Shown here in pieces: positions 1 to 40,715 of a DNA stretch of 40,715 nucleotides (position 1 is the first letter of the stretch; each line of letters opens with the position of its first letter). Both the position numbers and the translations under genes were made by a program. Below the pieces are notes generated by a model. It saw only the letters and a list, made by a program, of their open reading frames with translations, was not told where the DNA came from and searched no databases. Origin of the DNA: a virus. The DNA lies in IMG/VR virus record IMGVR_UViG_3300044799_000242, positions 1 through 40,715 of that record. The stretch is one strand, 5' to 3'.

Positions 1-240
1 AGCCGACCTATCCGGAGCCGACCTATCCGGAGCCAACCTATTCGGAGCCAACCTATCCGGAGCCAACCTATTCGGAGCCAACCTATTCGGAGCCAACCTA
101 TCCGGAGCCAACCTATTCGGAGCCAACCTATCCGGAGCCAACCTATTCGGAGCCAACCTATTCGGAGCCAACCTATCCGGAGCCAACCTATTCGGAGCCA
201 ACCTATTCGGAGCCGACCTATCCGGAGCCGACCTATCCGG
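1..240 (+). repeat. 16 tandem 15-bp repeats coding for pentapeptide repeats
   Basis: Four 60-base lines each hold exactly four 15-bp units of the form AGCC(G/A)ACCTAT(C/T)CGG, with only G/A and C/T variation between units. Read from base 2, every unit encodes A(D/N)L(S/F)G, the pentapeptide-repeat consensus A(D/N)LXX. The array therefore lies inside a coding region and has no spacers. Near identity between units suggests recent expansion, and such arrays also tend to break assemblies, which may be why the window starts here. Confidence 0.95.
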
Positions 241-490
241 AATTAAAATTAAAAAGTCAATAGTTATTACAGGTCTTTATAAATATGTCGTTATTCCTTT
301 TATATCAGAAGATAATGAGAAATATATAAAAATGGGGTGTTATGCAAGAAAAGTATCTGAATGGGATAATGATTTTTGGAATAACAATAATGAATTTCCA
401 AATGATGGTAGTGAGAAATCTAAGTTAAGATTATTAGCTTTTGAAACTGCAAAGAAATGGTTTGAAATTATTAATACTTCCGACAAATGA
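2..490 (+). CDS. Pentapeptide-repeat protein, 5' end missing
   Basis: The frame starting at base 2 stays open through the whole repeat array and ends at TGA 488-490, overlapping the next gene's ATG (ATGA). It gives 16 visible pentapeptides, A(D/N)L(S/F)G, which in known families stack into a right-handed quadrilateral beta-helix. An 82-residue non-repetitive tail follows, rich in aromatic and charged residues (for example GCYARK and EWDNDFW). No start codon is seen because the gene runs off the left edge. Function is unknown. Pentapeptide proteins in other systems can mimic DNA or act as scaffolds, but nothing here selects among these roles. The ATGA junction and uninterrupted frame make it a credible gene. 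Confidence 0.85.
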
Positions 491-1044
491 AAACAGACAA
501 TCAGTATTATCAAAAAATATTCATTGATGGTAAAAAAGAAAATTTACCAGAAAGAACGGGCGATTATAACACCGATATAGGTAAATGGACTTATAATAAG
601 GGATCATACATGAATGATGATGATACATGGATCGAAAACATTGAATTTTATTTTCTTCCCGTCCCGCAATCAGATCAAACTATTATAACAAATCATATCT
701 GTCCGATATGTAGTAAAGAATTTATACCAGAAGTCAAACAATCAAATGACAAAGCTATCATTGAGAAATTAGAAGAGTTAGTTGAAGTTTTGAGATTTTG
801 GTTTGAAACAGACGATTTAGCTGATAAATCACAAGTTAAGAGACTTGAATCCGAACTTATCAAGCTGAAAGAGGGGGAGGAAGAACCAACATTAAGAGAT
901 GAGTTGAAATTATTTATTGAAATAGATAAGTTAAATAAGGAAGGGAGAAGGCTCGAAGCAGTTAAACTTCATTATGATTTTTATAAGATTTCTTTAAAGG
1001 AATCAAAAAGAATATGTGATGAAAGACGTATTAAATCCCGCTAA
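487..1044 (+). CDS. Zinc-knuckle phage protein with an L7/L12-like C-terminal motif
   Basis: This 185-residue protein overlaps the pentapeptide gene by 4 bases. Three parts are visible. The N-terminal segment is Trp/Tyr-rich and resembles small phage proteins of unknown function. A CPICSKEF half zinc-knuckle lies near residues 72-79. The C-terminal tail ([13 protein letters not shown] then [12 protein letters not shown]) looks like the helix-turn-helix of ribosomal protein L7/L12 (G-K-K-I-x-A-I-K then G-L-x-L-K-E-A-K). A charged helix separates knuckle and tail. The L7/L12 resemblance is pattern recognition, not a proven homology. No enzymatic motif is seen and no function is assigned. Confidence 0.7.
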
Positions 1045-1067
1045 AGTTAAACATTAAAATAGAAAAG

Positions 1068-1241
1068 ATGAATCATAAATGGGATATAATTACTGATAAA
1101 TGTATTAAATGCGAGGTTGAAAAAAGAACAAGGCAATATTATACTAAAGACGGATTTAGAAAAATGGGATATTTTACAGAATACTTTGTCAATGGAGAAT
1201 GGACTTCCAAAAAACCAAAATGTAATAAATCAAATAATTAA
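1068..1241 (+). CDS. Small CxxC protein (57 aa)
   Basis: ATG at 1068 follows a purine-rich AGAAAAG and the frame ends at TAA 1239-1241, two bases before the next ATG at 1244. The protein begins MNHKWD, carries CIKCE at residues 12-16, and has a further Cys near residue 52. Small phage proteins of this kind often contain a single CxxC knuckle, possibly metal-binding. Tight packing between two other genes and the Cys pair support it as real. Function is unknown. Confidence 0.65.
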   Translation: MNHKWDIITDKCIKCEVEKRTRQYYTKDGFRKMGYFTEYFVNGEWTSKKPKCNKSNN

Positions 1242-1243
1242 TC

Positions 1244-1615
1244 ATGGAAAAGAAACTGACGAAAGAAGTGATTGAAATATTAGGGTTAGCTAATCCATGG
1301 CCATTAATAGATGTTTTGGGTAAACTTATTGAAGCGACTGAAATATTATTACACGATAAAAATTATGACAGACACGGATGGGAAGAAATGAACCATTGTG
1401 TAATCAGAGGTAAAGAAATAGTATCAATATTACAGACGAACTCAATTGCAGACGAACTTATCGGGAAAGAGGAAACCGAGATCAGCGATGAAGATATTGA
1501 AAAGGAATTTCCATTAACTTATTTCACAGGAGCTGTTGAAGTTGATGATATTTCAGCCAAACACAAAAGAACAGGTGCAAAATGGCTTCGGGATAAGTAT
1601 AAGGGTAACCACTAA
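1244..1615 (+). CDS. Hypothetical phage protein (123 aa)
   Basis: A mostly helical acidic protein with no recognised catalytic motif. The segment ATEILLHDKNYDRHGWEEMNH (residues 31-51) resembles a recurrent pattern in small phage proteins (LL-x-D-x-x-Y-D-x-H-G), but I cannot name a function. It starts 2 bases after the previous stop and belongs to the same run of small genes upstream of the terminase. Confidence 0.65.
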   Translation: MEKKLTKEVIEILGLANPWPLIDVLGKLIEATEILLHDKNYDRHGWEEMNHCVIRGKEIVSILQTNSIADELIGKEETEISDEDIEKEFPLTYFTGAVEVDDISAKHKRTGAKWLRDKYKGNH

Positions 1616-1678
1616 TCATTATTAATTATTACAAAATTAGTAATTAAAAGTCAACTATAACTAATTAATTATACGGAA

Positions 1679-1855
1679 ATGAAGGCAAACACAGCAAGAG
1701 AAGAGTTTATGTTAGAAGTAATAAGAGAACTTGTTAAAGAACGTGATAAATGGGAGCATAGATGTAAACACCCATTACCAAAGGGATGGTCTTACGGCGA
1801 CGAGCATCCTCGTTATGGAGAAGTGAAATATATAGTAATTAGTCCCGGTGCATAG
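1679..1855 (+). CDS. Small hypothetical protein (58 aa)
   Basis: ATG 1679 to TAG 1853-1855. The product starts MKANTAREEF, continues with an amphipathic charged helix to about residue 27, and then has a Cys/His/Pro-rich segment (HRCKHPLPKGW). It fills an otherwise empty stretch between the 1244-1615 and 1881-2129 genes and shares their direction. No family is recognised. Support is limited to position, start context and a protein-like composition. Confidence 0.5.
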   Translation: MKANTAREEFMLEVIRELVKERDKWEHRCKHPLPKGWSYGDEHPRYGEVKYIVISPGA

Positions 1856-1880
1856 GGTAATAAACACTAAATAAGAAGAT

Positions 1881-2129
1881 ATGAAAACAAATTGTGGAAG
1901 TTCTCCAGAAAGTACAACTGAATTGAAAGAATGTTTGCAAGGTGGTGGTTGGCAAATATGTCCGAAATGTCAAGGTCAGGGTAATGTATGGTATCCACCG
2001 AACATACCATGGAACCAAACGTATTTAAGTGACGGACGACCTTTTGAATGTGATGTGTGCAAGGGCAGGAAAATTATAAGCATAGACACGGGACTTCCTC
2101 CAATTGATTCCCCACTAAAGGACAACTAA
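1881..2129 (+). CDS. DnaJ-type zinc-ribbon small protein
   Basis: An 82-residue protein with two Cys pairs arranged like a DnaJ zinc module: CPKCQGQG near residues 27-34 and CDVCKGRK near residues 57-64. This CxxCxGxG spacing is typical of zinc-binding beta-hairpins. No J domain is present, so it is not a DnaJ chaperone, and small free-standing versions are common in phages. Likely role is protein or nucleic-acid contact, but the partner is unknown. Confidence 0.65.
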   Translation: MKTNCGSSPESTTELKECLQGGGWQICPKCQGQGNVWYPPNIPWNQTYLSDGRPFECDVCKGRKIISIDTGLPPIDSPLKDN

Positions 2130-2147
2130 AAACTAAATAAAAGAAAA

Positions 2148-2462
2148 ATGAAGTCACAAATTAAATGGTTAATTCCTAAATATTATAAAGATTTACCAAC
2201 TTTTAATAGTAATATTTTTGACTTAAAAAAATATATCGAAAAGGTTTATTATTATAAAGAAGGTGAATGTGGTATGGCTCCTTGTTATTTGGAAGATAAA
2301 CATATTTTTGATGAACATTATCCAGAAATTAGAATTACAAAAGAAGATGCGGAATTACTTCTTTTCGATTCAGAAAAGGAAGCCATTGAAAAATTAAAAA
2401 TAATGTTAAAAGAACTTATTCCAGAATATGGAAGAAGAATAAATAATATAAAATGTATTTGA
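2148..2462 (+). CDS. Hypothetical protein (104 aa)
   Basis: A lysine- and tyrosine-rich protein preceded by AAGAAAA. The middle contains CGMAPC, a possible metal or disulfide pair, and the C-terminal half is a predicted charged helix. I recognise no family. It is collinear with its neighbours and separated by short gaps of about 20 bases on each side. Confidence 0.6.
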   Translation: MKSQIKWLIPKYYKDLPTFNSNIFDLKKYIEKVYYYKEGECGMAPCYLEDKHIFDEHYPEIRITKEDAELLLFDSEKEAIEKLKIMLKELIPEYGRRINNIKCI

Positions 2463-2485
2463 AGGACAACTAAAGACAGAAGATA

Positions 2486-2863
2486 ATGACAAATAAACTA
2501 ACTCATATAAGACCCGGACTTTATGTAATGTATTATGAGCAATTAAAGCAAATAGCGGAAGAGTATGGTTATAATTTAGTTGTTCATGGTAGTATGCAAA
2601 GGGATTTAGACTTAATTGCTATTCCGTGGATTGACAATCCTAAACCCGAACAGGATATGATTAAGGATTTTCAAAAGTATTTAACAGGATGTACTTTATC
2701 TATGCCAGATGGCAATGTTCACTTTACAACACTGCCCGGAGGTTGCCATTCTTATACCATTGATCTGAATAGAGGTGATAAACATGGAGAATGGGTAAGA
2801 TTTGAAGACAAAGAATATTATTTAGACATTTCAGTAACTCCATTACCTTCTGTAAATCATTAA
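2486..2863 (+). CDS. Phage protein with a nucleotidyltransferase-like GS-x-RDxDLIA motif
   Basis: A 125-residue protein with HGSMQRDLDLIAIPW at residues 34-48. The Gly-Ser followed by an Asp-x-Asp pair resembles the minimal nucleotidyltransferase signature (GS-x-n-DxD), but the rest of the fold cannot be confirmed by eye. A conserved-looking second block (HFTTLPGGCHSYTIDLNRGDK) follows. Small phage proteins of this type are usually annotated as unknown. An alternative ATG lies within the first 20 residues, and I kept the first because it precedes the strong RPGLYV block. Confidence 0.65.
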   Translation: MTNKLTHIRPGLYVMYYEQLKQIAEEYGYNLVVHGSMQRDLDLIAIPWIDNPKPEQDMIKDFQKYLTGCTLSMPDGNVHFTTLPGGCHSYTIDLNRGDKHGEWVRFEDKEYYLDISVTPLPSVNH

Positions 2864-2887
2864 ATTAAGGACTAAAACAAATGAGAT

Positions 2888-3163
2888 ATGAAAAGCATAA
2901 AAACAAAAATATTAGCTGAATACAAAAAAGGCAATATAGTGGTTGCCGGGATAGAGGGATTGCAAGTAATTCCATTGGATGAATTTATTAAACAACCAGT
3001 AGACGGAATACTTTACGACCTTAACAGAGGCGAAACAGTTGTATTAACTTTTATTGACGATCCTAAATGGGTAAATGATTTTGCAGTTTGTAGAACCATT
3101 AGAGCCTTAAAGTCAAGAATTGATGAACTTGAATCATCAGACAACGGACAGGGAAAGAAATAA
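2888..3163 (+). CDS. Hypothetical protein (91 aa)
   Basis: A small alpha/beta-like protein with a basic N-terminus, a central beta-rich segment and a C-terminal coiled-coil-like helix (ALKSRIDELESS). No family is recognised. It is the last gene before the promoter that precedes the terminase genes, so it may end the left-arm transcription unit. Confidence 0.6.
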   Translation: MKSIKTKILAEYKKGNIVVAGIEGLQVIPLDEFIKQPVDGILYDLNRGETVVLTFIDDPKWVNDFAVCRTIRALKSRIDELESSDNGQGKK

Positions 3164-3192
3164 TAAGCAAGACAGAGAGAAAAAGAAATATT

Positions 3193-3219
3193 TTTGTATT
3201 GAAAAAATGTTTAACTTTG
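3193..3219 (+). promoter_or_regulatory. Bacteroidota-type promoter before terminase
   Basis: A TAACTTTG box at 3212-3219 matches the Bacteroidota -7 consensus TAnnTTTG. TTTG at 3193-3196 is a candidate -33 element, with a 15-base gap that is shorter than usual. The predicted transcription start falls almost on the ATG at 3224, suggesting a leaderless or near-leaderless message. Confidence 0.5.
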
Positions 3220-3223
3220 CAAA

Positions 3224-3865
3224 ATGGCAAAGAAGAAAATAATATCTGAAGCTGAAAGTTTACTGGATGAATCCAATTTAACAGAAAAAAATAAAATCTT
3301 TTGTAGAGAATATGTATTTGACTGGAACGCAACAAGAGCGTATAAGATAGCTTATCCAAAAGCAGGTGATCTGACTGCGAGGGTAGAGGCTAGTAAATTC
3401 CTAACAAAACCTAACATACAGGCATATTGCGAACTAATTCAAAAAGACCTCGAAAAACTTTGTGGAATTTCAAGGGCAAAAGTTCTTAATGAACATCTTA
3501 AATTAGCATACAGTTCAATAGCTCATTTACATAATACATGGATTGAATTAAAACAATTTGAATCACTAACCAAAGAACAAAAAGACTGTATTGCTGAAAT
3601 TGACACTAAAATAGAAAGGAAATATTTTGCTGAATACGATCCAGATAAAGAGAATTTTATCAAAGTTCCGTATGATGTTAAATACATAAAGATAAAACTT
3701 TATGACAAACAGAAAGCGTTGGATTCTATTTCTAAAATGCTTGGTTATGATGCGCCAATAAAAACAGAAGTAACTGGAAAGGGAGGTAAAGATTTAATTC
3801 CTTCTACACCATTGACACCCGAACAAGCAAAAGCATTCCTGAATAAACTTGAAAATGGATGTTAA
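3224..3865 (+). CDS. terS: Terminase small subunit
   Basis: This 213-residue protein has the classic Terminase_2 start: an N-terminal helix-turn-helix region containing LTEKNKIFCREYVFD, then NATRAYKIAYPKA and FLTKPNIQAY at residues 20-70. The small subunit recognises phage DNA at packaging initiation and recruits the large subunit. The following gene encodes the large subunit and overlaps it. A TAACTTTG promoter box lies 5 bases upstream of the start. Length is within the family range. Confidence 0.9.
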   Translation: MAKKKIISEAESLLDESNLTEKNKIFCREYVFDWNATRAYKIAYPKAGDLTARVEASKFLTKPNIQAYCELIQKDLEKLCGISRAKVLNEHLKLAYSSIAHLHNTWIELKQFESLTKEQKDCIAEIDTKIERKYFAEYDPDKENFIKVPYDVKYIKIKLYDKQKALDSISKMLGYDAPIKTEVTGKGGKDLIPSTPLTPEQAKAFLNKLENGC

Positions 3866-5297
3866 TATCATTCATGAAACGGATATAAGTAGAGCATTCT
3901 GTTTATCAGGAACTCTGAATTTTACTCGTTATTTTTTTAAGGTTAGGTTTAAACGAAAGTTTATTATCGGCGATCATCATATAAAGATTGCTAATTTACT
4001 TGATAATGTGCTTTCTGGGAAAGTCAAAAAAGCAATAATTAATGTAGCTCCCCGATATGGGAAAACGGAACTTGCTGTAAAGAATTTTATTGCAGAAGGT
4101 TTGGCAATAAATCCTAAAGCAAAGTTTATTCATTTATCATATTCTGATGATCTCGCACTTGATAGTTCAAAAGAAATTCAGGAAATACTTTTACAACCTG
4201 AATACCAGGAACTATTTTCAGCTTGTCCAACTTCGACAAATGCGAAGAAATGGTACACAAAAGAAGGCGGGGGACTTTATGCTGTCAGTTCTGCTGGTCA
4301 GGTAACAGGATTTGGTGCTGGGTTAGTTGATAAAGAAGAAGAAGAAAGTTTAGATGAATTTATAAATAATGAATTTGGTGGTGCTATCGTTATAGATGAT
4401 CCTATAAAACCAGAAGATGCACTTTCTCCTGTTATCAGGAATAAGGTAAACAATCGTTTTGATAGTACATTAAGGAACAGGGTCAATAGTAGGAACACGC
4501 CGATAATTATAATAGCTCATAGATTACATGAAGAAGATTTGTGCGGTTTCCTTCTTTTGAATGAACCAGGAGAATGGACTGTATTATCATTACCTTGCAT
4601 TTACACGGATGAAAAAGGTGAAGAAAAAGCATTATGGCCATTTAAACATTCGTTGGATGAACTTAAAAAATTAAGAGAAATTAACTTCTATATATTCGAT
4701 ACGCAATACATGCAAGACCCGAAGCCATTAGCGGGACTGATGTATGAACAAGGATTTAAGGAGTATGAGATTATTCCTAAAATACCACATATTCGTAAAG
4801 TGTATACTGATACTGCTGATGAAGGTGAAGATTATTTATGTTCTATTGTTTATGATGAAACGACTGATGCGAATTATATTATTGATATAATTTATACTAA
4901 GAAGCCGATGGAATATACAGAACCGGTCACCGCTGAACAATTTAGCAAGCATGAAGTTTCCGAGGCAATGGTTGAATCAAATAATGGTGGACGTGGATTT
5001 GCCAGGGCTGTTGAGAAACTATGTCGGCAAATGGGTAATAATAATACCAAGATAAAGTGGTTCCATCAAAGCGAGAATAAACAAGTGAGAATATTTACAC
5101 AATCTGCAGCAGTTCAGAACCTTTGTATAATGCCAAAAGGATGGGATCAGATGTGGCCGGAATTTTATAAATCACTTACCAGTTATATGAAGATTGGTAA
5201 AAATGAACACGATGATGCGGAAGATGCTTTAACAGGCACAGTTGAGAATAGAAAAAAGAAAGGTGGTAATTTATCAAGTTTAGTAGGTCGTATATAA
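3855..5297 (+). CDS. terL: Terminase large subunit (packaging ATPase-nuclease)
   Basis: The 480-residue packaging motor starts at ATG 3855, inside the end of terS; the frame is also open from a TTG two codons earlier, but ATG is preferred. Walker A is APRYGKTE (residues 65-72) and Walker B is IVIDDP (about 178-183). The C-terminal nuclease half shows an acidic TADEGEDY segment, a VESNNGG block and HDDAEDAL near the end. It cuts concatemeric DNA and drives it into the prohead through the portal encoded next. An acidic loop of about 16 residues (D/E-rich, about 158-173) is inserted just before Walker B. Confidence 0.92.
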   Translation: MDVNIIHETDISRAFCLSGTLNFTRYFFKVRFKRKFIIGDHHIKIANLLDNVLSGKVKKAIINVAPRYGKTELAVKNFIAEGLAINPKAKFIHLSYSDDLALDSSKEIQEILLQPEYQELFSACPTSTNAKKWYTKEGGGLYAVSSAGQVTGFGAGLVDKEEEESLDEFINNEFGGAIVIDDPIKPEDALSPVIRNKVNNRFDSTLRNRVNSRNTPIIIIAHRLHEEDLCGFLLLNEPGEWTVLSLPCIYTDEKGEEKALWPFKHSLDELKKLREINFYIFDTQYMQDPKPLAGLMYEQGFKEYEIIPKIPHIRKVYTDTADEGEDYLCSIVYDETTDANYIIDIIYTKKPMEYTEPVTAEQFSKHEVSEAMVESNNGGRGFARAVEKLCRQMGNNNTKIKWFHQSENKQVRIFTQSAAVQNLCIMPKGWDQMWPEFYKSLTSYMKIGKNEHDDAEDALTGTVENRKKKGGNLSSLVGRI

Positions 5298-5328
5298 TTA
5301 TAATTGTTTACTTTTACAGAAAAATATT

Positions 5329-6795
5329 ATGACAGCACTCGAAGTTATACAAAGTCAGGATTTTAAAGAGATTAATAAGTTATTCACTCGCCAAGTAGAT
5401 ACAGGTATTCAGGCAGAAGCAATAAAACAGTTCAATGTTGATACGCATGATGTGTTTGATAAAGTGATCCGCCCGATGCGTAAAATAAAAAGAGATTCCG
5501 GGACAAAAGATTCAGCAGATAATGTAATTTGGCAGGATGTTTGGATTGACGTTGTGCGAGTTGGTGTACCTTTTCAGTATTTAATTACTGAAAGGCGTGT
5601 TGGATTCACTCTCTCACACCCTGTAAAGACGAATGTCATATGGGACACTGAAAGCGACAAAGAAAAACAACTTGTTAAACTTGTCGAAAGAATCCAGAAC
5701 GACAATAAAATGGATTATAAAAACAAAGAGATACTTCGCCGGAAGTTATCAGAATTAGAGGTTGCAGTTATTTGGTACTATGTCGCAACAGATGACCCAA
5801 AACAGAAGTTTACTTTAAATAGCAAAATAGTCTCATCGGAACTTGGTGACACTCTTTACCCGCTCTTTGATATTAATGGTACAATGATTTCCTTTCGTAG
5901 GGATTACAAACTTAAGGACGGGGCAAAGGATATTGAACACTCTGATATTTATACTGCTGAATTTACATACAAGTATCTCAAAAGAGATGGTGTTTGGATG
6001 CTTGATCCTGATGCGGTAGGAAAGTCAGTTGAAAGTGGTGATTACATTCCGGCTAATCCTGTTCCAAATCCTGCAATGAAAATTCTTATCGAATATTACA
6101 ATCAAAAACGTCCGGTTTGGCATAATGTTCAGTCATTAATTGATAGATATGAGACATTATGTTCAAATCATGGAGCGATGAACGATAAATTTGGCGCACC
6201 TATCTTCGTTGTCGGTGGTGAGATACAAGGGGAAATAACTGATAATGCACAAGGGTCTATTATGCAGGTAGAAAATGGAGCTACAGCTGCATACGCTCAA
6301 CTTGCTTCCGAGCCAGAGTCAATCAAATTAGAGCAGACAAATCATAACGATAACATATACAGAATGTCACAAACACCTGATATTTCATTTAGCCAAATGT
6401 TAACAATAGGGCAGATGTCAGGCTTTGCAGCGGAAATGTTATTCTCAGATGCACATCAGGCCGTCAGGATGGAAGAAGAATCCTTCGGAATTGGCCTTCA
6501 GAGGCGTTTAAACATCATTAAGGCAGCCATAGGGGCATTGATTGACACCTCGCTGGCAAATGAATGTAAGACAGTTCAGTTGAAGCCGGAGATTACGCCT
6601 TATTTGCCGCAAAATACAACTGAAGTAATTGACAATTTGTCGGTAGCTGTTACGGGGGGGATATTATCGAAGGAAACAGCCATTGAAAAAAATCCTTTGG
6701 TTGAAGATTCAAAAGTGGAGTTAGAAAGAATGAAAAATGATGCAACAGCGGAACTCGCAGGGACGGAAAACATAACAGGGCAAAATTCAGTTTAA
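5329..6795 (+). CDS. Portal protein
   Basis: At 488 residues, following terL by 31 bases, this is the expected position and size for an SPP1-type portal. The N-terminal region is mixed alpha/beta, the middle carries the NQKRPVWHNVQSLIDRYE helix, and the C-terminal part (QTPDISFSQM, SGFAAEMLFSDAHQ) resembles the wing and crown helices of phage portals. The portal forms the dodecameric DNA channel at one capsid vertex. Its TAA overlaps the ATG of the sugar gene rfbF (TAATG), so the sugar module is translationally coupled to a head gene. Confidence 0.85.
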   Translation: MTALEVIQSQDFKEINKLFTRQVDTGIQAEAIKQFNVDTHDVFDKVIRPMRKIKRDSGTKDSADNVIWQDVWIDVVRVGVPFQYLITERRVGFTLSHPVKTNVIWDTESDKEKQLVKLVERIQNDNKMDYKNKEILRRKLSELEVAVIWYYVATDDPKQKFTLNSKIVSSELGDTLYPLFDINGTMISFRRDYKLKDGAKDIEHSDIYTAEFTYKYLKRDGVWMLDPDAVGKSVESGDYIPANPVPNPAMKILIEYYNQKRPVWHNVQSLIDRYETLCSNHGAMNDKFGAPIFVVGGEIQGEITDNAQGSIMQVENGATAAYAQLASEPESIKLEQTNHNDNIYRMSQTPDISFSQMLTIGQMSGFAAEMLFSDAHQAVRMEEESFGIGLQRRLNIIKAAIGALIDTSLANECKTVQLKPEITPYLPQNTTEVIDNLSVAVTGGILSKETAIEKNPLVEDSKVELERMKNDATAELAGTENITGQNSV

Positions 6796-7553
6796 TGAAA
6801 GTACTTATCCTTGCAGGAGGATTAGGATCACGACTATCAGAGGAAACTACTCTTAAACCAAAACCAATGATAGAGATTGGTGGAAAACCTATTCTGTGGC
6901 ATATTATGAAAATATATTCCTGGTATGGGTATAACGAATTTGTTATACTTTGCGGGTATAAAGGATATATGATTAAGGAGTATTTTACACATTTGGCCGA
7001 TATAACTATCGATATGGCATCTAATACAATAACACATCATAATAATAAATTAGAACCTTGGAAGGTTACTATGTTTGATACAGGATTGGATGTTATGACC
7101 GGGGGGCGTATAAAAAAGATTCAAGAATATATTGGGAATGAACCTTTCATGCTAACATATGGTGATGGAGTTGCAGATATTGATATTAACAAACTAGTTG
7201 AATTTCATAAAAGTCATAGTAAATTAATCACAATAACATCTGTATTGCCGGAAGGTCGATTTGGTGTATTAAACATTGATGATAATAATATAGTTGTTAA
7301 CTTTCAAGAAAAACTTAAAGGAGATGGGATATGGGTAAATGGAGGTTTTTTTGTTTGTCAACCAGAAGTTTTTAATTATATTAAAAATGATAAAACTATC
7401 TTTGAACAAGAACCACTTGAAAATTTATCTCAGGAAAGAGAATTAGTCGCATATAAACATCATGGTTTCTGGAAATCAATGGATACTCAACATGATAAAA
7501 TGCAAATAGAAGATTTAATTGAAAATAATAAAGCACCCTGGATCACATGGTAA
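6795..7553 (+). CDS. rfbF: Glucose-1-phosphate cytidylyltransferase
   Basis: This 252-residue enzyme would make CDP-glucose from CTP and glucose-1-phosphate, the first committed step to CDP-deoxysugars. The nucleotide-binding signature GGLGSRLSEETTLKPKPM lies at residues 8-25, followed by the family block IGGKPILWHIMKIYS. The metal-binding acidic run TYGDGVADID is at 121-130. Full length matches the family (about 255-260). It begins directly on the portal stop codon and is followed by the next two enzymes of the same pathway. Confidence 0.93.
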   Translation: MKVLILAGGLGSRLSEETTLKPKPMIEIGGKPILWHIMKIYSWYGYNEFVILCGYKGYMIKEYFTHLADITIDMASNTITHHNNKLEPWKVTMFDTGLDVMTGGRIKKIQEYIGNEPFMLTYGDGVADIDINKLVEFHKSHSKLITITSVLPEGRFGVLNIDDNNIVVNFQEKLKGDGIWVNGGFFVCQPEVFNYIKNDKTIFEQEPLENLSQERELVAYKHHGFWKSMDTQHDKMQIEDLIENNKAPWITW

Positions 7554-8617
7554 TCCCTTTTAATAATTTCTACAAAGGACGTAAGGTTTTTGTCACAGGA
7601 CATACCGGGTTTAAAGGCTCCTGGTTATCTATTTTATTGAAATGGCTTGGTGCTGATATATATGGGTATGCATTAAAGCCTCATACAATTCCAAGTTTAT
7701 ACGAATTGGCAAAAATTGATGAATTTATTCATTCTACTATTGGAGATATACGGGATTATGATTTATTACTAAAAACTATCAAAGAAGTACAACCTGAAGT
7801 TATCATTCACATGGCAGCACAACCTCTTGTTATGGAATCTTATAAGAACCCACGTGAAACTTATGAGATTAATGTAATGGGAACTGTGAATATATTTGAG
7901 GCTGCTAAACAGGTAGAAAGTGTAAAAGTAATACTTAATGTTACGACTGATAAATGTTATGAGAATAAGGAATGGCATTGGGGGTATAGAGAGAATGAAC
8001 CTATGGGTGGTTATGATCCTTACTCGAATAGTAAAGGTTGCTCCGAATTAATTACAAGTGCTTTCAGGAGTTCTTTTTTTAATTCTAAAGAAGTGGCTGT
8101 TGCCTCATCTCGTGCCGGGAATGTTATTGGAGGGGGCGACTGGTCTAATGATCGGCTTATACCTGATCTTTTACGTGCAATAATGAAAGGAGAGAAATTA
8201 AAAATACGATGTCCTTATGCTATTCGTCCCTGGCAATACGTGTTAGAACCATTATCAGGATATCTTGTATTATGTGAAAAATTATATTCTGGCGGTACTG
8301 TTTTTGCTGAAGGATGGAATTTTGGACCTGATGACAAAGATGCTAAAAATGTAGAATGGATTACAAATAAAATATGTGAGTTATGGGGAGACAAGATTAG
8401 TTATGAAATAGATATTAATCCTCATCCACATGAAGCAAATTATCTTAAACTGGATTGTTCAAAAACTAAAGCAATACTTGGGTGGTCTCCTAAATGGGAT
8501 ATCGAAACTGCACTTCGTATGATTGTGAATTGGAATAAATCCTTTCTTAATAAAGACGACATGAGGCTGGTTTGTATTAGACAGATTAATGAATATTTTA
8601 ATTATGACAAATCATAA
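7547..8617 (+). CDS. rfbG: CDP-glucose 4,6-dehydratase
   Basis: A 356-residue extended short-chain dehydrogenase. It would convert CDP-glucose to CDP-4-keto-6-deoxyglucose using bound NAD. The Rossmann motif GHTGFKG is at residues 18-24, the catalytic TTDKCY at 133-138 and the active YSNSK at 159-163, all in the expected order. Length fits the family. It overlaps rfbF by 7 bases, and its end overlaps the next gene, so the three enzymes are probably translated together. Confidence 0.93.
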   Translation: MVIPFNNFYKGRKVFVTGHTGFKGSWLSILLKWLGADIYGYALKPHTIPSLYELAKIDEFIHSTIGDIRDYDLLLKTIKEVQPEVIIHMAAQPLVMESYKNPRETYEINVMGTVNIFEAAKQVESVKVILNVTTDKCYENKEWHWGYRENEPMGGYDPYSNSKGCSELITSAFRSSFFNSKEVAVASSRAGNVIGGGDWSNDRLIPDLLRAIMKGEKLKIRCPYAIRPWQYVLEPLSGYLVLCEKLYSGGTVFAEGWNFGPDDKDAKNVEWITNKICELWGDKISYEIDINPHPHEANYLKLDCSKTKAILGWSPKWDIETALRMIVNWNKSFLNKDDMRLVCIRQINEYFNYDKS

Positions 8618-9920
8618 AGCAATCCGGCAGGAGATAATTCAAAAAACAATAGAATATTATCAGGCAAAGTTTATAAAGCAAGATTTTGTACCTGGTAAAT
8701 CAAAGATAAAATATGCCGGGAGGATATTTGATCATCAGGAATTGGTAAATGCAGTTGAAGCCTCTCTTGATTTCTGGCTAACAGAAGGACGATTCTCTGA
8801 ATTATTTACTAAAAAGATAGTAGAGTTTCTTGGAATTAAATATGTACTTCTTACTAATTCAGGATCTTCAGCCAATTTATTAGCAATATCTGCACTTACT
8901 TCAGAGAGACTTGGAGATAGACGGTTAAAACCAGGGGATGAAGTAATTTCTATTTCAGCAGCTTTTCCGGCAACTGTTACACCAATTATTCAATATGGGT
9001 TAGTTCCTGTATTTGTAGATATCAATATTCCAACTTACAATATTAATGTAGAGATGATGCAAAAGGCCATTTCTCCAAAAACACGTTGCATTTTTATTGC
9101 ACACACACTTGGTAATCCATTTGACCTCGATGCTGTGATGCAATTGGCCGATGAATTTCATTTATGGGTGATTGAAGACAATTGCGATGCTTTTGGAAGT
9201 GAATATAAAGGGAAGAAAACAGGTACTTTTGGACACATATCCACTTTATCATTTTACCCGGCTCATCACATTACAACTGGCGAAGGCGGCGCAATCTGTA
9301 CCAATGATCAGCAATTAGCACAAACAGTACGTTCATTCCGGGATTGGGGGCGAGATTGCTATTGCCTAGGTGGTAAGAATAATACTTGTGGTAAACGATT
9401 TACGCAGCAATTTGGGAACCTGCCTTCTGGCTTCGACCATAAATACGTATATTCCGAAATAGGCTATAATTTAAAAATGACAGACATTCAAGCCGCTATT
9501 GGGGCAGCACAAATTGATAAACTTCCTGAGTTTTGTGTTCGCAGAAAAGAAAATTTCAAAGAATGGACTCGTATATTTTCGAAATATCCCGATTATTTTA
9601 TTCTGCCTGAAGCAACTGAAGGTACTAATCCATCATGGTTTGCTTTCATAATAACTTTGAAAGAAGGAACTCCTTTTAGCAGGAATGAGTTAACCAAATA
9701 TTTTGATGACAATTTGATAGAGACACGAAATATATTTGCAGGCAATATTACCAAACAACCGGGATTTATAAATAAACAATGGAGAATTGCCGATCACCTG
9801 AATAACACCGATTATATTATGAATAACACTTTTATTCTTGGTACATATCCCGGATTAACCAAAGAAATATTTAAATACTGTGAAGATATTTTAGATCATT
9901 TTATAAAGAAATTCAATTAA
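8604..9920 (+). CDS. rfbH: CDP-4-keto-6-deoxyglucose 3-dehydrase (E1, PLP and 2Fe-2S)
   Basis: This aminotransferase-fold enzyme removes the C3 hydroxyl of CDP-4-keto-6-deoxyglucose. The usual PLP lysine is replaced by His221 in SFYPAHHITTGEGG, as in known E1 enzymes. The iron-sulfur signature C-x57-C-x-C-x7-C is complete: Cys194, Cys252, Cys254, Cys262. I chose ATG 8604 (MTNHKAIRQE, 438 residues), which matches the family start; an in-frame ATG lies 15 bases upstream. It overlaps rfbG by 14 bases. The partner reductase (RfbI/AscD type) is not in the window. Confidence 0.93.
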   Translation: MTNHKAIRQEIIQKTIEYYQAKFIKQDFVPGKSKIKYAGRIFDHQELVNAVEASLDFWLTEGRFSELFTKKIVEFLGIKYVLLTNSGSSANLLAISALTSERLGDRRLKPGDEVISISAAFPATVTPIIQYGLVPVFVDINIPTYNINVEMMQKAISPKTRCIFIAHTLGNPFDLDAVMQLADEFHLWVIEDNCDAFGSEYKGKKTGTFGHISTLSFYPAHHITTGEGGAICTNDQQLAQTVRSFRDWGRDCYCLGGKNNTCGKRFTQQFGNLPSGFDHKYVYSEIGYNLKMTDIQAAIGAAQIDKLPEFCVRRKENFKEWTRIFSKYPDYFILPEATEGTNPSWFAFIITLKEGTPFSRNELTKYFDDNLIETRNIFAGNITKQPGFINKQWRIADHLNNTDYIMNNTFILGTYPGLTKEIFKYCEDILDHFIKKFN

Positions 9921-9921
9921 T

Positions 9922-10902
9922 ATGGCAGAGATACTTTTTTTAACAGTCGATTCACGAGATACATGTGCGTTTTATCGCTCAGCAGGAGTTGTTAAAGACC
10001 TCCGTAGGAAAACAGATGACAATATCACTTTGGTTCAAATGAATCAAGTAGCCTTAGACTGGTCGTTTATTACTCAGTTTGATTTGATAATGATACAGAG
10101 GGCTTTTTCAAAAGACTCGCTTAATCTTTGTGGTTACATAAAGCAATGCGGAATTTCACTCTGGCTCGACTACGATGATAACCTCTTTGCACTTAACCCA
10201 GAAAACCCGACATACGCCCTTTATAATAATCCGGAAATTCAAGCGAATATAAAGGGAATGTTAAAACTTGCTGATGCGGTAAGTGTCCCGACTGAATATC
10301 TGAGACAGGCATATAGTGAGTTTAATAAGAATATTTTTATTGTCCCTAATGCTTTTCATGATTCATTATTTCAGCGTCCTGAGTTACCAAAACGGACAAA
10401 TAACATAGTCTGGCGTGGCCCGGAGGCTCATATATTTGACCTGATGAGTTATTCCAAAGAGATCAATACGATTACTAAAGAGTTCCCTGAATGGAGGTTT
10501 ATGTTTATGGGATTTTCTCCGTGGTTCCTTTCTGATACAAATAACAAAGGTAACGTTCCATCATTAGATATTGTTGTGTACTATAAAACATTATTCGACA
10601 TGGCTCCGACTTGTTTGCATGTCCCTTTGCATGACAATACTTTTAATAGGTGTAAGAGTAATATAGCCGCAATAGAAGGGAGTTACGCCGGGGCAGTCTG
10701 TATAACTCCGGGCTGGTGGAATATGCCGGGAACAATACCTTATACTGACGGTGCAAGTTATTATGAAGCGATAAGAAGTGTTATAACAGGAGAAGTCGAT
10801 AAGGCAGCTTTAAATAAAATCACCTGGGAATATATCATGGATGTTTTACCACTGAGTAAAGTAAACGTAGAAAGATTACAAATAATTAATTCTTTGCTTT
10901 AG
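9922..10902 (+). CDS. GT-B type glycosyltransferase
   Basis: A 326-residue protein with the look of GT4-like transferases found in phage and cell-surface loci. WLDYDDNLF is at residues 81-89, ADAVSVPTEYLR and IVPNAF follow at the domain junction, and the C-terminal half has SNIAAIEGSYAGAVCI, the region that normally binds the donor nucleotide. Donor and acceptor cannot be read from the sequence. It starts 1 base after rfbH and is followed by a promoter, so it probably ends the first transcription segment of the module. Confidence 0.8.
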   Translation: MAEILFLTVDSRDTCAFYRSAGVVKDLRRKTDDNITLVQMNQVALDWSFITQFDLIMIQRAFSKDSLNLCGYIKQCGISLWLDYDDNLFALNPENPTYALYNNPEIQANIKGMLKLADAVSVPTEYLRQAYSEFNKNIFIVPNAFHDSLFQRPELPKRTNNIVWRGPEAHIFDLMSYSKEINTITKEFPEWRFMFMGFSPWFLSDTNNKGNVPSLDIVVYYKTLFDMAPTCLHVPLHDNTFNRCKSNIAAIEGSYAGAVCITPGWWNMPGTIPYTDGASYYEAIRSVITGEVDKAALNKITWEYIMDVLPLSKVNVERLQIINSLL

Positions 10903-10905
10903 ATA

Positions 10906-10934
10906 TTGTTTATTCGGAATAATATGTAAATTTG
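10906..10934 (+). promoter_or_regulatory. Strong TTG-N18-TAnnTTTG promoter
   Basis: TTG at 10906-10908 is separated by 18 bases from TAAATTTG at 10927-10934, close to the Bacteroidota consensus TTTG-N19/21-TAnnTTTG. The predicted start of transcription is near 10940, exactly where the folded RNA element begins. It lies just after the glycosyltransferase stop and points toward the GT2 gene at 11054. Confidence 0.65.
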
Positions 10935-10939
10935 TAGTG

Positions 10940-11019
10940 CAGCAAACGCATCTTAATGGTACAAACCACAAAAATATTGAGCCTGAGTAAATATAACACC
11001 GTATACCACGGGTTTGCTG
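10940..11019 (+). ncRNA. Candidate structured RNA leader with competing helices
   Basis: An 8-bp closing helix is formed by CAGCAAAC (10940-10947) and GTTTGCTG (11012-11019). Inside it are three small hairpins: TGGT/ACCA (10957-10960 with 10965-10968), ATATT/AATAT (10974-10978 with 10990-10994) and CCGT/ACGG (10999-11002 with 11008-11011). The 3' arm can instead pair with CAAACC (10962-10967) through GGTTTG (11011-11016), so two exclusive folds exist. Transcription is predicted to begin at its first base. It is not a canonical tRNA, since the T-loop signature is absent. A regulatory leader for the downstream glycosyltransferase is an inference. Confidence 0.45.
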
Positions 11020-11053
11020 TTGTATTGAAAGGGCTCTTTAATATCTATTAATT

Positions 11054-11641
11054 ATGAAATTTAGTGTTATAATGGCCTCATTGCTTTCGGACTATCCGGG
11101 AAGTGCAACTGGCAAAGATAAGAAGCTTATCAGGGCCGTGGAATCAGTTTTGAAGCAAACGATGATGAATTTTGAATTAATCATAGTCGCTGATGGATGC
11201 GCTTTAACTGAATTTATAGTCAATCATAACTTTACAGATAAGCGTATTAAACTTATTAAAGTGCAGCGTAAAGAACTCTGGAGCAACGTACCCCGGAACG
11301 CAGGTATTGACGTTGCAAAAGGAAAGTATATCACTTACATTGATAACGATGATAAATGGGGAGAAAATCATTTGCGTATCATTGACGACCAGATGGACAA
11401 TACCGAGAACTGGCTATACTTTAATGATATGCGCTGGAACGGTAAGGAGTTTATTGAACGGCAGATTGATGTTGCTCTTTATGGTCATTGTGGAACGTCA
11501 AATATCTGCCATGCTTCACGGCTAAAACTGAAATGGGAAAAACCCGGTTATGGACACGACTTTCTTTTCATTAAGCAGTTAAGGAAGTTTGAAGGTAAAA
11601 AAATCAGCACGCCGGAATACTTTGTTTGTCATGAAATATAG
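11054..11641 (+). CDS. GT2-family (GT-A) glycosyltransferase
   Basis: A 195-residue transferase with the GT2 layout: the N-terminal beta-strand region MKFSVIMASL, a VLKQTMMNFELIIVADG block at residues 32-48, and the metal/nucleotide motif IDNDDKWG at 96-103 (DxD-type). It is short for the family, so it may be a single-domain enzyme. It is preceded by the promoter and RNA element. Its last codons (YFVCHEI) are repeated 86 bases downstream in a tiny reading frame. Confidence 0.8.
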   Translation: MKFSVIMASLLSDYPGSATGKDKKLIRAVESVLKQTMMNFELIIVADGCALTEFIVNHNFTDKRIKLIKVQRKELWSNVPRNAGIDVAKGKYITYIDNDDKWGENHLRIIDDQMDNTENWLYFNDMRWNGKEFIERQIDVALYGHCGTSNICHASRLKLKWEKPGYGHDFLFIKQLRKFEGKKISTPEYFVCHEI

Positions 11642-11725
11642 TCTATTATGGAAAAAGTTAAGGTAGTTTGGTATTGCGTGGGAGTAAATATAATTGGGCA
11701 GCCGGTTTATGTTTGTCATGAAATA
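11611..11725 (+). repeat. Imperfect direct repeat of the GT2 gene end
   Basis: GCCGG, 8-10 variable bases, then TGTTTGTCATGAAATAT occurs at 11611-11639 and again at 11701-11725. Both copies encode a carboxyl end reading VCHEI. The second copy is the end of a 26-codon frame and abuts the start of a GIY-YIG endonuclease gene. It looks like a relic of a second glycosyltransferase end or of a mobile-element insertion. Confidence 0.6.
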
Positions 11726-11728
11726 TGA
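11648..11728 (+). CDS. 26-aa frame ending like the upstream glycosyltransferase
   Basis: ATG 11648 to TGA 11726-11728 encodes 26 residues ending PVYVCHEI, near-identical to the GT2 gene's EYFVCHEI. It overlaps the following endonuclease start (ATGA). It may be a degenerate C-terminal remnant of a duplicated glycosyltransferase rather than a working gene. Confidence 0.3.
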   Translation: MEKVKVVWYCVGVNIIGQPVYVCHEI

Positions 11729-12114
11729 AAGATATGAATATAGAAACAACTCCATATTATATAAATGTTTCTACGAATGGCACTCCTTTTTATGTTCAAG
11801 GAGATGTTGTTTGTGAGGAGCAAATGATCATGCTAAAAAACCACAAAAAACAGACAGGGCTTTATTATTTATTTGATAAAGGAAGAATTGTTTATATCGG
11901 AGCAAGCGGACGTAATGTATACGAAAGAATCCTTTCTCATATAAAAGATAAAAAATTTGACTCATATTTTATATTCCCATGCACAGATGATAATGGAGTG
12001 GTTAATGAAAAATTATTAAACAGGTGTTTAGATGCGGAAGCAAAATTGATAAGAAAATTTAATCCTGAATATAATCAATTAAGTAATTGCGCATTAAAGA
12101 GGATTTCTAATTAA
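11725..12114 (+). CDS. GIY-YIG nuclease-domain protein
   Basis: A 129-residue protein with the GIY-YIG signature: GLYYL at residues 45-49 and VYIGAS at 56-61, the catalytic Arg68 in NVYERIL, Glu105 in LDAEAKLI and the terminal NPEYNQ. These are the conserved positions of the fold. GIY-YIG proteins in phages often act as homing endonucleases that spread themselves. It carries a 44-residue N-terminal extension with no recognised domain. It lies between two glycosyltransferase genes and next to a second GIY-YIG gene. Confidence 0.85.
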   Translation: MKDMNIETTPYYINVSTNGTPFYVQGDVVCEEQMIMLKNHKKQTGLYYLFDKGRIVYIGASGRNVYERILSHIKDKKFDSYFIFPCTDDNGVVNEKLLNRCLDAEAKLIRKFNPEYNQLSNCALKRISN

Positions 12115-12133
12115 TAATTTGTATATTTATAGT

Positions 12134-12670
12134 ATGAGAATCAGCGGGATATATAAAATACAATCAGTAATAAAGCCAGAACGGATTTATATAGGTTCTG
12201 CTATTTATATAAAAAGTAGATGGGCTATGCACTTATATCAATTAAGAAACAATAAACATGGCTCTCAAAAACTTCAACGGCACTACAATAAATACGGTGA
12301 ATCAGATTTACAATTCTCAATTTTGTCAGGTTGTGAAAAAGAAAGATTAATTGAGCAAGAACAATATTTTATTGATGCTTATAAGCCTTATTTTAATAAT
12401 AGAATAATAGCAGCGAGTAATAATTTAGGATTACGTAATCGGTGGCATCATTCAGAAGAAACGAAAAGGAAATTCTCAAATATTCTTAAGGGAAATAAAC
12501 GTACTTTAGGATTTAAGCATTCCATCGAGACAAGAAGAAAAATAAGTGAAGCATTAAGATTAAGAGTACGAAAACCTATGACTGATGAGACAAAACATAA
12601 ATTAAGTTTAGCAAACAAAGGAAATAAAACTGGTTGGGATATAAACATACTAAAGAGGCATTACAAATAA
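12134..12670 (+). CDS. GIY-YIG homing endonuclease with NUMOD3 repeats, C-terminally frameshifted
   Basis: From ATG 12134 the 178-residue product has GIYKI (residues 5 on) and IYIGS (18-22), Arg29 and His33 in SRWAMH, acidic residues near 74-76 and an FNNR motif. A row of NUMOD3 DNA-binding repeats follows (HHSEETKRKFS, GFKHSIETRRKIS). The repeats run into an early stop at 12670, while the same repeat series continues in another frame to 12933. The nuclease domain is intact, so activity is possible with fewer DNA-binding repeats. A TTG 15 bases upstream is in frame, and ATG is preferred. Confidence 0.8.
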   Translation: MRISGIYKIQSVIKPERIYIGSAIYIKSRWAMHLYQLRNNKHGSQKLQRHYNKYGESDLQFSILSGCEKERLIEQEQYFIDAYKPYFNNRIIAASNNLGLRNRWHHSEETKRKFSNILKGNKRTLGFKHSIETRRKISEALRLRVRKPMTDETKHKLSLANKGNKTGWDINILKRHYK

Positions 12671-12933
12671 TGAGAGAAGCTGGGCTTGGTAAAAAACTCT
12701 CTTTGGAACATAAAAATAAATTAATTGCGGCTAATACAGGAAGGGTTGCTTCTTTAGAAACACGTAGAAAAATAACAGTGGCATTAAAGGGTAAAAAAAG
12801 ATCAATTGAAAGTCGTATTAATATTAGTAACGGACATAAAGGCAATATCCCAACAATTGAAACACGAATACGCCTTAGTGAATCAGGCAAAAAGGCATGG
12901 GTACAAAGAAAATTAAATAAAATAGTAGCATGA
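12637..12933 (+). pseudogene. Detached NUMOD3 C-terminus in a shifted frame
   Basis: Starting at about 12637, the frame one base back encodes GYKHTKEALQ and three to four more NUMOD3-like repeats (SLETRRKITVALKGK, SIESRINISN, TIETRIRLSE), finishing at TGA 12931-12933. It continues the repeat row of the upstream gene. Restoring the frame needs one extra base or two fewer between 12632 and 12636. It ends overlapping the next gene's ATG at 12930, as expected for the original end of the endonuclease gene. A sequencing error is the alternative. Confidence 0.75.
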
Positions 12934-13628
12934 AAGCTCTTATTATAAATTTTAATAGAATTTCACTTCCTGTTAAACTTGCTGATTTTTGTGCAAACCA
13001 TAATATCGATCCGATATTTGTCGATAATAATTCTGATTACCCGCCATTACTTGAATACTACAAAACAACTCCTTATGCGGTTGTAAGGATGAAAGAGAAT
13101 TATGGTTATAAAGTAGTTTGGGAGCAGGACATTTTAAATCGATTAAATATTGCAGACAATTATATTGTCACCGATCCTGATTTGGACTTAACAGGCATCC
13201 CTGATGACTTTCTAAGCGTTTTGGAAGCGGGGCTGATAAAGTACCCTCAATATGATAAATGCGGCTTTAGCCTTGAGATAAACGACCTGCCGCCGACTGA
13301 TTTCTGCCCTGCAAAGTATGAAAAACAGTTTTGGCAATATCCTTTAGATAAAATGTATTTTAATGCTGCAATAGATACGACATTTGCACTATATAAAGTG
13401 CCGTTTCATTCGTATAATGCGATAAGAACAAACCGTCCATATACAGCGAAACACATGCCGTGGTATTATTTTGATTTTGAAGATATGCCCGAAGATGAGC
13501 AGTATTATTTTCGCACCTGCATAGAATCACATAGTATGGGAGGGATATTCACTAATAAATGTAAGGTCTGCAGTAAGGAGTTTAAGGGAACTGTTAAAAT
13601 TGATATTTGTCCAAATTGTCATATATGA
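12930..13628 (+). CDS. GT-A-like glycosyltransferase with C-terminal zinc ribbon
   Basis: A 232-residue protein. The body looks like a GT-A transferase: a beta-strand start, FVDNNSDYPPL at residues 30-40 and YIVTDPDLDL at 78-87, where the Asp pairs would hold metal and nucleotide. The last 22 residues form a zinc ribbon with Cys211, Cys214, Cys227 and Cys230. Such a ribbon on a transferase is unusual. It overlaps the endonuclease tail upstream and the next gene downstream (ATGA). Donor and acceptor are unknown. Confidence 0.7.
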   Translation: MKALIINFNRISLPVKLADFCANHNIDPIFVDNNSDYPPLLEYYKTTPYAVVRMKENYGYKVVWEQDILNRLNIADNYIVTDPDLDLTGIPDDFLSVLEAGLIKYPQYDKCGFSLEINDLPPTDFCPAKYEKQFWQYPLDKMYFNAAIDTTFALYKVPFHSYNAIRTNRPYTAKHMPWYYFDFEDMPEDEQYYFRTCIESHSMGGIFTNKCKVCSKEFKGTVKIDICPNCHI

Positions 13629-14389
13629 TTACAATTTTCATAATATATCAAAACCGCTCAGAATCTTTAAAATGGACTCTAAGGTCATTGCTTAAATACG
13701 ATCCTAAAGATTTTAATGTGCTTATCATTGATGATAACAGTAGAGAAGATATTATACTTCCCGGACTACCTTTCAAAGTTCGGGTGATTAAATTCACTAC
13801 TGAACCATGGACAGATATTTATACGTGTGTTCTTAATATGGGATTTTTTTATGCTTTAGATGGTGATCCTGATATTATAATAATGCAGCACGCGGAATGT
13901 TATCATCAGGGAGACATTTTAAATTATGCTAAAAGAGTTACGGACGATTCTTATATATCCTTTGGCTGTTATGCATTAGGAAAGGACGACACCCCTGAAT
14001 CGTTTGAGATAATTGATAGGCCATGTACTCAAGATGGTCAGAGATCATGGTACAACCATCCTATTATCCGTCCGGTAGGATTCAATTTCTGTTCTGCTAT
14101 CACTGCAAAGAATTTGGTTAAACTGAATGGTTTTGATGAACGATTTAAAGACGGCTGTGCCTATGAAGATGATTATTTCCTTCACCAAGTCAAGATATTA
14201 GGATTAAAGGTCGAGATAACTGCTGATCCTATTGTATTCCATCAGTATCATTTAGTATCATTAAGTGTATCTTTGGAGGCACGAAAGCGGAGATCAGAGG
14301 AGGCATGGGTAAGAAACCAGACTTTATTTAAAACATTATCACAAAGTAAAGAATATAGAGCTAAACATTTATTAACACCTAACTTATGA
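13625..14389 (+). CDS. GT2-type glycosyltransferase
   Basis: Starting at the ATGA overlap 13625 (254 residues; a longer TTG start is less likely), the protein has a GT-A core: ITIFIIYQNR, VLIIDDNSRED near residues 32-42, then IIIMQHAECYH (85-95) in the place of the usual DxD, and NGFDERFKDGCAYEDDYF, which contains the ED catalytic motif. This pattern matches galactosyltransferase-like members of GT2. It is co-translated with the following PLP-fold enzyme (ATGA at 14386-14389). Confidence 0.75.
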   Translation: MITIFIIYQNRSESLKWTLRSLLKYDPKDFNVLIIDDNSREDIILPGLPFKVRVIKFTTEPWTDIYTCVLNMGFFYALDGDPDIIIMQHAECYHQGDILNYAKRVTDDSYISFGCYALGKDDTPESFEIIDRPCTQDGQRSWYNHPIIRPVGFNFCSAITAKNLVKLNGFDERFKDGCAYEDDYFLHQVKILGLKVEITADPIVFHQYHLVSLSVSLEARKRRSEEAWVRNQTLFKTLSQSKEYRAKHLLTPNL

Positions 14390-15531
14390 AAATTAACCTT
14401 ACAAGTGATACAATAGACAGGGCGGATATTAACGCATTAATTGAATGGCTAAAGCAAGACCCTATTCCACAGTTGACAAAAGGGAATCTTACGAAAGAAC
14501 TTGAATCTAAATGGGCAAGGAAAACTGGAACTGAATATTCTGTCTTTATTAATTCAGGTTCATCAGCTATTCTCTTACTACTTGCAGCATATAAAGAGCA
14601 ATTAGGGTATAATCCTAAAATTGTGGTTCCTGCTTTGAGCTGGGTAACAGATATTAGTTCTCCTATGTTATTAAGTTATGATATTCGACTTTGTGATTGT
14701 AATCTTAATGACCTGGGGTGTGACTTAATAGAACTCGAAAGTATCTTTAAGGAATTTAAACCTGATTTATTCCTTTCCGTATCACCGCTCGGATTAATCC
14801 CGGACATGGACAGAATAATAAATCTATGTAAAGAGTATAATGTTACTTTCATTGAAGATAATTGTGAGAGCATGGGGTCATGTATTGGAACTGAAGGGAT
14901 GTTAGGTTCATTTGGTCATTCGTCTGTCTTTTCAATGTATTATGGACATCACCTGAGTACAATAGAGGGAGGATTTATAAATACCAGCGATAAAGAATTA
15001 TATAATTTACTTCTTTCAATGCGGAGTCACGGATGGGATAGGGACTGGGATCCTATAGATCAGATAAAAGCAAGAAAAGTATGGAATATTGGTGATTTTG
15101 AAGCTCTTTATACATTTTATTATCCTGGTCTTAATGTACGATCAACAGATTTACAGGCATTTATCGGGTTGAGGCAATTAGATAAACTTAACACGTTTGT
15201 TGATAAGAGAAACTATAACTTTCGGTATTATTTGAAAAATATCAAAGACAATATACTGGATTTAAAGGAAAGAGGTTGTGTTTCAAACTTTGCTTATCCT
15301 GTTGTCAGTCTTAAAAAGGAAAGAATTGTTAAGGACTTACAGGAAAACGATGTTGCTGTCCGCCCTCTTATTGCCGGGTCAATCGGTAAGCAACCGTTCT
15401 GGATTAAAAAACATGGTAATTATAAGTATCTCAATGCGGATTTAATTCATAACTTTGGATTCTACTTACCTAATCATCAGGATTTAACTGAGGAAGAAAT
15501 GAATTTTATTATAGAAATTGTAAACAGATGA
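14386..15531 (+). CDS. DegT-fold sugar 3-dehydratase-like enzyme (His in place of Lys)
   Basis: A 381-residue member of the DegT/DnrJ/EryC1 fold. The PLP lysine position is occupied by His188 in FSMYYGHHLSTIEGG, as in GDP-4-keto-6-deoxymannose 3-dehydratase (ColD), and the PLP-aspartate block is IEDNCESMGS at about 156-165. The Fe-S cysteine cluster of RfbH is absent (no C-x-C after GWDRDWD), so this is not a second E1. The His argues for dehydration/deoxygenation rather than transamination. Substrate is unknown, and no GDP-mannose 4,6-dehydratase is visible. It overlaps both neighbours by ATGA. Confidence 0.75.
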   Translation: MKINLTSDTIDRADINALIEWLKQDPIPQLTKGNLTKELESKWARKTGTEYSVFINSGSSAILLLLAAYKEQLGYNPKIVVPALSWVTDISSPMLLSYDIRLCDCNLNDLGCDLIELESIFKEFKPDLFLSVSPLGLIPDMDRIINLCKEYNVTFIEDNCESMGSCIGTEGMLGSFGHSSVFSMYYGHHLSTIEGGFINTSDKELYNLLLSMRSHGWDRDWDPIDQIKARKVWNIGDFEALYTFYYPGLNVRSTDLQAFIGLRQLDKLNTFVDKRNYNFRYYLKNIKDNILDLKERGCVSNFAYPVVSLKKERIVKDLQENDVAVRPLIAGSIGKQPFWIKKHGNYKYLNADLIHNFGFYLPNHQDLTEEEMNFIIEIVNR

Positions 15532-16289
15532 TTTCAGCAAGACTTTGCGGAGGGTTAGGAGGCCGGTTGTTTCAAATAGCAGCTGCTTTCGCTTTAGCAC
15601 TCGATAATAACGATGAGTGCGCCTTTAATCTTAATATGGGGTCTGTATGTTTAGTCAAACCAGAGACATATAGAAATAATGTTTTCAGAAAACTCAAAGA
15701 TTTACCGCCGGAATGGGTTCAGGAAGCGTACTATCAGGAACGAAGGTATAATTATGATCCTATTCCTTACCATAAAAACTTAATGATAGGGGGATATTTC
15801 GGAAGTGAAAAATACTTTAATAAATATCGGAAGGAAATTATTGAGCTATTTAAAGATCAAAAAACAATTAGAATTATAGAGTTAAGTTTTAACTTCAAAA
15901 ACAGCGTTTCGCTTCATGTGCGCAGGGGTGACTATCTTATCAATGCTAGCCATGTTTGTGATGAAAGATATTATAAAAAAGCTTTATTCCACTTGGATTG
16001 TCAGGTTCAAATAGATCATGTTTATATTATTTCAGATGACATTCCTTGGTGCAAAGAAACTTTCAAAGATAAAAGAATTATATTTATTGAGGGAGTGCCG
16101 GATTACATTGATTTCTATATTCAGACTCTTTGCACTCACAATATAATAAGTAATTCTACATTCTCCCGATGGGGTGCATATCTGAATGAGAACCCTGATA
16201 AAATTGTTTGCGCTCCTGCTGTTTGGTTCGGTGGAAGTATAGCAAATGAGATAACAGATGTGTTTTTAAATGATTGGAATTTTATATAA
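15528..16289 (+). CDS. GT11-family glycosyltransferase (alpha-1,2-fucosyltransferase-like)
   Basis: A 253-residue transferase with hallmark GT11 motifs: CGGLGGRLFQIA at residues 7-18 (GDP-binding start), HVRRGDY at 130-136, and NSTFSRWGAYLNENPDK at 209-225, followed by APAVWFG. The family transfers fucose or related 6-deoxyhexoses from GDP-sugars. Placement right after a His-type dehydratase could mean a 3,6-dideoxy donor such as colitose, but this is inference. It overlaps the upstream gene by ATGA. Confidence 0.85.
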   Translation: MISARLCGGLGGRLFQIAAAFALALDNNDECAFNLNMGSVCLVKPETYRNNVFRKLKDLPPEWVQEAYYQERRYNYDPIPYHKNLMIGGYFGSEKYFNKYRKEIIELFKDQKTIRIIELSFNFKNSVSLHVRRGDYLINASHVCDERYYKKALFHLDCQVQIDHVYIISDDIPWCKETFKDKRIIFIEGVPDYIDFYIQTLCTHNIISNSTFSRWGAYLNENPDKIVCAPAVWFGGSIANEITDVFLNDWNFI

Positions 16290-16304
16290 CTAAAAATTGA
16301 AATC

Positions 16305-17129
16305 ATGAAAGTTAAATTTCACTCAGTTTACCCGATTAATTTAGACATTGACACTAATAAGCCAGTTGACGTTTATATTGATCAATTTACAATGGATCCT
16401 ATTCCACCCGATTCGCTTCGTATTATTATCTTACAAGAACCTTGGAGAGAACCTATGGTTCCGTTGGTGCAGAAGTATAAAGACCGTTACACGCATCTAT
16501 TGACCTATCAGGAAGAAGTTCTGGACTCGAATCCAAAAGCAAGGTTATTCCATTTCCCGAATACATGGATTAAAGATTACAAGTTTCCAAAGAAAGAGTT
16601 TAGTGTTTCAACAGTTGTCGGTGGTAAAAACTTTCTGGAAGGTCACGCATTAAGGCATGAGCTTTGGAGAAATCAGGATAAAATTACCGTACCGAAGAAT
16701 TTCTACCTGAGCGGTAATGCAAAACATTCTCATTCATTCGTGCCGTGGAATGAAGTTAATTATTTGGGCCGCCGTGTTTTAGGAGCCTCTAAAGACCCAC
16801 TATTTACTTCCATGTTTCATATCTGTATTGAGAATACTTCAATAGCAAATTTCTTTACTGAAAAACTCATTGATTGTTTTCAAACAAAGACAGTACCTAT
16901 TTATTACGGATGTACGAATATAAGGGACTATTTCAATATAGACGGGATAATCGTTGTTAATAATGTATATGATATAATAAGTTCCAGTTGCCGGTTATCG
17001 AAAAGCCTATATGAAAGATTACTTCCGGTTTTGGAAGAAAATTTCGAACGGTCAAATAAATGGTGCGATAACATAGAACAATTAAAAAATGGAATAATTC
17101 AGATACTTAAAGAGGAGAATTATGCCTGA
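16305..17129 (+). CDS. GT10-family glycosyltransferase (alpha-1,3-fucosyltransferase-like)
   Basis: A 274-residue protein with the GT10 motif FHICIENTSIANFFTEKL at residues 171-188, followed by KTVPIYYGCTNIRDYF. The family pattern is F-x-x-x-E-N-(x)-TEK and VPV-x-YG. The N-terminal half has LQEPWREP and a HFPNTWI block. It would normally use GDP-fucose; no GDP-fucose pathway is visible in the window. Its end overlaps the MuF gene by 8 bases, coupling the glycan module to a head gene. Confidence 0.85.
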   Translation: MKVKFHSVYPINLDIDTNKPVDVYIDQFTMDPIPPDSLRIIILQEPWREPMVPLVQKYKDRYTHLLTYQEEVLDSNPKARLFHFPNTWIKDYKFPKKEFSVSTVVGGKNFLEGHALRHELWRNQDKITVPKNFYLSGNAKHSHSFVPWNEVNYLGRRVLGASKDPLFTSMFHICIENTSIANFFTEKLIDCFQTKTVPIYYGCTNIRDYFNIDGIIVVNNVYDIISSSCRLSKSLYERLLPVLEENFERSNKWCDNIEQLKNGIIQILKEENYA

Positions 17130-18165
17130 TACCAGTTTAGAATATCGCAATAAGTTTTTAAAACGTCAACTTCAGTATGACAGAAAGTTCCGTTTGATAT
17201 TTAATAAGGTTGCTGATGATTTTGCCCGATTATCAGGTGATCCTAATATTAAATTTAGTCGTGCATTCCGATATAACGGTGCAATAAATAAAAAGATTGA
17301 CATTATAATTGAGGCATTTCATAAAGACGTCCTTAATTTAACCGAATTGGAAATCGAAAAAAGTTGGGGACTATCAAATGAAAAAAACGACTTAATCGTA
17401 AAAGATTATTTAAAGGCTATCACAACCATTAAGACAGCGCAAAAGGCCGCATATTTCATGCCTAATATTCCTGCACTCAAAGCGTTTATTTCCGGCAAGC
17501 ATGGCACGGAGACTTTATCAGATTCAATCTGGCAGGTTGCAAAACAGGCAAGGGGTGAAATGAAAATCCATTTGGGGATCGGAATTTCTCAGGGAGATTC
17601 TGCCTCTGTAATTTCCCGAAGGATCCGTCAATACCTCAAAAACCCGGATGCACTTTTTCGAAGGGTCCGTGATAATAATGGCAAACTAGTTGCAAGTAAA
17701 GCAATGTTAGAGAACCATCCGGGAACTGGAACGTATAATAGTGCTTATAAAAACGCTTTACGTGTGGCCAGAACAAATGCGAACCAATCTTTTCAATTAG
17801 CTGATTCAATAAGGTGGAGGCAGCTAGATATGGTAATCGGGATTGAAATTAAGTTAAGTTCCCAACATCCAGATTATAATTATGTTGAAATATGTGAGGC
17901 ACTTGCAGGAATTTATCCGAAAACTTATATATTCATAGGCAATCACCCGCAATGCTTGTGTATCGCAGTTCCTATACTAATGCCAAATTCTGATTTTAAT
18001 GCGTATTTAAAAGGGAATGAACCACTAAGATCGAAACAAATAACGGATTATCCGCCGAATTTTAAAGAGTTCTGGAAAGCCAATTATGACAAATATTCAA
18101 ATTATAAACAAATGCCGTTTATTATGGAAGATAATTTGGAGGCTATTAAAAAAATTCTGAAATGA
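17122..18165 (+). CDS. MuF-like head morphogenesis protein
   Basis: A 347-residue protein with the MuF-family pattern: a helical N-terminal part, a central DALFRRVRD segment, RVARTNANQSFQLADSIRW and the C-terminal signature GNHPQCLC at about 273-280 (HPxCxC). MuF proteins sit near the portal and help head assembly. The usual gene order is portal, MuF, scaffold, capsid. Here the first two are separated by more than 10 kb of sugar genes. An AGGAG stretch at 17113-17117, four bases from the ATG, is one of the few clear Shine-Dalgarno-like sites in the window. Confidence 0.85.
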   Translation: MPDTSLEYRNKFLKRQLQYDRKFRLIFNKVADDFARLSGDPNIKFSRAFRYNGAINKKIDIIIEAFHKDVLNLTELEIEKSWGLSNEKNDLIVKDYLKAITTIKTAQKAAYFMPNIPALKAFISGKHGTETLSDSIWQVAKQARGEMKIHLGIGISQGDSASVISRRIRQYLKNPDALFRRVRDNNGKLVASKAMLENHPGTGTYNSAYKNALRVARTNANQSFQLADSIRWRQLDMVIGIEIKLSSQHPDYNYVEICEALAGIYPKTYIFIGNHPQCLCIAVPILMPNSDFNAYLKGNEPLRSKQITDYPPNFKEFWKANYDKYSNYKQMPFIMEDNLEAIKKILK

Positions 18166-18389
18166 AAAAACTTATTCCGATTTTATTCTTTGTTCTTGTA
18201 ATTACTTCATGTGAGAAAAAAATACCTTGCTGGGAATGTATCACTAAGCAGACAAAAGACATTACCTTAATTAACATTTACTGTGACAAAACCGCAGATG
18301 AGATTAAAGATATAGAAGTAAAAGGGACTTTTTACCACAATCTTTTTGGCGAATACTGGCATCAAACTACAGTTTGTAGATTAAAATAA
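18162..18389 (+). CDS. Small phage-encoded lipoprotein
   Basis: A 75-residue protein with an N-terminal signal MKKLIPILFFVLVITSC and a lipobox-like ITSC, Cys17 being the likely lipidated residue. The mature part has four more cysteines (C23, C26, C41, C72). It overlaps the MuF gene by ATGA. Lipoproteins encoded by phages of Bacteroidota and other bacteria can block superinfection at the cell surface. That role is inference here, since no specific partner is seen. Confidence 0.75.
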   Translation: MKKLIPILFFVLVITSCEKKIPCWECITKQTKDITLINIYCDKTADEIKDIEVKGTFYHNLFGEYWHQTTVCRLK

Positions 18390-18429
18390 TTAACGAAAAT
18401 AATTTGAAAATAATAAAATCCATTGTGAA

Positions 18430-20211
18430 ATGAGAATGAGGGTTGCTGATTATGTAGCAAAATTTATTTATGAACAATTAAAAGTTCATGATGTATTTAT
18501 GGTTACAGGTGGAGGGGCAATGTTTCTTAATGATGGGATCGCAATGAATGGTAAAATAAATGCCATTTGTAACCATCATGAGCAAGCATCATCAATGGGT
18601 GCTGTTGGTTATGCTAAATATACGAATGGCTTTGCAGTGGTAATGCAAACAACTGGATGCGGAGGCACGAATTGCATTACAGGTTTATTGGATGCATGGC
18701 AGGATAGTGTGAAGGTCTTTTTTATTTCCGGGAATGACAATAAAAACAGAACTGTATATAATTCAACTATTAAATTAAGACAACTTGGAGTACAGGAAGC
18801 AGATATTATTTCAATAGTTTCATCTATAACAAAATATGCAGTTATGGTTAATAATGCTGAAGATATTGCTTATCATTTGGAAGCGGCAAAATATCATGCA
18901 GAATCCGGGAGACCTGGCCCAGTATGGGTAGATATTCCTCTGGATATACAAGGAGTATTTATTGAAAGTGACAGTCTTAAACATTTCCGGGAAGGGAACA
19001 ATATAAAGCAAAAAGCTACATTTGAGGAATTGGAGCAATTTAAAAATGACCTTGCTCAAAGCAAGCGACCTGTAATTATTGCGGGTAATGGGATAAGGTT
19101 AGGAAATGCAGTCAGAGAGTTTCAAAAATTCATCAATAAATTCAAAATACCCGTTGTAGTAACATATCTTGGTGTTGATCTACTTCCTTCGGCGCACCCA
19201 CAATTTATTGGAAGGATTGGCATTAAAGGAGACAGAGCAGGTAATTTTGCAATGCAGAACTCTGATTTACTTATAAGTTTTGGTAGTAGATTCAGTGTAG
19301 GATCAGTTGGTTATGATCCTAAATTATTTGCACGTGAAGCGAAGATAGTTGCCGTAGATATTGATGATAATGAACATAAAAAAAATACTGTAAAAATAGA
19401 TTATGTTATAAATGTTGATATAAAAGAATTTCTATTACAGTTTGATTATGATATTCCAATAAATAGCCAGTGGGGTGAGACCTGTCATAACTGGAAAACA
19501 AAATGGCCGACAATATTACCGGAACATAAAGACGATAAAAACGGAATTAACTTATATCATTTTATGGGTATCTTAAACAGGAATCTTAAAAATGATTCTG
19601 TTGTTGTCTCCGATGCCGGATCTGCTTATTATGTCACATCTCAATCCCTTATGATAAAAGAGAATCAAAGATATATCACTTCGGGTGCTCAGGCCGAAAT
19701 GGGATTTACCATACCTGCTTCCATTGGTATTTGTGTGGCTCGAAATAATATGGAGGTTATCGGAATAACAGGCGATGGATCATTTCAGATGAATATCCAG
19801 GAACTTCAGACTATTGTTCATCATAAATATCCCATTAAACTTTTTATTTGGAATAATAATGGCTATTTGTCTATTCGTACAACACAGAAAAGATTCTTTA
19901 ATGGGCGTTTAGGTACTGACAATAGCAGTGGTTTATCTTTTCCAAGTATAGAAAAAATTGCTGATGCTTATGGAATTAAATTTTACAGAATTACAACCGC
20001 AGAAGAGTTGGAATCGAAAATGTGTAAAATCTTATTAGAGAAAGAAGCAGTAATATGTGAAGTTATGTGTCAACCTGATCAGGTCATCGCACCGGTTGTT
20101 TCTTCAATAAAAGATAAGGAAGGGAAAATGATTTCTAAGCCACTAGAGGATATGTTTCCTTTCTTAGACAGGGATGAATTTAATGATAATATGATTATAA
20201 AAACTATATAG
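18430..20211 (+). CDS. Thiamine-diphosphate enzyme, acetolactate-synthase-like (YerE-type)
   Basis: A 593-residue enzyme with the three-domain acetolactate-synthase layout. The catalytic Glu51 is in NHHEQASSMGA, the start has MVTGGGAMFLNDGIA, and the ThDP/metal motif is GDGSFQMN (448-455) with WNNNGY at 474-479. Branched-sugar enzymes such as YerE attach a two-carbon unit from pyruvate to CDP-4-keto-3,6-dideoxyglucose, the very product of RfbF-RfbG-RfbH upstream. A housekeeping acetolactate synthase is possible but unlikely, because the small subunit and other branched-chain amino-acid genes are absent. The start could also be the second ATG, two codons in. Confidence 0.8.
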   Translation: MRMRVADYVAKFIYEQLKVHDVFMVTGGGAMFLNDGIAMNGKINAICNHHEQASSMGAVGYAKYTNGFAVVMQTTGCGGTNCITGLLDAWQDSVKVFFISGNDNKNRTVYNSTIKLRQLGVQEADIISIVSSITKYAVMVNNAEDIAYHLEAAKYHAESGRPGPVWVDIPLDIQGVFIESDSLKHFREGNNIKQKATFEELEQFKNDLAQSKRPVIIAGNGIRLGNAVREFQKFINKFKIPVVVTYLGVDLLPSAHPQFIGRIGIKGDRAGNFAMQNSDLLISFGSRFSVGSVGYDPKLFAREAKIVAVDIDDNEHKKNTVKIDYVINVDIKEFLLQFDYDIPINSQWGETCHNWKTKWPTILPEHKDDKNGINLYHFMGILNRNLKNDSVVVSDAGSAYYVTSQSLMIKENQRYITSGAQAEMGFTIPASIGICVARNNMEVIGITGDGSFQMNIQELQTIVHHKYPIKLFIWNNNGYLSIRTTQKRFFNGRLGTDNSSGLSFPSIEKIADAYGIKFYRITTAEELESKMCKILLEKEAVICEVMCQPDQVIAPVVSSIKDKEGKMISKPLEDMFPFLDRDEFNDNMIIKTI

Positions 20212-20213
20212 TT

Positions 20214-21146
20214 ATGACAAAGAAAATTTCTTTAATAGATTTGGTTAATAAAAAAGCCAATGGAGAACTAGTAACATGGATCACGGCCTATGACTTACCT
20301 CTTTCATGGGCTGCGGAAAATGCAGGTATTGATATGATACTTGTCGGTGATTCTGGCGGCATGGTACAACTTGGTTATCAAACAACCAACCCTGTCACTA
20401 TGGATGAGATGATTGTTATGGCACAATCTGTTCGCAGGGGTGCGCCCAATACTTTTATTATTGGAGATATGCCACAAGGATCTTATGAGATTAGTGATAA
20501 AGATGCTATTTATAATGCACTCAGGTTTGTGAAGGAAGCTGGGTGTGATGCCATTAAACTTGAAGGGGGCAAAAGGATAACACCAAGGGTTAAGGCAATA
20601 TCTGATGCAGGTATATTAGTTATAGGACATCTCGGATTAACGCCACAAAGCACTGCATCATTCGGAGGATATAGAGTACAAGGGAAAACCATCGAGAGTT
20701 TTATAAAAACATTTGAGGATGCAATCGCCTTGCAGGAATCAGGGGCATTTTCGATACTTCTTGAAGCGATGCCGTCAGAATCAGCAGGACAGATAACAAA
20801 ACAGTTAAAAGTTCCTATTTATGGCATTGGTGCAGGACAGTATGTTAATGGACAGTTAATTATTATGCATGACCTACTTGGATTCTATAAACCATTCAGG
20901 CCGTGGTTCGCCAAATGCTATATACCACAGGTGATAAAAAAATATGAGGAATATATTTATTCTGTGAAGGATTTAAGAAAGCTGGGGAGAGAACAGCGTG
21001 AAGATGGTATTCTGATTCTTGCACAGATGGCTATTCAAGAATATATCAAAGAAGTGAAGGACAAGACTTATCCACAGGAGGAATATAGTTATCCGCTTAA
21101 AGAAGAAGATCTTAATATTTTGAAAAAGTCTAAATATTGGAAATGA
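20214..21146 (+). CDS. panB: 3-methyl-2-oxobutanoate hydroxymethyltransferase-like (PanB)
   Basis: This 310-residue protein carries the PanB signatures: ITAYDLPLSWAAENAGIDM, LVGDSGGM with Asp46, IGDMPQGSY with Asp85, IKLEGG with Glu117, IGHLGLTPQS, GGYRVQGKT, and LLEAMPSESA with Glu184. These match the E. coli Mg-binding aspartates (45, 84) and catalytic glutamate (181). PanB normally hydroxymethylates 2-oxoisovalerate with methylene-tetrahydrofolate for pantothenate. No other pantothenate gene is present. In this cluster it may act on a keto-sugar branch, which is a hypothesis. It starts 3 bases after the ThDP gene and overlaps the next gene (ATGA). Confidence 0.85.
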   Translation: MTKKISLIDLVNKKANGELVTWITAYDLPLSWAAENAGIDMILVGDSGGMVQLGYQTTNPVTMDEMIVMAQSVRRGAPNTFIIGDMPQGSYEISDKDAIYNALRFVKEAGCDAIKLEGGKRITPRVKAISDAGILVIGHLGLTPQSTASFGGYRVQGKTIESFIKTFEDAIALQESGAFSILLEAMPSESAGQITKQLKVPIYGIGAGQYVNGQLIIMHDLLGFYKPFRPWFAKCYIPQVIKKYEEYIYSVKDLRKLGREQREDGILILAQMAIQEYIKEVKDKTYPQEEYSYPLKEEDLNILKKSKYWK

Positions 21147-22195
21147 TTAATAAGCGGAACAGTATTGTAGAGCAAGACCTTGAATTTATTATTAATCATC
21201 CATTAAATTGGGATGTATTAGAGGGAAAGACTGTACTAATTACAGGAGCAAACGGCTTTCTTCCCGCATACATGGTTGAAACTTTATTATTTTTAAACGA
21301 ATGCAGGTTTTCAAGCCCAATAAAGATAATTGGGCTTGTCAGAAATATAGACAAAACTAAGCAACGGTTTAAGTTTTATGCTAAACGAAAAGATTTAGAA
21401 TTTATTCAGGCAGACATTAATGAACCTTTTAAATGCAAATGTCCAATAAATTTTATTATTCACGCAGCAAGTCAGGCGAGTCCTAAGTATTTTGGTATTG
21501 ATCCCGTTGGTACTTTATTACCGAATACCGTAGGAACGAATAAATTACTACAACTCGCCATAAGAAACCCGGTTGAGATCTTTTTATATTTTAGTAGTGG
21601 TGAGGTCTATGGAGATACCGATCAAGTACCAACGTCCGAGAATGGTTATGGTTATCTCGATACTACTAATGTAAGATCATGCTATGGAGAAAGCAAACGA
21701 ATGGGTGAAACAATGTGTGTCTCATATCATCGCCAATTTAATGTTCCTGCTAAAATTGTCCGTCCTTTTCATACCTATGGGCCAAGTATGCAGTTAGACG
21801 ATGGGAGGGTATATGCTGACTTTATATCTGACATAGTGAATGATAGAGATATAATCATGAAAGGCAATGGAAACGCCATGCGTGCCTTCTGTTATATTGC
21901 CGATGCGATTATTGGGTTCTTTACTGTCTTACTAAAAGGAGAAAATGGTGAAGCATATAATGTAGGGAACCCGGATGGTGAATTAAGTATTAAGGAATTG
22001 GCTCATACTTTAATAAGTTTATTTCCGGAGAAAAAATTAAAAGTAGTTGAATTTCATAAGCCACCTGATAATAATTACCTTCAGAGTAATAACAGTAGAA
22101 TGTGTCCTGATATTTCTAAAATTAAAACTCTTGGATGGACACCGCATTATAATGTTCAGGAAGGATTCAAAAGAACAATCGAAAGCTATGAATAA
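21143..22195 (+). CDS. NAD-dependent epimerase/dehydratase (extended SDR)
   Basis: From ATG 21143 (350 residues; overlapping panB's stop by ATGA), the protein has the Rossmann motif TGANGFLPAY at residues 34-43, HAASQASP at 107-114, the catalytic Ser pair at 151-152 and Tyr181-x3-Lys185 in SCYGESKRMGE, so it is an active-site-complete extended short-chain dehydrogenase. GxxGxxG is altered to GANGFLP, as in UDP-glucuronate decarboxylase-like enzymes. Likely role: ketoreduction or epimerisation of the branched CDP-sugar, by position. Substrate is not certain. Confidence 0.8.
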   Translation: MINKRNSIVEQDLEFIINHPLNWDVLEGKTVLITGANGFLPAYMVETLLFLNECRFSSPIKIIGLVRNIDKTKQRFKFYAKRKDLEFIQADINEPFKCKCPINFIIHAASQASPKYFGIDPVGTLLPNTVGTNKLLQLAIRNPVEIFLYFSSGEVYGDTDQVPTSENGYGYLDTTNVRSCYGESKRMGETMCVSYHRQFNVPAKIVRPFHTYGPSMQLDDGRVYADFISDIVNDRDIIMKGNGNAMRAFCYIADAIIGFFTVLLKGENGEAYNVGNPDGELSIKELAHTLISLFPEKKLKVVEFHKPPDNNYLQSNNSRMCPDISKIKTLGWTPHYNVQEGFKRTIESYE

Positions 22196-23102
22196 TTTAA
22201 GACAACTTTATAAGGACGGTGCAATAAGTAAGCAGAAGTTTATAAAACAAATGCATGAACACCATTCTATTCTTTTTGAGTACCGGGATTTATTAAAGAA
22301 TAATATAATTAAGAAAATAGAGATTTCTGAAAATTTAGTAATTATGACCTTTCATGATATTAAAATGATTATTGACGAATATGATGAAAGAACAGCACCT
22401 ATTGAAGCACTGAATTTCTCCGGGTATGAAAAAGAAGAAACAGACTTTATTTTAACAATTATTGGAGAAAGTTTACATCCTGACTTTACAGTTTTTGATA
22501 TAGGTGCGAATGTCGGATGGTACTCTTTAAATATTTCCAAGAAATTCCCCGGAATTAAGATTCATGCTTTTGAACCTATTCCTAAGACATTTAGATATTT
22601 GAATGACAATATTAAATTAAATGGGTTAAAGAATATAACAACCAATACTTTTGGTCTTTCAAATTCAGATAAAAATGTTTTATTTTATTATTATAAAGAA
22701 GGTTCTGGAAATTCTTCACTTGTCAATCTATCAAACAGGGGCGAGGAGATGTCTTCAAAAGTATATGAACTTGATAATTACGTTAAAAACAATAATTTGA
22801 GGGTTGACTTTATAAAGTGCGATGTTGAGGGTGCTGAACTATTTGTATTTGAAGGCGCTTTAAAAACATTAAAAGATCAAAAGCCAATTGTTTTTACTGA
22901 AATGTTAAGGAAATGGTCATCCAGGTTTAATTATCATCCGAATGTTATTATTTCCTTGTTTAGAAATATAGGTTACAATTGTTATACGCTTAGAGATGGG
23001 AAACTTATTCCATTCAGTTTTATGAAGGAAGATACTGTTGAGACTAATTTTTTCTTTTTACATAAAGAATATCATGCTGAAAAGATTCTACGATTCAATT
23101 AA
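22188..23102 (+). CDS. FkbM-family methyltransferase
   Basis: I chose ATG 22188 (304 residues) because it overlaps the epimerase end by 8 bases and precedes the folded domain; a further-upstream in-frame ATG would read deep into the epimerase. The SAM motif is FDIGANVGWYS at residues 103-113, then HAFEPIP (126-132) and the family block FIKCDVEGAE. FkbM enzymes methylate hydroxyls of sugars or polyketides, here probably a sugar. It closes the glycan module. Confidence 0.85.
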   Translation: MNNLRQLYKDGAISKQKFIKQMHEHHSILFEYRDLLKNNIIKKIEISENLVIMTFHDIKMIIDEYDERTAPIEALNFSGYEKEETDFILTIIGESLHPDFTVFDIGANVGWYSLNISKKFPGIKIHAFEPIPKTFRYLNDNIKLNGLKNITTNTFGLSNSDKNVLFYYYKEGSGNSSLVNLSNRGEEMSSKVYELDNYVKNNNLRVDFIKCDVEGAELFVFEGALKTLKDQKPIVFTEMLRKWSSRFNYHPNVIISLFRNIGYNCYTLRDGKLIPFSFMKEDTVETNFFFLHKEYHAEKILRFN

Positions 23103-23123
23103 CCTCCAGAAATGGTTTTTTTA

Positions 23124-23387
23124 TTACCAACTGTAAAACTTCCTGTTTAATGTCCTCAAATCAGGTTTTACCGGATTTAGTTTTGTTGCAACTATTTCCT
23201 TTTCCGGTAATCGGTCCGGAATCTCAATCACCCATTGACCTTTTGATCCTGATTCATTAGGTAATTGCCTTGCATGATGATTCGAGGGCAGTAATCCATC
23301 AGCGCAACGTCTTGCAATAGTTTTGGAGGATAATATTTTCCCTTTGGAAGGGAATCGCTTTGCGTATTCTTCAACTGTTATTACCAT
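23124..23387 (-). CDS. Excisionase-like helix-turn-helix protein
   Basis: The only minus-strand gene, 87 residues from ATG at 23387; a TTG 21 bases further out would add seven residues. The core VEEYAKRFPSKGK followed by SSKTIARRCADGLLPSNH is a winged-helix Xis/MerR-like pattern: a helix, a turn, then the recognition helix TIARRCADG. A C-terminal WVIEIPD beta segment follows. It lies between the end of the sugar module and the scaffold gene. It has its own TTG-N19-TACTTTTG promoter. It may bind DNA to direct excision or repress a promoter; no integrase is visible here. Confidence 0.75.
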   Translation of the reverse strand: MVITVEEYAKRFPSKGKILSSKTIARRCADGLLPSNHHARQLPNESGSKGQWVIEIPDRLPEKEIVATKLNPVKPDLRTLNRKFYSW

Positions 23388-23405
23388 TTTATGTCCGTAT
23401 AAGGA

Positions 23406-23435
23406 CAAAAGTAAACAATCTCATTGAATTGACAA
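23406..23435 (-). promoter_or_regulatory. Divergent minus-strand promoter for the excisionase-like gene
   Basis: On the minus strand, TTG (23433-23435) is followed after 19 bases by TACTTTTG (23406-23413), a full match to TAnnTTTG with ideal spacing. The ATG follows about 19 bases downstream. An imperfect palindrome, GTCC (23393-23396) with GGAC (23403-23406), sits across the predicted start and could be an operator, although that is only a structural hint. Confidence 0.65.
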
Positions 23436-23455
23436 TCATATAAGGCGTAATTTTA
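23429..23455 (+). promoter_or_regulatory. Weak promoter before the scaffold-like gene
   Basis: On the plus strand TAATTTTA (23448-23455) matches TAnnTTTG except for the last base. TTG at 23429-23431 lies 16 bases upstream and another at 23424-23426 lies 21 bases upstream. The start of the scaffold gene at 23462 is only 7 bases away, so the message would be nearly leaderless. Confidence 0.35.
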
Positions 23456-23461
23456 CAGATT

Positions 23462-24157
23462 ATGAAGGAAAAAATTATTTTATTTCTCAAAACCCGGTTA
23501 CCGGGGGTTGCAGAATCATATCTAAATGGGATTGCTGAAACATACAGTAAGACCATAAAGGACGAAAAAGAGATTGAAACCGTTATTTCTGACGGGGTTA
23601 TCGAAGTTTTAAAATACTCTGCTGCACAACTTCAAATTGAAGGGGACAAAAGAGTTACTCAGGCAAAATTAGACCTGAAAACATTCCAGGAGAAACACGG
23701 AATTAATGAGGATGGCACACTGAAAAAACCAGTAGGCAGGCCAAAGAAGGACGTTGACCCTGATAATTCAGATGATGATGGGAAAATTCCTAAATGGGCT
23801 GAGAAGTTTCTCGCAGATCAATCTGAATTAAAACAGAAATTTGAAACACAAACACAGGAAAAGACTTTAGCCGCATTATCTGAAAGGGTAAGTAAACATG
23901 AAAAGTTAAAGGATATTCCTCAGTCGTATTTAAAAGGCCGGAATCTGGTCCCAAAATCAGAGGCCGAAATTGACCAACTGGCCGCAGAGATTGAAACCGA
24001 TTATAACGGATTCAAGCAGGAAATGGCAGAGAAGGGGGTCGTTATTTCAGTACCGCCAACGGGAGGCGGGTCGATAGGTGACAAATCAACCATTGATACT
24101 TACCTTGATGAGAAGTTCCCGAAAGAGCCGCAAGGCAGAGTATTAATTAAAAAATAA
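23462..24157 (+). CDS. Scaffold-like head protein
   Basis: A 231-residue, highly charged protein located immediately before the decoration and capsid genes. It has a helical N-terminus, a Lys/Asp-rich linker (PVGRPKKDVDPDNSDDDGK), a long coiled-coil-like stretch about residues 115-185 and a short basic tail. Charge, helical content, length and position fit a capsid scaffold that is released during maturation, but no family motif is certain. Confidence 0.65.
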   Translation: MKEKIILFLKTRLPGVAESYLNGIAETYSKTIKDEKEIETVISDGVIEVLKYSAAQLQIEGDKRVTQAKLDLKTFQEKHGINEDGTLKKPVGRPKKDVDPDNSDDDGKIPKWAEKFLADQSELKQKFETQTQEKTLAALSERVSKHEKLKDIPQSYLKGRNLVPKSEAEIDQLAAEIETDYNGFKQEMAEKGVVISVPPTGGGSIGDKSTIDTYLDEKFPKEPQGRVLIKK

Positions 24158-24163
24158 ATAATT

Positions 24164-24754
24164 ATGCAAACATTTTCTTCAACAGGAACCGAGAGGAGTC
24201 AAGTCGTAGAAAAGATCCTTGAGGATATTCCGGGTGGGGGCGTGGTCAAGAAAAGTGATTTCCAGACTGGTGCTACCGGGATGAAAGAGGGGGCGCTCCT
24301 TGGAGTGGACTCCAGTGGTATTTATCATATTACAAAGACTGTTATGGTATATAATGCAATGGCAGCAGCAGCAGTATCAGGAACAAGTCAGTTTTTGATA
24401 TACAATAAGCATGATTTAAAAGCAGGTGAATATCTTCAGAATACCAGCAATACGGCATCTGGAGCTTTAATCGCTTCCATAGCTGCATCTGGAGCGAGTA
24501 CTGATGTAATTACTTTAGGTGCTCTTAATGTAGCTCTCTCTGCGAGTGGTATTCTTATACAGGCCGCCACAGGAACTGCACGTGCTTTAGGATTTATGTA
24601 TACACCGGTTGCAATTGCGACTAATCCTATTGATCTGACTAACGAAAATAACGGTTGCGGACTTCTTGTTCGTGGTACTGTTCGTACTGAAAATCTGCCT
24701 TGTTTTGTTGATTCAACTATTAAGGCGTTACTTCCACTCATTCGTTTCGTTTAA
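24164..24754 (+). CDS. Head decoration/fibre-like protein
   Basis: A 196-residue protein between scaffold and major capsid. The N-terminal charged region is followed by an Ala/Ser/Gly-rich middle (about residues 65-150) that includes three ASG tripeptides, then a hydrophobic beta-rich segment. Small Gly/Ala/Ser proteins here often decorate the capsid. The assignment rests on gene order and composition. Confidence 0.65.
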   Translation: MQTFSSTGTERSQVVEKILEDIPGGGVVKKSDFQTGATGMKEGALLGVDSSGIYHITKTVMVYNAMAAAAVSGTSQFLIYNKHDLKAGEYLQNTSNTASGALIASIAASGASTDVITLGALNVALSASGILIQAATGTARALGFMYTPVAIATNPIDLTNENNGCGLLVRGTVRTENLPCFVDSTIKALLPLIRFV

Positions 24755-24773
24755 CCTTTAAAAAATAGAAAAA

Positions 24774-25859
24774 ATGGAAAGATCAATTTTAAAAGAGTTA
24801 ACGAAAGTAAATGTCGAGGCATATGTTAACCGTCAGCGTGAACTGTTCCTTCAGAAACTTTACTGGCAACAGTTCTTCCCTTTGAAATATACCACTCAAT
24901 TAACATGGGAATCCCTTAGCGGGTCGGGTGGTAATCCAGTCATGGCAGATGTTATCGAATACAACTCATCTGCACCTCTCAAAACTCGTAGGGTTGTCTC
25001 TAAAATAACAGGAGATATTCCTAAGATTGCTATCAAAAGACAGATGGATGAGAAGGATTACAATGACTATAATATCCTGAAAGCAATATCAACAGGCGAT
25101 TCAAACCGTAGTGCGCTTCTTGACCTTGTGTTCAATGATATTGATTTCTGTTATACAGGAGTTATGGCCAGAACAGAGTATCTTGCTATGCAGGCACTTA
25201 GTTATGGTAAAATAACACTATCTTCTTCAAATAATAATGGTATTATAACCGAGGCCGATTGTGATTTTGGTATTCCTTCCGGCAACAAAACAGCCGCTGC
25301 ACAGGTTTGGTCAGTTGCTAGTGGTACTCCGATGACTGATATAAGGACTCTTACAGATAATGCAAGGGCTTCCGGTTATCCGCTGGAGTATATGGTTATG
25401 GACAGAACTGCTTTTGGTAATCTTCAGGCATCAACACAGGTGCAGGAAGAATGGGCTGTACAGCGTAACACAACCACAAAAGCAACTCCAACATTTGGAG
25501 ATTTGAGTAACCTGTTCGAGTCACGGCTTCTTCCAAAGATTATCATTGTTGATTCCCATGTGAGATTTGAAAGCAATGCACACGCATTGACTAACGTGGC
25601 AGCATGGAAAACAGGTTATGTAACATTTCTTCCTGATCTAAAAGTTGGCAATGTTCTTCATGGGCCTATTGCTGAGGAAACCAGTGAATCGGTTGCTAAG
25701 AAAGCGATCCAGGTCAAGCGGGATCATATACTACTCTCGAAGTGGTCTGAACTTGAACCGTTCGGAGAGTTTACTAAAGGACAGGCGAATGCCTTCCCCC
25801 GGTTTACTGATGTGGATGGAGTTTTCATCCTGTATGTCAACGGGATTACGTGGGCTTAG
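24774..25859 (+). CDS. Major capsid protein (GpE-like)
   Basis: A 361-residue protein in the canonical place after scaffold and decoration proteins, with the Phage_cap_E pattern: LYWQQFFPLKYTTQLTWESL near residues 29-48, DIPKIAIKRQM in the spine region, YPLEYMVMDRTAF in the middle and GYVTFLPDLKVG near residue 290. Length is close to the usual 330-370. It is followed by a strong terminator, which could set the ratio of capsid to later proteins. It contains two ASG tripeptides. Confidence 0.85.
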   Translation: MERSILKELTKVNVEAYVNRQRELFLQKLYWQQFFPLKYTTQLTWESLSGSGGNPVMADVIEYNSSAPLKTRRVVSKITGDIPKIAIKRQMDEKDYNDYNILKAISTGDSNRSALLDLVFNDIDFCYTGVMARTEYLAMQALSYGKITLSSSNNNGIITEADCDFGIPSGNKTAAAQVWSVASGTPMTDIRTLTDNARASGYPLEYMVMDRTAFGNLQASTQVQEEWAVQRNTTTKATPTFGDLSNLFESRLLPKIIIVDSHVRFESNAHALTNVAAWKTGYVTFLPDLKVGNVLHGPIAEETSESVAKKAIQVKRDHILLSKWSELEPFGEFTKGQANAFPRFTDVDGVFILYVNGITWA

Positions 25860-25878
25860 AGGTTTAATATATCCTAAG

Positions 25879-25908
25879 AGGCCGTTCTTAAACGGGGCGG
25901 CCTTTTTT
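25879..25908 (+). terminator. Rho-independent terminator after the major capsid gene
   Basis: AGGCCG (25879-25884) pairs with CGGCCT (25898-25903), and a T run extends to 25908. An alternative inner helix, CCGTT/AACGG (25882-25886 with 25891-25895), is also possible. It lies 20 bases after the capsid stop and 19 bases before the next gene starts. Confidence 0.9.
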
Positions 25909-25921
25909 AAAATATAAATGG

Positions 25922-26233
25922 ATGACAAACCTCGAAGCGATAAAGGCCAAACTGAATTATCCTTTGACTGAAAATGCTTTTATTCTGGCATTACAGGATA
26001 GAGGATTAACTTCAGCAGGGATTTATGTAAGTTCTCAGTCGTTTGATTTGGCTTATGCTGATGCGATCACTACACTAGTTACAGTTCCTAACATCACTGA
26101 GGGGGGATATCAAATTAGTTTAACTGATAAGACATCACTTTTAAGTCTGGCAGCGGGGATTTATACTAAATATGGTGTGGTGAATCCGATTAGTTCTTTG
26201 AAAAAAACAGCAACATTTGTACAACGATTCTGA
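25922..26233 (+). CDS. Head-tail adaptor (connector)
   Basis: A 103-residue, mostly helical protein in the adaptor position, immediately after the major capsid protein. It starts MTNLEAIKAKLNYPLTENAF, and the C-terminal part (SLLSLAAGIYTKYGV) resembles gp6-type connector helices that bind the portal ring. Its TGA overlaps the next ATG (TGATG). The role is by gene order; homology is weak by eye. Confidence 0.65.
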   Translation: MTNLEAIKAKLNYPLTENAFILALQDRGLTSAGIYVSSQSFDLAYADAITTLVTVPNITEGGYQISLTDKTSLLSLAAGIYTKYGVVNPISSLKKTATFVQRF

Positions 26234-26547
26234 TGCAGCAATATCCTGATAGTATCACAGTAACTACGTCCGCATCCGGAAGCCAAAATGCGAGCGGAGT
26301 ATGGACGGCAGGGGCAACAACTGATTATACTTTCTCATGCCGGGCAGAAGTGAACGGCACAGGACGTAAGATAGTTGGGGCTGATGGCATGACGATAGAT
26401 TATTCTTTTGCTGTCTTTATGCCGGTTACAACAGTTGTTATCCCGGACGGTTCTGATTTTGTACTTACTGCACTTTCAAATGGTACAATATCCGGCAAGG
26501 TGAAACGTGCCTCTAATGGTCAATTAAATTCAAGACTATGGCTCTAA
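26233..26547 (+). CDS. Head-tail stopper (head closure)
   Basis: A 104-residue beta-rich protein with the H-T-joining pattern: N-terminal DSITVTTSASGS, a DYTFSCRAEVNGTGRKI stretch and a small-barrel tail. The head-closure protein seals the portal after packaging. Two ASG tripeptides lie in the N-terminal half. Its position in the connector cassette supports the call. Confidence 0.65.
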   Translation: MQQYPDSITVTTSASGSQNASGVWTAGATTDYTFSCRAEVNGTGRKIVGADGMTIDYSFAVFMPVTTVVIPDGSDFVLTALSNGTISGKVKRASNGQLNSRLWL

Positions 26548-27056
26548 AAAGCAATTTTAATCAGGGTCAAATCGCGAAGGATGTTGAAAAGCAGGCCGGG
26601 TTACTTTATCAGCAGATTATTGATGCTTTCATAATGGATGCTGAGCAATTTATCATTAACGCACGAGGTCAAGCACAAAGTCATGCAGCAGGACAATACG
26701 AGGATGAAACAGCAAACCTCCGTAATTCAATCAGTTACTATTTATTCCATAACGGAGAACTGGTTATCGGAAAAGAACCCGGATCGTTTGCTGGCAAGAA
26801 AGCAGAAGGCCGTAAATCTGCTGATGAGATTACAGCAATGAATAAACAATCAATTCAGGAGTTCATTAAACCTTCGGGATTTCAGTTGATTCTTATTGCA
26901 GGGATGGATTATGCTTCTCACGTTGAATCGAAAGGGTACAATGTAATTTCTTATCAGGCCGATGTTTGCATAATTGATTTAGCATTACATCTTGAACATC
27001 TGGAATTGATTAAGGAAGGATCGGCAGCACGAATGGAGGAAACATTTATACCATGA
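26538..27056 (+). CDS. HK97 gp10-like tail-component protein
   Basis: A 172-residue protein that overlaps the stopper gene by 10 bases. The C-terminal half contains GMDYASHVESKGYNVIS, the pattern typical of gp10-type neck proteins (YA-x-x-V-E-x-x-G). A long N-terminal helix (QGQIAKDVEKQAGLLYQQII) precedes it. It lies between head closure and tail terminator, as in many siphoviruses. Confidence 0.7.
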   Translation: MALKSNFNQGQIAKDVEKQAGLLYQQIIDAFIMDAEQFIINARGQAQSHAAGQYEDETANLRNSISYYLFHNGELVIGKEPGSFAGKKAEGRKSADEITAMNKQSIQEFIKPSGFQLILIAGMDYASHVESKGYNVISYQADVCIIDLALHLEHLELIKEGSAARMEETFIP

Positions 27057-27448
27057 GCACTTATCAAACAACGGACTTCGTAATAGATATTGTCTATTCT
27101 CTTTTGGGGTCGATAACGAAACCAAAATATAGGAAGACGAAGCCCACGAAGTCAACGGACGCAGAATATGTTGTCATTAATGCACTTCCGATAAATGCTA
27201 ATGTGATGCAGAAGTGTTATGTCAATGTGAATTATCACGTTAAGGACAAAGATCAGGGTGCAAGTGTTGGGTTTGTGCCTGATACTGCAAAATTGGAAGC
27301 CGGATCAGCATTAGTTCTGGCAGCACTTAAAGAAGTTTCTACAACGAGTTATCTCATTGATTTTGAGAGTCAGGAGACGATTAGAGAGGAACAACTTGGA
27401 GAACATTATTCAAATTTACGTTTTAGTTTTAAAAACATTAATAATTAA
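27053..27448 (+). CDS. Tail terminator/completion protein
   Basis: A 131-residue protein in the tail-terminator slot, overlapping the previous gene by ATGA and preceding the tail-tube gene. It has an alpha-beta layout with YVVINALPINANVM and a FVPDTAKLEAGSALVLAAL helix. Its partner would be the tail-tube tip and the neck. The assignment is by gene order. Confidence 0.65.
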   Translation: MSTYQTTDFVIDIVYSLLGSITKPKYRKTKPTKSTDAEYVVINALPINANVMQKCYVNVNYHVKDKDQGASVGFVPDTAKLEAGSALVLAALKEVSTTSYLIDFESQETIREEQLGEHYSNLRFSFKNINN

Positions 27449-27452
27449 TATT

Positions 27453-27962
27453 ATGGCAGTTTATTTATTTGGAATATCATCCGTGAAATACGGTACAGCA
27501 GCAACAGGAGCTGGTAATTTTCCTTCTGGGACGTTACTAACTACTGCACCGGACACCGTCAAAGGGTCTGTGACTATTGAAGAGACAGAAGGATCAATAA
27601 CACATTTTTACGTTGATCAGAAGTATTCACCTGTCAGGAGTGTAAAAACTGAAGAAGGGGAACTATCAGCAATATTCCAGTTCTATGATATGACATTTGC
27701 TACACTGGCCGCTTTTAAAGGTGGTACAGGAAATGCAACAGGTTATACTCCTGCAACTGGATATACAACCACCAATCTTGCTTTGGAATTAACACTTGAC
27801 TCCACGCATAAACTTCAGATGTATAATGCATCATGTATCACTCGTATCATTGGTGGAGGTGGACGTGATAAATTATTTGCTATGGAAGTAAAAGCCATAC
27901 CGCAAATGACTTCAGATAACACAGCAAATTGGAGAATTTGGGCTCAGGGTCCTTTAGGATAA
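27453..27962 (+). CDS. Major tail tube protein
   Basis: I chose ATG 27453 (MAVYLFGISS, 169 residues), because a longer upstream in-frame start would read through the tail-terminator gene. It is beta-rich with GSVTIEETEGSITHFYVDQK (residues 43-62) and a final KAIPQMTSDN stretch. It precedes a terminator and the tail-assembly chaperone. Position, size and beta-content fit a tail-tube subunit, made in high copy. Confidence 0.75.
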   Translation: MAVYLFGISSVKYGTAATGAGNFPSGTLLTTAPDTVKGSVTIEETEGSITHFYVDQKYSPVRSVKTEEGELSAIFQFYDMTFATLAAFKGGTGNATGYTPATGYTTTNLALELTLDSTHKLQMYNASCITRIIGGGGRDKLFAMEVKAIPQMTSDNTANWRIWAQGPLG

Positions 27963-27967
27963 TCAAG

Positions 27968-27988
27968 AGCCTCTTTCGGGAGGCTTTT
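27968..27988 (+). terminator. Terminator after the tail-tube gene
   Basis: AGCCTC (27968-27973) pairs with GAGGCT (27980-27985) across a 6-base loop, followed by TTTT to 27988. It starts 6 bases after the tube stop and ends 5 bases before the next ATG, so read-through is presumably needed to express the chaperone. Confidence 0.85.
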
Positions 27989-27992
27989 CATT

Positions 27993-28403
27993 ATGGAAAG
28001 GCAAGTATCAAATATATTGCTTGGTCGTGCCAGCACGACTGATTGTTTCCGTTTGAAATGGGGTTGGTTTACTTTTCGTTTGTCAATCAAACCAATATCA
28101 ACAAGGCGGTTAATTCAAATCAGTGGAGAGATTTGCCAGATAAGAGAATTTGAAGACGAGAGTATTTCTTATTTTCAGGCTCTCATGGATCATGCTACTG
28201 ATGCTAAATTTATCAACAGAGCTATTGCAATAGCAACCGGCACTAAGTTTGTCAGAATAGTAGCCCGTGCAATATCTAAACTCCCGAATAAAGATCAAAA
28301 TACTCTCTTTAAAATAGTCATTAAAAATTCAGATGCGGAGGTTTTTTTTTATACTATGGCATTGGCAAAAAAGATGAATGTACTGAAGAAGAAACCGGAA
28401 TAG
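27993..28403 (+). CDS. Tail assembly chaperone, unshifted product (gpG-like)
   Basis: A 136-residue protein in the gpG position: after the tube, before the tape measure. It is mixed-helical with KLPNKDQNTLFKIVIKN and ends KKMNVLKKKPE. The slippery site A AAA AAG lies near its end. In the lambda-type system the unshifted protein G and the -1 shifted GT fusion coat the tape measure in a fixed ratio. Confidence 0.85.
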   Translation: MERQVSNILLGRASTTDCFRLKWGWFTFRLSIKPISTRRLIQISGEICQIREFEDESISYFQALMDHATDAKFINRAIAIATGTKFVRIVARAISKLPNKDQNTLFKIVIKNSDAEVFFYTMALAKKMNVLKKKPE

Positions 28404-28603
28404 CAAAGGGAGGGGATTCAATATTTGGGAAATTAGCAATATACCGGACGAAGTTACATTTAACAGAAGAAGAAGTCATGAACAAGAGTTGGATTGCATT
28501 ACAGATTGAAAGTGCCGATTTACCGTGGTGGGATTACAAAGGGAAGAAAGTTATTACCGGGAAGCAAGCAAGTGATTATCTTGAAAAATACATTAAACCA
28601 TGA
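27993..28603 (+). CDS. Tail assembly chaperone -1 frameshift fusion (gpGT-like)
   Basis: A -1 shift at 28367-28373 joins the first 127 codons to the next frame, giving about 203 residues. The added part starts DECTEEETGIAKGG and continues to a C-terminus ending DYLEKYIKP. Its TGA overlaps the ATG of the tape measure (ATGA). The reading frame has no internal stop and no independent start in a suitable place, apart from an ATG at 28477, so frameshifting is the most economical reading. Confidence 0.8.
28367..28373 (+). promoter_or_regulatory. Programmed -1 frameshift slippery site A AAA AAG
   Basis: AAAAAAG at 28367-28373 sits in zero frame as gcA AAA AAG, which is the X XXY YYZ type. A -1 slip opens a frame of 76 codons ending at TGA 28601-28603. 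No strong downstream pseudoknot was seen by eye. Confidence 0.85.
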
Positions 28604-31227
28604 GTTCAATAACTTTTGATGCAAGTTTAAATACAGACAAACTGGATTCTGCCATAAAGGAGAGCAATAAAACTGTAAAGGAATGGGCTCAAGGCGTTGA
28701 GAAAGCAGGAGGTCAAGCTGATCAGGGATTAAATAAAATGGCAAAGTCCTTTAAAGATACTATAAAGGATCAGAAACTACTCATCAAATCCATTGAAGAA
28801 GATGTAAAAAGACTCCAAAAGGCTTATGATGATGCGGCTGCCGGGAAGGTTAAAAGCGCAATGGGTGAACAGGTTGGCATGGCCAAAAGAGCATTAAAAG
28901 AGGAGCAGGCGACCTTATTAGGACTTCAAAAACAACAGATTGAGGCAAATAATCAAACAGAAAGTTCACAAGGGAAAATCATATCATCTTTAGGAAAATG
29001 GGTTGGTGGACTTGTTACAGTCGGTGCTGCTTTAAAAATTGCAAAAAGTATTATTGCATCAACAGAAGGATCTGCACATAAATTTGAGGTTGTAGTTGCA
29101 GAAGCAACAGCCGGCGTTGGTTATTTCTTTAAAGCAATAGCATCCGGTGACTGGTCAAATTTTGGTAAGAATTTAGAAAAGGCAATAAAAGGGGCTAAAG
29201 ATTATGTCGATGCAATGGAGGTTATCACCAACAAGCAGAATGAACAAAAGGTTAAATCATCTGAGTTAGACAAAGAAATTGCTGCATTAAGGGATGACAC
29301 TTATGATAAAGACGAAAAAAATAATAAAACCAGACAAGATGCGTTAACGAAAATTGTAGCAAACCAAGAAGAAAAATACACTGCTGAAGCGAAACTTGCC
29401 AAAGAACTTTATGAGACTAATCTAAAGAAGGCTGCCACAGATAGTGGACTTTCTGAAAAACAGATTGAGAATTTCATTAAAGAGTATAGTTCACTTGAAA
29501 AACTGTTAGAATTAGGAAAACGTTGGAAAACAGAATTTGCACTTATACGTGAATCAGGTACTCAAGCTGAAATTGAAGCGGCACAAAAAGCATCCTTATT
29601 TGAAACACAGATCAGTAAAGTAGTTCCTGCAACAAGGGCAATGTTGTCTGGTTATATGGCAGCCGCAAATGAAGCAGAAGCAGCTTTTGGCCAAAAAAAT
29701 CGCAGGGATAAGATGCAACTGGCAGAAGTTACTAATAAAATAAAAGAAGAAGCTGAAGCAGTTAAGAAAAAAGCCATTGAAGATGCGAAGACAGAGAATC
29801 AGATTAAAATACAAACGGAATTACTTAACAAGGCTATTGACGAAGGCAATCAAATTGAAATAAAAGCCATCGGCGAGAGAATAAGAAAATTACAGGAAGA
29901 ACTTGTAGTAAGACAAAGAATTGCTGAGGCTGCCATTGCTGCGACAATAACAAGAGAAACTCCACTTTCAAAAATAACAGGATTAAAAGCACCGATTCTT
30001 TTACCTGGAGGACTGAAAATCCCAAGTACTTTAGCGGGTGCACCAATAACAGCACCGATATCAGATTACATTCCCGGTACTGCAATGCTTTCAGATGCAG
30101 GAAAAATCAAACAGAAAAAGAAAGATGCTGAATATGATAAAAATGCGGAAGAGTCTCTTAAAAGACAATTAGAGTTAAGGAATGAAATAGTTAATGCCGC
30201 TGCTAATCTGATTTATCAGATAGGTCAGCAAATAGGATTAGACGAAAAGTCTATGTCCCTACTTAATGCCGGGTTGAATGCTTTCACGGCACTTGCAACC
30301 GGTGATATTGTTGGTGCAGCATTATCAATGCTTTCCGGGATAATAGCACAGATACCGTCTGCTGCTTCCAGGTTTGAAGCACAAATTGAACATATAAATA
30401 GTTTACTTGAAGAGCAAGCAAGATTAATCGAATTATCGGAACAAACTGGAGGGCAAGAGGCAGCCAGAAAAAAGGAACTCGATTTCTTAAAAGAAAAAGA
30501 AAGGCTTGCAAAAGTTGAATATGAAAGGTTACAAAAAAGCGCAGATCAACATCTTGATTTATTAGGATGGAGACAAAAAAAGGCTAATGAAGCAAATCAG
30601 GCATGGAAGGAAGTAACAAATGAGATTGAAGATTCAAATTCGGCATTGTATGAATTTTATACAGATACCACTGCATCATCAATAGCAGATGCAATTTCAC
30701 AAGGTTTTCAGGACGGTAAAACATCAGCGGCAGATTTTGCAGAAACCTTTAATGATTTCATGGTTAAAGCCATTAATTCAGCACTTACAGAAATGTCTAA
30801 ACCGGAAATAGCTGCGTGGTATAAAAACTTTGCAATAGATATGGAAAGTGGTGGGGGTTTATCTAAAGAAGAAATTGCAGCATTAAGAATAGACTGGGAT
30901 AAGATAATTGCAGAAGGTAAGGCGAACAGGGATGCAGTAGAAAGTGTTACAGGGGTAAAATTAAATACCGGTACTACAATAAATAACGGTCTTTCGATGG
31001 GGATACAAAGGCAAATTTCAGAACAGACAGGGACTGAACTTGCCGGACTTTTCAGAAGGTTTGCAGATGATAATAGACAGACAAAAGATTACACTTTGGC
31101 AGGATTAAATCATTTAGTCGGGATTGAAGCGAATACTTTTAATACAGTTGTAGAACTTCAAAAAGCAGTAACAGAACTTCAGGCGATAAATAGTAATACT
31201 AAACAAGCAGCAGTAGCGGGATTTTAA
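28600..31227 (+). CDS. Tape measure protein
   Basis: An 875-residue, Lys/Glu/Ala-rich, largely coiled-coil protein that sets tail length. Two hydrophobic segments are visible, at about residues 129-153 and 555-585, as in many tape measures that contact the membrane. The start overlaps the chaperone fusion stop. The C-terminal part has repeated charged helices (about 600-680), and one ASG tripeptide lies near residue 185. No lytic-transglycosylase or peptidase domain was seen. Confidence 0.9.
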   Translation: MSSITFDASLNTDKLDSAIKESNKTVKEWAQGVEKAGGQADQGLNKMAKSFKDTIKDQKLLIKSIEEDVKRLQKAYDDAAAGKVKSAMGEQVGMAKRALKEEQATLLGLQKQQIEANNQTESSQGKIISSLGKWVGGLVTVGAALKIAKSIIASTEGSAHKFEVVVAEATAGVGYFFKAIASGDWSNFGKNLEKAIKGAKDYVDAMEVITNKQNEQKVKSSELDKEIAALRDDTYDKDEKNNKTRQDALTKIVANQEEKYTAEAKLAKELYETNLKKAATDSGLSEKQIENFIKEYSSLEKLLELGKRWKTEFALIRESGTQAEIEAAQKASLFETQISKVVPATRAMLSGYMAAANEAEAAFGQKNRRDKMQLAEVTNKIKEEAEAVKKKAIEDAKTENQIKIQTELLNKAIDEGNQIEIKAIGERIRKLQEELVVRQRIAEAAIAATITRETPLSKITGLKAPILLPGGLKIPSTLAGAPITAPISDYIPGTAMLSDAGKIKQKKKDAEYDKNAEESLKRQLELRNEIVNAAANLIYQIGQQIGLDEKSMSLLNAGLNAFTALATGDIVGAALSMLSGIIAQIPSAASRFEAQIEHINSLLEEQARLIELSEQTGGQEAARKKELDFLKEKERLAKVEYERLQKSADQHLDLLGWRQKKANEANQAWKEVTNEIEDSNSALYEFYTDTTASSIADAISQGFQDGKTSAADFAETFNDFMVKAINSALTEMSKPEIAAWYKNFAIDMESGGGLSKEEIAALRIDWDKIIAEGKANRDAVESVTGVKLNTGTTINNGLSMGIQRQISEQTGTELAGLFRRFADDNRQTKDYTLAGLNHLVGIEANTFNTVVELQKAVTELQAINSNTKQAAVAGF

Positions 31228-31228
31228 A

Positions 31229-32056
31229 ATGGGATATTTACTGGATGACATAGATTTATACAATACTTACAATATTCGGGCAGGACATTCACCGGGTTCA
31301 AATATTGCTATTGACGGTTGTTTTTCTATGCCAGAAAGAATTGGAGAATGTTACCACGAATGGGGCGATTCTGACGGGGTTGAACCATTTGTTGATTCAT
31401 CTGAAATATTTTTTGCAGGCAGGGACATTACTTTTAACGGTTCAATTTTAGGTACAGCATCAGGGTTAAATGGTAATTTAAAGACTTTTTATGATGCTAT
31501 CAATGCGGCTTCGGGGTTAAGTATATTTGAAACGCCTTATCATAGTGCTTCTGGATATGTAAAGTCGGTAATTCCTGAATATATGAACGGCGGCTGCTCT
31601 GTTGTGATGACTTTCCGGGAGCCGGTTGTAACTTTTGCTGCAACAGGGCTGCCTGCATCAGGTATAAGTAATTATACTATTGATTCAATCCCTTTTTTAT
31701 CTTTTGGACTTTATTTATCCAAAGCAGAAGCACTTCATGACTTACCGGAACTCAAAGAACAACAATTCACGAAATATGGTTCAGAAGGTTATCAGATTGT
31801 AAAACGTAAAAACAATACTTTAGGTTTCAATGGTTTTATTATCGGATCTTCATTATCGGATTTTCAAAGTAAAATACAGGCTCTTTATAAGATTTTCTCA
31901 TCCGCAGGAACCCGGTCAATAGTTTTGAATAATACGACAACAATTGTTTGTTTTGCCACTTCCGGATTTACAGTTGATAATATAATTCTTTATAACCAGG
32001 GAGTAATTGCAAAATTTAAAATGAGTTTAATAGTTGTTTCAATAACTTATTCATGA
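31229..32056 (+). CDS. Distal tail protein (Dit-like)
   Basis: A 275-residue beta-rich protein immediately after the tape measure, the Dit position. Recognisable patterns include DDIDLYNTYNIRAGHSP in the N-terminal part, an FFAGRDITFNGSI strand pair and VVMTFREPVV. It has four ASG tripeptides, all in the first half. Dit forms the hexameric hub linking tube and baseplate. It overlaps the tail hub gene by ATGA. Confidence 0.75.
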   Translation: MGYLLDDIDLYNTYNIRAGHSPGSNIAIDGCFSMPERIGECYHEWGDSDGVEPFVDSSEIFFAGRDITFNGSILGTASGLNGNLKTFYDAINAASGLSIFETPYHSASGYVKSVIPEYMNGGCSVVMTFREPVVTFAATGLPASGISNYTIDSIPFLSFGLYLSKAEALHDLPELKEQQFTKYGSEGYQIVKRKNNTLGFNGFIIGSSLSDFQSKIQALYKIFSSAGTRSIVLNNTTTIVCFATSGFTVDNIILYNQGVIAKFKMSLIVVSITYS

Positions 32057-34212
32057 CGAATATAGACATATATCGCATAGGAAGAGCCGCACCGATAACG
32101 GTTGAAATTGATGATAAAACTGTCTATTTTAAAAAACTGCAAGGCGAACATCACATTACCAGCGATTTCATTCATAATTCCGCTTCTGCACTAGATGTAA
32201 CTATTGGAGATTATATAACTTATCCTGCCAGTGGTGAATGGAACACGGCCAGTGGTGAGAATTATATCATTAATCAAATTCCAAGTGTTGTTAAGATCAA
32301 TGATTCAACTTTCAAGTATAACATAGATTTTCAGGCTAATCTTTACAATCTTAATAAGAAACTTTTTAAAGACGGGGCAAGTGGACTCATTGATTTTGCT
32401 TATAGTGGTGTCCCTGATGATTTCCTTGATAAGATTGTTTCAAATATCAATGAGATAAATTCTCTATGGACAGCCGATACTATTTCATCTATTTCGTCCG
32501 GCATTGATAAGACTTTACAATTCACAAATGAATCTTGTTTATCGGCACTTAGTAAAGTTGCTGAGGCGTACAAGATGGAATATGATGTTAATGATAAGGT
32601 TATCAGTTTACAGGATTCCATTGCAGGTGCTTCCGGTTATAGTTTTGAGTATGGCAGAGCGAGTGGACTTTATAAACTTACTCGTGAACAGGTATTAAAT
32701 CAAAATATTATAACACGGTGCTATGGATTTGGAGGTTTAACAAATATTCCACTTACTTATCGTGCGCCATCAGGAGGAACGAAAAGACTAACCTTTAATG
32801 CTTCCGGTGATGGTGGATTTAGTTACTTAGATGCACCAGCCGCTACAGGATTATATGGCATTATTGAGGGAGTTTTTGTTGACGATAATATTTTCCCACA
32901 ACGAACAGGGACAATCACATCTGTTAATATATATTTCAATCCTATTGCACAAGTTGATGAGATTACCAAAAGCGATACTGCTTCCGGTTGCACGGTAGGA
33001 TGTAATGGTTATTCTTATACGATGGCATGGAATGTCAGTCCGACAATAACGATAGAGGCTTTCAGGCTTTTGCATGGGAATGATTTTGGAGCCGTTACCT
33101 TAGCAAGGACTACTGCAAATAAATTTACATTCACGGCTAACGTGCCGGGAACAGCTTTTGCAGCAGCATCAGTTGACGGTGATAATACTGCTACTAATTT
33201 AATTCCAAATGATGACGGTAGTGGAGGAACTGAATACTCAAACAACGGTTATATAGAAGATACCGACCTATATAATGCTAATCCGGCACTTGACATTAAT
33301 ATAAATAACTTTAAAATTGCAGGACAAAACCCATCAATAATATTTAAGACTGGGGATTTATCGGGCGTTCAATGTGAAATATGGAAGTACGAACACCTTA
33401 CACAAAGAATGTATATCAACCCATTCACTGATTCAGATGGTAATACATTACCCAACCCAACTCATTTACCGGCATCAGGGGATACTTATACGCTTGTCAA
33501 TATGGAACTACCGGATGCGTACATAGTGACGGCAGAGGCCGAGTTACAAGCCGCTACACAGAAATACCTGGATGAGAACTGTGCCCCTCATGCGATATAT
33601 ACTTTGGATATAGATCCTAAAGATGCGAAACTTAATAGTATATCTTTAAAAGCAGGCGACAGGGTTACGATAATTGATTCTGCACTTTCGATTAATAAAC
33701 TGATTCGTATTTCGAGTATTGAATATCCGCTGGTTAATCCTTATAAGATTAAAGTCATTTTGGCTAATCCGGTTGTACCTTATACACTTCAGGAGCGACT
33801 TGTTAAGGCCGCTTCGATAATTACAAAAGGCGCATTATTCAGTACTTCGTCCCCGGTGAAAGGCATGGTCCCGGGAGCTAATAATGCAGGAGCAGGTTAT
33901 TTTCTTAATGCCAAAGGCGCATGGGCAATTCCTGGAACAGTAGCAACTTTTTCATCTTCTCCTGGATCAACAACAACCATAAAGGAGATCATTAATTTTA
34001 CAGCGGTATCGGCACCGGCGATAACGAACTATCAAACTAATTATGCACCCACACATGGAGAGAATCCTATTGTGGCACTTAGAACGATTGATGCAGATGG
34101 GAATATAATAGAACGAAATGAGCAGCCTAAATTCACACTGGCCAGCGGACTGATTAGTTCAATAAGTTGGGATTTACCGGGTAACGAAACGGGAATTATT
34201 ATTTTAAGTTAA
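32053..34212 (+). CDS. Tail hub/baseplate protein (Tal-like)
   Basis: A 719-residue protein following Dit, the position of Tal or gp27-like hub proteins. N-terminal DIYRIGRAAPITVEIDDKTV and an antiparallel beta module (residues 1-200) are followed by a beta-rich middle and a C-terminal domain with GAWAIPG near residue 635. No peptidase motif is obvious. It carries nine ASG tripeptides, with different synonymous codons, far more than expected from its composition. It interacts presumably with Dit and the fibres downstream. Confidence 0.7.
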   Translation: MTNIDIYRIGRAAPITVEIDDKTVYFKKLQGEHHITSDFIHNSASALDVTIGDYITYPASGEWNTASGENYIINQIPSVVKINDSTFKYNIDFQANLYNLNKKLFKDGASGLIDFAYSGVPDDFLDKIVSNINEINSLWTADTISSISSGIDKTLQFTNESCLSALSKVAEAYKMEYDVNDKVISLQDSIAGASGYSFEYGRASGLYKLTREQVLNQNIITRCYGFGGLTNIPLTYRAPSGGTKRLTFNASGDGGFSYLDAPAATGLYGIIEGVFVDDNIFPQRTGTITSVNIYFNPIAQVDEITKSDTASGCTVGCNGYSYTMAWNVSPTITIEAFRLLHGNDFGAVTLARTTANKFTFTANVPGTAFAAASVDGDNTATNLIPNDDGSGGTEYSNNGYIEDTDLYNANPALDININNFKIAGQNPSIIFKTGDLSGVQCEIWKYEHLTQRMYINPFTDSDGNTLPNPTHLPASGDTYTLVNMELPDAYIVTAEAELQAATQKYLDENCAPHAIYTLDIDPKDAKLNSISLKAGDRVTIIDSALSINKLIRISSIEYPLVNPYKIKVILANPVVPYTLQERLVKAASIITKGALFSTSSPVKGMVPGANNAGAGYFLNAKGAWAIPGTVATFSSSPGSTTTIKEIINFTAVSAPAITNYQTNYAPTHGENPIVALRTIDADGNIIERNEQPKFTLASGLISSISWDLPGNETGIIILS

Positions 34213-34222
34213 TAAAAATATA

Positions 34223-34230
34223 TAACTTTG
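34223..34230 (+). promoter_or_regulatory. TAnnTTTG box before the BppU-like gene
   Basis: TAACTTTG (34223-34230) matches the -7 consensus and is 14 bases upstream of the ATG at 34245. No convincing -33 TTG was found at the right distance, so this may be an isolated match. Confidence 0.3.
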
Positions 34231-34244
34231 GTAAAATTATTAAA

Positions 34245-34595
34245 ATGGCAACAATTACTATAAAAAGAGGAAACCCATATAATGCAACAATAACAGTTAC
34301 TAATGCGTCCGGGAACCCTTACGACTTGACCGATAAGACTGTATTTTTTACAGTTAAAAAAGCAACCGATACCGGTACTGATGACTCTGTTGCGGTGATT
34401 ACTAAAGACATAACATCTCATACGAATGCCAGTGGAGGAATCACTACATTGGATTTAACGGCAGCACAAACAGATATTGTTCTCGGTGATTATAACTGGG
34501 ATTTGAGAATATATGCTGGTTCTCCACTTGTTCAGATGAACACTACATCAGGGATTTGTAATATTATTGAAACAATAACTAAACGCATATCATAA
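34245..34595 (+). CDS. BppU-like baseplate upper protein
   Basis: A 116-residue immunoglobulin-like beta-sandwich with the BppU N-terminal pattern: ITIKRGNPYNATITVTNASG, DLTDKTVFFTVKKA and LGDYNWDLRIYAG. These domains anchor receptor-binding fibres to the baseplate. It contains two ASG tripeptides. It is read directly into the next gene through TAATG. Confidence 0.75.
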   Translation: MATITIKRGNPYNATITVTNASGNPYDLTDKTVFFTVKKATDTGTDDSVAVITKDITSHTNASGGITTLDLTAAQTDIVLGDYNWDLRIYAGSPLVQMNTTSGICNIIETITKRIS

Positions 34596-35080
34596 TGGAC
34601 AATATAAGTGTACCAATAACAGAGGAATCTATCACAGTTACCATTTCAGAGGGTGCTACATGGGACGGTGTTTCCGGAAAGCCAACAGCCGTTGAAGAAA
34701 ACAGTTTCATAGTAAGTAATCCAACTCCTTTTGCATGGATTGTAAAAATACTTGCACAGGTAAAGACAATACTTGGATTGAATTTAGCAGTACAGACAAT
34801 CCCTTTTGCTATTCCATTAGCTATTGATGTTACAACCTATAAAGATTGGAAATGCACTAACATATCAGGAGATACGACTGTTAATATAACTGGTGAAGCG
34901 GACGGCGAGGCAGGGATGCTTGAAATTTATAATTCTGCAAGTGCCGTTAGTACTTTAGGAACGATGTTTACAAAGAACTCCGGGGGTGGAACGATAGATA
35001 CGGCTGCCAGTGGTGATAATATTATTGCTTGGACAAAAAGCGGGACAGATATAATTTACTCTATATCGCAGATTGAATGA
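34595..35080 (+). CDS. Tail-associated protein, unknown (161 aa)
   Basis: A beta-rich protein between the BppU-like and adhesin genes. N-terminal ISVPITEESITVTISEGATW is followed by a hydrophobic region (residues 45-78) and a C-terminal domain with NISGDTTVNITG and AASGDNIIAWTKSG. It may be an adaptor between baseplate and adhesin. No family is recognised. Stop and next start overlap by ATGA. Confidence 0.6.
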   Translation: MDNISVPITEESITVTISEGATWDGVSGKPTAVEENSFIVSNPTPFAWIVKILAQVKTILGLNLAVQTIPFAIPLAIDVTTYKDWKCTNISGDTTVNITGEADGEAGMLEIYNSASAVSTLGTMFTKNSGGGTIDTAASGDNIIAWTKSGTDIIYSISQIE

Positions 35081-37149
35081 GAAAAGATCAATTCATAAAA
35101 CGGTGGATAGCTTCCTCTTCCAGTTGGAGTAGTTACTTTGCTTCACGATATCCAAGTAATCTTGTAATTACTATTGATTCTGATACACAATTTACTGTAA
35201 CTCATACAAATAACGGGACTCAGGATTATAGTCTTATCAGGTATGAGTTATCAACTGATGGCATAAATTTTACCGAAAATACTACTGCCGTTGCAGGGAC
35301 AGCATCTAAAGCCATTACAGGACTTACTGCCGGGGTCGTTTATTATGTGCGGTTAAGATATTCTAAAGGTACTCATTATTCTGCTTATTCTGAAACTGTA
35401 AGTGCTGTAATATCAACATTATTAACAGGACTAAAAGCATATTACAAACTTGAAGATGTTAATGATAGTTTTAATGGTTATCATCTAACAAATAATAATG
35501 CAGTAACATTCGTTGCAGGTAAGTTAGGAAATGCTGCAAATTTAGGAACATCAAATACAAATAAATCATTATCTGTTAACACGGTATTCGGGATGACCTA
35601 TTCAACACTTAAAAGTGTTGACGGATGGTTTAAGATTAATACAGCACCGGGAGTTGGTGTTGTTTATGCTTTAACAGGATTGATGTTTAATACTAATCCG
35701 GGAAATTATATAAGAATACTCTATACAAATGATGCAGGGAATTTTGTAATACATCTTAATACCGGGAGCAAATCAAGTACGGAATTAGTTGTTGGAACTT
35801 GGTATTATTTATGTGCTACGTGGGATCATGCTGGTAATCATGCCCGGTTATATGTTAATAATGTATTAAAGATTAATGATGCCATATTTACAGCAAATTA
35901 TAGTGCAAAAACAGGACAATTAACAATTGGTCAAGTTGAGAACGTTTTATTTGCTTCGGAAATGGTAGATAGTCTTGGGATTTGGAACAAAATATTGACA
36001 GATGCAGAAAGAACAGAAAGACTTAATCTTGGCGTGGGAATAACATATCCATTTTCAACTCCCCCATTAATAATATCTTATCAGGCTATTCAGGGGACAG
36101 TTCCTGATAGTAACATAATAACGTACCAAATAGATGATGGGTTTAATGGTGTTATAGATTGGGGGGATGGCACAAGAAATGTATTAATATCTGGCGCACC
36201 TTATAAACAAATCTGGCATACTCACTCTACACCTAATACGACTTATACTATCAGGATATTTGGTATAGCTGATAAGTTCAAGCATTTTTCAGTTAATCGC
36301 CAATCTGCGAAAATTTCTTTATCGGAGGTAGCTAAATTCACTGCGTTGGAATATTTTGCAGCATCATTGGCAAGATGTACTGGTAATCTGAATGAACTTG
36401 TAAGTACAATCAAAACTGCTATATTTTATCATTTGGATTCTGCAAGTGATGCAGTAATAAATATTGGCCCGGATCATATTGTCGGTTCAATTGATGATCT
36501 TCCGGCAGGGATGACTGGGTTATTGCAATTAGAATATTGTTTCGGTACAGGTGAAGGAACGGGATCAATAGATAATCTTCCTGTCGGATTAACAGGATTA
36601 TCTATTGATCAGGGGGCTGCACCTACAGCATTTATAGGTTCAATAAGTAACCTCCCTGCCGGTTTAACAGGTTCTGTCTATATATATGGATGTCTTCTTC
36701 TTGATGGTTCAATAAATGCGCTCCCCGCTGGTATCAATTGGTTATGGTTAATTAATATGCCACTCATCACAGGATCAATAAATAATTTATCTGCTGGAAT
36801 AACGAGTTTAGTATTATACAATTGTGGATTGCTAACTGGTGATATTGAATCAATCAATACAAATATTGATACTATTGAAATTAATATGTGTGATGTTATT
36901 TATGGTGGAGGTGCGGTTCCTGCGTGGAGGAATGCAAAAATAACTATTCAAAATACGTGGGGAGGTGGAATAAACTGGTCTGCTGCAATGACATCTGATT
37001 TTCTTATTGCATGGGCATTGACGGCACAGATAGCGGATGATGGTCTTGTCAGGGCATGTTATATAGGTTATCCGAGAGATGCTTCAAGTGATGCAGCATT
37101 AGCAACATTACAGGCTGACCCACCAAAGAAAACCATCACCACAACATAA
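35077..37149 (+). CDS. Multidomain tail adhesin: FN3, LamG, PKD-like, leucine-rich-like repeats
   Basis: A 690-residue protein. A fibronectin type III-like domain spans about residues 25-112 (AITGLTAGVVYYVRLRY). A LamG/ConA-like domain spans about 116-315 (GLKAYYKLEDVNDS, GTWYYLCATWDHAGN, DSLGIWNKILTDAE). A PKD-like strand pair with IDWGDGTR is at about 355-396. Five or six repeats with a core GSI-xx-LPAGLT-x-L span about 468-590. LamG and leucine-rich-like modules are used for glycan or protein binding, so host-receptor recognition is a good guess. It has no signal peptide, unlike the two fibres after it. Confidence 0.8.
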   Translation: MRKDQFIKRWIASSSSWSSYFASRYPSNLVITIDSDTQFTVTHTNNGTQDYSLIRYELSTDGINFTENTTAVAGTASKAITGLTAGVVYYVRLRYSKGTHYSAYSETVSAVISTLLTGLKAYYKLEDVNDSFNGYHLTNNNAVTFVAGKLGNAANLGTSNTNKSLSVNTVFGMTYSTLKSVDGWFKINTAPGVGVVYALTGLMFNTNPGNYIRILYTNDAGNFVIHLNTGSKSSTELVVGTWYYLCATWDHAGNHARLYVNNVLKINDAIFTANYSAKTGQLTIGQVENVLFASEMVDSLGIWNKILTDAERTERLNLGVGITYPFSTPPLIISYQAIQGTVPDSNIITYQIDDGFNGVIDWGDGTRNVLISGAPYKQIWHTHSTPNTTYTIRIFGIADKFKHFSVNRQSAKISLSEVAKFTALEYFAASLARCTGNLNELVSTIKTAIFYHLDSASDAVINIGPDHIVGSIDDLPAGMTGLLQLEYCFGTGEGTGSIDNLPVGLTGLSIDQGAAPTAFIGSISNLPAGLTGSVYIYGCLLLDGSINALPAGINWLWLINMPLITGSINNLSAGITSLVLYNCGLLTGDIESINTNIDTIEINMCDVIYGGGAVPAWRNAKITIQNTWGGGINWSAAMTSDFLIAWALTAQIADDGLVRACYIGYPRDASSDAALATLQADPPKKTITTT

Positions 37150-37182
37150 TTAATAGTGCACAACATAACAAATGATTAACCG

Positions 37183-37254
37183 ATGAGTGAAGAACAGACA
37201 AAATTTCTGGAAGAACTTGATAATAGAAATAAGGGAATAAAGAACACACTATAA
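37183..37254 (+). CDS. 23-aa frame, MSEEQ-type
   Basis: ATG 37183 to TAA 37252-37254 encodes MSEEQTKFLEELDNRNK and a short tail. A 14-base segment (ATGAGTGAAGAACA) recurs at 37291 in the next tiny frame. It is too short to judge coding. It lies in the 348-base stretch between adhesin and fibre, which has no long gene. Confidence 0.25.
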   Translation: MSEEQTKFLEELDNRNKGIKNTL

Positions 37255-37257
37255 GAT

Positions 37258-37335
37258 ATGACAACAGGAACAAAAAATATAACCGGAGAAATGAGTGAAG
37301 AACAAGAAAAAGCAATCAATGAAATAAATAATTGA
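37258..37335 (+). CDS. 25-aa frame with the same MSEEQ core
   Basis: ATG 37258 to TGA 37333-37335 encodes a short, acidic peptide with an internal MSEEQEKAINEINN, matching the MSEEQ start of the previous frame. It may be a small duplicated gene or a decayed remnant. It precedes the AP2-fragment gene by 1 base. Confidence 0.25.
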   Translation: MTTGTKNITGEMSEEQEKAINEINN

Positions 37336-37336
37336 T

Positions 37337-37501
37337 ATGAAAAAACTACTTACACTACTTTTGCTTTTTGCAAGAATTGAATATAATGGGGAGGCAATAA
37401 GGCTTGGGAGTTTTAGAACAGTTGAAGAGGCAGCAAGAATTAGAGATATTGCTTCTCTTAAATATTTTGGGGAGTTTGCTAATTTAAACTTAAAGTCATG
37501 A
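37337..37501 (+). CDS. Signal-like leader joined to an AP2-domain fragment
   Basis: A 54-residue frame. The first 12 residues (MKKLLTLLLLFA) look like a secretion leader. The rest (LGSFRTVEEAARIRDIASLKYFGEFANLNL) is a textbook AP2 DNA-binding fragment, as at the end of phage HNH homing endonucleases. No HNH part is present. The chimera suggests deletion of the endonuclease body, leaving a leader from a fibre-like gene fused to the AP2 tail. It overlaps the next gene by ATGA. Confidence 0.6.
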   Translation: MKKLLTLLLLFARIEYNGEAIRLGSFRTVEEAARIRDIASLKYFGEFANLNLKS

Positions 37502-39288
37502 AAAAAATAATATTGTTTCTGGTATTAGTTTTGTATTCAATATTTACGTTTTGTCAAGATTCTCCACCGACAGGGGCAAATTTCAAGACATTGCCTACTT
37601 ATTCTTTTAAATATTACACCCCGACTGAGGCAGTATGGATGTATAAAGGCTCGACTTACGGATGGACAAATTTAGGCAAGTCGTTAGATACGATGCAATA
37701 TTACAGGCTTTTGAATAATCATGATTCATTAAATACACTACAGGAAAAATCATATAATTCCTTAAATGATAAACCTGATCTTGATTTAAAGGCAAATGTT
37801 GATGACCCGACATTTACAACTAAGATTACTACTCCCGCTTTAAATATACCTACGAGTGCGACGTTAAATTATTTCTGGAAATGTACTAATCTTGATGGTT
37901 CCGGTGCATGGGCTGCTGTTTCAGCATCACAGGTTTATAAAGGTACCTGGAATGCCACAACAAATACACCAACCCTTGCTGATGGTACAGGAACGGCAGG
38001 GTGGTATTATCGCTGTGTTGTGGCAGGGACGGTAAATTTTGGTTCAGGAAATATAACATTTGCCGTAGGGGATGATGCATATTGTAACGGCACTATATGG
38101 CAAAAAGTTCCGGGTGGTACTTCACAATGGGTAACCACAGGGAGTGATATTTATTATAATATTGGTAACGTAGCAATAGGAATGACTGCACCGACGGCTA
38201 AATTAACAATTGGTGATACATATAAAGCGCTGGATAGTCCAGGTAATCTATTTGTATATACAACAAATACAGCTACGACTGATTATGGAGCCCAAATCTC
38301 TTTAGGTGGTTCTTACAGTGGCACTTCTCCACTTCCCTTTGGGGCGATTGGAGCAAGGAAGGTAGCTGCCAGCGGAGGTTATTTGTCTCTTATGACAGCT
38401 GTTTCAGGTACATGGACGCTGACTGAAAAAATGAGACTTACTGAATCTAACGTAAGTATTTACTCGGCAGTCCTTAGTCTATCAACCGATCAGCAAATTC
38501 AATGGGGAGCAGCTGATAATTACATCTGGGGACATACTGCAACTCATTATATGGGATTTGCAACAAACGGATCAGAGCGCATGAGAATCTTATCAAATGG
38601 TTATTTGGCATTAGGAAAAACCTCTGCCACTACCTTATTAGATGTCAATGGAGTTATCACAGCAACCGGAGGAAATTCAACTAACTGGAATACTGCCTAT
38701 ACACACTCACAAATCGCCGGAGGTAATTCAGTTCACGTTTCAACAACAGAGAATACTCAATGGGATGCTGCTTATACACATAGTCAAATTGCAGGAGGTA
38801 ATTCAGTTCACGTTTCAACAACAGAGAATACTCAATGGGATGCTGCTTATACACATAGTCAAATTGCAGGAGGTAACTCTGTTCACGTTTCAACTACAGA
38901 AAATACCAATTGGGACGCTGCTTATACTCATTCAACGGATAATACTCAGGCTCATTCAGATTATTTATTAAACAATGCTAATGATGCGACATCAGGAAGT
39001 TTAACTGCAACGAATTTTATCTTATCTTCTGATAGAAGGCTTAAAACTAATATCAAAGCAATTGATTTCAAGGGTGTAAATATTGAATACAAACAGTTTG
39101 AATTAAAGTCCGAAAGGGGAATAATAAGATTTGGTGTAATTGCTCAGGATTTGCAAAAAACCAACCCGGAATTAGTGAGGACTGACAAAGATGGAATGTT
39201 AAGCGTTGCTTATATTGACCTGCTCATAAAAGAGATTTCTTCTCTTAAACAACGAGTTACTGAACTGGAAAAAAGATTAGAAAAATGA
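37498..39288 (+). CDS. Tail fibre with signal peptide and S74 chaperone domain
   Basis: A 596-residue fibre. Residues 1-20 (MKKIILFLVLVLYSIFTFCQ) form a signal-like leader. The middle is beta-rich with GTWNATTNTPTLADGTGTAG and TNGSERMRILSNGYLALG. A repeat of 25 residues (core WDAAYTHSQIAGGNSVHV) occurs three times, plus a partial copy. Residues 510-596 form a Peptidase_S74 intramolecular chaperone: SSDRRLKTNI with the likely cleaving Ser, GVIAQDLQ and a final leucine-heptad helix. The domain assists trimer folding and cuts itself off. Receptor-binding is likely. Confidence 0.85.
   Translation: MKKIILFLVLVLYSIFTFCQDSPPTGANFKTLPTYSFKYYTPTEAVWMYKGSTYGWTNLGKSLDTMQYYRLLNNHDSLNTLQEKSYNSLNDKPDLDLKANVDDPTFTTKITTPALNIPTSATLNYFWKCTNLDGSGAWAAVSASQVYKGTWNATTNTPTLADGTGTAGWYYRCVVAGTVNFGSGNITFAVGDDAYCNGTIWQKVPGGTSQWVTTGSDIYYNIGNVAIGMTAPTAKLTIGDTYKALDSPGNLFVYTTNTATTDYGAQISLGGSYSGTSPLPFGAIGARKVAASGGYLSLMTAVSGTWTLTEKMRLTESNVSIYSAVLSLSTDQQIQWGAADNYIWGHTATHYMGFATNGSERMRILSNGYLALGKTSATTLLDVNGVITATGGNSTNWNTAYTHSQIAGGNSVHVSTTENTQWDAAYTHSQIAGGNSVHVSTTENTQWDAAYTHSQIAGGNSVHVSTTENTNWDAAYTHSTDNTQAHSDYLLNNANDATSGSLTATNFILSSDRRLKTNIKAIDFKGVNIEYKQFELKSERGIIRFGVIAQDLQKTNPELVRTDKDGMLSVAYIDLLIKEISSLKQRVTELEKRLEK
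38686..38937 (+). repeat. 75-bp coding repeats in the S74 fibre
   Basis: Three full units (38686-38760, 38761-38835, 38836-38910) and a partial fourth (38911-38937) encode W(N/D)(T/A)AYTHSQIAGGNSVHV plus STTENT(Q/N). Units two and three are nearly identical in DNA. Such repeats can change fibre length by slippage or recombination. Confidence 0.9.
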
Positions 39289-40583
39289 GAACTAAACTAC
39301 TGATATTATCACTTTTCTTTTGCTTGAGTTTATATAGTCAGGTTCCTACTTTAAGTACTACAGCAGTTTCAAACATAACTGCAACTACCTGTGATAGTGG
39401 AGGAAATATTACAGACGAGGGCGATTCCCCTGTTATTGCACGAGGTGTTTGTTGGAATACTACTCATAACCCGGTATATGAAGATAATAAAACAAAGAAT
39501 GGATCAGGGACTGGAATATTTACCAGTCATGTTACTAACCTTGTTGCGGTTAATACTTATTACATAAGAGCTTATGCAGTTAATGGTTCAGGGATAGGTT
39601 ATGGTAATGAGGTAAGCGTAGAGATCACAATACTTTCTTCTGTTCCTGACAATGAGGCATTTTCATTAGTAGATGTAACGGATATAGTATCGGCAGCAAA
39701 TCATGATTTAGTAGATTGTTTTTCTCATGGGATAACTAATCATTTTAATAAACAGTATTATCCTAATTACTTAGTTGAAGGACCAAATGCTTTTATTGAA
39801 AATAGTTTATTAAACTTTAGAGATTATGATAGGTCATTACGCCCGCCAACAGATTTTGCTTGTGTTGAAAAAACAACGACTTCACTTTATTGGACTTGGG
39901 TAGATAATTCATGGGATGAAGATGGTTTTTATGTAGAACGTTCACCTGATGGAACATCTGATTGGATAGAAGTAGAAACTACAGCGGCAGATGTAGAAGG
40001 TTTTATTGACGGTAGTTTATCACCAAATACTCCTTATTATTACAGGATAAGAGCGTTTGACGGAGCATTACATTCTGATTGGGTGACTGGATATACTTCG
40101 ACTAATTCTTTTGAATTGGATGACTGGTACTTACCCTCAAGAGGTGAATTACGTGCAATGTATGATAATCTCAAGGTGTATAGTGTTGGTAATTTCACCA
40201 CTGATTACTATTGGAGTTCTACTCAAGCTGCTTATAATGAAGCATGGGTAGTTAGTTTTAATAACGGGGGTTATTATAATTCTGGGAAAGATCAATTATA
40301 TAGCGTTAGGGCAATTTGTAGTTTTGTTGCTGCAGTGGATGCTTATGCTATAAGAGATACCGGGCCACATGGAGGACTAATATTTTATATAAAAAATAAT
40401 AGTGGCATATATACTTATTTTGAATCAAAAACAACTGATCAGAGTGTAAATTATATTTGGTCTAACGTACTTCACTCAGTTCCTACTCTTAGTGGTATTG
40501 GGACAGGAATGTATAATACCCAACAAATAATTATGCAAGAAGATCATACGGATAGTGCTGCTAAACTTTGTAATGATTTATAA
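39285..40583 (+). CDS. Secreted protein with FN3 and C-type-lectin-like (DUF1566) domains
   Basis: A 432-residue protein that overlaps the fibre by ATGA. It has a leader at residues 1-19 (MRTKLLILSLFFCLSLYSQ), an N-terminal bacterial-surface-like region with GVCWNTTHNP and YYIRAYAVNGSG, an FN3-like domain around residues 187-275 (PPTDFACVEKTT) and a C-terminal lectin-type domain (WYLPSRGELRAMY, YYWSST, SVRAICSF). This fold is used as a receptor binder and, in some phages, as a target of diversity-generating retroelements. Nothing in the window shows a reverse transcriptase or template repeat. It may be a displayed tail-tip protein. Confidence 0.7.
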   Translation: MRTKLLILSLFFCLSLYSQVPTLSTTAVSNITATTCDSGGNITDEGDSPVIARGVCWNTTHNPVYEDNKTKNGSGTGIFTSHVTNLVAVNTYYIRAYAVNGSGIGYGNEVSVEITILSSVPDNEAFSLVDVTDIVSAANHDLVDCFSHGITNHFNKQYYPNYLVEGPNAFIENSLLNFRDYDRSLRPPTDFACVEKTTTSLYWTWVDNSWDEDGFYVERSPDGTSDWIEVETTAADVEGFIDGSLSPNTPYYYRIRAFDGALHSDWVTGYTSTNSFELDDWYLPSRGELRAMYDNLKVYSVGNFTTDYYWSSTQAAYNEAWVVSFNNGGYYNSGKDQLYSVRAICSFVAAVDAYAIRDTGPHGGLIFYIKNNSGIYTYFESKTTDQSVNYIWSNVLHSVPTLSGIGTGMYNTQQIIMQEDHTDSAAKLCNDL

Positions 40584-40601
40584 CAGATAAAAATTAAAGA
40601 T

Positions 40602-40715
40602 ATGAACTCATTTCAGATTATTACACTCATTTTTTCAGGATTATTCCTGTTTAGTTCTATTATAAGTGTTTACGTTGCTTGTAAAGTTGCTTTAGTTAAG
40701 ATTGAGGTCGAAATA
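40602..40715 (+). CDS. Small membrane protein, 3' end missing
   Basis: ATG 40602 opens a frame that is still open at the window edge (38 codons). The first 30 residues are strongly hydrophobic (FQIITLIFSGLFLF, then IISVYVACKVA), followed by a charged start. Small single-span proteins in this place, after fibres, are often holins or spanin-like lysis proteins, but the visible part is not diagnostic. Confidence 0.5.
   Translation, partial: MNSFQIITLIFSGLFLFSSIISVYVACKVALVKIEVEI

Follow-up and report, generated by a model that had tools for sequence, protein, structure and literature searches.

A phage-borne PanB homologue beside a YerE-like ThDP carboligase in a candidate branched-sugar cassette

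The window analysed here is the whole stretch of 40,715 nucleotides of virus record IMGVR_UViG_3300044799_000242, in which PHROG profiles identify TerS, TerL, portal and head-morphogenesis proteins. A sugar cassette sits inside these tailed-phage head genes, and a phage head-morphogenesis or minor head protein (17122..18165, + strand, as are all genes below; PHROG 35295, 7625 and 1657) splits it into two blocks. Neither the tailed-phage nature of the window nor the position of the cassette within head genes had been recorded in the first-pass annotation. The terminase profile PF03237 matches in just four of 16 related virus records; many of these records are fragmentary.

Three genes in the window were identified by NCBIfam equivalog matches as RfbF, RfbG and RfbH, in agreement with the first-pass annotation. 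RfbF (6795..7553; TIGR02623, 377.4 bits, cut-off 300) is a glucose-1-phosphate cytidylyltransferase producing CDP-glucose, RfbG (7547..8617; TIGR02622, 492.5 bits, cut-off 278) a CDP-glucose 4,6-dehydratase, and RfbH (8589..9920; NF011936, 669 bits, cut-off 423) a CDP-4-keto-6-deoxyglucose 3-dehydrase leading to the 4-keto-3,6-dideoxy acceptor. In RfbH, a histidine replaces the PLP lysine (PAHHITTGEGG) and the cysteine motif CYCLGGKNNTC is as expected for a 3-dehydrase of the 2Fe-2S type. With all three proteins above their equivalog cut-offs, the earlier proposal that they would supply CDP-4-keto-3,6-dideoxyglucose is supported. The adjoining glycan-assembly block (9922..17129; Pfam and PHROGs) contains candidate glycosyltransferases at 11054 (GT2), 13607 (GT2), 15528 (GT11) and 16305 (weak GT10), with further ORFs at 9922 and 12930. 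It also includes a second DegT-family protein (14386..15531; PF01041, 155 bits), likewise lacking the lysine in its motif (YYGHHLSTIEGG), which is a candidate ColD-like 3-dehydrase.

Downstream of the head gene lies a ThDP protein of 593 residues (18430..20211), with the N, M and C domains of TPP_enzyme all above cut-off. Alignment places its catalytic glutamate in HHEQ and its GDG motif in GDGSFQ, as in the ThDP decarboxylase superfamily. Its nearest solved structures are JanthE (8rph, 420 bits), well ahead of the rest, then 5ahk, which we take to be PpYerE (256 bits), followed by acetolactate synthases at 208 bits or less. By bit score the characterised YerE-like enzymes are thus nearer to the protein than acetolactate synthase is, and its initial description as YerE-like was correct. 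It is predicted to decarboxylate a (hydroxy) 2-oxoacid and to add the acyl unit to C-4 of a CDP-4-keto-sugar. JanthE, from Janthinobacterium sp. HH01 (PMC12188165), accepts a broad range of 2-oxoacid donors; it differs from its phage relative in having CDG in place of GDG, and its docking hot-spots P293 and Y268 align with Gly and Lys in an alignment read by eye.

The next gene (20214..21146) encodes a 310-residue hydroxymethyltransferase of the PanB family. PF02548 covers the whole PanB domain (residues 5-251, 301.8 bits), and the score against TIGR00222 is 262.8 bits for a cut-off of 207.6. Its AlphaFold model (pLDDT 89.4) has the PanB fold, superposing on 1m3u with a Z of 37.0 and an rmsd of 1.7 over 261 residues. 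Asp46, Asp85 and Glu184 align with E. coli Asp45, Asp84 and Glu181, so that the conservation of Mg-binding and catalytic residues noted at first reading holds, and Ser47, Lys115, Glu117 and His139 are also kept. The full E. coli set (D45, D84, E114, K112, E181 and S46) is conserved in the window protein and in 89/89 viral relatives, the seven window residues being invariant throughout these ThDP-linked PanBs. Ser47 and Lys115 presumably contact the carboxylate of the free 2-oxoacid in PanB.

At three PanB positions L182/L215/I217 replace V/V/V without exception, both in the window protein and in all 89 viral ThDP-linked homologues. The E. coli residue aligned with L215 is Ile212, and a variant changed to alanine there, in combination with I202A, served as a carboligase variant on 2-oxoacid panels, according to a short statement in PMC7611260. 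On this alignment and that brief statement, the PanB pocket may be altered. Compared to the ketopantoate hydroxymethyltransferases 1m3u, 1o66 and 1oy0, the window protein shares the fold and the Mg and catalytic residues but belongs to a separate clade, with the fixed changes at pocket positions, an extra C-terminal segment and no pantothenate gene context. In the BFVD library of named viral protein models no PanB-like match was found, the best having an E-value of 1e-4 at a TM of 0.4. A phosphonate pathway, in which PEP mutase and phosphonopyruvate decarboxylase also form a pair of TIM barrel and ThDP enzyme, was considered and is disfavoured: PanB-specific models score 263-302 bits, PanB structures align with Z of 30-37, compared with roughly 18 for the PEP mutase/isocitrate lyase group, and its ThDP partner is of the YerE-like kind.

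The set continues with an extended SDR of 352 residues (21137..22195; PF01370, 140 bits; likelier ATG start at 21143), a candidate reductase of the branch ketone, and an FkbM-family methyltransferase of 304 residues counted from an internal ATG (22188..23102; PF05050; TIGR01444, 104 bits; mechanical ORF start at 22047), a candidate for O-methylation. Both the reduction and the methylation step are plausible. In the yersiniose A pathway, a reductase acts after the YerE-like ThDP enzyme. A homologue of the window SDR (340 bits) is also found beside a PanB-ThDP pair in locus L005, whereas most other phages carry a different SDR, c2, which is kept with or without PanB (60 and 17 loci, respectively). 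The ThDP, PanB, SDR and FkbM genes are separated by gaps of 2 bp or overlap, so the set looks like a translationally coupled operon; the ORF coordinates bear out the four-gene arrangement described at the outset.

In terms of phylogeny, the window PanB falls within a divergent clade (support 100/100) apart from housekeeping PanB. Co-occurrence of PanB homologues with sugar genes had been suggested as a check, and the outcome was strongly positive: 89/91 distinct viral PanB cores have a YerE-like ThDP gene no more than 4 kb away, while such a gene is found within that distance at 0/66 ordinary PanB loci used as a control. The PanB-ThDP association is not due to chance. Profile searches revealed no pantothenate gene, panC included, among the scanned window ORFs, as had been claimed for the neighbourhood, and panC is absent from 16/16 related virus records; the panC/panE partners of a pantothenate-pathway panB are thus lacking from its context. 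One true panB-panC pair was found among the viral contigs, at locus L344; it lacks a ThDP gene and does not belong to the ThDP-linked set. Of 14 bacterial genomes that carry a clade member, 13 additionally encode a separate, ordinary PanB. Together, the separate clade, the ThDP linkage and this second bacterial PanB support the earlier view that the homologue is not a pantothenate gene.

The clade extends beyond phages. Ten of its 14 bacterial members have no ThDP neighbour, and some are without any sugar or ThDP context, which implies that the clade enzyme also has other uses. Within a phylum sample of 296 Bacteroidota genomes, the known carrier was the sole clade match, indicating that the clade is rare there. 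Bacterial contamination as the source of the PanB gene is disfavoured, as the cassette is flanked by phage head genes and dozens of viral contigs carry the same pair. No earlier description of PanB in connection with O-antigen or YerE turned up in literature searches.

A lysine-less 3-dehydrase of the RfbH/ColD type is found near the pair in 61/65 viral ThDP+PanB loci. This co-occurrence of ThDP, PanB and dehydrase genes supports the branched-sugar module proposed in the first-pass annotation, and the phage cassette very probably builds an unusual branched sugar. RfbF and RfbG are missing from most other phage ThDP-PanB loci, whose acceptor may therefore be a different NDP-sugar. A scan with the window ThDP protein as a single sequence gave no matches; an alignment of ten ThDP proteins as query retrieved 79 loci. 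Where PanB is missing, the genes beside ThDP include an HpcH/HpaI aldolase (three loci), NeuB (two) and an aminotransferase (one). These six loci, few as they are, suggest that other 2-oxoacid makers can take PanB's place; most PanB-less relatives instead have a DJ-1/cupin/HAD-like trio (15 loci, the commonest replacement), for which a part in forming 2-oxoacids is not evident.

Two known pathways provide points of comparison. The yersiniose A pathway of Yersinia pseudotuberculosis shares an RfbFGH-type acceptor supply and a YerE-like ThDP enzyme, but YerE uses pyruvate to form a two-carbon branch, and the review cited for it names no PanB partner, whereas the present cassette has one. The erwiniose pathway of Pectobacterium atrosepticum shares the CDP-4-keto-3,6-dideoxyglucose acceptor, a YerE-like ThDP enzyme (ErwE) and a hydroxylated 2-oxoacid donor; according to PMC12247030, ErwE transfers from 4-hydroxy-2-oxobutanoate, -pentanoate and -hexanoate, not from pyruvate. 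Unlike that pathway, the present cassette is phage-borne, and its proposed donor maker is a PanB-family enzyme drawing on methylene-tetrahydrofolate. In PMC10127515, wild-type E. coli PanB was given formaldehyde together with a range of free 2-oxoacids, pyruvate among them.

From the gene identities, clade, catalytic residues and co-occurrence established by sequence, we infer what the PanB, ThDP, SDR and FkbM proteins catalyse, which 2-oxoacid is used and where the sugar ends up. On balance, PanB probably makes a one-carbon-extended 2-oxoacid donor that the ThDP enzyme joins to the CDP-keto-sugar, giving a CDP-3,6-dideoxyhexose with a functionalised C-4 branch. In favour of this donor role are the invariant catalytic residues, the three fixed positions, the 2-oxoacids tried with E. 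coli PanB, the donors of ErwE, the six PanB-less loci with other 2-oxoacid makers and the persistence of the c2 SDR; against the reading stand the commonest PanB replacement, the bacterial members lacking a ThDP neighbour, the missing RfbF and RfbG of most other phage loci and the differing SDR of the window. RfbF, RfbG and RfbH would furnish CDP-4-keto-3,6-dideoxyglucose, while the PanB-clade enzyme would use methylene-tetrahydrofolate to hydroxymethylate a small free 2-oxoacid, the likeliest being pyruvate (yielding 4-hydroxy-2-oxobutanoate) or 2-oxobutanoate. The YerE-like enzyme would decarboxylate this product and attach the hydroxyacyl unit to the sugar at its C-4 ketone; the SDR would then reduce the branch ketone, FkbM may O-methylate the product, and the neighbouring glycosyltransferases would place the sugar on a phage or host glycan.

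With its specificity unchanged, PanB could instead make ketopantoate as usual, and the ThDP enzyme would take this as donor to form a hydroxypivaloyl-type branch. JanthE does accept bulky donors (PMC12188165), but L or I in place of V at positions 215 and 217, which align with the pocket, would be expected to make the pocket smaller and a quaternary donor would be bulky for a ThDP carboligase, making this route unlikely. The order favoured in the first-pass annotation starts with the ThDP enzyme, which would attach a two-carbon acetyl group from pyruvate to the CDP-keto-sugar; PanB would act second, hydroxymethylating this sugar-bound product beside the new ketone. Such an order is improbable and finds no support in the residues, since the whole catalytic set is kept, Ser47 and Lys115 included. 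The two genes are adjacent, such ThDP enzymes also occur without PanB, which could make PanB a late tailoring enzyme, and a methyl ketone could in principle undergo hydroxymethylation. Against this order, the residues that bind the free 2-oxoacid in known PanB are fully invariant, the carboxylate is lost from the branch after carboligation, other 2-oxoacid makers stand beside ThDP in some PanB-less loci, and bacterial clade members exist without sugar or ThDP context. Action of PanB on the donor first is simpler, given the retained 2-oxoacid residues, a carboligated branch without a carboxylate and those alternative 2-oxoacid makers.

Very unlikely is the formation by PanB and ThDP of a small acyloin or hydroxy-acyl product for separate decoration of the glycan, with no C-branch on the keto-sugar: locus L002, where the pair occurs with radical SAM proteins and RfbH is not nearby, would fit, but the keto-sugar-forming 3-dehydrase accompanies most pairs, and the ThDP enzymes closest to this one build branches on sugars or use ketones as coupling partners. 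Despite a score above the panB equivalog cut-off and the published interpretation of viral 'pantoate transferase' genes (PMC8940887), there is scarcely any likelihood that PanB is a vitamin B5 auxiliary metabolic gene raising host pantothenate and coenzyme A and sits in a sugar cassette by accident, in view of its separate clade with fixed core substitutions, the ThDP neighbours, the absence of panC, the ordinary PanB of bacterial carriers and the distinct L344 pair.

Returning to PanB as a donor maker, we give about even chances to a broader proposal, that a distinct, widely phage-carried PanB branch has left vitamin metabolism and makes one-carbon-extended 2-oxoacid donors for YerE-like enzymes, leading to branched phage sugars not described before. 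The PanB family would then gain a new role, a gene pair that recurs in phages would be explained, and many viral 'pantoate transferase' vitamin genes would be misread sugar genes. In a survey of oxygen-minimum-zone viruses, viral 'pantoate transferase' was reported as the most abundant vitamin-metabolism auxiliary gene and was read as boosting pantothenate and CoA (PMC8940887), a reading that would be corrected if the surveyed genes belong to the ThDP-linked clade. Phages would also be predicted to produce new branched sugars, which might serve in decorating virions or in changing host surfaces, and the proposal is directly testable, since PanB and ThDP enzymes are both soluble families with tractable assays.

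The 40,715-base virus record carries phage genes for both terminase subunits (small and large), the portal and head morphogenesis, together with a co-directional run encoding a ThDP enzyme, a PanB homologue, an extended SDR and an FkbM methyltransferase (18430-23102), spaced by 2 bp or overlapping. RfbF, RfbG and RfbH (6795-9920) each exceed their equivalog cut-offs and are followed by a block with candidate glycosyltransferases. The gene reading of the first-pass annotation, four genes plus RfbFGH, is confirmed on firmer ground than was visible to it. A phage head-morphogenesis gene (17122-18165) splits the sugar cassette. Candidate glycan genes likewise follow the portal in a close terminase relative (L200), while several remoter relatives have the order terminase, portal, minor head, capsid with no glycan block; on this comparison the sugar genes resemble insertions. 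The RfbH shows the lysine-less active-site motif and a cysteine motif; enzymes of this type normally require a reductase partner, but the scanned ORFs of the window included no such protein. A second DegT-family protein (14386-15531), with counterparts in loci L004, L099, L101 and L104, carries His-His where the PLP lysine would otherwise stand (YYGHHLSTIEGG) and resembles ColD-type 3-dehydrases. Within the sugar block sits a homing endonuclease of the GIY-YIG type that carries a NUMOD3 motif (12119-12670). Two further proteins, one at 35077-37149 with a laminin-G-like lectin domain and one at 37498-39288 with an S74 chaperone domain, are probably tail proteins.

The window PanB is modeled with the PanB fold (AlphaFold pLDDT 89.4; Z 37 to 1m3u) and retains the full catalytic residue set. 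It forms a single fully supported clade with 17 bacterial and viral sequences. Since a second, ordinary PanB is encoded elsewhere in 13/14 bacterial carriers, and panC in 9/14, sequence evidence indicates that the clade is a paralogue rather than the vitamin enzyme. With shorter viral PanBs included, the tree keeps 83 ThDP-linked or PanB2-type sequences apart from 79 ordinary PanBs, at a FastTree support of 0.91. Leu182, Leu215 and Ile217 occur in all 89 distinct viral ThDP-linked cores, the ordinary PanBs having mostly Val, Val, Val; two exceptions labeled ordinary (L019 and L041) share the viral residues and are sister sequences in the tree. A vitamin role is not supported for the window PanB, and earlier vitamin-gene readings of a viral 'pantoate transferase' (PMC8940887) merit re-examination.

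The proposed search for co-occurring genes gave a clear answer. In a first set, ThDP lay within 4 kb of PanB in 16/16 viral and 4/14 bacterial loci of the clade, versus 0/66 ordinary PanB loci, a chromosomal control with varying flank lengths. Two PanB-led scans, whose counts are samples because each took the best 80 loci by short peptide patterns, and whose related contigs are non-independent, recovered ThDP in 80/80 loci (26/26 clusters at 90% identity) when led by viral PanB and in 78/80 when led by ordinary PanB. Each of the two remaining loci holds an ordinary PanB, and in one of them the next gene reads as panC. These scans are the fair test of linkage, not the pooled figure of 89/91 distinct viral PanB cores, which is inflated by a pool partly gathered via the ThDP gene. 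Conversely, PanB lies within 3 kb in 65 of the 91 viral YerE-like ThDP loci, and a lysine-less dehydrase is found in 84. With ThDP near viral PanB and this dehydrase near ThDP, the branched-sugar idea is well supported. One Bacteroidales locus (L006) unites RfbF, RfbH, RfbG, SDR, PanB and ThDP. RfbF and RfbG are absent from most other phages, whose acceptor sugar may therefore differ from that of the window. In viral contig L002 (9935-15241), two ORFs lie between PanB and ThDP, one of them for a radical SAM/SPASM protein; a second radical SAM protein follows, and no RfbH is nearby.

The nearest solved structure to the window ThDP enzyme is JanthE (8rph), followed by 5ahk (PpYerE), with acetolactate synthases far behind. 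JanthE is clearly the top match for the PanB-linked ThDP proteins of L005 and L099; for L014, 5ahk and JanthE tie ahead of all others. In its known pathway, PanB hydroxymethylates a free 2-oxoacid. The 8rph entry is described as JanthE (PMC12188165). Wild-type E. coli PanB has been run with formaldehyde on a 2-oxoacid panel including pyruvate (PMC10127515), and further 2-oxoacids are converted in a cascade (PMC7611260). CDP-4-keto-3,6-dideoxyglucose is the substrate on which YerE-like enzymes make C-branched sugars, and ErwE uses 4-hydroxy-2-oxobutanoate and longer hydroxy-oxoacids as donors, not pyruvate (PMC12247030). PanB acting on pyruvate would yield 4-hydroxy-2-oxobutanoate, a known ErwE donor, and the ThDP step would come after. 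The reverse order proposed in the first-pass annotation, with PanB acting on the sugar-bound ketone after the ThDP step, fits poorly: that branch ketone lacks a carboxylate, yet the 2-oxoacid-binding residues of PanB are all retained. PanB most likely acts ahead of the ThDP step, on the donor; we infer which 2-oxoacid is used, as well as the stereochemistry, what FkbM does and the final glycan.

In one phage group, ThDP is split at the same break point into two overlapping ORFs of about 335 and 250 aa (L004, 8207-9959; L102, 8240-9999; L105, 8240-9990; L110, 8240-9999). The split looks conserved, unlike a sequencing error.

The ThDP-free bacterial clade genes of L007, L008 and L015 adjoin methionine/homoserine genes (MetX, Cys/Met PLP enzymes, homoserine dehydrogenase, aminotransferase), which suggests another 4-hydroxy-2-oxoacid role. 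In Spirochaetota (L010-L012), the clade gene is followed by a protein of 362-421 aa, the L012 copy of which had no match in Pfam or NCBIfam.

Where PanB is missing, ThDP is adjoined in six loci by an HpcH/HpaI-family (31 and 26 bits, cut-off 25), NeuB-family (131 and 244 bits) or class I aminotransferase (184 bits) gene. Members of a DJ-1/PfpI, cupin and HAD-like trio occur in 15 PanB-less phage ThDP loci, one also with an HpcH/HpaI gene; the trio is found beside ThDP in L145, L146, L179-L182, L185-L188, L190, L192, L194 and L195. The small SDR c2, distinct from that of the window, is present in 60 loci with PanB and 17 without, matching expectation for a reductase of the ThDP-made ketone. In L157, L158 and L161, ThDP is adjoined by an Fe-S protein (about 385 aa) that carries LdpA-like domains, accompanied in the first two loci by an HpcH/HpaI aldolase.
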